Part shown: positions 1 to 64,000 of the stretch, piece after piece | Layout: each line of letters begins with the position of its first letter | Position numbering within the stretch: position 1 is the stretch's first letter | Source: Rhododendron vialii | Lineage: Eukaryota > Streptophyta > Magnoliopsida > Ericales > Ericaceae | NCBI RefSeq assembly: GCF_030253575.1 | Contig: NC_080567.1 | Span: 30,144,501 to 30,208,500 of the forward strand | DNA length: 64,000 bases | Reading direction: 5' to 3' | Notes under the pieces: generated by a model | Databases searched by the model: none | Told to the model about the DNA's origin: nothing | The model's input: the letters and a program-made list of their open reading frames with translations, nothing else | Position numbers and translations under genes: made by a program

Positions 1-397
1 ATTTGAATTGCTACTCGGGAGCATTCATTTTTTTCTCTTTTGATGTAATGAACCACTGAATTCCATGCCAACATGCTCAAAAGTGCAAAATCTATCTGTG
101 AAATCCACAATTATGGAATCAAAAAATAAATAAAAATACTCTAGTGGCCATTCATTCTTGTGCTAGCCCATATTTATTTGTATATGACACAAATCTTGAA
201 CAAAAAATTTGGGCCTCAAGGCACTTTCAAAAGGAAACCGAATAGTTTCATTCCTACATATAACATTCACGGCCAGGCTCAAAGATTTCTGTCAATTGAG
301 GGTGTGATCAATCTCCAGAAGCAAAACCATGGATCAACCCTTCGGCTTCAACACAGCTCCACCTTGGCTTCTTCAGTAAATCATTGTCGTTCATACA
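1..397. repeat. Local repeat module, copy A (left half)
   Basis: This is the first of three diverged copies of a local module; the others are around 3660-4550 (copy B) and 5440-6330 (copy C). The shared run includes an AT-rich stretch around 30-110 and continues into a PPR E-domain relic read on the minus strand. The window starts inside the module. Copy A is broken at 397/1826 by an LTR insertion and resumes at 1826 with the sequence that is continuous at about 4288 in copy B. Confidence 0.75.
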
Positions 398-1825
398 TGA
401 TAAGCACCCGTTAATGCAATGTAGGGTGCGCTAGTATCTAGTTTTAGTCTAATTTAATTACTTATTAGTTATTATTAACGTGTTTGCTCGTATAGTGTTC
501 TAGTTCTATTATGTAGGTAAATTGCCACAAAAGGGAGTGTTCGTTGCATAAGACAAGTCTTTGCCCGAGCAGAACCTGTCATGGCCAAGGCAGAGGTTGA
601 TTGCCCGAGCAGAAGATGATTGGCCCGAGCAGAAGCATTTTTGGCCCGAGCAGAGCCTGTTTTGCCCGAGCAAGAGGAAGGATGGCCAAGGCAGAATTCT
701 GAGCTATTGAGCTCGGCATCGATGGGATGCCATTTGTTACATCGATGCCGAGCCCCTTAGTGATCCAACCCCTTAACGACCTCGGCATCGATGGAAGAAA
801 ATGTTTTACATCGATGCCGAGCCCCTTAGCAGAGCACTCTAAGGCCGTTGCCATCGATGCCGAGGGGCTTAGCATGGGATTTTCGGAGCATCTAGGGAAT
901 ATTCCAGGCGCGGAGCTTAGAAGTATAAAAGCTTATTTCATTGTTTTGTACAAACAAGTAGAAAAAAAGTAGAATTAGATTTGCTTACCTAATTTTAGAT
1001 CTAGATCTAGATTCAAATTGTTCTTGTTGTTCTTGAGTGTTCTTCATTTTTTCAGCACTTATCTTTTAATTTTCTGCCCTTAGTTGTTACTTTTTGTTAT
1101 TGTTACCTTAATTAAAGTTGTTTATCTTCTCCCGATCTATCTTAATCTCTAGTTTATTTCAAGTCTTGTTATTTCATTATGTTAAGTAGATTTTTGCTTG
1201 CTTTTATCTCTCTAGATATGAGTGAGTAGTTTCAAGGATTAGGTCATGGGGTGATTAGCACCTCATGGCTCGGGCGAAAATTGCATTTTGCACCCAATAA
1301 AGCTTTAAACTTTGATTTGAAAATTGATGTGGGGTTCGGGTTTGTTTGTCAAATCACCGAGGTGTTAACCTCTTTGATCATGTGTAGGTGGGAGCTTCGC
1401 CTACCCACCACACATGATGCTTAGAGCTCTTTCGCACGAAGTATTTGCCAAATGAACTCTAGAGCTAGCTTGGTTCTCAAATCATTTTATCTTCCGATTT
1501 GAGAACTTTAACCAAGTATCTTAAATTGTGTAGTTGGGTGAAAAGTGTAATTTAGCTTGAGTCTTGGGTGTTAATAATTCCTAGACCTAGCCTATCTTTT
1601 CTCTAGTTAATTCCTTTTTAATTTAGCCCTTTTATTTCCACCGTTGAAGTAAAACAAAGTTGGCTGTCTTAAAGCCGAAAGCCCCTACTTGCATCTACAA
1701 ATCCGATCAAGCCATATAATTATTCCCTTGGGTACGATCCCGGATTTCCGGTTTATTATGCTTCAACAGACGTTTTAGGCCCTACGCTTGGGGCGTTATT
1801 CCATTACATCGGAGCAAACGAAGCA
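398..1825. mobile_element. Solo LTR of a plant LTR retrotransposon (Gypsy-like)
   Basis: The ends are TG at 398 and CA at 1825. They are flanked by a perfect 5-bp target duplication ATACA at 393-397 and 1826-1830. Copy B of the host module (around 4288) shows the locus without an insertion. The element is 1428 bp and has no internal coding domain, so it reads as a single LTR left after LTR-LTR recombination. A TATAAAA at 924-930 fits an LTR promoter. Its length and the 3' half suggest a Gypsy lineage of the Tat/Ogre or Athila kind, but that is inference. The perfect target duplication suggests a fairly young insertion; age cannot be dated from one LTR. Confidence 0.85.
600..875. repeat. Short direct and inverted repeats inside the LTR
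   Basis: From 545 to 690 the decamer GCCCGAGCAG recurs about six times with small changes. From 712 to 870 the unit CTCGGCATCGATG alternates with its reverse complement CATCGATGCCGAG, giving two hairpins in tandem and a further half-site, just upstream of the TATA-like box at 924. This could be a U3 regulatory array or simple replication slippage. Confidence 0.8.
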
Positions 1826-1970
1826 ATACAACTTCGTAGTTCTTCAACTCCATCCCACCTCTCAACAACAGCTTGAACAGTACAAAGTATGAAGCTCAAA
1901 TTGTTGTCGTTCATGCGTTTTCTTCTTGCTTGCTATTGGTAAAACCGTGATTAGTGTACGTATGATCTAT

Positions 1971-2347
1971 TTTCGGACATCTTGGCCGCATCTTATTACT
2001 CCTGGCAGCATGTTTTGACATCTGGCCGCTATTTTTTAAAGCGTGGTGTATTGATCTATTTTCGGACATCTTGGCCGCGTCTTATTACAATAGAGCGCAT
2101 CATTTTACTCATGGTCATGGCCTCTTGTTTTGACACTTGGCCGCTTGTTATTACTATTGGCCACGTTTTATTACACTTGGCCGCTTTTATTACTTTTGGC
2201 CGCTTCTTATTACTCTAGGCCGCTTCTTATTACACTTGGCCGCTTATTATTACTCTGTGGCCGCTTCTTATTACTTCTGGCCGCTTGTTTTGACACTTGG
2301 CCGCTTGTTATTACTCTTGGCCGCTTTTATTGACACTTGGCCGTGAC
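1971..2347. repeat. Expanded minisatellite, about 16-20 bp unit
   Basis: A unit like TTGGCCGCTTATTATTACTC is repeated with variation about twenty times. TTGGCCGC is the constant core, and spacing varies because units differ in length. The homologous place in copy B (4434-4545) carries only about four units, so the array expanded in copy A or shrank in copy B. Open frames across it are low-complexity artefacts. Confidence 0.9.
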
Positions 2348-2794
2348 TTTCTTAAAGCAGGACTAGTATACCCTTTATTGTGGCCAGAGCATGCGGCTTT
2401 TAATGAGGAATTTGGGTTTCGAAGCGGGCCTCTAGGACTTAGTGGACTGAATTGAGCTTACCAGTTGGCACACCTCATTTAAAGCCAAAATCCATTAATA
2501 AAATCTCAACAAAAAAAAAAACTTTTATGAATCTTTCAGTTGGCCCAGAATATTATCGTGGCTCTCTTTTGGGGATTTTATACTTTTACAAGATTAAATG
2601 CCCATTCCCTCGATCACAATCCAACATGACAACCGGCAAACAATATCTTAAGTGTAGTTAACATGATCTTGAAACTTTAAGGTCTGCAAAAACATGATCA
2701 TGAAAACTTCTATAGTTACCATACATGTATGTATTACCAAGTTTCAAATTTTCAGTGAAAAAGAACAAAAGGCTTAAAAAGCATCAAATGTAAA

Positions 2795-3690
2795 CAACTT
2801 GAACATTACTAAGTGTAATAGCAAGCATTATTGGTTCCAAATCCAAAAGCCATCAACTGCATATTCCCCTTTTTTTTTGTTCCTATTGAACTCTACAGGC
2901 TGCCAATAGCGCTCCCCAAATACTACCTAATAGAAAAGCCACTAGTTTCAAAACCATACCGAAAGCCTCCTTGAGCTTCCCAGACCAACTCAACAAATCC
3001 ATGATACGAGTGTAATGATTTAGATCGGGTTCCATTCCAAATCTCCATTTCATGGCATAAAAGACTCTACAACCTTCACTTAGAAGGAAGGCAAAGAGTG
3101 GCAACAAGTAGATAATAAGCTCAAGATGGTCAATACTATTCTGGTCCTGTCCTTTTTCCACCATTTGACGAACAATTTGCAGGGCTTCGAAACCTAGCCC
3201 AGGGGCCCCACAGCCCTCAAAAACCGATGTCCATGTCGCGAGTTCACTATTTATCATCCTATCAGCCACAGTTTCAAGCCACCAATATTAGTATACACAA
3301 CGATGTGGCATTTAAAGATGAGATATCTGCCATAGAACTCATCAAAAGAAGGGGGGAAAAAAAAAGATATCAGCCACAGGTTCTAGACTTCCATTGCCCG
3401 TTTGCCGAAATAGTTCTATGGCATTCTGAATATGGAAGGCATTTTAAGTATGATTCTGAAACTTGTGATGCTATTCTTAAAGGGAATTTGTCTAAACAAT
3501 TTGAGCTGCTCTATCCATGTACCCGCACTTTGCATAAAAATCCAAGGAATGAAGTTTCGAGAACACTGTGATAAAGTCCATTTTCAGTAGCAAAATCATG
3601 CAATTTTTGCCTTCAAAATGATTACCATTCTCCCCAAAAGCTGAAAATACATCGTACGGGCTTCTTGTGTCTCTCTTATGCTTTGACAAT
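2795..3690 (-). pseudogene. Degraded PLS-class PPR gene fragment
   Basis: On the minus strand, 3689-3492 contains VFSKLHSLDFYAKCGYMDRA, a PPR-like 'LID-YAKCG-MD-A' repeat. Then 3260-2883 contains ATWTSVFEGCG, EALQIVRQMVEKG, MEPDLNHYTRIMDLLSWSGKLKEA and SIWGALLAACR, the usual order of the last PPR repeats before the E domain. Around 2870-2795 a shifted frame resembles ILDLEP-NA-YYTLSN. The pieces lie in different frames separated by non-coding sequence, so it is dead. Intact relatives are RNA-binding editing factors of mitochondria or plastids. There is no start or transit peptide. Confidence 0.7.
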
Positions 3691-4550
3691 CCTTATATAT
3701 AATGTTTAAAGGATCGCCTTTTTTCAGTCTCCTACCAATTAAGACTAGAACACGTGAGGTAGAAAAACAAATTAAAAATATTTGCTGCATCACATGCACC
3801 TCAGGCGCAATTCGAGTGCGCCCCAGGCGTATTTTAGTTGCGCCCGGGCGCATCCACATTTTCTCTCTTCTTGTAATGTGCCTCAGGCGCAATTTGAATT
3901 GCTACTCGGGAGCATTCACTTTTTTCTCTTTTGATGTAATTAACCACTGAATTCCATGCCAACATGCTCAAAAGTGCAAAATCTAACTGTGAACTCCACA
4001 ATTCTGGATCAACAAAAAAAAAACATACTCTAGAGTTCATTGGTTCTTGTGTTAGCGCACATTTATTTGTATATGAGACAAATGTTGAACAAAAAATTTG
4101 GGCCTCGAGGCACTTTCAAAAAGAAACAGAACAATTTCATTCCTATATATGACATCCACGGCCGGGCTCATGGATTTCTGGCATTTGAGGGTGTGATCGA
4201 TCTCCAGAAGCAAAATCATGGATCAAACCTTCGGCTTCAATGCAGCTCCACCTCGGCTTATTCAGTAAATCATTGTCGTTCATACATCTTCGTAGTTCTT
4301 CAACTCCATCCCACCTCTCAACAACAGCTTGAACAGTACAAAGTATGAAGCTCAAATCGTTGTCGTTCATGCGTTTTCTTCTTGCTTACTACTGGTAAAA
4401 GCGTGATTAGTTTACGTATGATCTGTTTTCGGACATCTTGGCCGCATCTTTTTACTCCTGGCTGCTCTTTTTGACATCTGGCCACTATTTTTTACAGCGT
4501 GGTATATTGATCTATTTTCAAACATCTTGGCCGCATCTTATTACAATAGT
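3660..4550. repeat. Local repeat module, copy B
   Basis: This is homologous to copy C from about 5440 and to copy A from position 1. It starts near the CTCTCTTATGCTTTGACAATCC stretch and runs through a GC-rich patch at 3795-3900 with recurrent GCCTCAGGCGCA words. It then passes through the PPR E-domain relic and ends with a short version of the GGCCGC minisatellite (4434-4545). It has no LTR insertion, so it serves as the empty-site reference for copy A. Confidence 0.75.
4180..4390 (-). pseudogene. PPR protein E-domain relic B
   Basis: On the minus strand an open frame of about 75 residues reads SFILCTVQAVVERWDG, EELRRCMNDNDLLNKPRW, SCIEAEGLIHDFASGD and RSHPQMPEIHE. This is the E/E+ part of a PLS-class PPR protein, without upstream repeats in frame and without the rest of the E+ or DYW region. 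It is the least broken of the three relics but is still only a fragment of a gene that normally encodes several hundred residues. Confidence 0.65.
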
Positions 4551-5439
4551 CTACATGCAGCGTTGCAATTATGCAACACATATTCATTTAAAGATAGTCC
4601 ATCAAGATTTAGTCCCATGAGGACGTAAAAATAATCTGACGAAATCAAATTGTTTCTCAAAATCGAAGCAAATGTAAAATGTAGGTACATTGCACCGTCT
4701 TCGTAACGAAGCTTGTTACTATGGCCTCCCCTATTGACCCACTGTTAAGTGTCAACTAACTCGTTTTAATCTCCATTTTATTCTAGAATTTAAGTTCATT
4801 TTACGGAGTACAAGGATGCATTTGCAAATCCAAACAACTCTTCAAAAGGAAAATCCCAATTTTTGGAAGGAAGAACTTACTTAATTGTTTGCTTTGCTTT
4901 TGGAGTTTGGAAACATGCTCAGTTGAATTATTGTATAATCAAAAATGAAATGAAGAGGCACAACGAAATGATCAAAAGAGTGAAGCATAAATGAACACAC
5001 AAATATAGGAGATAGGATCCGGAGTGAGCAAGAACGAGATTGGCAGCTCCTTCCCCCTCTATAAAATCCAATCGGCCTCATCTTTTCGCTCTAACGCCAC
5101 CTCCATCCACTGCAAAGATTCAGAAATGCACATCTAAATGCATTATACTCCTAGATGTATACATTCATATATACCAGTTCTTGTTTGCTTGCAGATTTCT
5201 AAGAATTTGTCGTTGGAATTGCAACAAAAGCCAATAACAGTGAAAGCACATCAAGGAATTATGTTTCATCAACGTGAACTCTCGTGTTTCTGACCCAGTT
5301 TATAAGAATAAGAACACCAACCAATCGGCAGCCCAAACCAAGAACCACAGATTACATTTGAATCATGTATACCTGAAAATCAAAACATATGCCAATGAAA
5401 TCTTCATGAATGGAACTTATGGAATCACTTTGTACTGCC
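4551..5439. other. Intergenic, no recognised gene
   Basis: This is AT-rich sequence with only short, non-homologous open frames. Nothing resembling an RNA gene, coding domain or clear terminal repeats was seen. It separates module copies B and C. Confidence 0.6.
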
Positions 5440-6330
5440 TTCTTGTGCCTCTCTTATTCTTTAACAATCCTTATAATGTTTAAAGGGATTGCCTTTTTTA
5501 GTCTCCTGCCAATTCGGACAAGAAAAACTTAGTAAAAAACAAATCAAACATATTTGTTGCATCACATGTGCCTCAGGTGCAATTCTAGTGCGCCCCAGGC
5601 GCATTTAAGTTGAGCGAGGGCGCATCCTCATTTTCTCTCTTCTCGTAAAAAATAAAAGTGCCTCAAGCGCAATTGAACGTGCTGGGCACATCCTTATTTC
5701 TCGATCTCATTTCATAATGTGCCTCAGGCGCATTTGAATTGCTCCTCGGGAGCATTCACTTTTTTCCCTTTTGATGTAATGAACCCCTGAATTTCATGCC
5801 AACATGCTCAAAAGTGCAAAAAAGTTTTAACTGTGAACTCCACTATTCTGAATCAAAAAGATAATTAAATAAACAAAAACTCCAGAGGTCGTGGTTTCTT
5901 GTATTAACCCATATTTACTTTAAAAGGAAACAAAACAATTTAATTCCAACATATGACATCCATAGGCTTAATAGAATCTAGCATTTGAGGGTGTGATTGA
6001 TCTCCAGAAGCAAAACCATGGATGAATCCTTTGGCTTCAACGCAGCTCCACCCCGGCTTCTTCATCAAATCGTTATCGTTCGTACATCTCTCCGTTCTAA
6101 AAGTGTAATAGCCAGCATTACTGGGTTCCAAATCCAAGATCCTTTTTGCTGCATCTTCCCCCAATTTTTCGGTTCCCATGAATTTCTCTCTCCATGTCCC
6201 CACACTTTGCATAAATATCCAACAATGAAGTTTGGAGAACACTGTGATAAAGTATATTTTGAATAGCAAACCATGCAATTTTTCATCTTGAAAACTATTA
6301 CCATTCTCCCCAGAAACTGAAAATACTCAA
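5440..6330. repeat. Local repeat module, copy C
   Basis: It begins with the same CTCTCTTATTCTTTAACAATCC-type stretch as copy B. The GCCTCAGGCGCA word array (5568-5735) is longer here and includes an extra partial unit. It then runs through the AT-rich stretch shared with copies A and B (5755-5830) and the PPR relic at 5940-6320. Confidence 0.75.
5940..6320 (-). pseudogene. PPR protein E-domain relic C
   Basis: In two alternating frames the minus strand reads DFITVFSKLH-like sequence, then GEDAAKRILDLEPSNAGYYT, NDNDLMKKPGWSC and IHGFASGDQSHPQM. This is a PPR-E gene piece equivalent to the joined parts of 3690-3490 and of relics A and B, with a deletion between the YAKCG repeat and the E motif. 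Frames change inside it, so it is non-functional. It matters mainly as evidence of local duplication of one PPR gene. Confidence 0.65.
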
Positions 6331-7050
6331 GTTTAATGTGTCACTGCAAGGCCTTACTTCATCTTGCATTTTGTTGATGCACTTGTCAACTTCCATGATA
6401 TCCTGTCTTGAAATGCACTGAAAGGGCTTATTGAAATTTATCAATTGCCTCGAAGCTTCATTGTAGTTGTTAAGAATATCTAGAATTTGGTGTTGATTAG
6501 GCGTCTACGTCTCCTATAAATCTCACTCTGCAATGGTGTTGTTTTGAAGGCTATATACAATGGGAGTAGTAGCTTAATCAAGCTTGGTTTGAACCTCTAA
6601 CGAACTTCAAAAAGTGAAGGCTTTACTCTCCCTCTTTTCTTCTGTATTTTTTTGTTCGTACTGTATTAATTATGTATGTAAAAGGAAAACCAGAAGTTCA
6701 CACAAAAACGTATCTTCAAGAGTTCTGAAAGCATTTCCTTTCTAAGAACCTAAATCTCTAGCAAAAATCAGTAACAAGCAAAGTAGTTGACAATTGCCTA
6801 AATTTAAACATATGAGTAGCAAGAAATTTCTCAAAGGAGCTTTAATCAAGCCGAACATGAGCCGAACAAGCAAAGTATTCCAAACTGAAACAATCATTTT
6901 CCTTTGTTAGAACCTAATTGCCTCAATATAAACATGCAATGGACAAAGATCAGTAAAATTCAAGTGACCATGAAATCTATACAATTGTGGGATTTACCCA
7001 AAAAAACAAAAACACAATTGTGGTGAAATCTATACAAAATCGAAATTAGC
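6331..7050. other. Intergenic, nothing recognised
   Basis: AT-rich sequence. No open frame with recognisable homology, no RNA gene and no clear transposon ends were seen. Confidence 0.6.
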
Positions 7051-7700
7051 TTACTGGTTATCAGTTAGGATTGAAGGATGGAAGATTAAGAATCCAGAAG
7101 GTCCTCCGTCATCCTTTTCTGCTGAACAACTTCACCGAAGGGGACGGACGTCCCTTTGTCGGAGTGAATTTGTTCTTTGATATGATGGGTTTGATACAGT
7201 GTGGGCAAATCCATTTTCATAAGAACAAATTCACTTTAATCATCTCCGATCATGTATCAATCAGCATTCGTTTCAAATGATCTTCGACATTTTGTATCTT
7301 CTTGAACATCTCTACTACTTGAACGATTTCGATCATGGAGATAAATCGAAACGAGATCACAATTTGACGAATTCCTATTGCAGTTCCTCTGATGCACGCT
7401 TGCAATGTCCGAATTAAAGCGAGCGACGTCGTTTCTCTCCAAATGGATTTGATATAGTGTGGCCAAGTTTATTTTCACAAAAGAAAATTCACCATTATCG
7501 TCTTCGATCGTATGTAAATCAGCATTCGATTCAGATGATATTTACCAAGGTTTACAGCCTTCAAAATCTCTAAAACATGAACAATTGCGATCACAAAAAT
7601 AAACCAGAATGAGCTCACAATTTGTCAAATTCTCATTTTCAACTGACTTCTCAATTTGAAGCTGCGAAGTAGTAATGAGTATGGGCGACGCCGTTTTGGG
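7050..7700. repeat. Two tandem ~260-bp units of a promoter-like module (first locus)
   Basis: Two diverged tandem units start near 7180 and 7440. Each carries GTTTGATACAGTGTGG-like, CATTTTCA-AA-AAATTCAC and AATCAGCATTCG-TTCA words, and ends at a GCGACGTCGTTT-like word (7425, 7686). The same paired units occur at about 17240 and 17520. They precede a (TC)n tract and a leader with a splice donor at both loci, so they may be a duplicated 5' flanking region. Confidence 0.75.
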
Positions 7701-7779
7701 CAAAGGCTCGCGCCTGTCACTCGCGAGTTTCTAATGAGCACGAGGACGTGCTGCTAAGTGCTAACCCCAACACCAGACG

Positions 7780-7930
7780 TCGTCCCCAGTTGATTCCCCC
7801 AAGATTTCTCTCTCTCTCTCTCTCTCTCTATACATCATTGTATTTCACTGAATCTTTGTTCACACTCAGGCGTCAATCCTCTACAAACTAATTGCCTCAC
7901 ATTATCAGGTATACAAAAGCTCAATTTTTA
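7780..7930 (+). promoter_or_regulatory. Gene 5'-end-like region with (TC)n tract and leader donor
   Basis: A (TC)n tract at 7808-7828 is followed by a leader and the donor-like word CAG|GTATACAAAAGCTC near 7907. The region at 17885-18030 has the same layout, with CAG|GTATGCAAAAGCTT. This suggests an ancestral 5' UTR exon with an intron, carried along when the locus was copied. Transcription is not shown. Confidence 0.4.
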
Positions 7931-8559
7931 TCCAAATTGTATGCGATTCGAATTATGCAATCGATTTCATCATTTCATGTTACCTGATGTATTCAAGACG
8001 ATCTTCTTTGTTGGTGCTTGGGGGTTTTTTTTTGGTTGTAATTTTTGTTGAAAAGCTCAAGCCCATGGATCAAGGGAATATAAACTGTGATAAGAAGGTA
8101 TTATGACTTATGAGCAGCTAAGTAAGAAATTGCAGAGAAACAATGGTGGAAGAGAAGAGTGAAAACAGTAGAGAAATTATTAGAAACGGAGAAGAAAGAA
8201 ATGGTCTGTTGTTATTCATCAAGAAACATTACAGGGGAACTCTCGTCCCAATACTCAAGATTACAATTCAATTTTATGGAGGTATGGAGGAGGATTTGGG
8301 TCGGAACAAACAAGGCGTTCCCTCAACTATAGCGAGTTTTGCTATGTTTGTTAGGAATTTGATGCTATTGTCCTTGTCCTATTAATCTTTGTAACAACTT
8401 CAGAGATTAATGAAATTTCTTTTTGCCATTCAAAAAAATATGAAGAGTGTCGGACATGGGAGATTTCTTTTGTTTATTGGAGTCCATAGGTGAGTAACAA
8501 AGAGGAAGTTTGGGATCACATTCATGGTATAAGTGCTGGGATTCATAGGCATTGGTCTT

Positions 8560-9010
8560 CTATTTGAGTCAATGTGGACATCTGAGGAGGAATGTGGGGA
8601 TATTATCCAGCAACAGTGGTCCGTTCAAAGCTCTGGATAAAACACAACAAAATTAGCCCAGAAGTTGAGGAAGTGCTAGGTCAAGTTGAGGGCTTGGCAT
8701 AAGGAGAAGTTTCAAGGTATGGAGAGCAAGAAGAGATGCTTAAATTGCGCATTGCCGAGATTCAAACAGTCCAAACTCAGAGGAGAATTGAGAAGAGGAA
8801 GAAACCTCATCAACTCCTCAAACCTCCTTTGGGAGCAAGAGGAGTTATATTGGCACCAAAGGTCACGTCACGGCTTAATTACCTCAGATTTGGTGATAAT
8901 AATCCGAGATTCTTCCATACAAATTTGCTTATCCGTGTCAATTACTCAGCTATGATTTTGAGCTTGACTTGGCGTACGCCTCTTGAAATAGAGCATGTCT
9001 CTGATTGCCT
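8560..9010 (+). mobile_element. L1-type LINE fragment
   Basis: In two frames the plus strand encodes LRAWHKEKFQGMES, LRIAEIQ, EELYWHQRSR and LNYLRFGDNNPRFFH. This matches the linker between endonuclease and reverse transcriptase of plant L1 elements, typically written WxQKSRxxWLxxGDxNTKFFH. It is a short, frameshifted internal piece with no reverse transcriptase core. The stretch at 8380-8440, ending in a T-rich then A-rich run, may be a separate LINE 3' end. Confidence 0.6.
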
Positions 9011-9314
9011 ATCATGTGTAGCATGTCTCAACTTTAAGTAGCCCGAAGTTCCAATAACTTGCTGATTTAAAGTTTACCTGAGTCTCAAACTTCTCTTGGT
9101 TTACACAATCTGTCATCTAATTCTATGGTCCTTATCTTGTTGTTTAGTCTTTGTTGTAAGAAGTAGTAGTAAATCTTTCCTTAGTTATGTTTTTGAAATC
9201 ATGGAACATGGTCCCTGCCGCTACTGAATGATTGATGATTTACTGTTGCCTTTTAATTGAACTTGTTCTTTTGGTTTGGACTTGTGACATTTGACGTCTT
9301 TGGTATATTTGCAG

Positions 9315-10025
9315 TTCATGGAGACGGTTCGTGAATCGGGGAACAGATACTCAGAAGTGATTGCACTCCAAGACATTGCAACATATGGTGTGTTTTGTGT
9401 GCTTGCAAGTTTTGACAGAACAAAGCTGAAGGCAACTATACCATGTCTATTACTATTGCATAGTTCCTATGTAATATTGTAGTTTGAAGTTATGTTCCTG
9501 ATTAGTTTGATTTATTTGGCAGAACAAGGCCATAGACAATCTCAACTTCCAGAATTTCTTAGAGTCAGTCCCTGAAGTTAGGGAGCTTACTCACAATTTT
9601 TATTCAAGGTAACTTGCTATGTCTTTGTTCTTTTGAACATGTCCATGTTGCTAGGTTGGTGGCATTCTGATTTACCGTTGCGTTTTGTCTTATTCTTGCC
9701 TCATTTTATTGGGTGCTAATTGCCTGTTCGTGGAATTATCATCTTTTTACTTGGTATTCTGATGTGAACACTTTTCTGTTATCATGGCAGCCATTATGCT
9801 TCATGTCTGGATTACCTTGGGGATTTGAAAACAACCCTGCTGCTTGGTATCCATTTGCACGACCATGTCATGACACTGTATGAAGAGGTCCGTCACAAAG
9901 TCCTTATCCGGTATACTCACCCATTTGTGGCAGTTGATCTTCAGATGATGGCTAATGCTTTCAAAACAAGCGTTGCAGGTCTTGAGAAAGAGCTTGAAGC
10001 TCTAATTACTGACAACCAAATACAG
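9315..10025 (+). pseudogene. Three-exon fragment of COP9 signalosome subunit 1
   Basis: Exons at 9315-9431, 9523-9608 and 9791-10025 join in one open frame. Read-outs include SEVIALQDIATYG, LASFDRTKLK, NLNFQNFLESVPEVRELTHNF, HYASCLDYLGDLK, LLGIHLHDHVMTLYEE and MANAFKTSVAGLEKELEALI. This is the PCI-domain side of CSN1 (FUS6/COP11), a subunit of the nuclear complex that removes NEDD8 from cullins. Introns are kept, so it arose by DNA duplication and not from mRNA. The first exon ends in a GC donor. The N-terminal half and the last exons are absent nearby, so it is a gene fragment, although the surviving frame is open. Confidence 0.8.
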
Positions 10026-10029
10026 GTAC

Positions 10030-13000
10030 TTTCTCAAGTTTCGATTGATTAATCCCCTTTATCGTATGTTTTAGAGCACCTCCAATGCTTTAATACCTGA
10101 ATGACCAGTGCTATTGGATTACTAGATATTACTGTATTGTATAAGTTCGGGTCGTCACAGAAGTACTCTTTTTCGAAGCCTTTATCATCAACTATTTTCT
10201 TAAAATGGATATTTTTTCTTTTAGTTGCATAAAAAACAATTGTAGTTGTATATGAGGGTTAATTTTATAAGTGGATAGAGAAATAATTTTTGCACTTCAC
10301 TTTCTTATAAATGTGCTCCGGAATTTAATTGATGCATTAATCCACACTAAAAGACAAATTTTAGAGAGCATTGATAAAATAGTGGATTGTAAAAATTATT
10401 TCCTAAGCTTATGTATACATATATACTAGCATTGTTCACTAAAAAGCACTGAGCACTTCTATCGAACCATAGGAATTTGGCAATGTGATCTTCATCCTAT
10501 GCATGGAATAGTATCCATTCAAATGACATTGAGCATACAACTATGAGACTTGGATTTGTATCAAAGCCTCTATTTGTGGACCTAAATGCCCATTGATTTT
10601 GTTGATTTGGTACTCTTTGCGCTAGCCACTTGAATAAGTGTGGGCAACATCAAGAAAATAGAGAAAGATTTTAGGGTCTATGCAATAGAACCAAAAAACA
10701 AACAGAGAAAAAAAGTGAGGAATGGGTGGGGTAGGGAAAATGAAAACAGGACATATGGTTTAAACTTCACAAACAACCATAGCCTTGCAACCCAAGTATG
10801 CAGGCTCGGCCCTAGGGCAAGGCCCAAGTGGCTGCCGCCTAGGACCGCCAAATTTTGGACGCAAAAAGCGGCCCTCATTTTGGATAATTATAAATGAAGG
10901 AGGTTTTGTTGGTAGCTATCAACACAGTGTGTTTTGGTTCGAATCTGTGCTTGCACTTTTTTACCTTTCTATTTCTTGGCATTGCCAGTTGAAATGTGTT
11001 ATTACGAAGTCTTGATATGCAAACCTAACAATACACGAGTCAAATATAGCTATCTACATCACCATGTTTCATAATCTCTCTGGATTCCAACTGCCAAAAA
11101 CTCTATAATTAGTAAGGCTTTCTCTATGTAAACTTCAGACACGAATTTTTTATTCACCCGGTTCTTTATCATCACATAGAGTTGCCTTTTCATCATCATG
11201 ATTGCTCATCTCTTCATTCTTTTGTTTGTCCTTTCCTCGGTTGCCATTGAGAAAACAAAGGGGTGCCAACACTCTTGCCTGCAGTGGCCACACTTCCGGC
11301 CTTGGCTGTGGCAACAAATGCAATGACGCTTGATGATCTCAACAAACCATTGTCGGATTTCATTGGTGTTCACGATGATGAGAAGCCATAAACAACCGCG
11401 CCAGACAGCCATGGCTTGCACGATTGGGAGGACAAAGAAACCACTCCGCCTAATCACGGGAAGACAAAAACACAAATTCTCCATATACGCCTGATCCTTA
11501 TGTCCATGGCTCGGCAACAACCATATAAAAGAATGGTTCACGGCCCTTTACTTGCTCTGTCTGTTCTTTACTTAAAAGGTGGTGGTGGTTAAAAGAATTG
11601 TGGTTTTCAAGACTATACATACAACTTCGGGGATGCGAATTCCAACACCGATGATGGCAGCCTTCGGCCTAGCCCCTTGTCGCTGTACTGCGAAACTTTG
11701 TTTGGCAAGCCGTCTGGAAGAGTTTCTTTTTTTTTTTTTTTTTCCTTTTTTATATATCCTGTCTGGAAGGGTTCCTGATAGTCGTCTAATCATTGATTTT
11801 GTAGGTAAGCAACTAACTATGTCCCTATTTCTCTGTTGTTTCTGGATAGAACTTATTTATACTTTCGATGCACTCCCAATCAGACAATATAACATGTTTG
11901 TCGAAATTGTGCCTCGAAATTAGTGTGCATCAAGAATGCAACGAAGGGAACAAAGATTTAGAAACCTCTGTCTAGAAGAGCAAACGGGTGAATAGGCATT
12001 CTTGAATTAGAAACCTCTGTCTAGAAGAGCCAATGGGTGAATAGACGTGTCTTCTGTCACTTTTTTTTTCTTCCCTTGTAATCTTAATGAAAAATTAGAA
12101 GTACCTATACTTGTCCGATTGAACTAATTTTTTATGAATCTCTCATAAAATTATTGAATTGCTCGGATTATTTGTGTGGGATCCAAAGTGGGCCATGCGT
12201 GCAGGTCAGTGCCATTAGTGCACAAGCTGTCGATTCCCATAGAATGTTCCGTCTACCTGAGCCCGACCCCAACCTGGCTATGAGGCATATAACGAGATTG
12301 AATTTATTCAATCTGACCGTTGAAGAGTCTCTCTCTCTACTTCCATTGTGAAAGTCTCTCTTTCTAATTCCATTGTCAAGTCCAATTTCTAACATCTTGA
12401 CCTTTTAATCAATTCTTTATAAAAACATCTCAATAAGATAATCGCAAGGACTAAAGAAAACTATCTAATTTTTTGTTTAATTTCTGGATCAAAATTTTAT
12501 AACAAGACACGTGTTATTCGATCAAATACCTGTCAAAACAAGAATGGCTTGCTTGAATTGTTTAAAAAACAAGCCTAACAAAATGAATGTTTTTCTCATC
12601 TGCATGAGGATTGAATCGTTCATGTATCAAACACCGTGAGATGATAATGGGAAAAAAATAAATAAATAGCCATTAACAAAGAGTTCTGTCTTTTTACCAC
12701 ATATAAATGAAGATTTATGTTGACAAAATATGAAAGCACACAACCAAATATTCCCAGTATCAGTAAAGGTATATGACTCAGAAGAAGATAAAACTGCTTG
12801 AAAGACAAGCAATATGTGACAAACACAAGGCTTCCTCTCCACAATTTGCCAAATTTTGAATAAAAGAGAAATGCCAAAAAAGAAGTTCTCCTCCAATATA
12901 CTAATCAAACTAGCAGATTGAGTTAGAATATGCTAAACAGAATCAGCACTTGGCCTACAACAAGCTCCAGCATTGGGATGTAAGAACCCGAAACACTATT

Positions 13001-13130
13001 AAATATCTAGCGTTGCATAAATTAAACATCAAAAAAAAACTGAACATGATAACCACCATATCCATATGTAATATATTTCTCGTGAACTGAAGACATTTCT
13101 CGGCACAATTTTTTTGCCAAGAAGATATGA
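10030..13130. other. Long stretch without a recognised gene
   Basis: Mostly AT-rich sequence. At 10070-10410 there are short inverted words and a GAGCACCTCCAATGC start typical of plant MITE ends, but the partner end is not clear. At 10800-10860 a GGCTCGGCCCTAGGG-type patch resembles a worn hAT or CACTA end. Short open frames (for example 11206-11541 minus) match nothing I know. A near-duplicate of about 45 bp lies at 11955-12045. Confidence 0.5.
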
Positions 13131-13139
13131 TCAAGAGAT

Positions 13140-14310
13140 TTCAACGGTACGATTTGAGGTGGAAAACTTGGCAGGCAGGCTTGTAAGATCTCTTGGTTGC
13201 AGCTTGCTCAAACTTCTTAGTAGCAGCTTCATTCTCTTCTAAGCTGGTCTGCACAAAGTACCTTATCCACCAAGACAAGCTTCGCAGTTTGGCCTTCACA
13301 CAAACACAAAAAGAAACAGCATGTTATGCTTTAAAGCTGACACTGCAGATTTTTTTTCGAGGCAACCGAAACCAGATTGCTGCCACTAAATAGGGAGGCA
13401 ACATGCAACAAATGTATGGTACGCAAATAAGAGGGCATGACCCTTAAGAACAAATGCATTTACTTATTTGCATGACAGTAGTAGTTAGTAAGATTCATTT
13501 TTTAACCTAATTAGACAAACGGGATTTGGAGTTTCGGTAGAAGTACATCATGCAGATATCAAAAGTTTGTGTCATGAGGTTTGCAGAAACCAAAACTTTG
13601 GCTGGATAAATTCGAGAGAAACTGATATTTTGTGGATGATGGACAATTAGACATTCATCATAATAATTCAGGCAATCTCTCTGTCTTTGAGAAACTTTAG
13701 CAGACTCCAAAGGATGGAAACTTTTAAGCAGACCACCCCCTTATTTTTACTAATGGGAAGTCCGGAGCAGAATCTAACTTGGTATATTAGTACAGTGTCG
13801 GGACTTGATGGAGTCTTTAAGGACTGGTTGAGGGTCTCTTGAACCAAGTTGGAGTCGTGCTCCATGCAGTTACAATAGAATGACAACTTTTGTATCATGT
13901 ATAAACTTAACTTCTAGTAGTAGCAAGGCAGATATGAGATAAGTGGGAACTTCTGGGAAGACAGTTAGAATCTTGAACATAAATTGATTCCAACAGGAAT
14001 ATCGACGCACACATCTACTTCACAGAGATACAAGATGCAGCGGATCTATAAACCACAATACATTGTATTGATAATCCTCAATTAATGAGTGCTGTCACCT
14101 ATGCGGCCAATCCAACCAACCTAACAGTCAATGATATAAGCAACGATCCACACAACATGTTTCATCTTGTATGCATGAGCAACTATAGGTCTATAATACC
14201 CTTCTTTGACTAGGAACAGAATCAATTCCAACAAAACATTAGTAACTTACCGGTCGACCAAATGTGGAGAACTCTGCCACTTTAGCTCTATGCTGGCCTG
14301 GGTAACCTAC
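13140..14310 (-). other. Possible worn coding pieces, minus strand
   Basis: Two minus-strand blocks look exon-like. One is 13290-13168, ending EENEAATKKFEQAATKRSYK and shortly after a stop. The other is about 14313-14255, bounded by AG and GTAAG words. I do not recognise a family, and the frames do not join cleanly. They sit beside the HISN1, NFU and BOP1 fragments and may be another captured gene. A function cannot be given. Confidence 0.25.
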
Positions 14311-14483
14311 ATATGACAACACAAAATAGCAAACATTCACCAATGTAACCCTTAACTAGAAATACGTGAACATCATCAAGGAAATATGGTATTGACAAAT
14401 ATGCTTGTAAGCTTTAAAAGAGCACCTTTATCTACCATACATACACTAAACTAACCAACTATCAAATTGAACAACAATGAGAT

Positions 14484-14940
14484 ATTTTCCAGGCATTTTT
14501 TGCCTGAATCATGTTTTTTTGCTGGAAAACCATCAACAAGCAGGGAATCAGTGAAACTGCAGGCCTACTAAGCCAGAAATTCCACAAGTAGTTCCAAAAT
14601 CATTCTTTTGAGTCTTCATTGATCCAGAAAATTCTTATGCCCTTCCTTTTACAGGGGTTGAGGAGACTCAAACTTGCATTTTTGTGTGGGATGTTATCGA
14701 AGCTGCTAGGAGGTGCCTTAGGAAACTTCATGTAATAAATCACTTGACGCGGAAATTGTAACCCAGAGTTGATCCCCCAAGTTTGGGCCAGAACATATGG
14801 CTCTGGCATAGTAAAGAAAGAAAATTGTCTTACCGCTCTCAGTTGTTGAACAGACTTATAAAGCAGCTTTTTGGGTACACATATGACTATCGCATAGTAA
14901 TCTGCTGCTATTCTCCCATCACATTTTGCAAAAAACCGGA
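14484..14940 (-). pseudogene. HISN1 fragment (exon 10 plus part of intron 10)
   Basis: This matches the complete HISN1 gene at about 23350-24087, same orientation. On the minus strand the exon part reads [20 protein letters not shown], then [11 protein letters not shown], followed by a GTAAG donor and a long intron stretch also found in the true gene. Intron retention shows a DNA-level copy. The copy stops at a CCGGACTA junction and passes directly into an NFU piece on the opposite strand. It has no start or end of the gene and cannot make the enzyme. It lacks the 200-bp MITE and the 78-bp tandem copy present at the true locus. Confidence 0.9.
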
Positions 14941-15078
14941 CTAGTAGCAATCGAAGAGCCAATCGGGAGAATTCAATTCACTGGGCCAGTTGCAGTTGTA
15001 ACTACTGTTGGGGTGTCTGTCATACAGAAACTACGGGAGAAAATACCATCCATTGCAGCAGTTCACGTTCTTTCATGA
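14941..15078 (+). pseudogene. NFU-type scaffold protein, last-exon fragment
   Basis: The plus strand reads LVAIEEPIGRIQFTGPVAVV, VGVSVIQKLREKIPSIAAV and ends HVLS-stop. This is the C-terminal second NifU-like domain of plant plastid NFU2/NFU3 proteins, which hand Fe-S clusters to plastid targets. The piece starts abruptly at the HISN1 junction, with no upstream NFU exon. Its frame is open and better kept than the equivalent part of the pseudogene at 21286-21511. It therefore did not derive from that copy in its present state. Confidence 0.8.
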
Positions 15079-15395
15079 TGTGTTATTGGCACTCTCTGGA
15101 GTGGATGGGATATTTTCAAAACAAAATCTGTGCTTGGCCATGACTAATATTGCAATGCGCTTTTTTTTTTCTTCCCTAATTCCGAGATCCACACCCTAGA
15201 AAGCAATTTTATTAGTCCAGAGATGATACTATCTGCTATGAAGGACTTGCCAAATAGTTCCAGCTTCACAAGTCAAAATGAATTGTCCCCAAAATTAAAC
15301 ATGAACAGGACTGCCAAAAAGGAACATTTTATGCGGGACCATACAATTCTGCAAATTCAATTATTGATACCAACATAGATAGTGATCAAGCACGC

Positions 15396-15767
15396 TCATT
15401 GCCGAGAATGGAACTTACAGTTCGTTACTCCTAAAATTCGGGAAAATTGACAAAAAGAAGTCAGCGGATGTTCAATAGAAAGTGTGTCACCATCAGTATT
15501 GAGATATTTCAGTATATTCACGAGGATTATCACTGCTTCCATTTCAACCATATCAAGAAGAAAAAGATGTAGAATCAAAGTACAAATCTTTTCCATTTGA
15601 ACTTGTATTTCCTCGGAGAATTTCCAGTGGAACAATAGAGGATTCTGATTCAAATAGGGATAAACCATACCATCAGAGCATGATGCAGATAGAGGATAAG
15701 AAGGATGAAAGGCCACACTAGTAATCGTCGTATCTTTTGGTTGGCACCTGAAATATATACAGACCAT
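15396..15767 (-). pseudogene. BOP1 WD40 fragment
   Basis: On the minus strand, after an acceptor-like TTTCAG, an open frame reads CQPKDTTITSVAFHPSYPLS, ASCSDGMVYPYLNQNPLL and later GVTNCKFHSRQ. These match the last WD40 repeats of BOP1 (block of proliferation 1), which in plants runs ASCSDD...HGMVYSDLNQNPL and GVLDCKFHPRQ. BOP1 acts in the nucleolus in 60S ribosome biogenesis. The middle of the frame has lost similarity and both ends are missing, so this is a fragment. It sits next to the HISN1 and NFU pieces. Confidence 0.65.
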
Positions 15768-16139
15768 ATCAGAGCTACTATGCCGAATTTCAAAATAAGA
15801 TTGGGACAGAAAAGAAAAACTAGCACATTAAAGACAGCCGGTCATAAAGTTCAATCTAGAGCACCAACCTTTCTACAAAGCACCTTTCGCGTATGTACAT
15901 GCGTTTTTGCTCCTCTTAGTCGTAGACTCATAAATCATAATCATAAGCATAGAGCCGTAATTGAGAGCGAGTGCGAAGGGTAGGCCTACCGAAGGATTGT
16001 TTCCAACAGATCCGTACAGTGGTAAACAAATACTTGACAAAGCTTAATTAAAATTGAAAGCTATGCAAAATCAACATCAGCTGACTGACTGGTTTTGAGT
16101 TAGAACTGAAAGAATGAAGGATTAGAAGAGACCTGTTAC

Positions 16140-17064
16140 CAAGGATGGGATCAGGGGGTCTAGTGGCGGCGACCGCCACGACAAGAATTTTAGAAAATGC
16201 AATTATTATATGTGAAAAAAAAATGTATTTCCAACCTATATAGTCTCGCCACTGCTAGATTTTTTTCTTATTTTTTATTATATATTAGTCATAAATCTTT
16301 TTTTTTTTTTTTTTTTAAGAAATGAGACCCAAAAAAGTATTCTAAAACTAAATTCAATGGGCCAAAGTGAAATAATATAAATGATGATGTGTAATTAAGA
16401 AAAAAAACTCCACATTAATTATAACCCTAAAATAACTTAACCTAAAAAATTAAGGGAATTTAATTATAATGTCACTCCCCAAATATATAATGTCACTCCT
16501 AAAAGGGAGTTCGGTTATCAATTTGGGAAATCCATATAGGGATTTGGAGAGTGACATTATAAATTTGGAGAGTGGCATTATCTTTGTGCAGACTAATGCT
16601 ATAGACTATCAATGAAGGAAGCATGGTAATGTGCACATAAATTGAATTGAGTCTCTAGGTCTGCCCTCTTTGATGTCATTTGGCTTTGATTTGGGGCATA
16701 GTTCCACAGCAAAACACGTATAATGGGGCTATTGTTTAAGTGGTATTCTGAGATCAGCCATTTTATACATATTGTTAAAAGTTAGGTCTGTCTCCAATCC
16801 TCCTCTGCTCATACCCCCAATGATTGAGGACTACATGGGTTCTGTTGCTGCTGTTGTTGTTGGAGTGGCATTATCGATGCCCAAAATTAAAATTAGTCTT
16901 TTTTCATACTCTATGTGCAAATGAAAAACATCATTTACTATAGTTGTTATTATGTTATTTTAATTTTTTTCTGGAACCGATGACTATTAATATTGTAATG
17001 CATCTTTTTATTTTTTTAGTATATATTTCGCCACTGCTAGGGTAAAATCCTGGTTCCGTCCTTG
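16140..17064. mobile_element. Non-autonomous hAT-like transposon, 925 bp
   Basis: An 8-bp target duplication CCTGTTAC lies at 16132-16139 and 17065-17072. Inside are imperfect terminal inverted repeats: CAAGGATGGGATCAGG at the left and the complement of CAAGGACGGAACCAGG at the right. It has no transposase frame. It interrupts the second promoter-like module, which is continuous at the first locus around 7050-7110. It contains a nested palindromic element (16462-16583) and a GGTTCTGTTGCTGCTGTTG patch near 16837 that resembles a (TTG)n retroelement tail. Confidence 0.8.
16462..16583. mobile_element. Small palindromic MITE, nested
   Basis: This is a near-palindrome whose arms read ATAATGTCACTCCCCAAAT and, complemented, TAATGCCACTCTCCAAAT, with a central GGGAGTTCGGTTATCAATTT. 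The same words make up the element at 27143-27262, so the two belong to one family. It sits inside the hAT-like element. Confidence 0.65.
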
Positions 17065-17199
17065 CCTGTTACAATGGCAGTCGGACAAGTCCATTGAATT
17101 CCTTCCTGAGCTATGCAAAATCCCCGAAGGCCCTTTCCTCCAGCTGAACCACCACACAACCTCTCTCACTCTCTCTCTCTCTCTCCGCGGAGTGAATTT

Positions 17200-17770
17200 T
17201 CTCCGGTAATAGGAGTACTGAAAAAGAAACGATATGGGTGTGATCCAGTGCAGCCAAAACTATTTTCAGAAAAATAAATTTACTCCGATCATCTTCGATT
17301 ATTAAATAATTAGTATTCGATTTGCATGATCTTCGAAATTGTTAATCTTCTTGATAAGTTCTACCAATTGAACAGTTTCGATCAAGAATTAAATCCAGTA
17401 CGAGTTCACAATTTACAGATTACCCGTCGCAGTCGCTGTGGTGGGAGCTTCAAATGGCGTGCGAAGTCGTTTCAAAAACCTCGCACTTTGAAGACACGAG
17501 GTTTTGTGAACTCGTCGTTTGATCAAGTGCGACCAGTTCTATTTTCAGAAAATTAAATTCACTCTTATCATCTCCGATTATCTATCAATATGAACTTTAT
17601 TCACATTATATTATACAAATTATATCTCATTGACAAGATCTACAACTTGAACAGATTAGATCAAGAAATAAACTCAGAAGGAGCTCACAATTTTCCGATT
17701 AGACGTGGCCAATGGACTTCTCATGTTCGAAATGCGAAGTCATAATTAATAAACCGACGTCGTTTTTGTG
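17200..17770. repeat. Two tandem ~280-bp units of a promoter-like module (second locus)
   Basis: Units start near 17240 and 17521 and share ATTTTCAGAAAA-TAAATT-ACTC, AATTAGTATTCG and AGCTCACAATTT-type words with the units at 7180 and 7440. The second ends in ACCGACGTCGTTTTTG near 17752. The match to the first locus resumes at about 16070-16130, before the hAT insertion. Confidence 0.7.
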
Positions 17771-17884
17771 AACCGCAGTGTTGAGATGCGAGGTTCTATC
17801 AAGATAACCCGGTCGTCTTCGTTTCAGTCGCCTCCAAATATCGACCCGCCCAAGGTGGGGGGAGATCAACCAGCAGTCGTCGTC

Positions 17885-18035
17885 CCGCTTCCCCCATGGT
17901 TCTCGCTCTCTCTCTCTCTCTATATATATATATATGTTTGTGTGTGCGCGCGCCCATGCATGTATATCATATCTCACTATATCTTGTTTCAATTCCCTGT
18001 GAACTGATTCTGGCGTCACATTTCAGGTATGCAAA
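17885..18035 (+). promoter_or_regulatory. Second gene 5'-end-like region with (TC)n(TA)n tract
   Basis: A (TC)n tract leads into (TA)n and a GTGTGTGCGCGCGC stretch (17907-17953). A leader with donor-like CAG|GTATGCAAAAGC near 18027 follows. It matches the layout at 7780-7930. Downstream lies the NFU pseudogene. It is likely the old 5' UTR exon, but no coding exon is visible next to it. Confidence 0.4.
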
Positions 18036-18382
18036 AGCTTTGTCTGTGTTTTTTTTTTTTCTTCTTTGGCAATTCTTATTATTATTGCCTGTCTTCATCA
18101 CCAAAACTATCATTTTGTATGTCGGGTGTTCGGATAAGTTTCTTTCTTAGCTGTAGATGTCATATGGGCTTGATAGAATGAATAAAAAAAACCAGTTTCA
18201 AAACTGTCAATTTTGCTATCGAGTATGTTATTCTTGATAGTTGGGGGTGGTCAATGTGAGTACAACCATTGCAAAATACTAGGTACATGGTTAGGGCATA
18301 AAGATAGAGAGGATTATTCGGTGCTCTAGGGGCAAGTAATAATTTTTCGTAGGGATGGGTATTTAGTTTTGCAAGAAGCCTC

Positions 18383-18750
18383 AGATCATCTCCAAGGGAG
18401 GTAGCAAAATGAAAACTAAACCACATTTGAAAACCCATGTCAGCAAACGGAGCTCCAAGGGAGATAGCAAACTCACTACGCCATTATTTGTAGCTTTCTC
18501 ACTCTTTAAGTTTGAAGAGAGACAAAATGAGTCTTCGAATTGAAACACCATCAAATATAATAATGATGATTGGTAAACTATTTGATTGTTTTGGGAAAAT
18601 GGGTCACCTAAAGTCAAAAGAGTAACAAAAAATATAAAGGTTGAAGAGTCCTTTGGAGTGGACTTGTAGCAAATGGATCTTCAACTTGCCACATGTGTCA
18701 CTAAAGCTAAATTGGGTATAGAAATTTGATACCTCCCTTGGAGATGCTCT
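18383..18750. mobile_element. Terminal-inverted-repeat element, about 370 bp
   Basis: The left end is AGATCATCTCCAAGGGAGGT and the right end, complemented, is AGAGCATCTCCAAGGGAGGT. An internal CTCCAAGGGAGATAGCAAAC copy near 18452 suggests sub-terminal repeats. No clear target duplication was found, so the superfamily is open. It lies in the presumed first intron of the NFU pseudogene. Confidence 0.65.
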
Positions 18751-19762
18751 TAGTGGTGAACCTATATAACTCAAAGTATGCACACCTAATTCTACCTTAA
18801 TAAGGAGTTTTGTAGTTTACTTATTGCATGTTAGAAGTTCAAACACTCACTCTTCATGAAATAAATATTATAAGGCATGGAATTTCTTGATGGGAGAAAT
18901 TGTTTACTCTTTTTCAATTCTCTATATTGTGATAATAACCATAACGATAACGGTGTCCATGTAATTCTCACTTGATTGATTGGGTATGAGGAAGGAAACT
19001 GGAGATAGACCTACGCAATATGTGACTGATGTGCAATTAATTTGTTATGAGTTGGTAGTTGTGACTTGTGATTGTTTGCGTCGTAGCCTTTGTTTCTTAA
19101 TTTACTTCCACTGTAGGAACCATAAGAACATCCATTAATCACCCGCCCTTCGATATGTGCAGTGGAAATTACGTGACTTCTAGTGGGCATGTTACATGCC
19201 GTACTCATGAAAAAAGCTTTCATGTTTGTGGTGTAAATCCATGTTTGTGGTTATGAAGATGTTTGGCTGAAATGAGAAGTGCTTGAAAATGTGTAGATTA
19301 GTTATTACTCGTATATAGTTGGTTTAAATTTAGTTGGCTAGTTGTATTTTTTTATGATTACTCATGCAGTGATGAGTCTCATGGTAAGGCACTCATAATG
19401 GAAATTGGAATCATGACATTGGACGAGAGGCTAGTTTGACCAGGAAAGTATTAGTAAGTCTGGTCTGGTGTGACCAAGAGTTGTGTTTGAGACAAGATTC
19501 TTTTGATAAAAACGATGATTAAGCCTTGTTTTTTGTTTCATCACTTCAATCAGGTCTTCGTAAGCCTCTTTGTTATTGACCGATGCATTACAAATTTACA
19601 CAAGTTTACCATTGTCATTCGTCACTTCGCCAGTAGAAGTATCTAATTTGTGTGAAAATTTCTACCAGTGTGTTTTTAATTCCTTACTTTTTTGGTACTG
19701 AGATTGATATTTTTATTGAAATTTCCTAGTTAACTCTTTTTGCTATTTTGCTGTTGCAAAAG

Positions 19763-21511
19763 GCAGTTGCTGCCCCAGATTCTGCTGTGGAACTGCCCTT
19801 GACTCCAGAAAATGTGTAGTGTGTGTTGGATGAAGTTCGACAATATCTCCTGGTAATGTGACACCTAAGATGCACCGACACGGATACGGGATACGGACAC
19901 GTCAGGGATATGTCAAATGTAAAGTGCATTTGTATTATAGAGGTATGCTACGATTTCCTATAAACGTTGGAGACCTTTTAATGTGTCCTTAGCATGTTCC
20001 AAGTGTGTTTCCAACATGTCCTAGAGTATCCACAATGTGTCTAAGGAAGAGAAATATAATAAAAACATTGGACAAGTATTTAGGCTTGTCCAATACGTGT
20101 CCAGAGAGTGTCATGTCGTGTCCGTGACTGACACGTGTCGGACACGGATACGTGAGGCCGATAGACGTGTTTGTGCTTCTTAGTGTGACACTACACAAGA
20201 TTGATGGCAATGTTGCAAGGTTGAAGCTACAATGAGCGTGTGGCTCCTTTTCAAGCTTCGTAACGACTGTGAAGATGGGAATCAAGTGTTGTTTAATGTA
20301 AAATTTTCCTGAAGTAGTTGCGGTGGAACCTATAGCAGATGGGGAGATTGGCCTCGAGCTGATTAAGAAAACATAGACAAGGTAATGATGATGCATCTCC
20401 ATTCTTTATATACAAACTGCTATCTTTTAAAGCACTATGGTTTTAACATGTTTGTGAACCAGTTGATCCTTTTCTGCATTGAGATGCTACATCACCACTT
20501 TAGAAATTGTATTTCCGTACTGCTTTTGAGGGTATGATCATATTCACTTCATGTGCTCGAAAAGGAATTTCAGAATGTGTGTGAGAGCTTACATCATTCG
20601 GGATCTTTGAGGAGGAGCAGTACCATTGCAAATAGATAACAGATATAGTCAACAATGTTTGGCCGGGGCTTCAAATGAGAAATGCTACACCTCGAGTCCT
20701 TGACAAAATGAGTGGGCATTTCTCCTTAGATATGTCTCATCATCCATGTTAAACATTATCTCTTGAAAGTGATGAATCTTGGGAGAAGTTTCAGCATTGT
20801 TTTGAATAAGGTATTGGGGATCCGTATCTATATTGCTCATACGGCCAGGTGTCAGCCTGTATAGCACAGTATTGGCTTGTGTCCTGGAAATGTTGGTATT
20901 GGATGTCCGAAATTCTTATATGCCGGTAGGCTAGAGGATACGCTACTACTATCCTTAGAACCCTGATTTGAATCGTGCAAGGCTGCAGTGGTGTAGATCG
21001 AATTCGGGTGGACTCTGTTATGTTGTTTGGAGATATGAGCGGACATAGTGTAGCTGGAGAAGCGATGAGCCAACACTTAACTGAGAGCAGAATGTCCTGA
21101 CTAGTTTTTGAACATCTCTTTTCAGTGTCTTATCAGATTCACTTCACATTACCTAAAAGTTTGTCCTGATAACTGATATAGTTTGATAATATTTTATGAA
21201 AGTTTGTTCCTCGATAGCAACAACATATTCCTGAGTCGCTACTTGATTTAGCGTTCTTATTGTGCTCATCATTTGTTTCATTTAGGTCCTTGGAAAATAC
21301 GGTCATACCTAGTTGGAGAAGCTGGTGGATCTATGGAACTTGTGGCAATCGAAGAGCCAATTGTGCAAATACGAATCACGGGTCCAACTGTAGGGCCCAG
21401 ATTTGATCTAGTCCTTTGACAGGCCAATGCAGGGGTATTGCGATTTGGGTGTCTGTCACACAGGAACTACAGGAGAAAATAATATCCGTTGCAGTAATTC
21501 AACTAATATAA
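19763..21511 (+). pseudogene. NFU2/NFU3-like Fe-S scaffold pseudogene
   Basis: Pieces in order follow the plant plastid NFU2/3 layout. At 19763-19852 it reads VELPLTPENV-stop-CVLDEVRQYLL. At 20199-20312 it reads IDGNVARLKLQ-stop-ACGSF and MGIK, where the family has the cluster-binding CGSCP; the second cysteine is lost. At 20335-20382 it reads EIGLELIKK. At 21286-21511 it reads MELVAIEEPIVQIRITGPTV and, in another frame, VSVTQELQEKIISVAVIQLI-stop. Premature stops, a frameshift and a hAT MITE inside the first NFU domain show it is dead. Introns are retained. Confidence 0.8.
19865..20183. mobile_element. hAT-type MITE, 319 bp
   Basis: A perfect 8-bp target duplication TGTGACAC lies at 19857-19864 and 20184-20191. 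The 11-bp terminal inverted repeats are CTAAGATGCAC and GTGCTTCTTAG (one mismatch). The interior is rich in GACACG and CGGATACG words, in both orientations. It splits the first NFU domain of the pseudogene, between the QYLL and IDGNV parts. Confidence 0.88.
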
Positions 21512-22695
21512 TACTCGCGGACGTTCGTGATGAATAACTTCGGGTCTTTCATGCTTAAATAAGGATGTTAGTGAAACATTTTTTTTCATATATTTCGAAG
21601 ACCCAGTTTAGAATATGAATGGGTTGGCCATCTTTAGTGACCACAACTGACAAATTGTACATTCATTATAGTTACTTTTTGTTATAAAAGTGCACTCATT
21701 CAGTTTAATTGTATAGAATTTTATAAGCGTTCGTCTGTATTTATAAGGAGAACTTCATTTTACCTTCCTGGGAAACCCAGGTTTTGGAAATCATCATCTT
21801 TTGTGTTCACTTGGTGTAATACTTTAATGTCTGACTGCAGTGTAATCTGTCTGATTAGTTGCTGAAAGAATTATAAAATGTTGGTTTAAGGAATAGAATA
21901 AAGGGGACACGTGGGATCTCAAAATAATAGATGAGATTGTGTGTAGGTTGACATTAGTTATATTTTGTTCAATTTGAGTAGATGAGATTGTGTAGGTTGA
22001 CATTAGTGTTTTATTCAATCAAAATACTTTGTTGTATTTTGTTTTGTTCGTTTGTTGTTTTCTGTATTTTCGAACTAATGGAGTTCCAGTCCTTCGTATT
22101 TTGATTTTATATATAAATCGAGTATATTTCTGGTCAAAAAAGCGTAGAGTAAAGAATGAGATAAAACGATTGAGGATCATTTTTTGACCGTAGAATGAAG
22201 AGGAAAATAATACCAATGGTGATTATACTATACCATCCCATGTAGTATTAAATGGTCCTTGTTAGAATCAAATGCTTACCCATCTTACCAAAACCTGTAA
22301 ATAGTGGTAAAGGTGCAACTCTAATATCGGTCCTTGTTCAATCCTAGTATCAGTCCTAAATACAACATTGGACTACATACAAAAGGATAACATACATATG
22401 TGTTTCTTATAGCATGACGCAAATTTTAGTTATGGTGTCTGACATTGCCCCGTATAGTTAATTTTAAATTGGCAGTTAGTTAATCCCTAACTTGGTCACC
22501 ACCTTCTCACTACACCCGCTACAATATGCTTTCCATCCCTTCTTCTTCTCTCCTTCCCTTCTACGCCATCCACCGCCATGGAGGGGATATCCGGGAGGAC
22601 CGAGGAGGGAGAGGGTTTTGACAGTGAGGGAGGAAGAGGAGGAGGAAAAAGGAGAAACAAAAAGAGAGGTACAGGTGTGATACTTGAACAATTGC

Positions 22696-22747
<52 letters not shown>

Positions 22748-23028
22748 CAATCCATGACAACTTGTATCAGAATAAATTGATAAGATTCAAACTGTAATGA
22801 TTACAACAGGAAAAGGCCCGTGAGGGAGAGGGAACAATGCTCAAACTAGGAAAATTGGAAGCAAATATTATGGAGGCCAATTTAAAACATAAAAATACAC
22901 TATGCCGAAATACATAGAAGTGTACAACTTCTTGAGCTGATTTCTCTTCTAACACAAGTTCCAGTAGTTCTCCGACATGCTAATGCTATAGAACGCAAAA
23001 ACCACCCCAAGGCTTTCCCAAAAGACTA
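21512..23028. other. Intergenic between NFU pseudogene and HISN1
   Basis: AT-rich, with a (GA)n tract at 22699-22745 beside a GC-richer purine stretch at 22550-22680. The open frames over the (GA)n tract are low-complexity artefacts. A short near-duplicate (GATGAGATTGTGT-GGTTGACATTAG) lies at 21928 and 21980. No gene was recognised. The 3' UTR of HISN1 should lie at its right end. Confidence 0.6.
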
Positions 23029-24698
23029 CTACATGCCAAGTTTTGAAAGGAGTTCGCGCCATCGAGGGGGTTCTTCGTCAAAAATGTACGTCAGAGGAGA
23101 AACAAGAACTCCACTGCCTCCAATCTGCATTACAAAATAGTTAAGCAATGAGTTCCCGAAATCCATGTGATACTCCCAGATTTTAACAAAGGTAAAGTAA
23201 GAAAGGGAAAAGTTAAGAAGATGAAGCTGCAGTCATGAAATGTGCACTTAAGTCCAAAAGAAGGGAACGGAGTTTTCTTAGAGCCAAGAATCAGAACTAG
23301 TCATCGAAAACCAACACATAACTCATAACAAGCAGTTCAACGAAAACTGATCATTTTCCAGGCATTTTTTTGCCTGAATTGTGTTTTTTTGCTGGAAAAC
23401 CATCGACAAGCAAGGAATCAGTGAAACTGCAGGCCTACTGAGCCAAATTGCCTGAATTGTGTTTTTTTGCTGGAAAACCATCGACAAGCAGGGAATCGGT
23501 GAAACTGCAGGCCTACTGAGCAAGAAAACTACAAGTGGTTCCAAATTCATACTTTTGAGCCTTCATAAAGAGAAAATTCTTATGCCCTTAATTTACGAAG
23601 GGTTGAGGAGACTCAAACTTGCTTTCCTGTGGAATGTTATCGAAGCTGCTGGGAGGTGCCTTAGGAAACTTCTGCTTTGTTTGGTTTGTAATTTGAGTAG
23701 TGTTTTTGGATAATGAGTGGAGAGAAAAATGAGAGGAATGATTGGAGAGAGAAGTAAAAAGTGGAGAGAGATAGAGTGAGAAATGAGAGTAATGATTGAA
23801 AAGTTAGCGAGAGGAGAATAATGATCGAGTTGAGAAATATTTTTTGAGTAGAGTAGTAAAGTGAACAAGGCATTCATGTAATAAATCACGTGACAAGGAA
23901 AGTTGTAACCCAAAGTTGGTCCCACAAGCTTGGGCCAGACATATGGCTATGGCATAGTAAAGAAAGAAAATTGTCTTACCGCTCTCAGTTGTTGAACAGA
24001 CTTATAAAGCATCTTTTTAGGTACACATATGACAATTGCATAGTAATCTGCTGCTACTCTCCCATCACGTTTGCAAAAAACTGGACTTACGGTGGGTCCC
24101 TGCATGTACAAACCCAAAGGGTCAAGGCAATTCTTAAAATGGAGAAGACCAACATCAACAAGTACCGATAACATACATGGCTAGGGTTGACGAGGTGGCA
24201 AGTTCAAAAGGTGGAAAGTCACTGAAATTAACTGCTTGAATTCATTTTCTTAAGAATTCAATCCAAATAACTAGTCTCAAAGAAATATCCATCACTTCAA
24301 TTGTAGCCTCCCTCACCTCACTCAAAAATCACAAGTTAAATTCAAAAATCACTCCATCCAACAACAGGGTTTTGTTCCCGAATTATTGGGCTCAACACTC
24401 TTCCTCTTATGTGATTGACCAGATCATCCAGTGAAGTGTTCAACAACCTACATTTGGAAAAAGTTGACATCTCTCTTATGACAACGGGTCTAACACATGG
24501 AGATTAACATGATCTCACGTACTAAAAGAGACAATAAAAACCACCAATTTCCTTTATTGACCCCATTTCATGCAATTCAAATGCATCAAAGGTGCATGGT
24601 TCCCATTCAATTGAAGGGGACGTCCTGACACCCTACGTAACTTTTAACTTTTTTATCCAACAAGCTATGTTGGTCCACTTGCTAATCTCCAAACCACT

Positions 24699-24744
<46 letters not shown>

Positions 24745-27700
24745 CACCTGCAAGCCTGACAATGATGTTTGGCTCAGTACTCGTTCCGCCACCTCCTCTG
24801 CACTGGTTCCCCTCATGTTTGCAGTAACCTGAACTGAATAGAGTGAGACAATGACAGTAAGGAAAACCGCAACCATAACACAAGAAACAAATTCTGCAAA
24901 CCGTGAGCTGGCCAGCTGCCCTCAAATGTGCCTCCAATCTTTCAAGGATTTCATGAGTGATATCTAATACACCTTTCATTTGGGTCAAGGACTTCCTGCT
25001 AGCAACAAGAACAGCCTGAAGACAAGGTAAGAACATGTACAGACAACTTCAACTTGATAGAACACAGACCCTCTTTTTTTATAAATTCTCGAAGATTGTT
25101 TTTGACATCCTTGATTAAGTCAAAAGAGAGTTCACCTGACTTTCCAATATAACTCCACCTTCGATTTCTTTTAAATTATTCTCTCGCAATGTGGTTCCGC
25201 TACTCACAAGGTCCACGATAGCATCAGCTATGCCCATCTAGATTAAGAAGAAGCCAGATAACATCAATATCAGCGTACTATTAGACTTAACATATATTAT
25301 ACTACCTACATTTAATGTTGTCAGCATAGCACATTGCATGTTAAATGTAAAATTCAACTGCATGACATTTGCTGGAAAATAATATCCAACTATTCATGTC
25401 ACCCCCATCCCCCCCACACCCCACAAACAACAGAAATCAAGATCTTAAGATGCAGGGATTGCATAGCTGTACAAAATTATCAAACATATTAAGATGCAGA
25501 AAAGAAGTAACTCAGTAACTCTCACCGCAGGAGCTGCCTCTAACGCTCCATCCGCGGTCGAGAAAGTGACATGCTTCAGTCCATTTTCCTTCAAAAACTT
25601 AGGGGCCAGCTGTCCACAAAAATGGAATAGAAGCTAAATTTTTCAATCAACAACTCACAAAGAAAACTGATATAGACAAGGAATAGTTGAACAGAAGCAA
25701 AACTATGACATGACAAAATTGAAATACAACATACATAGGTGAAACCAGTTGCAACTCTCAGAGGTTTCTCGGGTGTCCATTGAGGCATCTGTGCTAGCTC
25801 CCGCAGCGAATTTATGTTCTCAAAAATCCCATATTTGGGTATCTAACAAAAGCAAAGGATGTATTAACACTACAACTGTGACGATCATGGACAACCTACA
25901 TGACACTATGTAGTGTTAAAGAACAATAACTTACTGCCAAGGATAAATGGCAGTCTCCGAAGTCAAGTGCATCATGAACAAGAATTAGATCTTCATTCCC
26001 CTGCAAAAGATAATTGAAAGAATAAATTTCCAATGCTAATATTTGTATGTAGACTGTTTCAATTGCCCCGCCTTCAATTTGCCCCAAATGTATTTTTTGG
26101 GTTTCTCTAATTGTCCCCTCCGGATATCTATTACTAATTTGGCAGTGGAACTCCCACTCCAGTACATTTGAAACCTCGGGAATATTCAATATTTCTGGGT
26201 TAGGGGAGAGTACATTTAGGTCTGGTAGCATTAAGCAAACATATTTGATTATAGAAAAATATGGTCAGGACCAATTAGCATGAAATTCCAATGACAGAAG
26301 ACAGATTATGATCTCTCCATCCCCAATTGTTGGGCCAAAGAATGCAAAAGACATCATCATCACCAGTTAAGAAGGTATCATTCTCTTACATAGAGATTTG
26401 TTGACGAATGGAAGGCATCAAGAGGGAAATGTGACTATATACAATACATATAGAAAGCCAAAAGCAAAAAGGCTAGGAATCCTCAGAACTTCTCATCTCT
26501 ATACGTTACACGTTCAAACTTGAAACTACAAAGCCACAAGCAAAAGGCTATGAATTGACTCAAGCCTCAAAATTCTCTACAAATCGTCAATTGTTGGGTA
26601 AATTGACCCCACACGCGCCTACACAAAAGACCCATAAAAATTTTAGATTAAAATGGGTTCCTCAAACCCATCAAATATCAGCAATTTTGTTCAAACCACA
26701 TTTTGTACATCTCAAAATTTAACTCTAATCTAGGAGCTTGAAAATCGGCTTATAAAGGAGCCACTCTCCAAAACCTTCTCCTATTTGCTTCTCAAAGTTA
26801 TGGCCCGCCCCTTAAGTCAATGAAATAAATCTAAAAACCAAAAACTGTGCAGTTCTTACCTGTCCATACTCACTAACAATATCAAGACCCACAATACCAA
26901 GGTCTAGATCCCCTGATACCAATTTTCGTACAATGTCTTTTGGCCGTTGAAACCAAACTTCAAAGTTTGAGAGCTGCAGTGAAACATTAAAATTAAAATG
27001 TCATGTGCAGCTACAGAAGACATGACCGTAAGCATATCCTTAAATAATAACCGAAAAATTATTAGCTGAAAACAAAAATCAAGAGAGACCACTATGGTCA
27101 AACAGAATGCATAACAAAAGCTTCCTATTTGAAGAAAGAAAAAGGGAATTGATTTTGGCAATCCCCAAATTAATAAACACACTCCCTAGGTATAGGGATT
27201 GATTTTGGCCTATACCTAGGGAGTGCGGTTATCACTTTGGGGAGTGCCAAAATCACTCCCCAAGAATAATATGCTTCGAAAGTATGTTTCATGCATATTT
27301 AGCACAAGTTTTAACTGAACAAATTTAATTGCACCAATAGAGGGAGGACTATAAGATGAAAACTTGTTCACATACAAAGTCATACACTCCGAGAGAGTTT
27401 GCTATGATGATGGGTCGGATGATCATTAATGCTGAAATGGACAAAGCTAACTCCACATTACGACGCATGTCTTGTTACTGAAAAATAGAATGTCACACAC
27501 TTATGGATGCATGATGCATATTGCACTGTCCTAACTCGTATATATTGTAGTTTTTCCACTTCTGCTAACCAATACTACTAGCTAAAGGTAAACTAGAGAT
27601 GCACCCAAAATACTTATCGGACGACAACCATCACATAGAAGACAAATCTTTGCACTTAAATTCAATAGCATCTTATTGATCCTGCTCATAATGCAAAATA

Positions 27701-29863
27701 TACACACACACACACATACATACATACATGACACTATGTTACAAGAAGTCAGTCTCGGTTGTCAGGTGTCGGGTGCAGGTGTATATCTAGAATCGGGAAT
27801 GTCAAATCTCAAATTGAAGGGCAAACAGACTTGGAAAAAATGGACCATCACTGTTAAATTTCAGTAGCTTGTGGCAAACATAATGTTCTGTGTAGTACAA
27901 AGTGTCAAAAAAGCCTTTCGCTCTTTTTCCAGCAACAGTGACAGAGTATAAATGAAATAGTAACAATGTTACAATAAGTATCTGACGGGAACTATTCTGA
28001 CACATACCACATTCTTATCTAGGTGTGCAGTGTCTGAGTACTTAACTTATTAGAACAGTCCTATATAACCAGTAACAAACCGGTATAGCCTGCAGGATTT
28101 ATGGTGCTCCAAACAATGAAGTTCTCCAAAGCATTTAAAACCTCATAAATCTCAGAATTTCCAGAGTGTAAAACTTAGGACGAGAATGACAGCAGGCTAT
28201 CAGATAGGCTGGTTACCACCTTGGTATCTAGTTATCTACTAAAAAGATTATGTGCGGCCGTGTAAATAGATACAAGTCCACGTGCATATCAAGGTGGAGG
28301 AACTGCGATTGTGCAGTGATTGATAAGCTAATACAACAAAACGGTCATTGTTACAGGAAGGATTGTGCTACATGGTCACGGTCACTCACGGATGTGGCGG
28401 CTTACGCAAAAGCCAAACAAAAAAAAACGATTTATGTCAAATGCAGTAAAGAAATTGCAGTTCAATTCATATATCCAAAACTCATTCGCATTTCCACCTG
28501 GGTAATCTAATGATTCTACAAACAATTGGAGTTTCAAAACTGCACAACTGGAGTGTTAGCATTACGTGACTTAAATCGTTTTGGCCATTCCCACCTTCAT
28601 CTCATCATGCAATCAAGATTATCAAAGTACAAATATACATAATAAATCAGCTCAAAGCACAAGACCTGAGGAATTTCAGCCACATACTGTCGAGGATTCA
28701 CTTGCCTGACGGATAATTGACAATCCTGTCATAAATAGCATCAAACAAAGCAATTAGCAGTTAAATAAACAGAATACAATTAAACTAACAAAATTTTACT
28801 TTCCATAAATGAGAACGAAAGGAGGGGTGAATGAGCCCGAGCGATACTCAAGTTTCGCCTTTTAAAAAACCTAACACCTGCCATCCCCAACCCCCCCTTC
28901 TTCTTTTTTTGTAACATTAATTACCCCATCCTAAGACTATATTCATCCATAAAAAAATCTAACAATTGGTGATATATTTACCTTTTGAAATTGATGTCGA
29001 TCCACGAAATGGTATGTGTCATAGTTGCATAAAATCATATTATTTTGAGAGTTCAAGATGGTTGGGGGTGTTTGGGAGCCACTTTTGCAATAAAATGTGA
29101 AGTCGGAATAGTCAATTATGAACTATATAAACTATAGATTATAAATTATATTCAAAATAAATTACGAACCAGTGAATCCTTTTGGATAGGGCTGCAAACA
29201 ACCAGGCTTGGCTTGGCTTGACTCGTTTAGTAATCGATCCAAGCTCGAGCTCTAGATTTAGGCTCGTTTAGTAAACAAGCCGAGCCGATCACTCGGCTCA
29301 GTTGTATAGGCTCGGTTCGTTTAAAGGGGCTCGTTTAATAAATGAGCCCATAAACTGGGCTCGGCTCGGCTCGTTTAAAGCCGAGCTCGAGCACATTTGC
29401 ACCCCTACTAGTTTTAGATAATGTATGAACTAAACAGTCTTTACAACAGAGTACTTTTGACCGTATTGCCTTTCACTGGGATGTATGTACTTGAAAGGGA
29501 AATTAGTTTTTCAGTTAAAACTTAGTCGTAAAAAATGCAAAATGCGAATCCAAGAAAAAATCTCTGATCGTGGCTCCATGATTCAATTTTGAGAATTAAT
29601 TGTGGCAAAATGCAATTTACCTTGAGCAGATCGAGAGTATCCGTTGCCATTCGACCTTTGCTAGGCAATCCGAGACGAATTTCTCTCCTTTCGAGAACTC
29701 TATTGTCTGCGATTCCGCTCGACACGGCGGCCGGAGACGCCACAGCGCAACAGGAAATGCTGAATTTCACTGAAACTCGAGGAGAATACGAAGAGTGAGA
29801 AAACAAGGAGGAAGGGGAGGCCGCGAGGGGGCATTGCAAGAACAAGGGGTTGACGACGGGCAT
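23029..29863 (-). CDS. HISN1: ATP phosphoribosyltransferase, plastid (histidine synthesis step 1)
   Basis: The enzyme joins ATP and PRPP to give phosphoribosyl-ATP, the committed and histidine-inhibited step. Eleven exons on the minus strand: 29863-29621, 28725-28666, 26973-26860, 26000-25935, 25842-25735, 25609-25526, 25237-25136, 25015-24902, 24828-24748, 24099-23980, 23124-23029; 1188 nt, 395 aa. Residues 1 to about 55 are Ser/Ala-rich and look like a plastid transit peptide. The catalytic part starts at [18 protein letters not shown]. The family signature [20 protein letters not shown] runs across exons 6-7 (about 219-238). The C-terminal regulatory domain (from about 298) ends in [13 protein letters not shown], so it is the long form. 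All introns are GT-AG. The start at 29863 was chosen because it gives a normal transit peptide; the frame is open further upstream to 30073. Introns hold several MITEs. Confidence 0.95.
23370..23523. repeat. 78-bp tandem duplication in HISN1 intron 10
   Basis: Two copies starting at 23370 and 23448 share TTGCCTGAATTGTG, the GCTGGAAAACCATCGACAAG run and GCAGGCCTACTGAG, with few differences. The HISN1 fragment at 14484 has one copy only. The duplication therefore arose after that fragment was copied, or one unit was lost there. Confidence 0.88.
23673..23872. mobile_element. Tourist-like MITE (PIF/Harbinger type), 200 bp
   Basis: Terminal inverted repeats TGCTTTGTTT and complement of TGCCTTGTTC are flanked by a 3-bp duplication TTC (23670-23672, 23873-23875). 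The HISN1 fragment near 14720-14735 reads straight through GAAACTTCATGTAAT, which is the empty site. That paralogue confirms both ends exactly. The 3-bp duplication and GTTTGGT-type end suit PIF/Harbinger MITEs; the family name is inference. Confidence 0.85.
24702..24742. repeat. (GA)n tract next to a HISN1 splice donor
   Basis: About 20 GA units lie 5 bases from the donor of intron 9 (exon 9 ends at 24748). On the transcript the donor reads CAG|GTGAATCTCTCTCT, so a pyrimidine (TC)n run starts the intron. Length changes here could affect splicing. Confidence 0.9.
27143..27262. mobile_element. Small palindromic MITE in HISN1 intron 2
   Basis: The arms are near-perfect inverted repeats of about 45 bp, including GATTTTGGCA-TCCCCAAA and ACTCCCTAGGTATA, with a short centre at about 27195-27215. 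It is related to the nested element at 16462-16583 through GGGAGT-CGGTTATCA and CACTCCCCAAA words. The transcript would fold into a long hairpin. Confidence 0.75.
29186..29410. mobile_element. GAGCCGAGC-rich terminal-inverted-repeat element
   Basis: Ends TAGGGCTGCAAAC and complement of TTTGCACCCCTA bracket a stretch full of GGCTCG, CGAGCC and GCTCGTTTA words. The element at 48827-49464 has the same composition and similar ends, so they are one family. It lies in HISN1 intron 1. No target duplication could be fixed. Confidence 0.6.
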
Positions 29864-30110
29864 GGTTGCGGTGGGGCGGGAGAGAGTTTCTCTCTCCGCG
29901 ACGGCGGCGGCGGCGGGGGTAGAGAGAGAGGGCGCGCGAGGGGAGTTTGGGAAGAGATAATCGCCCCCGCGAGAGCGTGTTGCGAATAGATATAGTAATA
30001 CTGTTTGTATTCGTTGTTGGTTTGCGGTAATGATTCTGTGCACTTGGGGATATTCTTGGTTTGCTACGTTCACGCTTCCTCGTAAAGGATCCAGATCTAG
30101 TCAAATCAAA

Positions 30111-30120
30111 TATTTATATA
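30111..30120 (-). promoter_or_regulatory. Possible HISN1 TATA box
   Basis: Minus-strand TATATAAATA lies about 250 bases upstream of the HISN1 start at 29863. The distance suits a promoter with a leader of about 200 bases. No start-site data are available, so this is motif and position only. Confidence 0.35.
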
Positions 30121-30945
30121 ATTCGCGTGCTTGCAGTGAGCGCGAGTGAGAATGCGAGTATGAAAGCATCTTTGAAATGTACTCATTTGCCAAATAAAAT
30201 TCACGAGAACAAAAATTAAGAATGTGAGTGCGGTACGAGAATTGACAACGGAAGAGCAGAGTGATTTCATCAAGAATTTATATGCGATCCCGTTCCACTA
30301 TTTCACTTTTTTGTTTTTTCCTTATTGGAATTTTTTTGCGTTTTTTGTTTTACGGCAAAATTTTTTGATTTTTTGATTCGTCTCAACGAGACGATGAAAG
30401 TCGACCTTTTTTACCTAAAAGTGGTTATTGTTCAAAATATTTAGGTAAAAGTAAATTTTTTAAACTTTTTCGATTCGAATCAAAAAGTTAAAAAAATTTG
30501 GCACCGAACAAACAAATGCGAAAAAAATTCAAATTAGAACAAAACTACATTTTTCCTAAAAGTGTTAGAGGAACTGGATTATCTTATACGATCTCTTTTT
30601 ATTTAGTGAGATTTTTTCGGGCTTAATAGTAGAAATTGTTTGTTTTTAAAAGTCTACCAAATATAATTCGCGTACATGCAGTGAGCATGAGTGGAAAAGC
30701 GAGGGTGAAAGCATCTTCAAAATACATTCTTAGCGGCTAAAATTAACGAGAACAAAAATTGAGGATGTGAGCGCGAAGCAAGAATTGACAGCCAGAGAGC
30801 AATTCGTAGACTTTTTATGCGACAAAGATCTAGATCCTTTTCAAGGGACTGGATTGTCTTGTTTAAGATCTCTTTTTATTTTGTGAGATTTTTTCGGGCT
30901 TAATAATAGAAATTGTTTATTTTTAAAAGCCTGTCGAGTTCGTCA
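30119..30945. repeat. Duplicated block upstream of HISN1
   Basis: Block one (30119-30275) and block two (30665-30805) share AATTCGCGT, TGCAGTGAGC, GAAAGCATCTT and ACGAGAACAAAAATT. A second shared pair, at 30596-30660 and 30873-30940, includes GTGAGATTTTTTCGGGCTTA and GAAATTGTTT. It is a diverged tandem duplication with an internal deletion in the right copy. The left block overlaps the presumed HISN1 promoter. Confidence 0.75.
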
Positions 30946-31925
30946 GCCGTGTTATAAAAATTACATTTTTCAAATAGTATCATTATTTGTTATTCATTTT
31001 GTCTCTTTCTTCTTCTTCTTTTGTCTGTTTTTTTTTACTTTTAAATACTGTATCTCAAATTGTTTGGTCATTCCTACTTTCCTCTTACCTATTGAATTGA
31101 TGTGACAAGTCTCGATTTATTGGAAAGTTTTTTTTAAATTGTTTAAATTTAAAATATGTAATAATCACGCTCCCTAGACAGAATTTCCAATAATAGACAA
31201 GTATTTTATGACTAAGGGAATACGTTTTTTTGAACACATTTACATTGAGAAAATTGATATTGCAACGCATCCAAATCAAACTAATTGAACATCATATTCA
31301 GTGTGACCGATGTTTTGAATAAACATCTAAAAATTTAATCATTTTGACTATTGAAATGAATCCGAAAAGAACCCGTAAATGCCCAACGTAAAGTACATAA
31401 CCATTGAGTTTTTAGAGGAGTCAGCATATTCTCCTTTTTCTAAAGTCTAACCTGATCCCATCCCACTGCAATTGAAAGTTGGAAATCTTGTCTCAGTAGA
31501 TAATAATAAATGTTCTAAAATAAGAGAGGCCGCTTACGTGTTAGGGATGGCGGCAACATGTCGGTCGGTCGCAGATTTTTATCAATCGAATAAAGGCTAT
31601 TAGTTAAAAAAATTACACTATTAATTAGCTTAATAAGTAATTAGTAAAAAAAATTACACTATTGATTAACTTAATAAGTAATTGTATCGTTTGATACGTT
31701 CGTTGTGGTATGGTGACCAGAGGGCGATTATGATGGCTTGTGGTGGTTAATATAGGTTAGTCGATCGATTACTGTCAGAGCAACGATTGGTCGATATAAT
31801 TGACTACATTAGATCGATTGATTTGATTAAGAGTTTTAATTTGTGCATCAGTCTATTTCAATTGATAAATATATCACATAATTTGCAAAATAAGACGACA
31901 AATTAAACGTTGACTAGATAAAAAA

Positions 31926-32773
31926 GGGTGGCCCTAATGCCACGACTTATTCTGATAGTGCCACGACTGTTTCTGTTGTCTTGACAAGTTTGCCCTCAAT
32001 TTGTTCTAGTTGTCTCTACTTCTATTTCCTTTGCTTGCATCATAGGTGTGTCAGGGCCATTTAACTTTCGTCTTTCATTTGTCTTCTCGCTTCAATCGAT
32101 TTGCATGTCCTTCACCATCATTTCGGAATCGGATCCAACCTCCTCGCCGGTAGATGACCAGATGTCATCAAGACCCATTCCGGTGCGGACAACGACCATG
32201 AAAGACCTCTTCGGTGGTCGACAATGTCTCAGTTTGCCATCGGTGACCTCGGAATCGAGCATATCATCTTTGTTTCCACCGATTTCTGTCTTTCATTTCG
32301 GAATGTTTATGAAACACGTGAGGTAGAGATGGGTGGCCTCAAAATCAAACCAATCGTAAAGTGTGAAAGAAGAGAAAAAGGCAAAAATGGGGTTGTCTGA
32401 GGGAGAGGGTTTGAATATTTTTTATCGGTAAAGGCTTTGAATTTCATTTTCAATTTCGCAGAAATATTTTGAAGTTCGCTGCAAGTACTAATTCATGTAA
32501 AATGAGTGTTAGACCTTGGAAGAGATGGGGTACTTGTATGTGTTGTATCCAAAAAAGAGAGATTCGAAATCAAATGAGAAGGTTTGATCTTGTGACGTGG
32601 AGTAGTGAGGAAATGGGGGAGAAGACGAAAACTTTAGAAAATAGTACTCCGTACTTATAAAAGTGAGAAGATGAACAGAATCCCGAGCCTCGTATGACCA
32701 AAGAGGGTATAGTCGCCAATGCACAGGAAAAGTCGTGCCACTAAGAAAAAGTGTCGTGGCCTTATCATTACCC
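31926..32773. mobile_element. Non-autonomous MULE-like transposon, 848 bp
   Basis: A perfect 9-bp target duplication GATAAAAAA lies at 31917-31925 and 32774-32782. Terminal inverted repeats start GGGT and share GCCACGAC and AGTG-CACGAC words over about 45 bases (left GGGTGGCCCTAATGCCACGA, right complement GGGTAATGATAAGGCCACGA). No transposase is present. Two unrecognised open frames (32048-32326, 32469-32660) lie inside and could be captured sequence, but I cannot name a donor gene. Confidence 0.82.
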
Positions 32774-32805
32774 GATAAAAAAAAGGCTACTTCTTTTGAT
32801 TAATA

Positions 32806-33088
32806 CTTCCTCCGTCTCTTTTTAAGTGTTATGCTTCGTAATTCCAACTTATTAAAAAGACATCATCATTACACATTTTACGTCAACTTTTACCTCTACT
32901 TTCTCTCTTTACCCTCTATGAAAACATCATCATTACATTTTTACTCACTAACTTTTCAAAATGATGGAATATACTTTTAGGGGCAAAATGGAAAAATTCA
33001 TCAACTTTTACTAACTAATTTTACAAAATGGACATTTATTAAGGGACAGCCTAAAATGAAATACACTCTAAAAAATTGACGGTGGGAG
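32806..33088. mobile_element. Stowaway MITE (Tc1/mariner), 283 bp
   Basis: TA target duplications lie at 32804-32805 and 33089-33090. Ends CTTCCTCCGTCTC and complement of CTCCCACCGTCAA are close to the Stowaway consensus CTCCCTCCGT. It has internal AT-rich sequence and no coding. Confidence 0.85.
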
Positions 33089-33090
33089 TA

Positions 33091-35275
33091 TATATATAGC
33101 TAGCGGTTGGAACTGGATTGTTCTATGTTAACTAACATAACATGGCTTAAATATAAATTGGACCATTCAATCTGATTAAGTTAAACTGTTTGATGCACAT
33201 GACATTAATTGTAGTTGATTTGGGTATCAAATTGACTAATGCAACTTAATTACCAACAATAACTATTTGATTTTAGTGAGGTCGCGCTAATCTGTCCGAT
33301 TATTTTTTATTTTTTTGGTCAAACGATTGGATAAGATTAATCGGCTTGGTGTTAAGAGGCTGGTAATCAGAAAATTCAAACCATTCCATTAATTAATTAC
33401 TCCATACGTAACATTATCATATCGTGGATCTAAATGTATAGTATGTACGATTTATTTAATGAAGTATAGTGGGTAGATGGTGGTTGGATGGCTGAGGTGT
33501 TAATGGTGGCATCGCAGGACAGCCCTCTTTCTGCGTTAGCGTTTCCTTGGTCCTCTTGCAGTTACAAATCTGTGTCTTTTGCCGCCAGCGTATTTCTTTG
33601 GAATTCATTAGCAAGATTTGCAGCTTGTGGCGGTTAGTGGGGTCTGATTAGCAGGTTTCGAGTGGTCGTTTGCTTTGTCAGTTTATTTTTTTTTGTCCCT
33701 GCACAGATATATCACCCCTTGAGGGCTTGTTCACTCGGCCCGTTTTGATCGAGTTCACCCGGTCCCTTTGGATAACCCATAAGTTGTTGAGGTCTCTACC
33801 CAACCGAGGGCTCCGAATCTGCTTCTTGTACCCCTTGTGGGATTTTACTTAGTAATGAAAAGTTTATTCTGATAAAATAAAATAAAAAACCCATTTTTTA
33901 CGTATAAATAAGAGTTATACTTACCTCTAAGCATTATACCTCATATTCGTCAAAGATATACTTTCAACTTATTTTTTGAGTCGTTTTGATGAATGCGATT
34001 GCATGACTCTTGGATCATAAATCATTCGGTGGTGTATGAGTTTTTGATTATGGACCATTCTAGGATTTTTTATATTGTTGATCTTAGTAACCTTTTAAAA
34101 GAATAATCAAAAGATATGTGACAAAATTTGATTATACTACTGGAGATATCGTAACTATTCTAGAAGCCATCACACCTCTTTGTTTCTCCCTTCCTCTCCT
34201 TCCCCCTAGGGTTTTCACCTTAAACGGGGGTGGGTCGGGCGGATCTCCCCTATGGAGTTTTTCTTTTCGTCGACCTCCGATCAGAATCTCTTTTCCTCCC
34301 ATTTCATCACTCTCTATCCTCATTCTCCCCTCACGCTTTGGCCTTCCTGGTTCCTCTACCGCTGGACCTCCTCCATCATATTTGCCGTTTGTCGGTGACT
34401 CATCTTTGGTGGTGCGGTTAAGATGTGCAGCTGTGGGTGCGGAGCTTTTGTGCATGATTGGGTCTTCATAGTTGAAGATCTACGCTAGTGGATGATGATG
34501 GCGAGGTTTTCTCTCCGGTTTCTTGCCGTGAGTTTTTCTCTTGGCTGGTTTTTCCTAGTTGAGTTGTTCATTGTTTTCGCAGGAAAATGTTTAGTTGGTT
34601 TGGGGTATAATCTGTGGATGAGCCGTCTTAGTTACTTGGTCCTTTGTCTAAAAACAAATTTTCATCTTAATGTAGGAGTAATTTTTGGTTAAAGTTATAA
34701 TATCATCTTTTATCGATTGGAAAGAAAAAAAAAACTATTCTAACAATATTATCAAAAAAACCTAAGATTGACAAAAAAAAAAAAAAAAAAACTATACTCA
34801 AAATCACAGGGGCTCAAAGTGTATTTTGACCAATTTAGAAAAGGTGAGGACTGAGGAAGAAGAGACCCAAAAAGAAGATCCGGTGTACCATCGTCGACCA
34901 AACAACAAATTAATCGGAGGAGAGTCATTATTTGGTAAAATCACTACTTAAACAAAACAAAATACTATTCCGTACCACATTCCACTCTCTCTCTCTCTCT
35001 CCTCCGATTCCCAGCTAAGAAAAGCACACCCCCCCCCAGCTAAGCAAAAGCACTCCACCATCTCTCTCTCCCATCCCCCACAGATCTCCAAACCCATCCG
35101 AAGCCTTCGTATACAGAAAGCCCACAAACACAAACTTCCAAATATCCCTGTTTTACGAAGAAGATCCACCGGTTGGTTACCTCGATTTCCGAGTCAACTC
35201 ACAAGCTGACGACAGTTGAACCGAAATGTCCTGCGGAAAAAACTAGGGTTTTTGTTTGTTCACTCAGTTGTAATC
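33091..35275. other. Intergenic upstream of the NIPA gene
   Basis: At 33480-33890 a G/T-rich stretch ends in an A-rich tail (GATAAAATAAAATAAAAAAC), like the 3' end of a retroelement. At 34150-34690 a C/T-rich then G-rich stretch resembles a LINE 5' UTR or old gene remnant; its 117-aa and antisense frames match nothing. A (TC)n tract at 34985-35001 and the C-rich stretch up to 35275 probably hold the NIPA leader. Confidence 0.45.
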
Positions 35276-38200
35276 ATGGCGACGGAGGTTTCTCACAGCT
35301 GGAGCCTCTCCTACAAGGGCATGACCTCGGACAACATCAAGGGCCTGGTGTTGGCGCTGTCGTCCAGCTTGTTCATCGGGGCTAGCTTCATTGTCAAGAA
35401 AAAGGGACTTAAGAAAGCCGGCGCATCTGGAATTAGGGCAGGTACAGTTATAGAATCACACCTAGCTTGATGAAGTAATTTTGCAGTTTTGAGTCTTTTG
35501 ACTGTGTACCTTGCTGTGAATCTGCTGTTAAATTGGTGATATTTGTGCTGTATTTGGTAAGGTGATAGTGTTGCATTTACTTCTAAGTCATCATTACCGA
35601 CCTCTGCAGAAAGGGTACTGTATTTGGGAAATTGGCGTGCTTTAATATGGTTTGATCGACTAAATTGGGATATCCACCTGATCTGAACTGATTCAATTTA
35701 TAGGAACTCTACACAACCAACGGGCAATGGCCGAGCCAATTTATAGGATTACTGAGGTTTTTGATGCAACCAAACAGCCAGTCGTTGCATCTATAAATTA
35801 GATTCCGGAGTTGGCCAGGTGATCAAGGCCTAGGATTTAGGGGTTTGCTCTATTTACAGTCTCAGCTTCCAAATCTCCTATGTGTTTTTTTTCTTTTGGG
35901 TGGGGGGTGAGTAATTTCAAATCTCCTATGTATTATCCACTCTTATGGGGCCAATATGTATGGGATGTTGTCCTGGCTTTAATTGGAATCTCTGCTAGTG
36001 GACGGAGGGATTGGGTCCCAGGAATTAGTCGAGGTGCGTGTATGCTGGCCCGAACACCCTGTATTATAAAAGAAAAAAAAAAAAAAAAGATTCCGAGGAT
36101 TACATGTTCATAATGGTCCAGAATGCTGTCGCCTCTCTGCCTTTGCTGGTGTTATGGGCGGTTTGTTGGGGTTGGTATGGTACCACTGTTACAACGAGCA
36201 GAAAAATTTCGAGGATTTGGAATCCATGACTGTCAACTTCCGCTGAATTTATCGTTCGTGGCCTTTCACAAGATGTTATGTGTTTCTTATGGTGGAATGG
36301 TTTATATTTGTCATGAACATCACACAGCAACCTATTACATTTTCTCTTTTCACTCTGTGGCCTATTTTGTGGAGTGCAGCTCCTCTCCAATCCTCCTAAA
36401 ATTGGAGGATCCAATCCTATTTATGACCTGACACATGGATGCTATTGAATCTAACAGCTGAAAACACTCTTCTCCTAACCTTCTCCTTATCCAGGTAACA
36501 CCCAATAACCTCTCTTCCACTTCTTCCTTCAGCCCACTCCCCTCCCTCCCCTTCTCTCTCCCCGCCGACAAGCCATCACCATCCAACCCACTGAATTCAT
36601 ATTAATTGAAAACTTTGAAATTTAAGATCTAGATGATCATAGCACTGAAGATAGCCCCTTAGTTACACGAAGCGGGAGAGGGGACGGGGGAGCGGATGAT
36701 CACAGAAGTGTGGGAGCGCCATTGGGAGCGGTTAGGAAAAATTATTAAAATTATAAATATATTTTGGAATTTTATATTGTTAAATGTCAATATAAAAATA
36801 TTATTCTACCACATAAAATATTACTATTAAAATTATAAGTTTCTAGTTATATTTCAACATTTTTATTGTAGCACATGATTACACAATAGAGCTCTTTGTG
36901 CATATTAAGTAGGCGTAAAAGTTAAGGGCATTAATATGACTCTAGAAGGTTAATATCAGATGTGCTTACTAACAAGATCAAAACAATTTTAAAGGTTCCA
37001 ATTGCAACTTGAATCGTAAGTCTCTCAACCGTTTTTTGGGTGTAAGTTCCCGTATAGGTAAGGAACGAGTTCCCGTCATCATTGGGACGGGTTTCTTGGA
37101 GTTTCCTTCGACGGGAACGCGGAAACGCGTTTCCGTCGAAGAAACATGGGCATAGTTGAAGGTTCCTGCAACTAAGGATAGCCCTAGCCCTAGATTTTGG
37201 CTTTCAAATTTCCGATTACCAAATGGTGGTCGAATAACGAGTGTTTTTTTAAGATCTAATAACGAGTTAGCAGTCCACTTTTTTGATCTACAAAAATCGT
37301 TAAGTTCTCTGGTGGTGGTGGTGGGAATGGTGATGAAGCATTTGCTATGGCTGGAAAACGTCTCTAATGGCTGAGAGTGAGAAGAAGAGGAAGGGGGAGA
37401 GAGAGAGAATTTTGTGTGCTCAACCACGTGGCCTTTCACTGAGTTGTACATCTTGACCGTTGGATTTGGATTGGAGGATCCTCCAATCATTTGAGAATTG
37501 GAGAGGAGCCGAACTCTATTTCGTGGCATCTTATTCATTCCTCTTGCTGTCTAATTTTAACTGTGTTTATGAGTTGGACCAGTGTTTAAAGGAAGGAATG
37601 CGTTGTTTAGCCACGTGAAAGAGAGTCAAGTGACAAGTGCGATCACGGGCTGCCTATTTTAAGTTGTCAACCTTATCCTTATCTAGTTAATGTGATGGAA
37701 AACACTCACTTTCATATTCATTGTCTCCTTGTAAGCTACCATCATATATTTTTCATAAATATTTGTTTTTCGTGTACTTTGTGGACGCGTCTGTCAGGAT
37801 TGTTTCCTGAACTCATTTTATGGTTTATTATACCTAATTCCCAGGTTACTAGGCCACTATTGTTTGATTGAAACATATTCAATGCTTCTTTTGACAGGTG
37901 TTGGAGGTTTCTCATACCTATACGAGCCACTGTGGTGGGTGGGCATGACAACAAGTGAGTTTATATAACTATCGTCTGTTCTATGGTATATTTGTTGGAT
38001 CAATGTAGGAGCATCTGGAATTTCAGTTTCCGTGAAGTTTATCTATAATGGCAATTGGCATTGTGTTTTTTTGGCTGATCGGGTCATGAACAAATAACTA
38101 AGAATGATTAAACATGATCAGAATTGAAATATTCCGTTAACTATGCAATATTGTTAAAAAACCCCTCATGAAGAATGGCAGGCCTTGGGAATTCTGTAGA

Positions 38201-40093
38201 GTGAAATCCATTCTGTCATGAATCCAATTGTGGCTGCCTTACCTTTGGATATTACTCCATATTTTCTAGCCCCTTGTCTATCCCTCCAACAAACTATTGA
38301 CCCCTTGTCTTTCGTTCTCTTTTTGTTTTTCCACTTGATGGTAATATTATCACAATATCAAGCACTGCATTTCCTTGTTACCCTGCTGCACAATTTGCTT
38401 GTATATTCTAGAAGATTAGAATGTCTACTGAAAACGTGAGTTCTAATGGCTAGTAATTTGTTAACAGTGATTGTTGGAGAAATTGCTAATTTTGCGGCTT
38501 ATGCATTTGCCCCAGCTATTCTGGTTACTCCTCTTGGTGCGCTCAGCATTATTATCAGGCATGGTAGAAAGTTGCAAAATTATTTTACTTTGATTCCCTG
38601 GTTTGGCTGCTAATGACCACGTCGTGCTGCAGTGCTGTACTTGCAGATGTCATTTTAAAGGAGAAGTTACATATTTTCGGGATTCTTGGTTGTGTTCTGT
38701 GTGTTGTTGGTTCCATCACAATTGTTCTACATGCTCCTCCAGAAGGCGAGATTGAGTCCGTGAAAGAAGTGTGGGATCTTGCTACGGAGCCAGGTCTTTT
38801 CGTTTAGCTCTTCTTACTGTGTTTTTTCCATTTATTTATGCTGTTTTCATGCTACACTTATTCTGTATTATTTGCTAGACTGTAATTAATGGGGTGTCGT
38901 TTCCACTTTTCTTCTTGGTAGGTTTCCTCTTGTATGCAGCTCTCGTGCTAACAGCTGTCTTCATAATTATATTCCGCTATATCCCACAATATGGCCAGAC
39001 ACATATAATGGTCTATATTGGAGTTTGTTCGTTAGTTGGTTCATTGTCGGTATGTATTGGCTGTTTGCAGTTGGAGATTCTTGCATAATTAATTTCCCGT
39101 TTTAGTTGCTTCTAGATTATTTAATCCAAGGATATTCTGTGACAGGTCATGAGTGTCAAAGCACTTGGAATTGCCTTGAAACTCACATTATCAGGGATGA
39201 ACCAACTCATATATCCCCAGACGTGGGCATTTGCTGCTGTAGTCATTACTTGTGTAATTACCCAAATGAATTATTTAAATAAGGTAATGAAGTTTTCTTG
39301 TCTTTCCGTTTCCATTTATGGTTTGCGTTTTTCGTTGTCTTTCGCTGTCGTTCATCTTTGGCTGTTTGGTTACACCTGTGCTAATTGTGTTAGCTTCATT
39401 GCTCGAGTGCAGGCCCTTGACACATTCAACACAGCTGTGGTATCTCCCATTTACTATGTTATGTTTACGTCTCTAACCATTTTGGCAAGTGTGATCATGT
39501 TTAAGGTAATTATTTGGCAAATGAGGAACTTTAAAAACACTTTTGATTTGGGAGGTCCATTATATTTTTACGGTATAATTAATTCTGCCAACCAACTTTA
39601 CTTATTTTGCGTTTCATTGCTTCTTGATATTGATATTGGGTGCCTGCTTATTCCCAACTTGTACTATGTTGCTCAACATTTCAAGTTCGTTTTGTGGGTG
39701 TACAGGACTGGGATAGGCAGAATGCAACACAGATTGTGACAGAAATGTGTGGTTTCGTGACAATATTGTCCGGGACCTTTCTTCTTCACAAAACAAAGGA
39801 CATGGTTGATGGTAGGCTTGTTTACCTTTCTTTTGTTTTTCACTACAAATTCGGGATAGTGTAGGACGGTGAAGTTTAAATTTCCATGTCAGGAACTCGT
39901 TCCTCTTGACAGTTACACTCAGTTTTCGCAACTCAAATCAAATACCAAGTATTTTTTAGCAATACATGATACCATTGTCAACTCATATGCAGGCATGTGC
40001 ACGTCACCATCCATGAGAAACTCTAAGCACATGGATGAGGAGAATGGTTTTGGACAGGAAGGCATTCCTCTTAAGCGGCAGGATTCATTGTGA
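35276..40093 (+). CDS. NIPA-type magnesium transporter
   Basis: Nine exons: 35276-35441, 37898-37954, 38468-38558, 38633-38793, 38922-39049, 39146-39283, 39413-39505, 39706-39811, 39993-40093; 1041 nt, 346 aa. The protein has eight or nine hydrophobic spans. It carries family landmarks such as [86 protein letters not shown] and YYVMFT. NIPA proteins are membrane transporters linked to magnesium; plant members are predicted for plasma membrane or endosomes. The start matches the usual short N-terminus before the first span. Intron 3 uses a GC donor (CAG|GCATGG), and intron 1 holds a MULE-like element. The hydrophilic tail ends PLKRQDSL. Which NIPA paralogue it is cannot be set from sequence alone. 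Confidence 0.95.
36372..37516. mobile_element. Non-autonomous MULE-like transposon, 1145 bp, in NIPA intron 1
   Basis: A 9-bp target duplication TATTTTGTG (36363-36371) and TATTTCGTG (37517-37525, one mismatch) flanks it. The inverted repeats are about 45 bp (left GAGTGCAGCTCCTCTCCAAT, right complement GAGTTCGGCTCCTCTCCAAT). It has no transposase. A minus-strand frame of 186 codons (36978-37538) starts just outside the right end and covers about half of the element. It is Ser/Pro/Thr-rich at first and matches nothing I recognise. Confidence 0.8.
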
Positions 40094-41286
40094 CTGATGT
40101 AGCACCTCTGATTCATCGGATGAAGGGACCTCAACGTGGCCGACTTGTATTTTATATGCATTGGATCCACCCCTCTTGTTCGTGGATCCGCCCCTCTTGT
40201 TCGTTTACAGGGTACAGTTGGAGAAGAAAAGGGGAAGTTTTAATTCGTTCGTTTTCCCCTTGGTGAATCATATGTGGGGTGGCTTTCGAAAGCAGAGTCC
40301 CTTCTGCTCAAATGAAAGGGACAAGCGGAAATGTAATACGGAGCGTACCTGGTTATATAAAATGGATTCTTTCTTCATTCTTTTGTGCCATACTGTTGCC
40401 CCCGTTTTTACAGGAATTGGCACTTTAATCAACACAACACAACAAACTGTATCATTATGAATTTTCCCGATCTATAGATTGTTTTGTTTGTTTTTGAACT
40501 TTGAAGATGGTTTTTGGGCCGATTGAACGCACCCATGACCACACGCACCCAAGACGGAGGTTTTTATTCTTCAGCTGCAAAATAGCATTATGTTATGACC
40601 ACACGCACCCAAGACGGAGGTTTTTATTCTTCAGCTGCAAAATAGCATTATGTTTGTTGGTACTGCTAATCGAAGAGAGACGCAAGTTCTTTTCGTAACT
40701 TGGTTGCATCCCTTCAATGTTCCCTTCTCATCCCTTTCCAAAGAAGGAATTCAAGGACTTCAATGGCTATGGTACAGATTCTGTTGTTGAAAAATGAGTC
40801 GGAGGGGTAAAAATAGGACAATCCACAGATTCCTGGAGAGAATAATTTCAAGGTTTGAATCCTGTCATTAAAGACGCTAATAGAAAATCTTACCATTGCG
40901 CAACCCAACCTTGTTTCTTCATTTGATTGCCTTTAAACACGAATTGAATACTACCAAAAAGGCTAGTAAAGGCAGAGCTTTCAAGCAGTCGATACGGACC
41001 TGAATCTGATATATTTATCAAAAATTAAAGTTTTCATTTTCTATTTCCATGATGACAAGATCCTTTGAAAAATACAACCGAATTCCACCCTTCTCTCTCC
41101 TATTCTAGTGTCTTATTACTTACTACGTACGGCCGGGGCTGTACTTCTTGCAATCACCATTGCCGTGAATGAATTCACTTCTGACAACCCCTGCCTCTCT
41201 CAGGGTTAGTGTCTCAGAAGTCCGAGGAAGACCAAAAAACAGGGAGGCAAAACCATAGCAGTCCATCTTCAGGAAAATGTTGGAGT
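40094..41286. other. Intergenic between convergent NIPA and CMC4
   Basis: It contains the presumed 3' UTRs of both genes and a 60-bp tandem duplication. A short direct repeat GGATCC-CCCCTCTTGTTCGT lies at 40162-40205. No other gene was recognised. Confidence 0.6.
40535..40654. repeat. 60-bp perfect tandem duplication downstream of NIPA
   Basis: ATGACCACACGCACCCAAGA and the following 40 bases occur twice with a period of exactly 60 (40535 and 40595) and no visible difference. Being identical, the duplication is recent, or it is an assembly artefact. Confidence 0.92.
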
Positions 41287-43743
41287 TCAAGTCTGTCTCT
41301 GGCTTTGCTTCAAAAGGTCAGATACAGAAGCACAATGTGTTGAGTTGTAATTGCATTTCTCGCAGCACGATTGAAGCAATTCAATGGCTTTCAGGCACCT
41401 GCACAATTGGAAAATGAACTTAAACCCAAGACTCATTACCTTAAGAAAGAGAGATAATAATTACCCACTTGAAGCTCAAACTATAATCTAACTAAACCAG
41501 CAAAGTTCAAAACTATAAAACACTAAAACATCATAAATGAAGGTTGGTGCGATTGCAGGTTTTAACCGACCGGGCCATCGGATAGAGTGGAAGAACAGAT
41601 CAATCAAACTTTGTGACTTTAATTGGTACATAAAGTCTATTGGGGCCTTCTCTACTTCTGAGAATCCCCGGCTTCAGATCGTTAACTGACCTCACAAATA
41701 ACCCAAATTTCAAAAAATAGGCTGTTGGACTACAAAATCATCGTGGTAATCATGAAGTAATATAGGCATGCTCAACGTCATAGTTCTAGGTTTCTAGCAC
41801 ATTATACAGATTTGTGGTGCAACATCGAGTTCTTGTCCTGGGTTTCCACTGCCGCCATGGAAGCAGTTTAACTTGCCATGATATGTTGATGAAGACTGTC
41901 TACCCATCTTTTGGCTATTAACTATTTGGATACCTGGAGAAACGCTTAGGAGGATGTTTGAACTCTGAACAGTGAACACCCATCATCTTTCGTTAGTTGT
42001 ACTTCCATTTAAAGGACGAGCTTGTTTTATGGCCCAAGAATTCTTAACTAGGAAAAAAGTGCTCTGAACAATAACTTCTTGTATTTGCCCAGGCCTCATT
42101 CCTCTTACCTTCAATTGGGTTTCGAGCCCCACAAAAGGGAAGGGATATGGGGCTCCAGATTCACACGGAGGGATGCCTGGCATCTATGAAAGCATGAAGG
42201 CTGGAGATCTACTATTTATTGGAGGGTCATGACATTGAGGGTACCTCACCTGGTGATGTGTCTGACCGAGTAGAAAGGGGATATAAGGCTCCCTTTGCTT
42301 GAGCAATCTGCAAGTAAGTAACACCTCTGGTGGTGGCACCAAAATCTCAAACACGACAAAGTTGTAACCCAGCAACAATGTCAGGTGTGCTCTTCAAGAA
42401 CGTGGAGGGGCGTGGAGAATGTCCAATGTCTTATGGTTGGTCGCTAAACTCCTATGGCAGAAGTCCTTGTGGGAAACGGAATTAGGCACTTTGGCAAGCC
42501 CTCAACCATGGCCACCTAGTCACAAATCTCAGTAACCCAGCACCATGGGGCATGGAATAGCTCAGGCACTCCATGAGGGCAAAACCAATCCCCAGGGACT
42601 TTCTATGCCTTGCTCTCAAGTCTTGACCTAGGCCGAGAGCATCAAAGCCTTTGAAGAATAAATTCAAGAAATCAAGGGAAGGCTCCTCAATGGGATGGGA
42701 ACAATCGGGAGGAGGCTTAGCTTTGATTGAGTGGGGGATGACAAATTCTATATGGGGTTTCGAGAGATCTTCCCTAAGTTCCTTGCCTCGAAGCTAATGC
42801 ACCATCCCATTAGCCTCAGCGAACAAAAGTATATTCTGAAACGAGAAGAACACAGTGTTGTATCCAATCCAAGTTTCATCTCATGAGACGGGCACGTGGA
42901 GTAGTGCATACATAAAGTAACATGGCACTCTATTATCCATTACCCATTTGGGGTGAATTATACTTGTCTCCTTGTGACAGATTAGCAACAATCACTTCAC
43001 CACAGTTCTTGGGTTAACAACTAACGAGTCACATTTTGGCCAACTAACATAAAGCAAAACATGCAAAACGCCATAAAGCCTAAGAAGGATAAAATAACCT
43101 CCCAAACATAAACTTGAGTGTACCTGTTCCACTTAGCTCTAAAATCTCAACTTTGGAACGCACAACACAGTTACAAAATGGAAGCAAAACTAGAGACAAG
43201 CTGCCCATGAACACAGTAATAACTTTACATAAGGTTTTCAGAAAAGGCATGTTACTTAGCCACGTTCCACATAAACTAGCAGTCTAGCATCAAATTATCA
43301 GAGTTCATTTAAAACTGTATACTAATAAAGAGGATTATCAATACAAAAGGGCACAGTGAAAAATTCAACCACGAGAATGAAATCAAACTATTAATAATCC
43401 TATTTATTGAAGTGTCCAAATGTAAAATTCTAAACCCTATTCACTGCAAGCACCAAACCTTATCGATTGCCCTGTGAAAACGAAAAAGACAAAAGGAAAA
43501 CGAAAGAAAGACATTAGCGATCAACCCTAATCCTCAGATCGATCGCCGACCCAAAAAGTGCCGGATTTTCCGCCAATTTCTGGAAACACGTAAATAAGTC
43601 CGTTCTTTATCGGGAGAAAAATTAAAAAAAAAAAAAAGAGAAGAGGAAAAAACGTACTTTCGAGGATCGAAGTTGTTCTTGGAGAGACAGGCTTGAATGT
43701 CGCAAGCATTCTTCTTGCACGGCTCTTTGCTCGGCTGTGGCAT
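41287..43743 (-). CDS. CMC4: Cx9C motif-containing protein 4, mitochondrial
   Basis: Two exons on the minus strand, 43743-43658 and 41398-41287, join as CGAAA|GTGCCTG to give 65 aa. Exon 1 encodes MPQPSKEPCKKNACDIQACL and exon 2 includes AIELLQSCCEKCNYNSTHCA. Cysteines at 9/19, 30/40 and 41/51 are each spaced CX9C, as in the CMC4 family of intermembrane-space proteins imported and oxidised by MIA40. Length suits the family (about 60-70 aa). An in-frame upstream ATG at 43854 exists, but the extension is Arg/Glu-rich from a (TC)n tract and not conserved, so the short start is preferred. The 2.26-kb intron has no recognised gene. Confidence 0.93.
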
Positions 43744-44814
43744 CTCTCTCTCTCTCTCTCTTCTCTCTCTAAAGAGAGTTGATCGCCGTGGAGGATTTGG
43801 CGGCGAAACGGTGTCCTCAATTGCTTTGGAAAAGCGGGAATTCCACGCAGCCACGCTTCCTAGGAAATTGCCACGTACTCATAAAGAAGAAAGGTAAATA
43901 CGCTAGGACCCCTAAGGTTCTAGATATTGCATATCTCAACTTTAAATTTGTACCATATTCACGTGAGGACCCTTCCTGTTGAGTGGCTGTTAATATATCT
44001 ATTGGAAGTAATTATTTTTTATTTAAAAAAAAAGCTCTCTTCCGTCCCATCTCACGATTATATTGATGATTGAATATATTTTTATTTTAAATTCAACTTT
44101 AAGAATATAAGGCACATATTAGCAGAATTGTATTAAAAAAATCATGTTAACTTAGATAAAGATAAATGCCTTGTTTGTTTCTATTTTTGAAAAGTATTTT
44201 TCAAAAGATTTTCTTTACTTCCAATCATTTATTTATTTATCTCTTTCCACTTATTATTCCTACTATTTTTTCAAAAAATATTCCAAATAAGTGCAAAGTA
44301 TATTTATTTATCTTGAACTAAAAATCTATAAGCACATTGAAATGACACATATTTGTCTCAAAATAAATAATTTATAATATCTGAACAACATGATTTTCGT
44401 ACGATTTTTGATGACCTTTAAAACATGTGCATCTTTGATCATTGAAATAAATCCCCCCAAAAAACTCATAAAATCCCGTTATATGTCATTACAAAACAGA
44501 AAGTCTACACCCGTCGCTCAACAATTATCATTACCTTTTCTACTCAATCTCACCGTCCAAAAGTATTTTGGATGAATCTAAAATCTTGATATCTCTAAAA
44601 TTAGTTAAAGTTGTATGCAAGCTAAGCTGGTCCAATTATAAAAATTTACCCACAAAACATTAACGACAACGATAGAGTATGGTTTAAGGTAAGATAATCA
44701 CTGTAGTTAACCCCTTTTCTTTTTCTCTCCCACGCAATTTTTCAATAGCTCCTTCGTTGCCTCTCTCTCTCTCTCTCTCTCTCCTCTTCCTGTTGGGAAA
44801 GCAGAGGGCAGATA
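43744..44814. promoter_or_regulatory. Shared upstream region of divergent CMC4 and EI24
   Basis: About 1.07 kb separates the two start codons. It has a (TC)n tract next to each start (43743-43770 and 44760-44782) and AT-rich sequence between. A GCCTTGTTTGTTTC word at 44169 looks like a MITE end, but its partner is missing. Both promoters must lie here; bidirectional control is possible but not shown. Confidence 0.5.
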
Positions 44815-47800
44815 ATGGAGGGTTTAAGACCGAAACTAAAGCAGGCGTCCCTGCTCTGGCTCGATGGTTTACTGGACGCTTGTTGTCTCCACCGGGTCGT
44901 CATCTACTGTCTCAGGTTCCTTCTCTCTCCACACACGTATATATTAGTGTATGTAGTTATGTGTACGTATGTTCACCCGTCCTTGCTTCAATTACACGCT
45001 TTTGATTCCTCTGATTCGACATTTTAATTAGCTTTTTATTTTTGTCCTACTGAAGGTCGAGACAACTTGCGATCCGAACAGGGCAGTGCTTTCTCTTGAA
45101 CGGCTTGATTTTCCTAGGAAGGTATATATCCAATTAGGGCTTTAAAATAATCCAGCTAGCTTAATATTGTCTGGTTGAGTTTATGGTGTAATGTATGAAT
45201 CTGGACATGCCACTGTTACTTGTTGTCACTGCTAAAGTTTCTACCTTTCAAATTCTCTCCCTTAAAAACACGAACATTGGAAATTTTAATATCAAAACTT
45301 GCCGATTGATGGTAATACGAGTTCTGTATCGCGATTGCTTAAATGGGTATGCTGCAATTCAGGACTATGAAAGCTTTAAAAGGGGAGAGAAGGGCTACTG
45401 ACCCTTTTCGTTTTTATTCACATTGTTTCTGCCAAAACCAGCCATTTTCCATGTTTTTGGAAGTAAAATTGAACTAGAAGATTGAAAACTCAATCTTTAG
45501 GACAGTTCTATTCATTTTCTTTCACGAAGCCGATTTCTTTGGATAGCTCTGTGTCCTTTGAACTGAGTGCTGAAAAGGGCATTTGTTGGAGGGAGATTTC
45601 AAAAATGATTTCCAGTGAATCAAGTCTTTTAAACGGTGTCATGTTTGGATTCTTTCTTTCTTCTGCTTTCCATTGAAGACAGCTAAATCTGATCTCGAAT
45701 TACTTGAGCATGCTTACTGAAAGGCTTGAGCTACAAAGGGTGTCCATAAGGACCATAAAACATTCAAAGGAGGACCCAAAAATCTGCTGAAGTGTGTACA
45801 TCAGCAAAAAATTAGAGCAACCTGTAGAAAATTATGTTTCTTCGGGTTGGTCAAAACACTTGTCAGTGTGTGGATAATGTCAGTGCGCTCAGTCTAATTG
45901 CTTTGGATGCAAGACTTCATTAATTTACGGCTGCAAATGAAATCAGAAAAGAGAAGGAGAAAGCTGATACACCAATCATTACAATCAAGTATAATGCAAA
46001 GTAGTAGATATAGGAATGAATAGAATCAACTTATCCTAGTTGTGGAACCAAAAGGGAATTATGGAACAGCTGATACATGGAAAAGGACAGATAAAGTATT
46101 TTGCTGTATTGACGTTAGGAGAGCGCTCTTCCTATCATTTCCATCCCTTTATTACTCTAGATAACTATCTCTGGCCACTGCTCAGTCGTAAATGCCCACA
46201 TTCTCCACTCACATATTCATGTGAATCATATGAACCCATTCCTCTATCAGCTTCCCCGTGTCCCTTCTCTAGACATTGCCATTGTATTGGTGAGACCACG
46301 ATCGGAGCTTATATAGAACACAACTCAAAAGTCCTTTGTATAGACTAAAGGTCCTTTTTTTTTTTTATCGGCTAGAGTAAAGATCTTCTAACTTGGTAGT
46401 TTAATGGGGACATGTTGTCCTTCCCTCAACCATTATCTTCAGTTGATATCTTTTTTATACACATGGTGATGGTGGTGTAGAGGCCTTTGTGAGTTTTGCC
46501 TAGTTTTTCATGTGTGTGATTCCCTTATTGCCTTTTCTAGTAGTGTTGATTACTTGTAAAGAAGTAGAGCCCAACTGATCGGCATTCATTTTCCCATGAG
46601 TCAACATGCCATTGTTATATCAGAAACCGAGATAGATTCCACGTCAACAACAGCTTTATCTCCATATATTTGCTCCCTGAGATATCTTATTGGCCTTCAA
46701 TTTCCTCCTGCAATGAACTCCTGCCACCTTCCTCTTCTAGCACATACGACATGCAGCCCAATCACCTGTTTGCCATTTAGGGTACAAACAAGTTGAAAAT
46801 GATTGAAGAGGAGAAACACCTTTCCCTGTCATTCGATACTCCCTCCGTCACATATTGTATGTCCTTTTTTAAAAGCCGTGCCACATTCAAATAAAAAAAT
46901 AATGCATTTCTGTGCATACTTTGTTGATTTTTTCACATCAATTTAAAGATTTTTTTAAAAGGACATACACTTTGGATGGATGGAGTGTGATCGAAGAGAA
47001 GAGAGTTGCCATGTCATTTACACAATAGGAGACCTGAAAAATGAGGTAGTATAAATTCTGCCAGCACGTGCCAAAAAAAAAACCGGGGATTGAATGTTTA
47101 ATCAGCTTTTTGACCATTGTCTGCCATAAGCTTGTTCCCTTTGATGTCATTAGAGTAATTTTTTTTATTTGCCACTTTTCTGGTAAATGTGCTATTTATT
47201 AATAATTTCTTTAGATGAAGTAATCAAAAATTATACTATTCATGTTGACAGTTGAATTTTAGAGGTCAATCTCCGAAGGAGTAATATCTCTCTTTCATTG
47301 TCAATGGAGTATTTATCTTTTGATGTATTTTTGAGCTGTGAATTTCAAGTGCAACCTGATATCTTAAATTACTTGATTTCTGGTTTTTGCAGTATATTTC
47401 TTCTAAATTCAGTAATAATTCCAACACTACAATGGATATTACCTGATCAATGCCCACATAATGGAGAACCTTGCTTAATTGATGGTATTTCAAAACTATA
47501 TTCCTTCTTACATCTTGGACTCCTACAACTCTTTTATGTGAGTACTCATTTTTTAATCTTCTCTCTTGTAGTTTTTAAATTTTCAAGCACGAGAAAATGT
47601 GTTGTAGTGGTTTTACTAACTGCCATTTAAGTAATCTACTAATCTTTTCCTGGGATACTTGTGGATGATATATATTTTCATTGTGTTATGGAGATCTTGA
47701 GTTTGTTAAAGCATTAGCATGCACGAGAAATTATACAAACCATATGCATGTGGTGGAATGTGTTTCCTGGCTCCTTATATTGGAGGATTGTTGTTTGTTG

Positions 47801-50800
47801 ATATCCAGTCTTATCATTGCAGTTTTGGAAAATGTCAGAGTATCCATTTGTTTGCAAGTGTATTTGTAGCTTATATTTCGGCTTAATAGGTTAGGCGTAG
47901 CAACTTAGCAACGAGAGGCATAGATACATTTGAGAGCCTTATTATGATCAAGTCTTATGCAACCAGGTGAATGGAGTTGTTCTAGATCTATCTCATGGAG
48001 AATTCTGCTGCAACTGTTATTCATTTGTCGAGTACTAGTGACATCTCAACATAGAAGCAGAAATAAAGTTGTGTGCCTAACTGTCATAAACTTGGAAGAG
48101 TGAAGCACTTATACTGCTTTCTACTCTGGATTCTGGAACAAACAATAAGATCTTTGTACTGAAGTTTTTCTCTCTCATTTGGTTGCTATACCTTGATTTG
48201 ATAGATCATGCTAGGAATTCTGAAGTTGAAATTTCTTCAATATACAGTAAGCAATGATAGTAATAACAAGAAGCCCCATCTGCATAAAAGGTTGAAAACC
48301 AGTTGATTTATAATGAGGAAATCAATTACAAATGATGTAATTCTTTTCTAAATGCGGCGATGTCCGGTATGCCTGTGTTTTGTTGATGTTTTTGTTTATG
48401 TAGTGGCATCTATTTTGTAGTGGTTGATCAGTGTTTGTTGAAATGGTTAGAGAAGTACTTTACTAGTTGCGTTCATTGGGTACTTTTGCACACTTGTGGT
48501 AAGTCGTTTTTGTGTTCACTGAGGCCCTTTTTCGACTTCTAGATACAAGTTTCACTATGATTGGTTCTGATTAGATCATTTGATTCTGTACAGGTATTGT
48601 GGTTCTATCCGATGTATGTATTCAGCTTTATTCTAAGCACCATGTGGTACTGCACTATCTTTTTGCTTTACTTATGTCGTCATTTCTTCGTGTTGGTCAT
48701 TAATATGCCAGATCTATGAGCCAAGAGGCCTTTCACTTTGGTGCTTAAATGTCAGGAGTTCAACTCCTCTTTCAAGGTGCTAATCAAAGACAAGAAAGGA
48801 TGGTTTCTGCACCTGTATATATGTTTAGGGCTGTAAAAGAGCCGAGCCAAGCTGATCTTCGGTGTGTTCAAGCTCGGCTCGCAAATTATGGACCAAGCTT
48901 GAGCTCGGCTCTCGAGACGAGCTGCTATAAGTGGGTTCGAGCTCAGCTCGAGGGAAACTTTCAAGGCTCGAGCTTGGCTCGCGCCAGCTCGGAAATAGTA
49001 TCAACGAACAGAAAGGTTTGGGTTGAGTCGTGTTCTTATAGAGCTTTCTAGGTTTCCTCTTGTGTTGAGGGAGCGATGTGGGACAATAGGAAAATGGAAG
49101 CATACGGTTTTTACTCGTCCCACATCGACCAAAAACAATTGAAGGAGGAATTCATTCCTCTTTAAACGCTCCTGGTGGACCTCTACCACATACGTGTCTC
49201 TATGGGCTTTATGATGTTAAGTTGTGATGACAGCTAATTCTGGCAGTCAAAGGTGAATTAAATATACACATATGTACACCTGAGCTCGCAAGCTAACTCG
49301 AGCCGAGCTTGGGTTAACTCGGGCTCGGCTCATTTACCAAATGAACCGAATATCCTAGCTTGAGCTCGTTCATTGAAGTCACAAACCGAGCTGAGTCGAG
49401 CCGTTATCGAGCCAAGCGTCGAGCTGCTTGCGAACAGCTGGCTCGGTTTGTTTACAGCCCTTATCTACCATGGGGTTCCAGTGGGATAACTAATTGACCA
49501 TTACACCCTTGGCTAGTAGTTTACCTTAGTTCGTTTGCCAGCTAAACTGTCCTCAAATCGTGTTGGTTAATTAATTGTGGAAAACTTAGGCATTTGTTTG
49601 GCTGTTGGGTGATGTGAACATTATACAAACATGGTTTACTTTTTGTTCTTTTGAGTGTTAAGGTTAATATATCGATATGAGGAGCATTGGCCTTAGGCTT
49701 ATCAAATAGTATGGTAAGAGTTGGAATGTAGGAGAATGGTTAGCAAGGTATAAGTTTGGTTTAAAATGCCCTGGCTGTGTTTTAAGTCTGAAATTTGGGC
49801 ATCAAGCATTGGGACTAAATTGTAGATTGGAATCTTTGGAATCATGCTTAAGATTTGGAAGAAGTACACTGCTACATTTGTTTTCTGTATGGCATCATGT
49901 AGTAGTGGTGAGAGTAATGAAGCTGCATCCTCTATTAAGGTTGAATACTGGATTACTTTATCCTGTTAATATTGTTTCATTTCAGTTCTTTGAATTTGAA
50001 AGAACCTCTTAATCCAGGTACAATGATATTGCTAAGTTCGGTTTTCTTGTGATGGGAAAACAAGGGCCCCCAACAGAAATGCCAGGTCAACAGGAGCTAT
50101 CAAGCTCGTCGAATGCAACTCAGATGGATAAACGTATTGACCTTGGGGGGTAAATTTCGAACTTGGACTCTTTTGATGGTTTCTGAAAAGATGGATTACA
50201 AGACCTAGGTGTTGGATTACGTGTGAGACAATTGCAAGGTTTTTTTTTTTTTTTCCAGGGCTGTGATTGGAATAGCCGAACAGGTCTATTCAGTCATCCT
50301 CTTGAATATCTTCTTCCTAGAGGTGAAAAGATCTTTTTAAGTCGTCTGTTATTGGCTTTTATTTGTTGTTTTCATGCCTTAGAAAATTTGATTTGAAGGT
50401 TTTTCTTTTTATTTGTAATCTCAATGTGTCTATGTTTTTTTTTTTTTTGGTAACTAACGCATCAATGTTCTTGTAAGATATTTTACAGGTTTATGTTACT
50501 GGGTTGATACCTTATATGGGGAAGCCACTGAATTTCTTACTTATTTCCTGGATGTATGCTTACTACTGCTTTGAGTACGTGGTTAATTTGCCATATAAAG
50601 TTTATATATGTGTTACCTGGACCTGGTATTAGGTAGATAGTAGTTTATTGACATCGTACAATGTCTAGGTACAAATGGAATTTCTCCGGACTGAGTTTGG
50701 ACAAAAGGCTTCACTTCTTTGAATCCAACTGGGCTTTCTTTGCTGGTTTTGGTAAATTTTCACTTTCACTAGAGTTGACTGATAGCTAGTTAGTTGCAAT

Positions 50801-51028
50801 TGACCTCACCTTAGCTGTGCCTGAAGCTGCTTGAAACTGCAAAAAAATACATGATTGTTGCGTTAATGTTGCACACATGCATTGGACTGTTGACTTAAAT
50901 TAGGGGGCTGTGGTAGTAGACTAATATGGTTATGTGCGTTCTGATTTCTCAGGGAGCCCCTGTGTTCTGCCTTTGTTCTTTTTCACTCCTCTTGTTAGCT
51001 ACGGGGTCATGGCTATACTCTTTCCACT

Positions 51029-51073
<45 letters not shown>

Positions 51074-54000
51074 ACATTGTTGCTCATTCACATATTGTCC
51101 TGATATTGGTGGTTTTCTTTGGCAATTTCTGTTCTTACACTATCATTCCTCATATATACATGACTGATTAAATTTGCAGTTTTGATTCTTGTATGTTGTT
51201 GCTGGTGGGATGTGATTTCATACTAAAATTGCAGTTTTGACAGAAGATGAATTTGTAATTGTTGTACTCATAAATAAGCTGATGATATGACAAGGTGGAC
51301 ACATCAGTTTATTGATCATGCTTTGACCCTAATCTTCTCGTGGTAATCCAATCTGAGGATGTGGTAGGCTTCTTATGTTATGGTTTGTGAGAAATGTAGA
51401 GCAGATGCTTAGTGGGATATCTCAGTTGCATTATTAGGCTTAGGATCACATCTGACTAGTTTTGAGTACGTACTTAGTAACTTGAGAGTGACATGGAACT
51501 GTGTTTTAATCAAATCCTGTTTGATCAAACTGGGATGTTGCTGCTAGAGCGATTTCAATTTATGACTCAGAGCAGATTTCTGTGGTACAGAATAAAAGTG
51601 GACTTGTATATGTTAAATTCCAAAGGACCTCTTTATGATTTTGACATGTGAGATTACTTTCAGTCCGTGATTATGTAGGGTACAAGAAAGTTAAAAACGA
51701 CCTCTTCCTTCTCTTCCCCTTGAAACTATGACAAGCTTAACCTCTGTAAGAGAATACCATTGCACCCCAAAATATGGTAAAACAAAATCAAAAGCTCTCT
51801 CACGAGTAGGCAATGGATAAGCATAGTTGCCACCATACACCATCCTGTTTACACATAGAGCACCAATTCACAATCACATGTTTTCATGGAATCATATTAT
51901 CACTAATGATGATTTTACCATCCGCTGCACACTAGAAAAAAATGATCAAATGATTCTACCTGAGTACAGCTGGATTTATATTACACCTCGATTTTGTAGA
52001 ATCTTTCCCTTCCCCAATAATTGCTATTCAATACAATCTCTTAGGTAGTCCCATCAATGGTATCATCCCCTGTTCTTGCTACTTTCAACATAACAAAATA
52101 TCCCAAGAATTTACCATTTTCTTGCAACTATGTGATTAACATGTGCCCAACCTCTTCCCCACACTAAAAATGTTGCCGAACATCACCCTCCCATCACCCG
52201 TCTGCCCTACATAAATATCCCACATGTTTGGATCTCTTTACAAAAGACCAGTGCTATGTGACATAGTCACCGACTCACCGCTGATCTAAAAAGAAAATGT
52301 GACATAGTCACCTATAGTGAGGCCCAATCCCCACAATGGCAGCCATAGTTTGAAGCCACTCTTCACCATTTATCATGCTCATATACACTTCTCTGGTTCT
52401 CCCTAGCCACTTAGTTAAGAACGCTTGCTTATTAGTCTCCAACGTTTTAATGTCAGAACCACTTCCCTAGTAGTAGTGCAAACTGAATTGCAATTCCATC
52501 AAAACTGTACGTAAATAGTTGATGTCCTCTCCCATTTCAGTGCACAAGAGAACCCCTTATGCCTTTTTTTTCCTTCGAAATTTCTGTTTCCTCTTGGCCC
52601 ATGCTGAGATTTTTTTGATGGTGTAGACAGACGAGTATAATACTGCCAATCGTAGAGGAATATTTTATTGCTTGTCACATGTGTCCTCATGTTCTAGCAG
52701 TTAACCATTTGATCTCAAGCATTCTCTAACTTGATATTCTATTTCGGATGACTTTTCGTCGTTCTTTCGCACGCTATTTTCAAACTTCCTAAGACGTGCT
52801 TTCCTCCCATAGTTACGTTTCAATTCTTCTCTTTCCTAATCCCTCAAGTTTACAATCTTCTTTCTTTCTTTGCAACAGCTTTCTAACTACATGCTTGCAT
52901 AAATAGTATTAACTGTAGTACAATGTAGTTTGTTCTGACAGCAGCAGGCTCAGATGCTGACAAGCTCATTATTTCTCAAAGAAGAAAATGGAAGGGTGCA
53001 GGTTTGGGAAGGCTTCCAATATTTTGTGCCGCAGATTATTTGTCGTAAGTCCAGTTTTTCTGCATCTCCTGGCTTAAATTTTACTTTTGGAGATTTTTAG
53101 TAATATTGTTAATAGAGTTAGAACTCTTTCCCATCATTTTGTATTTAATCTGGAAAAACTTAACCAGGCTCCTTTGGTGCACCAAAATTGCTTCATTTGG
53201 AATATTTTATGGTTGTCAAGAAATAGCAGCAGAAACAGTTTTATGGTTCTTAAATCTCACTACCGTTGACGAGAACAATGGAATTCTCCCTCTATTCTTC
53301 ATCAAAAAGTGGATAATTTAGTTATACACAGAAATTAATGTAGCAGGGAGAAAACACTCTTGTCTTTGGTAATGGAGGTACTCATAGAGCTGGTCAACAA
53401 GAATTGCTAAAGGGGTGGACTGCAGGTTTTAAGTCTTGGACATAGACCCTATTCCACGTCACAGAGGAGGACTTTTTCCGAGACATTTTTCAATTAACCT
53501 AGTGTCTCCAGTGTGAACATCTGGAGGACATATTTACGTGGAAGTATTCGGCACCCTATGGTATCATATCAAACATGGTGAATTGACATGGGAGTGTGTG
53601 TTCAATCGTATGGAGGCATCCCCAATCATCAGTTAAAATAACACAAAGTTGAGACCATTTTTTTTTGTTCAACAAAAGTTGAGACCATTTATTGCAATCA
53701 AAGATGGTTTCGGATACAATACGTTAGACAAATCATTGCCAGATTAAATGCTTTTGAGATCTTGGGCTCACTCGACACTCAATTCAAAATCCATGACTCG
53801 ACTCGATTTCTTTAGAGTTGAAAGCAGTGTAATTGCTTATTGGTGCTGGTGGTGATGTTTTTTATCTGCTTACCCTCTCAAAGATGCTTTTTCTTAGATA
53901 CCTTAATGAGCACCAAAATATAATACCGTTTTCTCAGGAAATTTTGTTATCTTCTACTATTGTTACTTTCAGCTAATAAAGATTTCTTGCAGTGGACACT

Positions 54001-54382
54001 GGACAGTATAGAAAAACACATTATAACAAACATGCTGCTTGTTTACAAAAATTCTAGCAAGTGTCGATATGTTACAAAACACGCATTTTATGGCATTTGA
54101 TGCATGTTCATTCTGAAATTCATTCATTTTTCAGAAAGTGAGTGGATGCAAAATTCGTGTTGAACCCATGTTACCATTAACTGTTGCCCCGAATTAGTCA
54201 AAGGAAAATGCTGTACTAGTTAGAAAAGGGCGGGATGGTGGTGCTCTTTATCAGTAGAGAGTTTTTTCATATGCCACTAATGCTGCTTCTCTTGATTCAT
54301 CTTCTTTTTATGCAGGATGCGCATCTTGTCTTTCTTCCCCATGAAATCTCGCGACCCAATTCAAGTTGACAAGGCACTTTGA
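44815..54382 (+). CDS. EI24: EI24-like membrane protein (etoposide-induced 2.4 homologue)
   Basis: Eleven exons: 44815-44915, 45056-45121, 47393-47537, 48594-48646, 50018-50149, 50259-50322, 50489-50574, 50669-50751, 50953-51029, 52929-53044, 54316-54382; 990 nt, 329 aa, all GT-AG and in phase. The order follows plant EI24: DACCLHRVVIYCLRSRQLAI, QCFLLNGLIFLGS, VIIPTLQWILPDQCP, VLWFYPMYVFSFILS, EQVYSVILLNIFFLE, SWMYAYYCFEYKWNF, WAFFAGFGSPCVLP and a tail ending SRDPIQVDKAL. Five or six hydrophobic spans suggest an ER or endomembrane protein. Animal EI24 acts in autophagy and the p53 response; the plant role is not settled. The start follows a (TC)n leader and matches the family N-terminus. Large introns hold a Stowaway, a GAGCC-rich element and an L1 fragment. 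Confidence 0.95.
46839..46985. mobile_element. Stowaway MITE in EI24 intron 2
   Basis: The left end CTCCCTCCGTCACATATTGT follows TA. The right end, complemented, reads CACTCCATCCATCCAAAGTG, and TATGTCCTTTT lies in both arms. At about 147 bp it has typical Stowaway ends, though the right TA is altered to TG. Confidence 0.8.
48827..49464. mobile_element. GAGCCGAGC-rich terminal-inverted-repeat element in EI24 intron 4
   Basis: Perfect 11-bp ends AGGGCTGTAAA and TTTACAGCCCT bracket 638 bp. Both flanks of the interior are dense in GAGCTCGGCTC-like words, in both orientations. It is the same family as 29186-29410. The centre (49000-49260) is different and may be a nested insertion or captured sequence. 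No clear target duplication was seen. Confidence 0.65.
51030..51067. repeat. (TC)n tract forming an EI24 splice donor
   Basis: Exon 9 ends at 51029 and the intron begins directly GTCTCTCTCT, so the donor is the first dinucleotide of the repeat run. This is unusual, because positions +3 to +6 of the donor are repeat sequence (CTCT), far from the GTAAGT consensus. Confidence 0.85.
51690..52500 (-). mobile_element. L1-type LINE 3'-part fragment in EI24 intron 9
   Basis: On the minus strand, worn frames give NMIP-KHVIVNWCSMCKQDG and then RESFDFVLPYFGVQWYS. This fits the zinc-knuckle (zf-RVT) end of plant L1 ORF2 (VIV--RCCMCK--GES-DHLLLHC, then LFGVxWVMP). Several frame breaks were seen. It lies antisense to EI24. 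Confidence 0.5.
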
Positions 54383-55284
54383 GAATAAGCAACTTGATGT
54401 GGCATGCCGCACATGAAGTGTCGATGCGTAAGTTGAAAGTTGAAACCCAACCTTTTTCTACATTACGTTGATATGTACGTAGTTTTTGATGTTCACCAAA
54501 ACCACTCTACCGTTGATTAACAATAGATACTTCCTGTACATATCATTCAGTTACATCGGTGATTTATTGAGCAGATAACCTGTGTCGTTACCAGAAATGG
54601 TGATTTGGGAAGTACTGCTTGATGTTGTTATACTTATAGAGTGCAGCAGCTCAAGGTAAAAGTAAAGTGGCAGCTGTAATTAGGTCTGTATTTAGGCAAC
54701 TCTGTGACTAAGCCTTAATTTTCTTTGATTTTTTGGGAGAAAAACCAAGCATTGTTGTGTACAGGAGTGGCATTGATAGCATTGTACATTAGTAGTCATC
54801 ATGCTATCGACGCACACAAGTTTCACGTAAACTCGCACACTAACATGGTTTGGGGCTCCACACATACCGCGCTGTGCATTTCGGGTGTGACTACACATTA
54901 CCTTGAGCAAATTACATGTGTTGGTAAAAAAAGTGAAGGGTGACGTGTTAATTTTTTCTTAATACAAATACGATTTGGTTGGACATTTACCAATATTCGA
55001 TTACCTTGGTTCTTATATGATTAACGCACGAAGATTTGTGAACTGAATAACTTGAATTATCGCATGATGTCTTTTGTTATGGTGGGTTGTAAAAAGTCTT
55101 AAAAAAACAACATTGAAACGCAACTTTAGATGCAATTGTGTCTGGAGCTGTTCGATGCTTGTGGTTTCGTATGCATTTATAATGATTCTGGATGCAGTTG
55201 TGTCCGAAATAGTGTTGGTAGCTTTGCTATGAGAGGCACTACTCCATTAATCAACTCCTCTATCACTTGCGTGGGAATTTTTTT

Positions 55285-55578
55285 TATGGTACACAAATCA
55301 CTTTTTGGTGTATGGTACTTAAAAAGTCACTTCAGTGATAAGTACTCTATATTGAGTTGTAAGTATTTCATAAGCAGTTGTTAGTATTCCAAATGTATAA
55401 TATTTATCACTCAATGTAGAATATTTATCACTTCATATGGAATAATTCCACACTGTGTAATAAGTATTTCATATAGAGCGGCCGGTAAGTATTTCGCGTT
55501 AAGTGACAAGTATTTCTATACTTATCACTAAAGTGATTTTTTTTGGATATCATACACACATTTTTTATGTGTACCATA
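55285..55578. mobile_element. MITE with ~60-bp inverted ends
   Basis: The left end TATGGTACACAAATCACTTT and the right end (complement TATGGTACACATAAAAAATG) run on to a shared ATCACTT-AGTGATAAGTA. The interior is made of TAAGTATTTCATA-like words. The TA at each end may be the target site, which would suit a TA-targeting family; the superfamily is uncertain. Confidence 0.7.
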
Positions 55579-57034
55579 GATGGACTCCTTACGTGGAGCT
55601 AGAATGCTTGATGGTCCATCTAAGTGGGAAAGTACACCTCAAAAGCTGTGGACTTGATCGCATGGTAAAACTCTCCTCCAACTTTACAGCCCCATTGATT
55701 GGGGCACGCGAAGCGCGTGGTGAAAGAATTTATTCTCCTTGTACACGTTATATGTCTCCATTAATTGGTCCACGTGAAGCGCGTGGTTAGGAATTTATTC
55801 CATATTATAATGTCTCTATTGGCTCTGGATTTACACATCATTTATATATAGTGAAATATTTCAACATAGTAGACAAAATCAAATCCAAACTCCATATTTA
55901 GTAAATCGAAGTGGGGTGTTGTCGCTTAAAAGGATAGCACCGTGCTATCTCGGGTGAGCGGGGTCTGCTCCGATGATTGAAAATTTTCATTTCATAGAAC
56001 TCATGGAGTAGAAAATTATTCAAAAAATTAACTCGATCGGATATCAATTACTTACTTTGCAATGTGTATTATGTACTAAAAATCAGTCTTTTGGATTATT
56101 TTTTTTACTCAAAATTTTTTTAGTTTCGAACATAATATTTTATTAGTTAGGTTCTTCTCATTGAGACAAATAATAATATACAAAAAAAAAAAATTTTTGA
56201 TTCAAAACCAAAAAACACAATTTTTTTGAATAAAGATGATAAAATAATTCTCCAAAATTATTAAGCCAAAAAAGATCTTAATTGTGTGTTAAAATCATAT
56301 TTCTATATTCATATGGAATATACTTCCTTTCTACATATGCAAGCGAGTGTAGGATAATTCTACTACTCTTACCACCGGTGACCACCAAGGGACCAAAACT
56401 AACGAGTAATGATTTCGTGGTCTCGGGGTATCGTCACGTGATGCCCCGCAGCGGTATAAAAAGGTGTTAAGGCACCGCGTGGTGCCCCAAAATCACTGAA
56501 TAACTTTTCCTTAAACAGATCATTAGCCGAGCCGCCCATATTCTGTCTTTTCCCTAAACAGTAAGCTCTAGCACATGCAATTTTTAATGAAAGCATGTTT
56601 TTTAAAATTTCCCACATTTAGGGGGTCAAAATGGTCTACAAATTGGTTTTTAGTATTTATTTTGGCTAATATAAAAGTCAATAACACAGCAATTTTTTTT
56701 TTTGCTGAAATTGCGGAATAGTGGAGGCGGAAAGTAACTTGCCCCATGATGCCAAGAAAATGACCAAAATGGGATTCAAAGTTTTTGAACGCAGATATCA
56801 AGTTCTACTTGAACTTGAGTACTACTTTGCAATTCGTAATTGACTACTCCATAATTCAAAGGGTATTGAGGACAACATAGCGACATAATTAGAGCCATCA
56901 AGTGTGAGCTCACAAGTAAAATCTATACATAACGTTTTTAGTTATTTATTTATCTCCTCCATTGGCAAACGTCATATCTCACTGGTCCGCGAATCTTGCA
57001 GGTGCGATGATTGCACGTTCCCAAAGAAATAGAG

Positions 57035-57850
57035 TTGATGATCTGAGGTGATCCCGGTAATAACAAATGAAAGAGTACTCTCACACCCAATAACAACGTT
57101 AGATCACATATATTGGTTTGCGGTATGGCGATCCGAGGCCTGGCCATCCTTCGTTTGCGGTCGACGTTTTGGTTCTTAAATAGTACAAGTGTTATTTCAA
57201 AACAATTTTTTTTATTAAAACTTTTTTTTTCAAAAATTTTTCTTTTGAAAAAAAAAACTTTTTCTATTCAAAAACTTTTTCCCGAAAACTTTTTTTTTAA
57301 TCAAAGTTTTCAAAAAACTATTTTCTGCGTCACAATTTCTAGATTTTTATAAGTTAAAAAGTGATGTGACAAGTTTTGATTATTTAATTTTGATTGTACC
57401 ACTGTGGACCTCTACATTGCTAACCTTAACAACCCCTTAGATGCATAACCAAAAAATGATGTGACAACTTTTAATTATTCCACTGTGGATGCTTTATAGT
57501 TGTGAAAGTTTTCGATTCCATTTTGGAAAATATTGACCAAGATTTCATTTTGGGTTAAGTGATGTCATGAGGTGGTAATAACAAATGAAAGACACTCACA
57601 CCTAGTAGCAACGATAGATCGCATGTATATTGGGTTGTGGTCTGGCGATCCGAGGCCCGGCCATCCAAAAACCAAAACTTGTGGAGCTAATAAGAAATAA
57701 CTAAATGGAAATCACAAAAAATAGCTGATTAAATCAAAACCCTAAATAAGTTTGATAAGTCTTCGAATCCATTTTGGAAAAATGTTGAACAAGGTTTCAT
57801 TTTGGGTTAAGTGATCAGTGTGATGTCACGAGGTGGTTGTCACTATTGGA
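57035..57850. repeat. Interleaved local direct repeats
   Basis: One pair of about 105 bp (57055-57155 and 57570-57667) shares GGTAATAACAAATGAAAG and GGCGATCCGAGGCC-GGCCA. A second pair (57505-57575 and 57758-57838) shares TCCATTTTGGAAAA and TTTCATTTTGGGTTAAGTGA. The order A-B-A-B suggests tandem duplication of a unit of several hundred bases with later change. Confidence 0.75.
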
Positions 57851-58878
57851 AGCAGCGTTGGCAATATCAACAAGTTTTGGAAACAAGACGTGGAGCATAT
57901 AGTACGATTGATATAAAATAGAAAAAAGAAAAATTGGTGGGGACAATTATAAATAGACAGATGTCTGGGGGGCCCAGTGCAAAACCCCCCACACCAATAA
58001 AATAATGTGGAGAAATGATTAAGCCACGGAAACGGAGAAAAGTCTTCTGAAATTGACTGTGCAAGTCAATACCAAAGTCGTCCTCTTCAGTTTTTCAGTG
58101 TGAACATGGGACTTGGGGGCCGCAGTCTACAGCCGCATTCAGTACCGCTTAATTTCTCGTTTCGAAAGTGTTTAGACGATCCGAATTTTGAAATGACTTT
58201 TTCAAGAAAGAGTGTATTTTTAAAATTTGGATTATTAATTATCGAAACGGACGGTGAAATTGAGCGTTGGTGATGCACAAATGAGAATAAGAACACATGC
58301 CCCAAAATCCGCACACTTTCCCTTTTCTTTTCAAAAGGTTTTATTCCATTTGATTCCTCACTTGATTCCAATAGAAACATAGGAGTTTGTATAAATCAGT
58401 TTGAACATTTATTCCATTTGAAATGGTGAACAAGGGATCATAATTCTCTTGGGCATTTTGTTTACCGGGCTTGTTCATTGTTTTGTACTCGTAGAGATCA
58501 TCAACCATGTCAAGAACAAAATTTCTCGGTTAACAATTATCGCATCATAGTACCTTACAGAAATATATGCTGATTGATATCGAATCAACAAAAACTTCAA
58601 CATAACCGATGTTGACGAGTTTTTAAAGATGAACAGTCTCGATTGTCAAATTAAAAGACCCTGTGAAAGGTTCGTGAAATACCCAAAGATTATTTGGTCT
58701 CTTTTAGAGACTACAGAGATCGTGACTCTTAATCAATTACATGATGGATGAACATAGTACCTCTTCTCCAATCCGAGTGGTTAATAATGCATGTAAGAAT
58801 AATCAAACTCACAACACAGGGATCTGTTTTACTAATTCCAAAACCCAACCAAACCTGAGCCAGCTTTCAAACAGCAAT

Positions 58879-59935
58879 ATATTTATGCATATTTAGTGGC
58901 GGCTCCCTTTTTCTCTCTCTAAAACCAGTCTCCACTCTCTATCATCTGCAAATACGGTTTTCGTTTGGGGGGCGGCGCCCGCCGCTAGCCGCTCCCCCCT
59001 GCCTCTCTCCCCTTTTCTTCTCTCGTCTCTCTCTCTGTCCATCTTTCTTCCTTCCCCATTCCCCTCTGATCTATTCCCTTTCTTTTATTCACAAAACGAT
59101 TGGCATCGCAACCGAGTGGGCGGTGATGGCGGCGGCTGGGTGATGCTGTGTTCGCTTCTCGGCGTCTGATTCTTCCAATCGTTTTTGGGAGTCCTTTGAT
59201 ATCGCTTCACGGCGATTGGGTCTTGGATCTGGCGTTAATGGTGGCTGGTATGACTTATCCTCCTCTTTCTCCTCTCTCTCCTTTGTTTTTTCGAACCCCT
59301 GCCCTTCGATCCCACTGTTCGCCTGTTTCGATCTCGGTCGTGATTCTCCTGTTCGGTTCTCCGATTGGCGGGTTGCTGGACTCACTGACTTTTGCCTAAC
59401 GGCAGGGGCTTTCCTGAGGGGGTTTTCGCGTCTGGCGTGGGTTCCTGCCTGGGTCTTTGCCGGTGGACCTGGGTTTTGCTTAACAGCTTGGTTGTAGCTT
59501 CCGCGGTTGCTTGGGTTCGTTGGGCTTCGTTTTGCTCCATCGTTGGGTGACCAGTGGTGGTTTGGTGGTGGACGATGGTGGCTGACGGGTGGTGGGTGTT
59601 GTGCATCCTGATCGGATGGGCGGCGGTGGGCGGTGGTATGATTTGCTGTGGTTGTGTTCGGGTGCGGTTTGCTGCTCCGTTGGGTTGCCAATGGTGGTTT
59701 GGTGGTTGGCGGAGTGGTTGACCGGTGGTGGGGGCGGCTGAGATCTAGGGTAGGTTTTGGTTTTCTTTCGGGCTGGGCTGTATTGTTTTATCTGGACTTT
59801 TTGACTCTTTGGGTGTTTTGTGCTTCATTGTATTATCTGGGTTCTTGGGTCCTTAGGTGTTTGGGCTTCAACCCTTTGGGTGTTTTTTTCAACTTTTGGT
59901 TGGAATCCTTTTTCTCCTCGCCTTTCAAAAAAAAA
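58879..59935 (+). mobile_element. Short poly(A) retroelement, L1-mobilised type, 1057 bp
   Basis: A 17-bp direct repeat AGCTTTCAAACAGCAAT lies at 58862-58878 and 59936-59952; the right copy follows a 10-A tail. Long target duplications and a poly(A) tail are marks of target-primed reverse transcription by LINE machinery. The interior has a C/T-rich 5' part and a G/T-rich 3' part with an internal duplicated stretch (59530-59595 and 59670-59730), and no reverse transcriptase. It could be a non-autonomous LINE derivative or a retrocopied transcript. The 200-codon antisense frame (59089-59691) is Pro/Thr/Arg-rich and probably an artefact of composition. Confidence 0.8.
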
Positions 59936-59952
59936 AGCTTTCAAACAGCAAT

Positions 59953-60973
59953 TGTACGTATGGTACCGGATAATCTTATTTACCCACCAGAAAGGGAAAC
60001 AAAATTCTTCTTTATTCTCAGTTTGCTTATTTTTTTTGATCAATACTGGAATGCGATGAAAGTATCTAAAGAGATCGATCTCACGCAGACATTACATAAA
60101 ATGTCCCTCTAAATTCGCCTGGAATTAAGGACAAGTAGATTTGTTTAAAAAACAAGCAAAAAAGACGGGAGGGTAGCTCACGAACACCTCAACTATTCCC
60201 CTCTCCGGTCTAAGACTATCCACGCCGGGACTAAAGAATTCACAAAAAATTTCTCTCTTAATCCCAAAATGTTGCCAAATTTCGAACCATGTTTGGCTTT
60301 ACAACTAGCTTATTCTTATTGTTACTTGAGCTACTCGTTGGGGGCTATGGAACATGTTTTGAAGAATTCATGAGAAACAAAGGCCGAAAGAATTAACATA
60401 AACACCACCCTTTCATTCTCTTGTGGAGCAAAAGAGAAGCTAAAAAAAAAAATGTTTAGAAGGTTTTTCTGAAAAGCGAAAAATCGCATTCTCCTTTTAC
60501 ATGTTTTCTCATACAAACAAAGCAAATTATAGATTTATAGTACTCCGTACTAAACACAAACAAATATATATCCTCCTATACAATCTCTCTCTCTCTCTCT
60601 CTATTCACTTCTAAAGTCCCTTTGGACAATACCTAACATATTAGTACATCTCAAATCCTCCACAACAATGTAGAAAAGAAAAAAAATCCAAAACAAAACA
60701 AATTGGATATAACAAACAGAACCCAAATGAGAACAAGGTACCTAGCTAGCTTGAAATCAAACTCAAACCACTCAAATCTTCATAAAATTCAACTTCTAAA
60801 TCTGCAAAAAAAAAAAAAAAAAAACAAGACCACCCACATTGCAGTACACTTCAGTTCTACGCCCACTAGAAAAATGTGTAACCAATTTACCATAATTATA
60901 AGTAAATTATCAGGGCATGAAATGTATGAAAAGAGGAGGATTGAGATGAACTAACCAACTTCCATGCCAAATG
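59953..60973. other. Downstream flank of the TCP gene
   Basis: AT-rich, with a (TC)n tract at 60585-60602 and an A run at 60806-60824. The presumed 3' UTR of the TCP8-like gene is at its right end. No other gene was recognised. Confidence 0.6.
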
Positions 60974-62524
60974 TCATTGAGAATCGTTTGGGTCATCTTC
61001 TCCACTATCAGTAGTAGCTTGAGGCTGATTTTGTTGCTGATGTTGATGGTGATGGTGCTGATCCAACGGATGATTTTGCTGCTCGGAATTCATGTTCAAC
61101 CCACCTCTGGAGTAAGCATTGAGAGCAGCCAGCATCCCCAGATTAGTCTCAGATATTCCCAACCCAAGATGCTGAGAAGGTTGCTGCTGCTGCTGCTGCT
61201 GGTGTTGTTGCATCAGCATTGACCCTAGCTGCAGCGGGTTCGCTCTCCCCCCTTGAAACTCGAAGTTCCCCGGAGGAAAGTTAAACCTCGGCATGAAATG
61301 CAGCGGCGTGTTCCCACCCGCTGCAGCTGGCGCGGCTGCGAAAGGCCACATCTGGGGCTGGTCCCCGGATGTGCCGGCGGAAACAGTCAGAGACTGGCCG
61401 TTGCCGCCGGCACCTCCTGAAGCGGCGACCGGCAGCATCCAGAAGGTGTTGCCGGTCCCGCTGCTGGGTGCCGGGGCCACCGCCCACATGGCCGTGGCCG
61501 GCATCATGTTGGCGTTTCTCAAAATACCCGACGACGGCCCTCCGGCTTCTTGTTGCTTGAATTGTTGCTTATTCGAAGGCGAAGCGGGCCCCGCCGACCC
61601 TTCTCCTCCTCCTCCTGATTCTTCTTTGAACAAATCTTCTCTGTATCTCTTTCTCAGATAATTCTCAGTAGAATTTCCTCCACCTCCGCCTCCTTCCCCT
61701 CCTCCGCCGCCACCGCCAGGCATGGCCTCAGCAATTTGATCAGCCGTCATAAGATGAGGCTGCTGGTGGTGATGGTGTTGCTGTTGAAACCCTAGCATAT
61801 GAGAAAACCCTTCTTCATAAGGGTGGTGAGCCAGCGCTAGAGCTCCATGGAAAGAGTGAGGAGCGGACTTCGACGGCGGAGCGGAGAGCGTAGATCCGCT
61901 GCTCCGCAGCGAGACGTTGAGCGTCGAGAAGTTCGCCGGAATCGTGCCGGTCCCGGTGGCGGCGATAATCGCCGGCTCCGCCTGCTGCAACAGCCACTCT
62001 ATGGTCTCCCCGTCCGACTTGTGCTGCAATTCTCTCGTCAGCTGAAAAACCCTAGCCGCACACGTGGCCGGCATTCTTATCCTCCGCCCCCTCCCGTCCA
62101 CCTTCGTGTGGCGGTCTTTGGTCGACCTCTTGGGCGGATTAACCGCCGCGACCGCCAGCTGCTGGTTGTTCTTATCCGATCTGGTGGCGATGGCCAGCGA
62201 CGCGTCGACGAGCTGAGGCGGCTGGGCGGAGGAGGAGGTCGAGGCCGCGGTAGACGACGCGGAGGGCGAAAGGGAAGACGACGCTCTATTCGCTCCGCCG
62301 GGCGCGGCGGCGGGGGAAGTGGCGGAGAGGCCAGTTTGGATGGAAATCGGGAGGAGGAACGGGGAATTGTGGGATCGGGGATCGAAGGGGCCCGGGCGGT
62401 GGGACGAGGAGGAGAGGTGGGGCGGGGGGTGGAGAGAGGAAGAAGTGGTGGTGGTGGTGGTGGTGGTTTGTTTATTGGAGTGTTGGTGTTGGTGTTTTTG
62501 TTGTTGCAAATCTGTTAGTTCCAT
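60974..62524 (-). CDS. TCP8: Class I TCP transcription factor, TCP8-like
   Basis: A single exon of 516 codons. The TCP domain (about residues 131-190) reads [20 protein letters not shown], then [12 protein letters not shown] and [16 protein letters not shown]. It is the class I (PCF) form, with a short basic region that binds GTGGGNCC-type sites as dimers in the nucleus. Cys155 corresponds to the redox-sensitive Cys20 of class I members. Features outside the domain match TCP8: MELTD start, [42 protein letters not shown] and [14 protein letters not shown]. Low-complexity Thr, Gly, His and Gln tracts lie around residues 20-28, 270-285 and the C-terminus. In ELQHKSDGE, Gln stands where most class I proteins have Gly. 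TCP8 controls growth and immunity genes in Arabidopsis; the role here is by homology. Confidence 0.94.
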
Positions 62525-62823
62525 GTGTAGGGGGTGTGTGGGGTGGGGTTAGTGGGGCTTTAGGAATTTTTTCTTTTGTGGGTTCAAAGGCTGATGCTAA
62601 TTCAACACCATCATCCCCACACACCTCCTCTCTGGGCTCCTCTCTGCTCTTCCTTGGATTGCTGCTAGAGAGAGAGAGGGAGGAGAGAGAAAAGGCTTTT
62701 TTAAGGGTTTGGAGGGACTTGGACCTAAACAAAGGCTAGGACTGAGAGTTTGTGATGTGGGGTTCTTTGGCTTTCTGATTGACCCTTGTCTTCTTCTTCC
62801 TTTTCACTCAAGTTTTGTAGTCC

Positions 62824-62867
<44 letters not shown>

Positions 62868-64000
62868 GTAAAGAGGTGGGGGACCTGAGAAACAATAGCA
62901 GCAGAAGCCCCGCTCGTGGGGTCTCCCTCTCTCTCGCTGTTAAAGGAATGTTGAAAATGGCCAATTTGACAAAATTACTGCACCATGCATGGGAAAAACT
63001 TGACCAGTAAAATTTTGAACCGTCAGTTATAAGGATCCCTATCTGGCAAGGTTTTTTTTGTTTAAATAAGGGCCAATACGCTCCAATATCATTTCCATTA
63101 TTTTTTTTCCCATCGGTAATACCAAAAATCCTCGGGTTCGGTTCGATCTATCTAATTTCCGCCTTCTTAATCACACCCTTTATGGTTGATCTTGAGACTA
63201 TCTCATCTCGAGTGCTCCGGCGCAAAAACTATAATTTTGTGTAATTGACAATCCATTTAGGCCATATTTGAGACCGCAACACAATAGTTACAATCGCAAT
63301 CACTCGATGCTTCCGTTGCCGTTCCACAAGCCACTTCCAGTAGTATTCAAAACCTTGGTACGGGGTAGAATTGGTTGGTGCATCCGGATCCCTGTTCTAA
63401 TTACGCAAAGTTTTCAGTGATTCCAGAATTGCTTTGAATGGTGATAAAACTCTGTTTGACCTAATAAAGCTCCCCCCCAAAACTATAACCCAGAAAAATT
63501 CCATTACTTTACCTCTTGCAGTCCTCCACTATGAGCTACACATGCTTTGTCACTTCTCTCTCTCTCTCTCTCTCTCTCTAAACTGCATTTTGCAGTGGAG
63601 AGCTACAGTGGCAGCAGGGCCAGAAACTTCAGAAACCAACAGCCCTTTGCTAGCTACCACTATCTACCAGTACCACATATTTTTTGGTCATGGGCACCTT
63701 CCTCACTATTTCCATTGAGTACTGTTCAAAAAAATCAATGTTAACGTAGGTAGTTCAAATGGCGACACGAATGAGCTGTAAATACAGACATCTTGAGTCC
63801 AAAACTGGGCAACCTTTCGGAACCAAGTCGCAAGAGAGAAATCTCTCGTGAATACCCTAATTCCAACGTGAATGAACCATCTTTAACCAGACCGGGGAAG
63901 GAAACTTTCGAGGTGCGTGTGAGCTGGCTCTGACGCTTATGACGTCCAACCAAAAAAAATTAATGCCAGTGATTATTCTTCAAACTTTATGGGATTCGAT
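62525..64000. promoter_or_regulatory. Upstream flank of the TCP8-like gene
   Basis: A (GA)n tract of about 20 units (62826-62865) lies some 300 bases upstream of the start codon; on the gene strand it reads (TC)n, as in many plant leaders. A second (TC)n tract is at 63556-63580. No further gene was recognised up to the window edge. Open frames across these tracts are low-complexity. Confidence 0.45.

What the first reader, a model, noticed from the sequence alone, without database searches (positions are those of the whole stretch)
9315..15767. Mosaic of intron-bearing fragments from four different host genes
Within 6.5 kb lie pieces of CSN1 (plus), HISN1 (minus), NFU (plus) and BOP1 (minus). 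HISN1 and NFU are joined within a few bases of 14940. CSN1 and HISN1 keep introns, so the pieces were copied as DNA. Multi-gene fragment patchworks are known from Helitrons and Pack-MULEs. I could not find the ends of one carrier, so local rearrangement remains possible. If transcribed, the region could give chimeric or antisense RNA to HISN1 and NFU.
Basis: partly seen in the sequence, partly recalled or inferred. Interest (0 to 1): 0.72.

Follow-up and report, generated by a model that had tools for sequence, protein, structure and literature searches.

The report
Patchwork of copied plant gene fragments
A stretch of a plant chromosome, probably from a rhododendron, is stitched together from intron-bearing pieces of at least five ordinary genes; it is a real but familiar kind of genomic scrap heap in a duplication-prone cluster, and no transposon carrier could be found.

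Summary
In detail: CSN1 (+), HISN1 (-), NFU (+) and BOP1 (-) pieces are present, and HISN1 meets NFU at 14940-14942. Three corrections. (1) A fifth piece: 12774-14343 (-) is the 3' part of a CGR2/3-like methyltransferase gene; HISN1 proper is only 14484-14942. (2) The join is no assembly error: 12105-15945 recurs on contig C9 at 94%, and 2 of 24 scored matches to the join (window, C9) span it. (3) HISN1', NFU' and BOP1' need not be independent captures. NFU'-BOP1' neighbours recur in six other fetched copies, and one C9 copy has a HISN1 exon, a spacer, NFU' and BOP1' in the mosaic's order and orientation, so the join could be an internal deletion in an older unit. CSN1 (closest gene on C1) and the CGR-like piece (parent 4 Mb away) came from elsewhere as DNA with introns. 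No long inverted repeats and no credible Helitron end were found, so target duplications could not be tested; Helitron Rep domains are plentiful elsewhere, so Helitron capture of single pieces stays open. Best reading: a break-repair and deletion patchwork in an unstable duplication cluster, a known kind of thing.

The parts
8915..10139 (+). CSN1 fragment, three exons (9315-9431, 9523-9608, 9791-10025, all still open) with introns
   Evidence: PDB 9is6 E 3.5e-34; RPN7 and PCI; 89.8% to C1:23542104-23543339; dN/dS versus C1 0.79
8347..8914 (+). sequence joined to the left of CSN1; reads to me like a LINE reverse-transcriptase piece (motif recalled, no database support)
   Evidence: shared with C3 and C5 copies; Pfam gave only DUF4532 at E 0.058 for 8703-9041
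10140..12773 (.). mostly unassigned spacer; 10140-10829 shared with C3, 11162-11869 with C11:30077016-30077724, 12105-12773 with C9
12774..14343 (-). 3' part of a CGR2/CGR3-like (name recalled) methyltransferase gene; last exon about 13141-13294, open to its stop
   Evidence: 86% gapped, 92% ungapped to C11:34186447-34188082; an exon of the parent has sub-threshold Methyltransf_25 hit E 0.0015
14344..14483 (.). 140 bp of unknown origin between the CGR-like and HISN1 pieces; among fetched sequences shared only with C9
14484..14942 (-). HISN1 fragment: one exon part (about 14834-14942) plus part of the next intron
   Evidence: PDB 6czl E 1.2e-12; 90.7% to C5:3989760-3990220; 87-94% in pieces to the HISN1 copy at 23.3-24.1 kb of this window
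14940..15071 (+). NFU2-like fragment (C-terminal end)
   Evidence: PDB 2z51 E 6e-13; 93% to C11:30016958-30017089
15077..15945 (-). BOP1-linked segment; 143-aa open frame 15399-15827 without convincing constraint
14940..14942 (.). HISN1|NFU junction, 3 bp (ACT) common to both sides
   Evidence: same junction at C9:2020393-2020593, 95%
7010..8049 (+). P1: dispersed repeat, promoter/5'UTR-like by eye, with two 190-bp direct repeats, upstream of the CSN1 piece
   Evidence: 229 candidate places, 40 scored, 43 matches; recurrent limits near 7010-7025 and 8049, though many copies stop near 7697-7700
15946..18297 (+). P2: related repeat between the mosaic and the longer NFU copy, interrupted by 16140-17064
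16140..17064 (.). 925-bp hAT-like insertion: 8-bp target duplication CCTGTTAC, imperfect inverted ends CAAGGA(T/C)GG; empty site on C9
19027..21805 (+). longer NFU-like copy, degenerate (NifU match at 20185-20328 read with 2 stops)
22891..30100 (-). longer HISN1 copy, near-complete by eye; integrity not tested
   Evidence: HisG at 25127-25243 (six-frame reading crosses one TAG) and 26812-27000 (E 4.5e-5, just under the cut-off); further exons by eye

Best explanation
The region is a patchwork inside a cluster prone to tandem and segmental duplication. An older repeated unit probably already carried a HISN1 piece (-), a promoter-like spacer P, an NFU piece (+) and a BOP1 segment (-). An internal deletion removed part of HISN1, P and most of NFU, leaving HISN1 joined to NFU at 14940; further deletions shortened NFU/BOP1 and the end at 15945. 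Separately, intron-bearing DNA from CSN1 and from a CGR-like gene 4 Mb away was patched in, most likely as filler during break repair or replication template switching (or by an older transposon capture whose ends are gone). The CGR-HISN1-NFU-BOP1 block was then copied as one block between C11 and C9. Shown: the pieces, their closest genes, intron retention, the shared junction, the unit order on C9, the block copying. Inferred: the deletions at 14940 and before BOP1, the order of events and the repair mechanism.
For: One 3,886-column alignment joins window 12105-15945 to C9:2019486-2023351 at 93.6%. Of 24 matches (24 of 24 candidates scored) to the 201-bp join, 2 span it (window, C9); the rest stop at one side. 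NFU'-BOP1' adjacency recurs in 6 further fetched copies (C9 2.000 Mb, C11 30.017 Mb, four on C10). On C9 2.000-2.007 Mb a HISN1 exon, P, NFU' and BOP1' follow in that order. Against such units the mosaic lacks about 480 bp between NFU and BOP1 and, against its C9 twin, 1.6 kb at 15945. No framing inverted repeats. CSN1 exon and non-exon identity to C1 90.2% and 90.9%, dN/dS 0.79.
Against: Only three junctions could be read from both templates; they share 3, 0 and 0 bases (by eye), none beyond chance (3 or more: 0.06), so there is no positive microhomology signature. The left partner of CSN1 at 8915 has no known independent template. The HISN1 exon in the C9 unit (25713-25840 equivalent) is not the part found in the mosaic (23353-24087 equivalent), so the deletion is inferred. 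On C11 30.0108-30.0187 Mb an extra BOP1 segment and a second P lie between the HISN1 exon and NFU', so the clean order rests on one copy. Many Helitron Rep domains with long open frames exist elsewhere. 14344-14483 and much of 10140-12773 have no assigned origin.
Confidence: 0.58

Rival explanations
1. A Helitron captured the fragments, or at least the CSN1 and CGR-like pieces, and carried them as non-autonomous elements; the ends have decayed or were missed.
For: Fragments of several genes are typical of maize Helitrons (PMC2575219, passages). PF14214 gave 95 matches, with open frames up to 1201 aa, so machinery exists.
Against: A strict scan of 5-23 kb found 1 hairpin+CTRR+T site, at the edge of the hAT-like insertion. 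The C11:30077009-30077016 junction that lacks 6786-11161 has 6 extra bases and neither TC nor CTRR limits. CSN1-bearing copies share different extents (C3: 6953-10829; C5: up to 9487), not one unit. The scan is a weak exclusion: 16 of 35 maize Helitrons had no strong 3' hairpin.
Confidence: 0.22
2. A Pack-MULE (or other TIR transposon) carried the fragments.
For: Multi-gene patchwork with introns; TIR elements exist nearby (hAT-like one at 16140-17064; inverted-ended ones in the C3 and C11 clusters).
Against: No inverted pair at E<=1e-4 in the 64 kb; of 54 inverted pairs of 22 nt or more in 5-23 kb the 25 shown are CT/AG runs, local hairpins or isolated weak matches, none framing the mosaic.
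Confidence: 0.05
3. Simple segmental duplication of genes that lay side by side.
For: NFU' and BOP1' lie together in six other copies; NFU and HISN1 copies are neighbours in this window, and HISN1 and NFU matches lie 2-5 kb apart at C4:1.870-1.875 Mb.
Against: The closest CSN1 gene (C1:23.54 Mb), the CGR-like gene (C11:34.19 Mb) and the BOP1 gene (C10:12.47-12.48 Mb) are unlinked.
Confidence: 0.12
4. Assembly artefact at 14940.
For: None found.
Against: The same junction stands on C9 at 95%, within one alignment of 3,886 columns.
Confidence: 0.01

Closest known systems
Filler-DNA / double-strand-break-repair gene movement in grasses (Wicker and colleagues, as described in passages of PMC3445842; the original was not read)
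   Same: Genes or gene fragments appear at non-collinear places, used as filler in break repair
   Different: Here several pieces are stacked, the block was then copied between two contigs, and no junction signature beyond chance was found
Maize gene-carrying Helitrons (passages of PMC2575219)
   Same: Patchworks of fragments from several genes
   Different: No TC/CTRR ends and no unit of fixed extent found here
Pack-MULEs of rice (mentioned in passages of PMC8277862)
   Same: Host sequence copied as DNA
   Different: No framing terminal inverted repeats
Gap-filling and fork-switching Pack-TIRs in animals (passages of PMC8277862)
   Same: Template switching is the proposed copying step; microhomology there has a median of only 2 bp
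   Different: There a TIR element flanks the filler; here none was found

Membership tests
Helitron | 5' TC and 3' CTRR, often with a 3' hairpin | tested here: inconclusive
   1 strict site in 5-23 kb (mean 0.2 in 20 mononucleotide shuffles), at the edge of the hAT-like insertion; weak hairpins would be missed
Helitron | insertion between A and T without target duplication, shown by an empty site | tested here: inconclusive
   the one near-empty site found (C11:30077009-30077016, lacking 6786-11161) has 6 extra bases and wrong ends; C9 is joined elsewhere; no empty site for 12105-15945 was available
Helitron | Rep/helicase source in the genome | tested here: met
   95 PF14214 matches, none inside the window
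Pack-MULE | terminal inverted repeats flanking the fragments | tested here: not met
   (25 of 54 short pairs shown)
Pack-MULE | 8-11-bp target duplication (recalled) | not tested
   No candidate termini at which to test
Retrocopy | introns removed | tested here: not met
   CSN1 and CGR-like pieces keep introns
Segmental/tandem duplication of fragment-bearing units | same block, same order and orientation at other loci | tested here: met
   C9 twin of 12105-15945 and six NFU'-BOP1' copies
Filler-DNA / template-switch patch | pieces from unlinked parents | tested here: met
   Closest genes on C1, C11:34.19 Mb, C10
Filler-DNA / template-switch patch | microhomology at junctions beyond chance | tested here: inconclusive
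   3, 0 and 0 bp at the three junctions readable from both templates; not beyond chance

The most novel reading that the evidence does not exclude
The cluster is a recurrent gene-fragment foundry: a promoter-like, intron-starting repeat (P) sits upstream of sense-oriented pieces (CSN1, NFU) in several copies, so newly patched fragments may be transcribed and spliced at once, and antisense pieces (HISN1, BOP1) may regulate their parents through small RNAs.
Probability: 0.06. Interest if true: 0.65.

Novelty: new member of a known kind. Interest (0 to 1): 0.3.

Why it matters
It is a worked example of how gene scraps become neighbours: one part of the mosaic may need no capture at all, only deletions in a unit that already held the pieces, while two other pieces did travel. 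It warns that a multi-gene patchwork is not by itself evidence for a Helitron or Pack-MULE. The shared C9/C11 block gives a comparison for testing whether such scraps are ever transcribed or preserved.

Tried and rejected
Long-TIR carrier: self-comparison of the window and of the C9 and C11 clusters (matches of 100 or more). No pair frames the mosaic; one inverted pair of about 0.6 kb exists at C11:29998303-29999902, away from it. Helitron 3' ends: one hit, at the edge of the hAT-like element. Clean empty site for the CSN1 block at C11:30077009-30077016: rejected, because of 6 extra bases and because C9 is joined at another place (5899|11828). P as a TIR: disfavoured, because P copies within 20 kb of each other in the lists lie in the same orientation, apart from two short 73-77-base inverted matches. 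What P belongs to: unresolved; frames downstream of a P copy on C11 were only read by eye and suggested DExH helicase pieces (a related N-terminal frame gave a sub-threshold UBA_DHX29 hit, E 4.2e-5). Hidden coding function: window CSN1 piece dN/dS 0.79 versus C1, and 0.60, 0.79, 1.22 and 0.72 versus two C3, one C7 and one C5 copy, though all 146 codons are still open; BOP1-like open frame, pairwise 0.53, 1.15 and 0.66 in three copies: no convincing constraint. Pfam on 14887-15078 and 13141-13323 gave nothing; the PDB search of 13141-13323 gave nothing. A 9-base overlap at the left edge of CSN1 (CCATACAAA), which I first took as microhomology, is dropped: the left partner has no known independent template, so the nine bases are simply where the CSN1 match begins; I lowered the best explanation from 0.62 to 0.58 and raised the Helitron rival from 0.20 to 0.22 for this. 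The CGR2/3 name is recalled and rests on the C-terminal resemblance plus weak methyltransferase hits. Paper searches: (listings). One search (Helitron, Rhododendron, gene capture; 15 of 72 listed) showed no title on this locus. Passages were seen of PMC10338486, PMC13317346, PMC8277862, PMC3445842 and PMC2575219; no paper was read whole.
Full report
Setting. The window is G000:C11:30144501-30208500 of a 532,647,506-base genome in 13 contigs. Rhododendron vialii haplotype A is reported as 532,733,691 bp in 13 scaffolds, the longest 49,061,468 bp (PMC10338486, passages); the longest contig I saw here, C1, has 49,052,500 bases. The species is therefore probable, not proven.

Observation. Protein comparisons confirm CSN1, HISN1 and chloroplast NFU2. 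BOP1 is weak at protein level: it is the last of 15 PDB hits (E 0.0073), behind designed WD40 proteins and coatomer chains. Its name rests on the own-genome search, where 20 candidates were scored and 20 matches listed, among them C10:12480191-12480500 (68% over 52 aa, then 51%), about 6.5 kb beyond BOP1NT exons at C10:12471633-12473680. Its last exon reads AKLRSLSWWIRYFVQTSLEENEAATKKFEQAATKRSYKPACQVFHLKSYR and differs from the parent at 2 residues. I call it CGR2/CGR3-like from memory; an exon of the parent has weak, sub-threshold methyltransferase hits (E 0.0015 and 0.003).

Copied as DNA. CSN1 8915-10139 keeps three exons and their introns. Against the C1 gene, exons are 90.2% and the rest 90.9% identical, and dN/dS is 0.79. 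A second, more distant gene-like locus on C7 (2.107 Mb; the best RPN7 match) is 77% identical over 320 columns. A tree groups the window copy with C5, the two C3 copies together, and the C1 gene with a stop-bearing copy on C7 at 37.59 Mb. The piece thus belongs to a family of copies and shows no clear constraint, although its 146 codons are still open.

The junction at 14940. One search scored 24 of 24 candidates for the 201 bases around it: 2 of 24 matches span the whole (the window, 100%; C9:2020393-2020593, 95%); the others cover only the HISN1 side, ending at base 86-104 of the query, or only the NFU side, from base 101. Both sides share ACT. So the joint is real, probably arose once, and was copied with its surroundings: window 12105-15945 aligns without a break to C9:2019486-2023351 at 93.6% over 3,886 columns, and the C9 cluster goes on to match window 15946-16139 (98.5%) and 17065-18116 (81%).

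Why the HISN1-NFU-BOP1 part may need no separate captures. NFU' followed by BOP1' recurs in six other fetched copies (C9 2.000 Mb, C11 30.017 Mb, four on C10 38.28-38.42 Mb). On C9 (2007.0 down to 2000.2 kb) one reads, in window orientation, a HISN1 exon (25713-25840 equivalent, 81%), the repeat P, NFU pieces and the BOP1 segment. The mosaic shows the same order with P and most of NFU missing, so a single internal deletion could make the junction. On C11 (30010.8-30018.7 kb) the HISN1 exon and P are followed by a BOP1 segment, a second P, and then NFU and BOP1, so the clean order rests on the one C9 copy; and the HISN1 exon there is a different, 5'-ward part of the gene. Smaller deletions explain the roughly 480 bp missing at 15071/15077 and 1.6 kb at 15945/15946. 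A longer HISN1 copy lies in this same window at about 22.9-30.1 kb (-), with a degenerate NFU copy at 19.0-21.8 kb (+), and HisG matches occur at 8 places in the genome, so these genes are widely duplicated here.

CSN1 and CGR-like pieces. Their closest genes are on C1 and 4 Mb away on C11. The CSN1 piece abuts a frame that reads to me like a LINE reverse transcriptase; this is recalled, and Pfam did not support it. Three junctions could be read from both templates: 3, 0 and 0 shared bases (by eye), where 3 or more arise in 6% of random pairs. There is therefore no positive microhomology signature, only nothing against end joining.

Carrier. No inverted repeats at E<=1e-4 in 64 kb. Of 54 inverted pairs of 22 nt or more in 5-23 kb the 25 longest were shown; none frames the mosaic. 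One strict Helitron-type end was found (mean 0.2 in 20 shuffles), at the edge of the 925-bp hAT-like element at 16140-17064, which has an 8-bp duplication CCTGTTAC and an empty site on C9. C11:30074668-30077724 joins window 6785 to 11162 with six extra bases, without TC/CTRR limits and without a duplication, so it is not a clean empty site for the CSN1 block. The CSN1-bearing copies on C3 and C5 end at different places. Helitron Rep domains are plentiful elsewhere (95 matches), and weak hairpins are common in real Helitrons (16 of 35 in maize, PMC2575219), so Helitron capture of CSN1 or the CGR-like piece remains open; a single carrier of the whole mosaic is unlikely.

Repeat P. Window 7010-8049 and the related 15946-18297 each carry two 190-bp direct repeats. 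One search gave 229 candidate places, 40 scored, 43 matches; (801 candidates, 40 scored) shows recurring limits near 7010-7025 and 8049, while many copies stop near 7697-7700. By eye it resembles a promoter with a CT-rich leader and a splice donor. It precedes CSN1 and NFU pieces in the same orientation. What it belongs to is unknown.

Verdict. A real, multi-step patchwork of gene pieces in a duplication-prone cluster, comparable to filler-DNA gene movement in grasses (PMC3445842, passages) and to template-switch models for captured fragments (PMC8277862, passages). It is ordinary in kind; the shared C9/C11 block makes it well documented.

Noticed in passing
window 16140-17064: 925-bp hAT-like insertion with 8-bp target duplication CCTGTTAC and an empty site on C9; 36 of the 39 scored candidates matched it.
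   Followed up: yes
window 7010-8049 and 15946-18297: Promoter/5'UTR-like repeat with two 190-bp direct repeats; 43 matches from 40 scored of 229 candidates, often in same-orientation local arrays.
   Followed up: partly
L025 1900-4569 (C3:2425900-2428569): 2.67-kb palindrome (95%) carrying an OPT oligopeptide transporter piece (Pfam E 5e-8), abutting the CSN1-bearing copy on C3.
   Followed up: partly
L025 7841-8875 (C3:2431841-2432875): About 1.03-kb element with 115-bp inverted ends (94%) in the C3 copy, with a 12-bp overlap of the flanking alignments that may be a target duplication.
   Followed up: no
C11:29998303-29999902 (L021): Inverted pair with arms of about 0.6 kb, 81% alike, in the neighbouring C11 cluster.
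   Followed up: no
G000, 8 places: HISN1 (HisG) exons at 8 places, and still more, several near NFU matches; an unusually duplicated biosynthetic gene.
   Followed up: partly
window 1-6330: Tandem decayed PPR gene pieces (PPR E 1.6e-6 at 2886-3287) with related arrays on C5, C9 and C11.
   Followed up: no
window 60977-62548: TCP transcription factor in a 524-aa open frame, minus strand (E 1.8e-32).
   Followed up: no
L021 967-1398, C11 30.00-30.02 Mb and C9 2.0 Mb: Pieces resembling a DExH helicase recur in the same clusters (sub-threshold UBA_DHX29 E 4.2e-5 for one; others by eye): a possible further gene in the patchwork.
   Followed up: no
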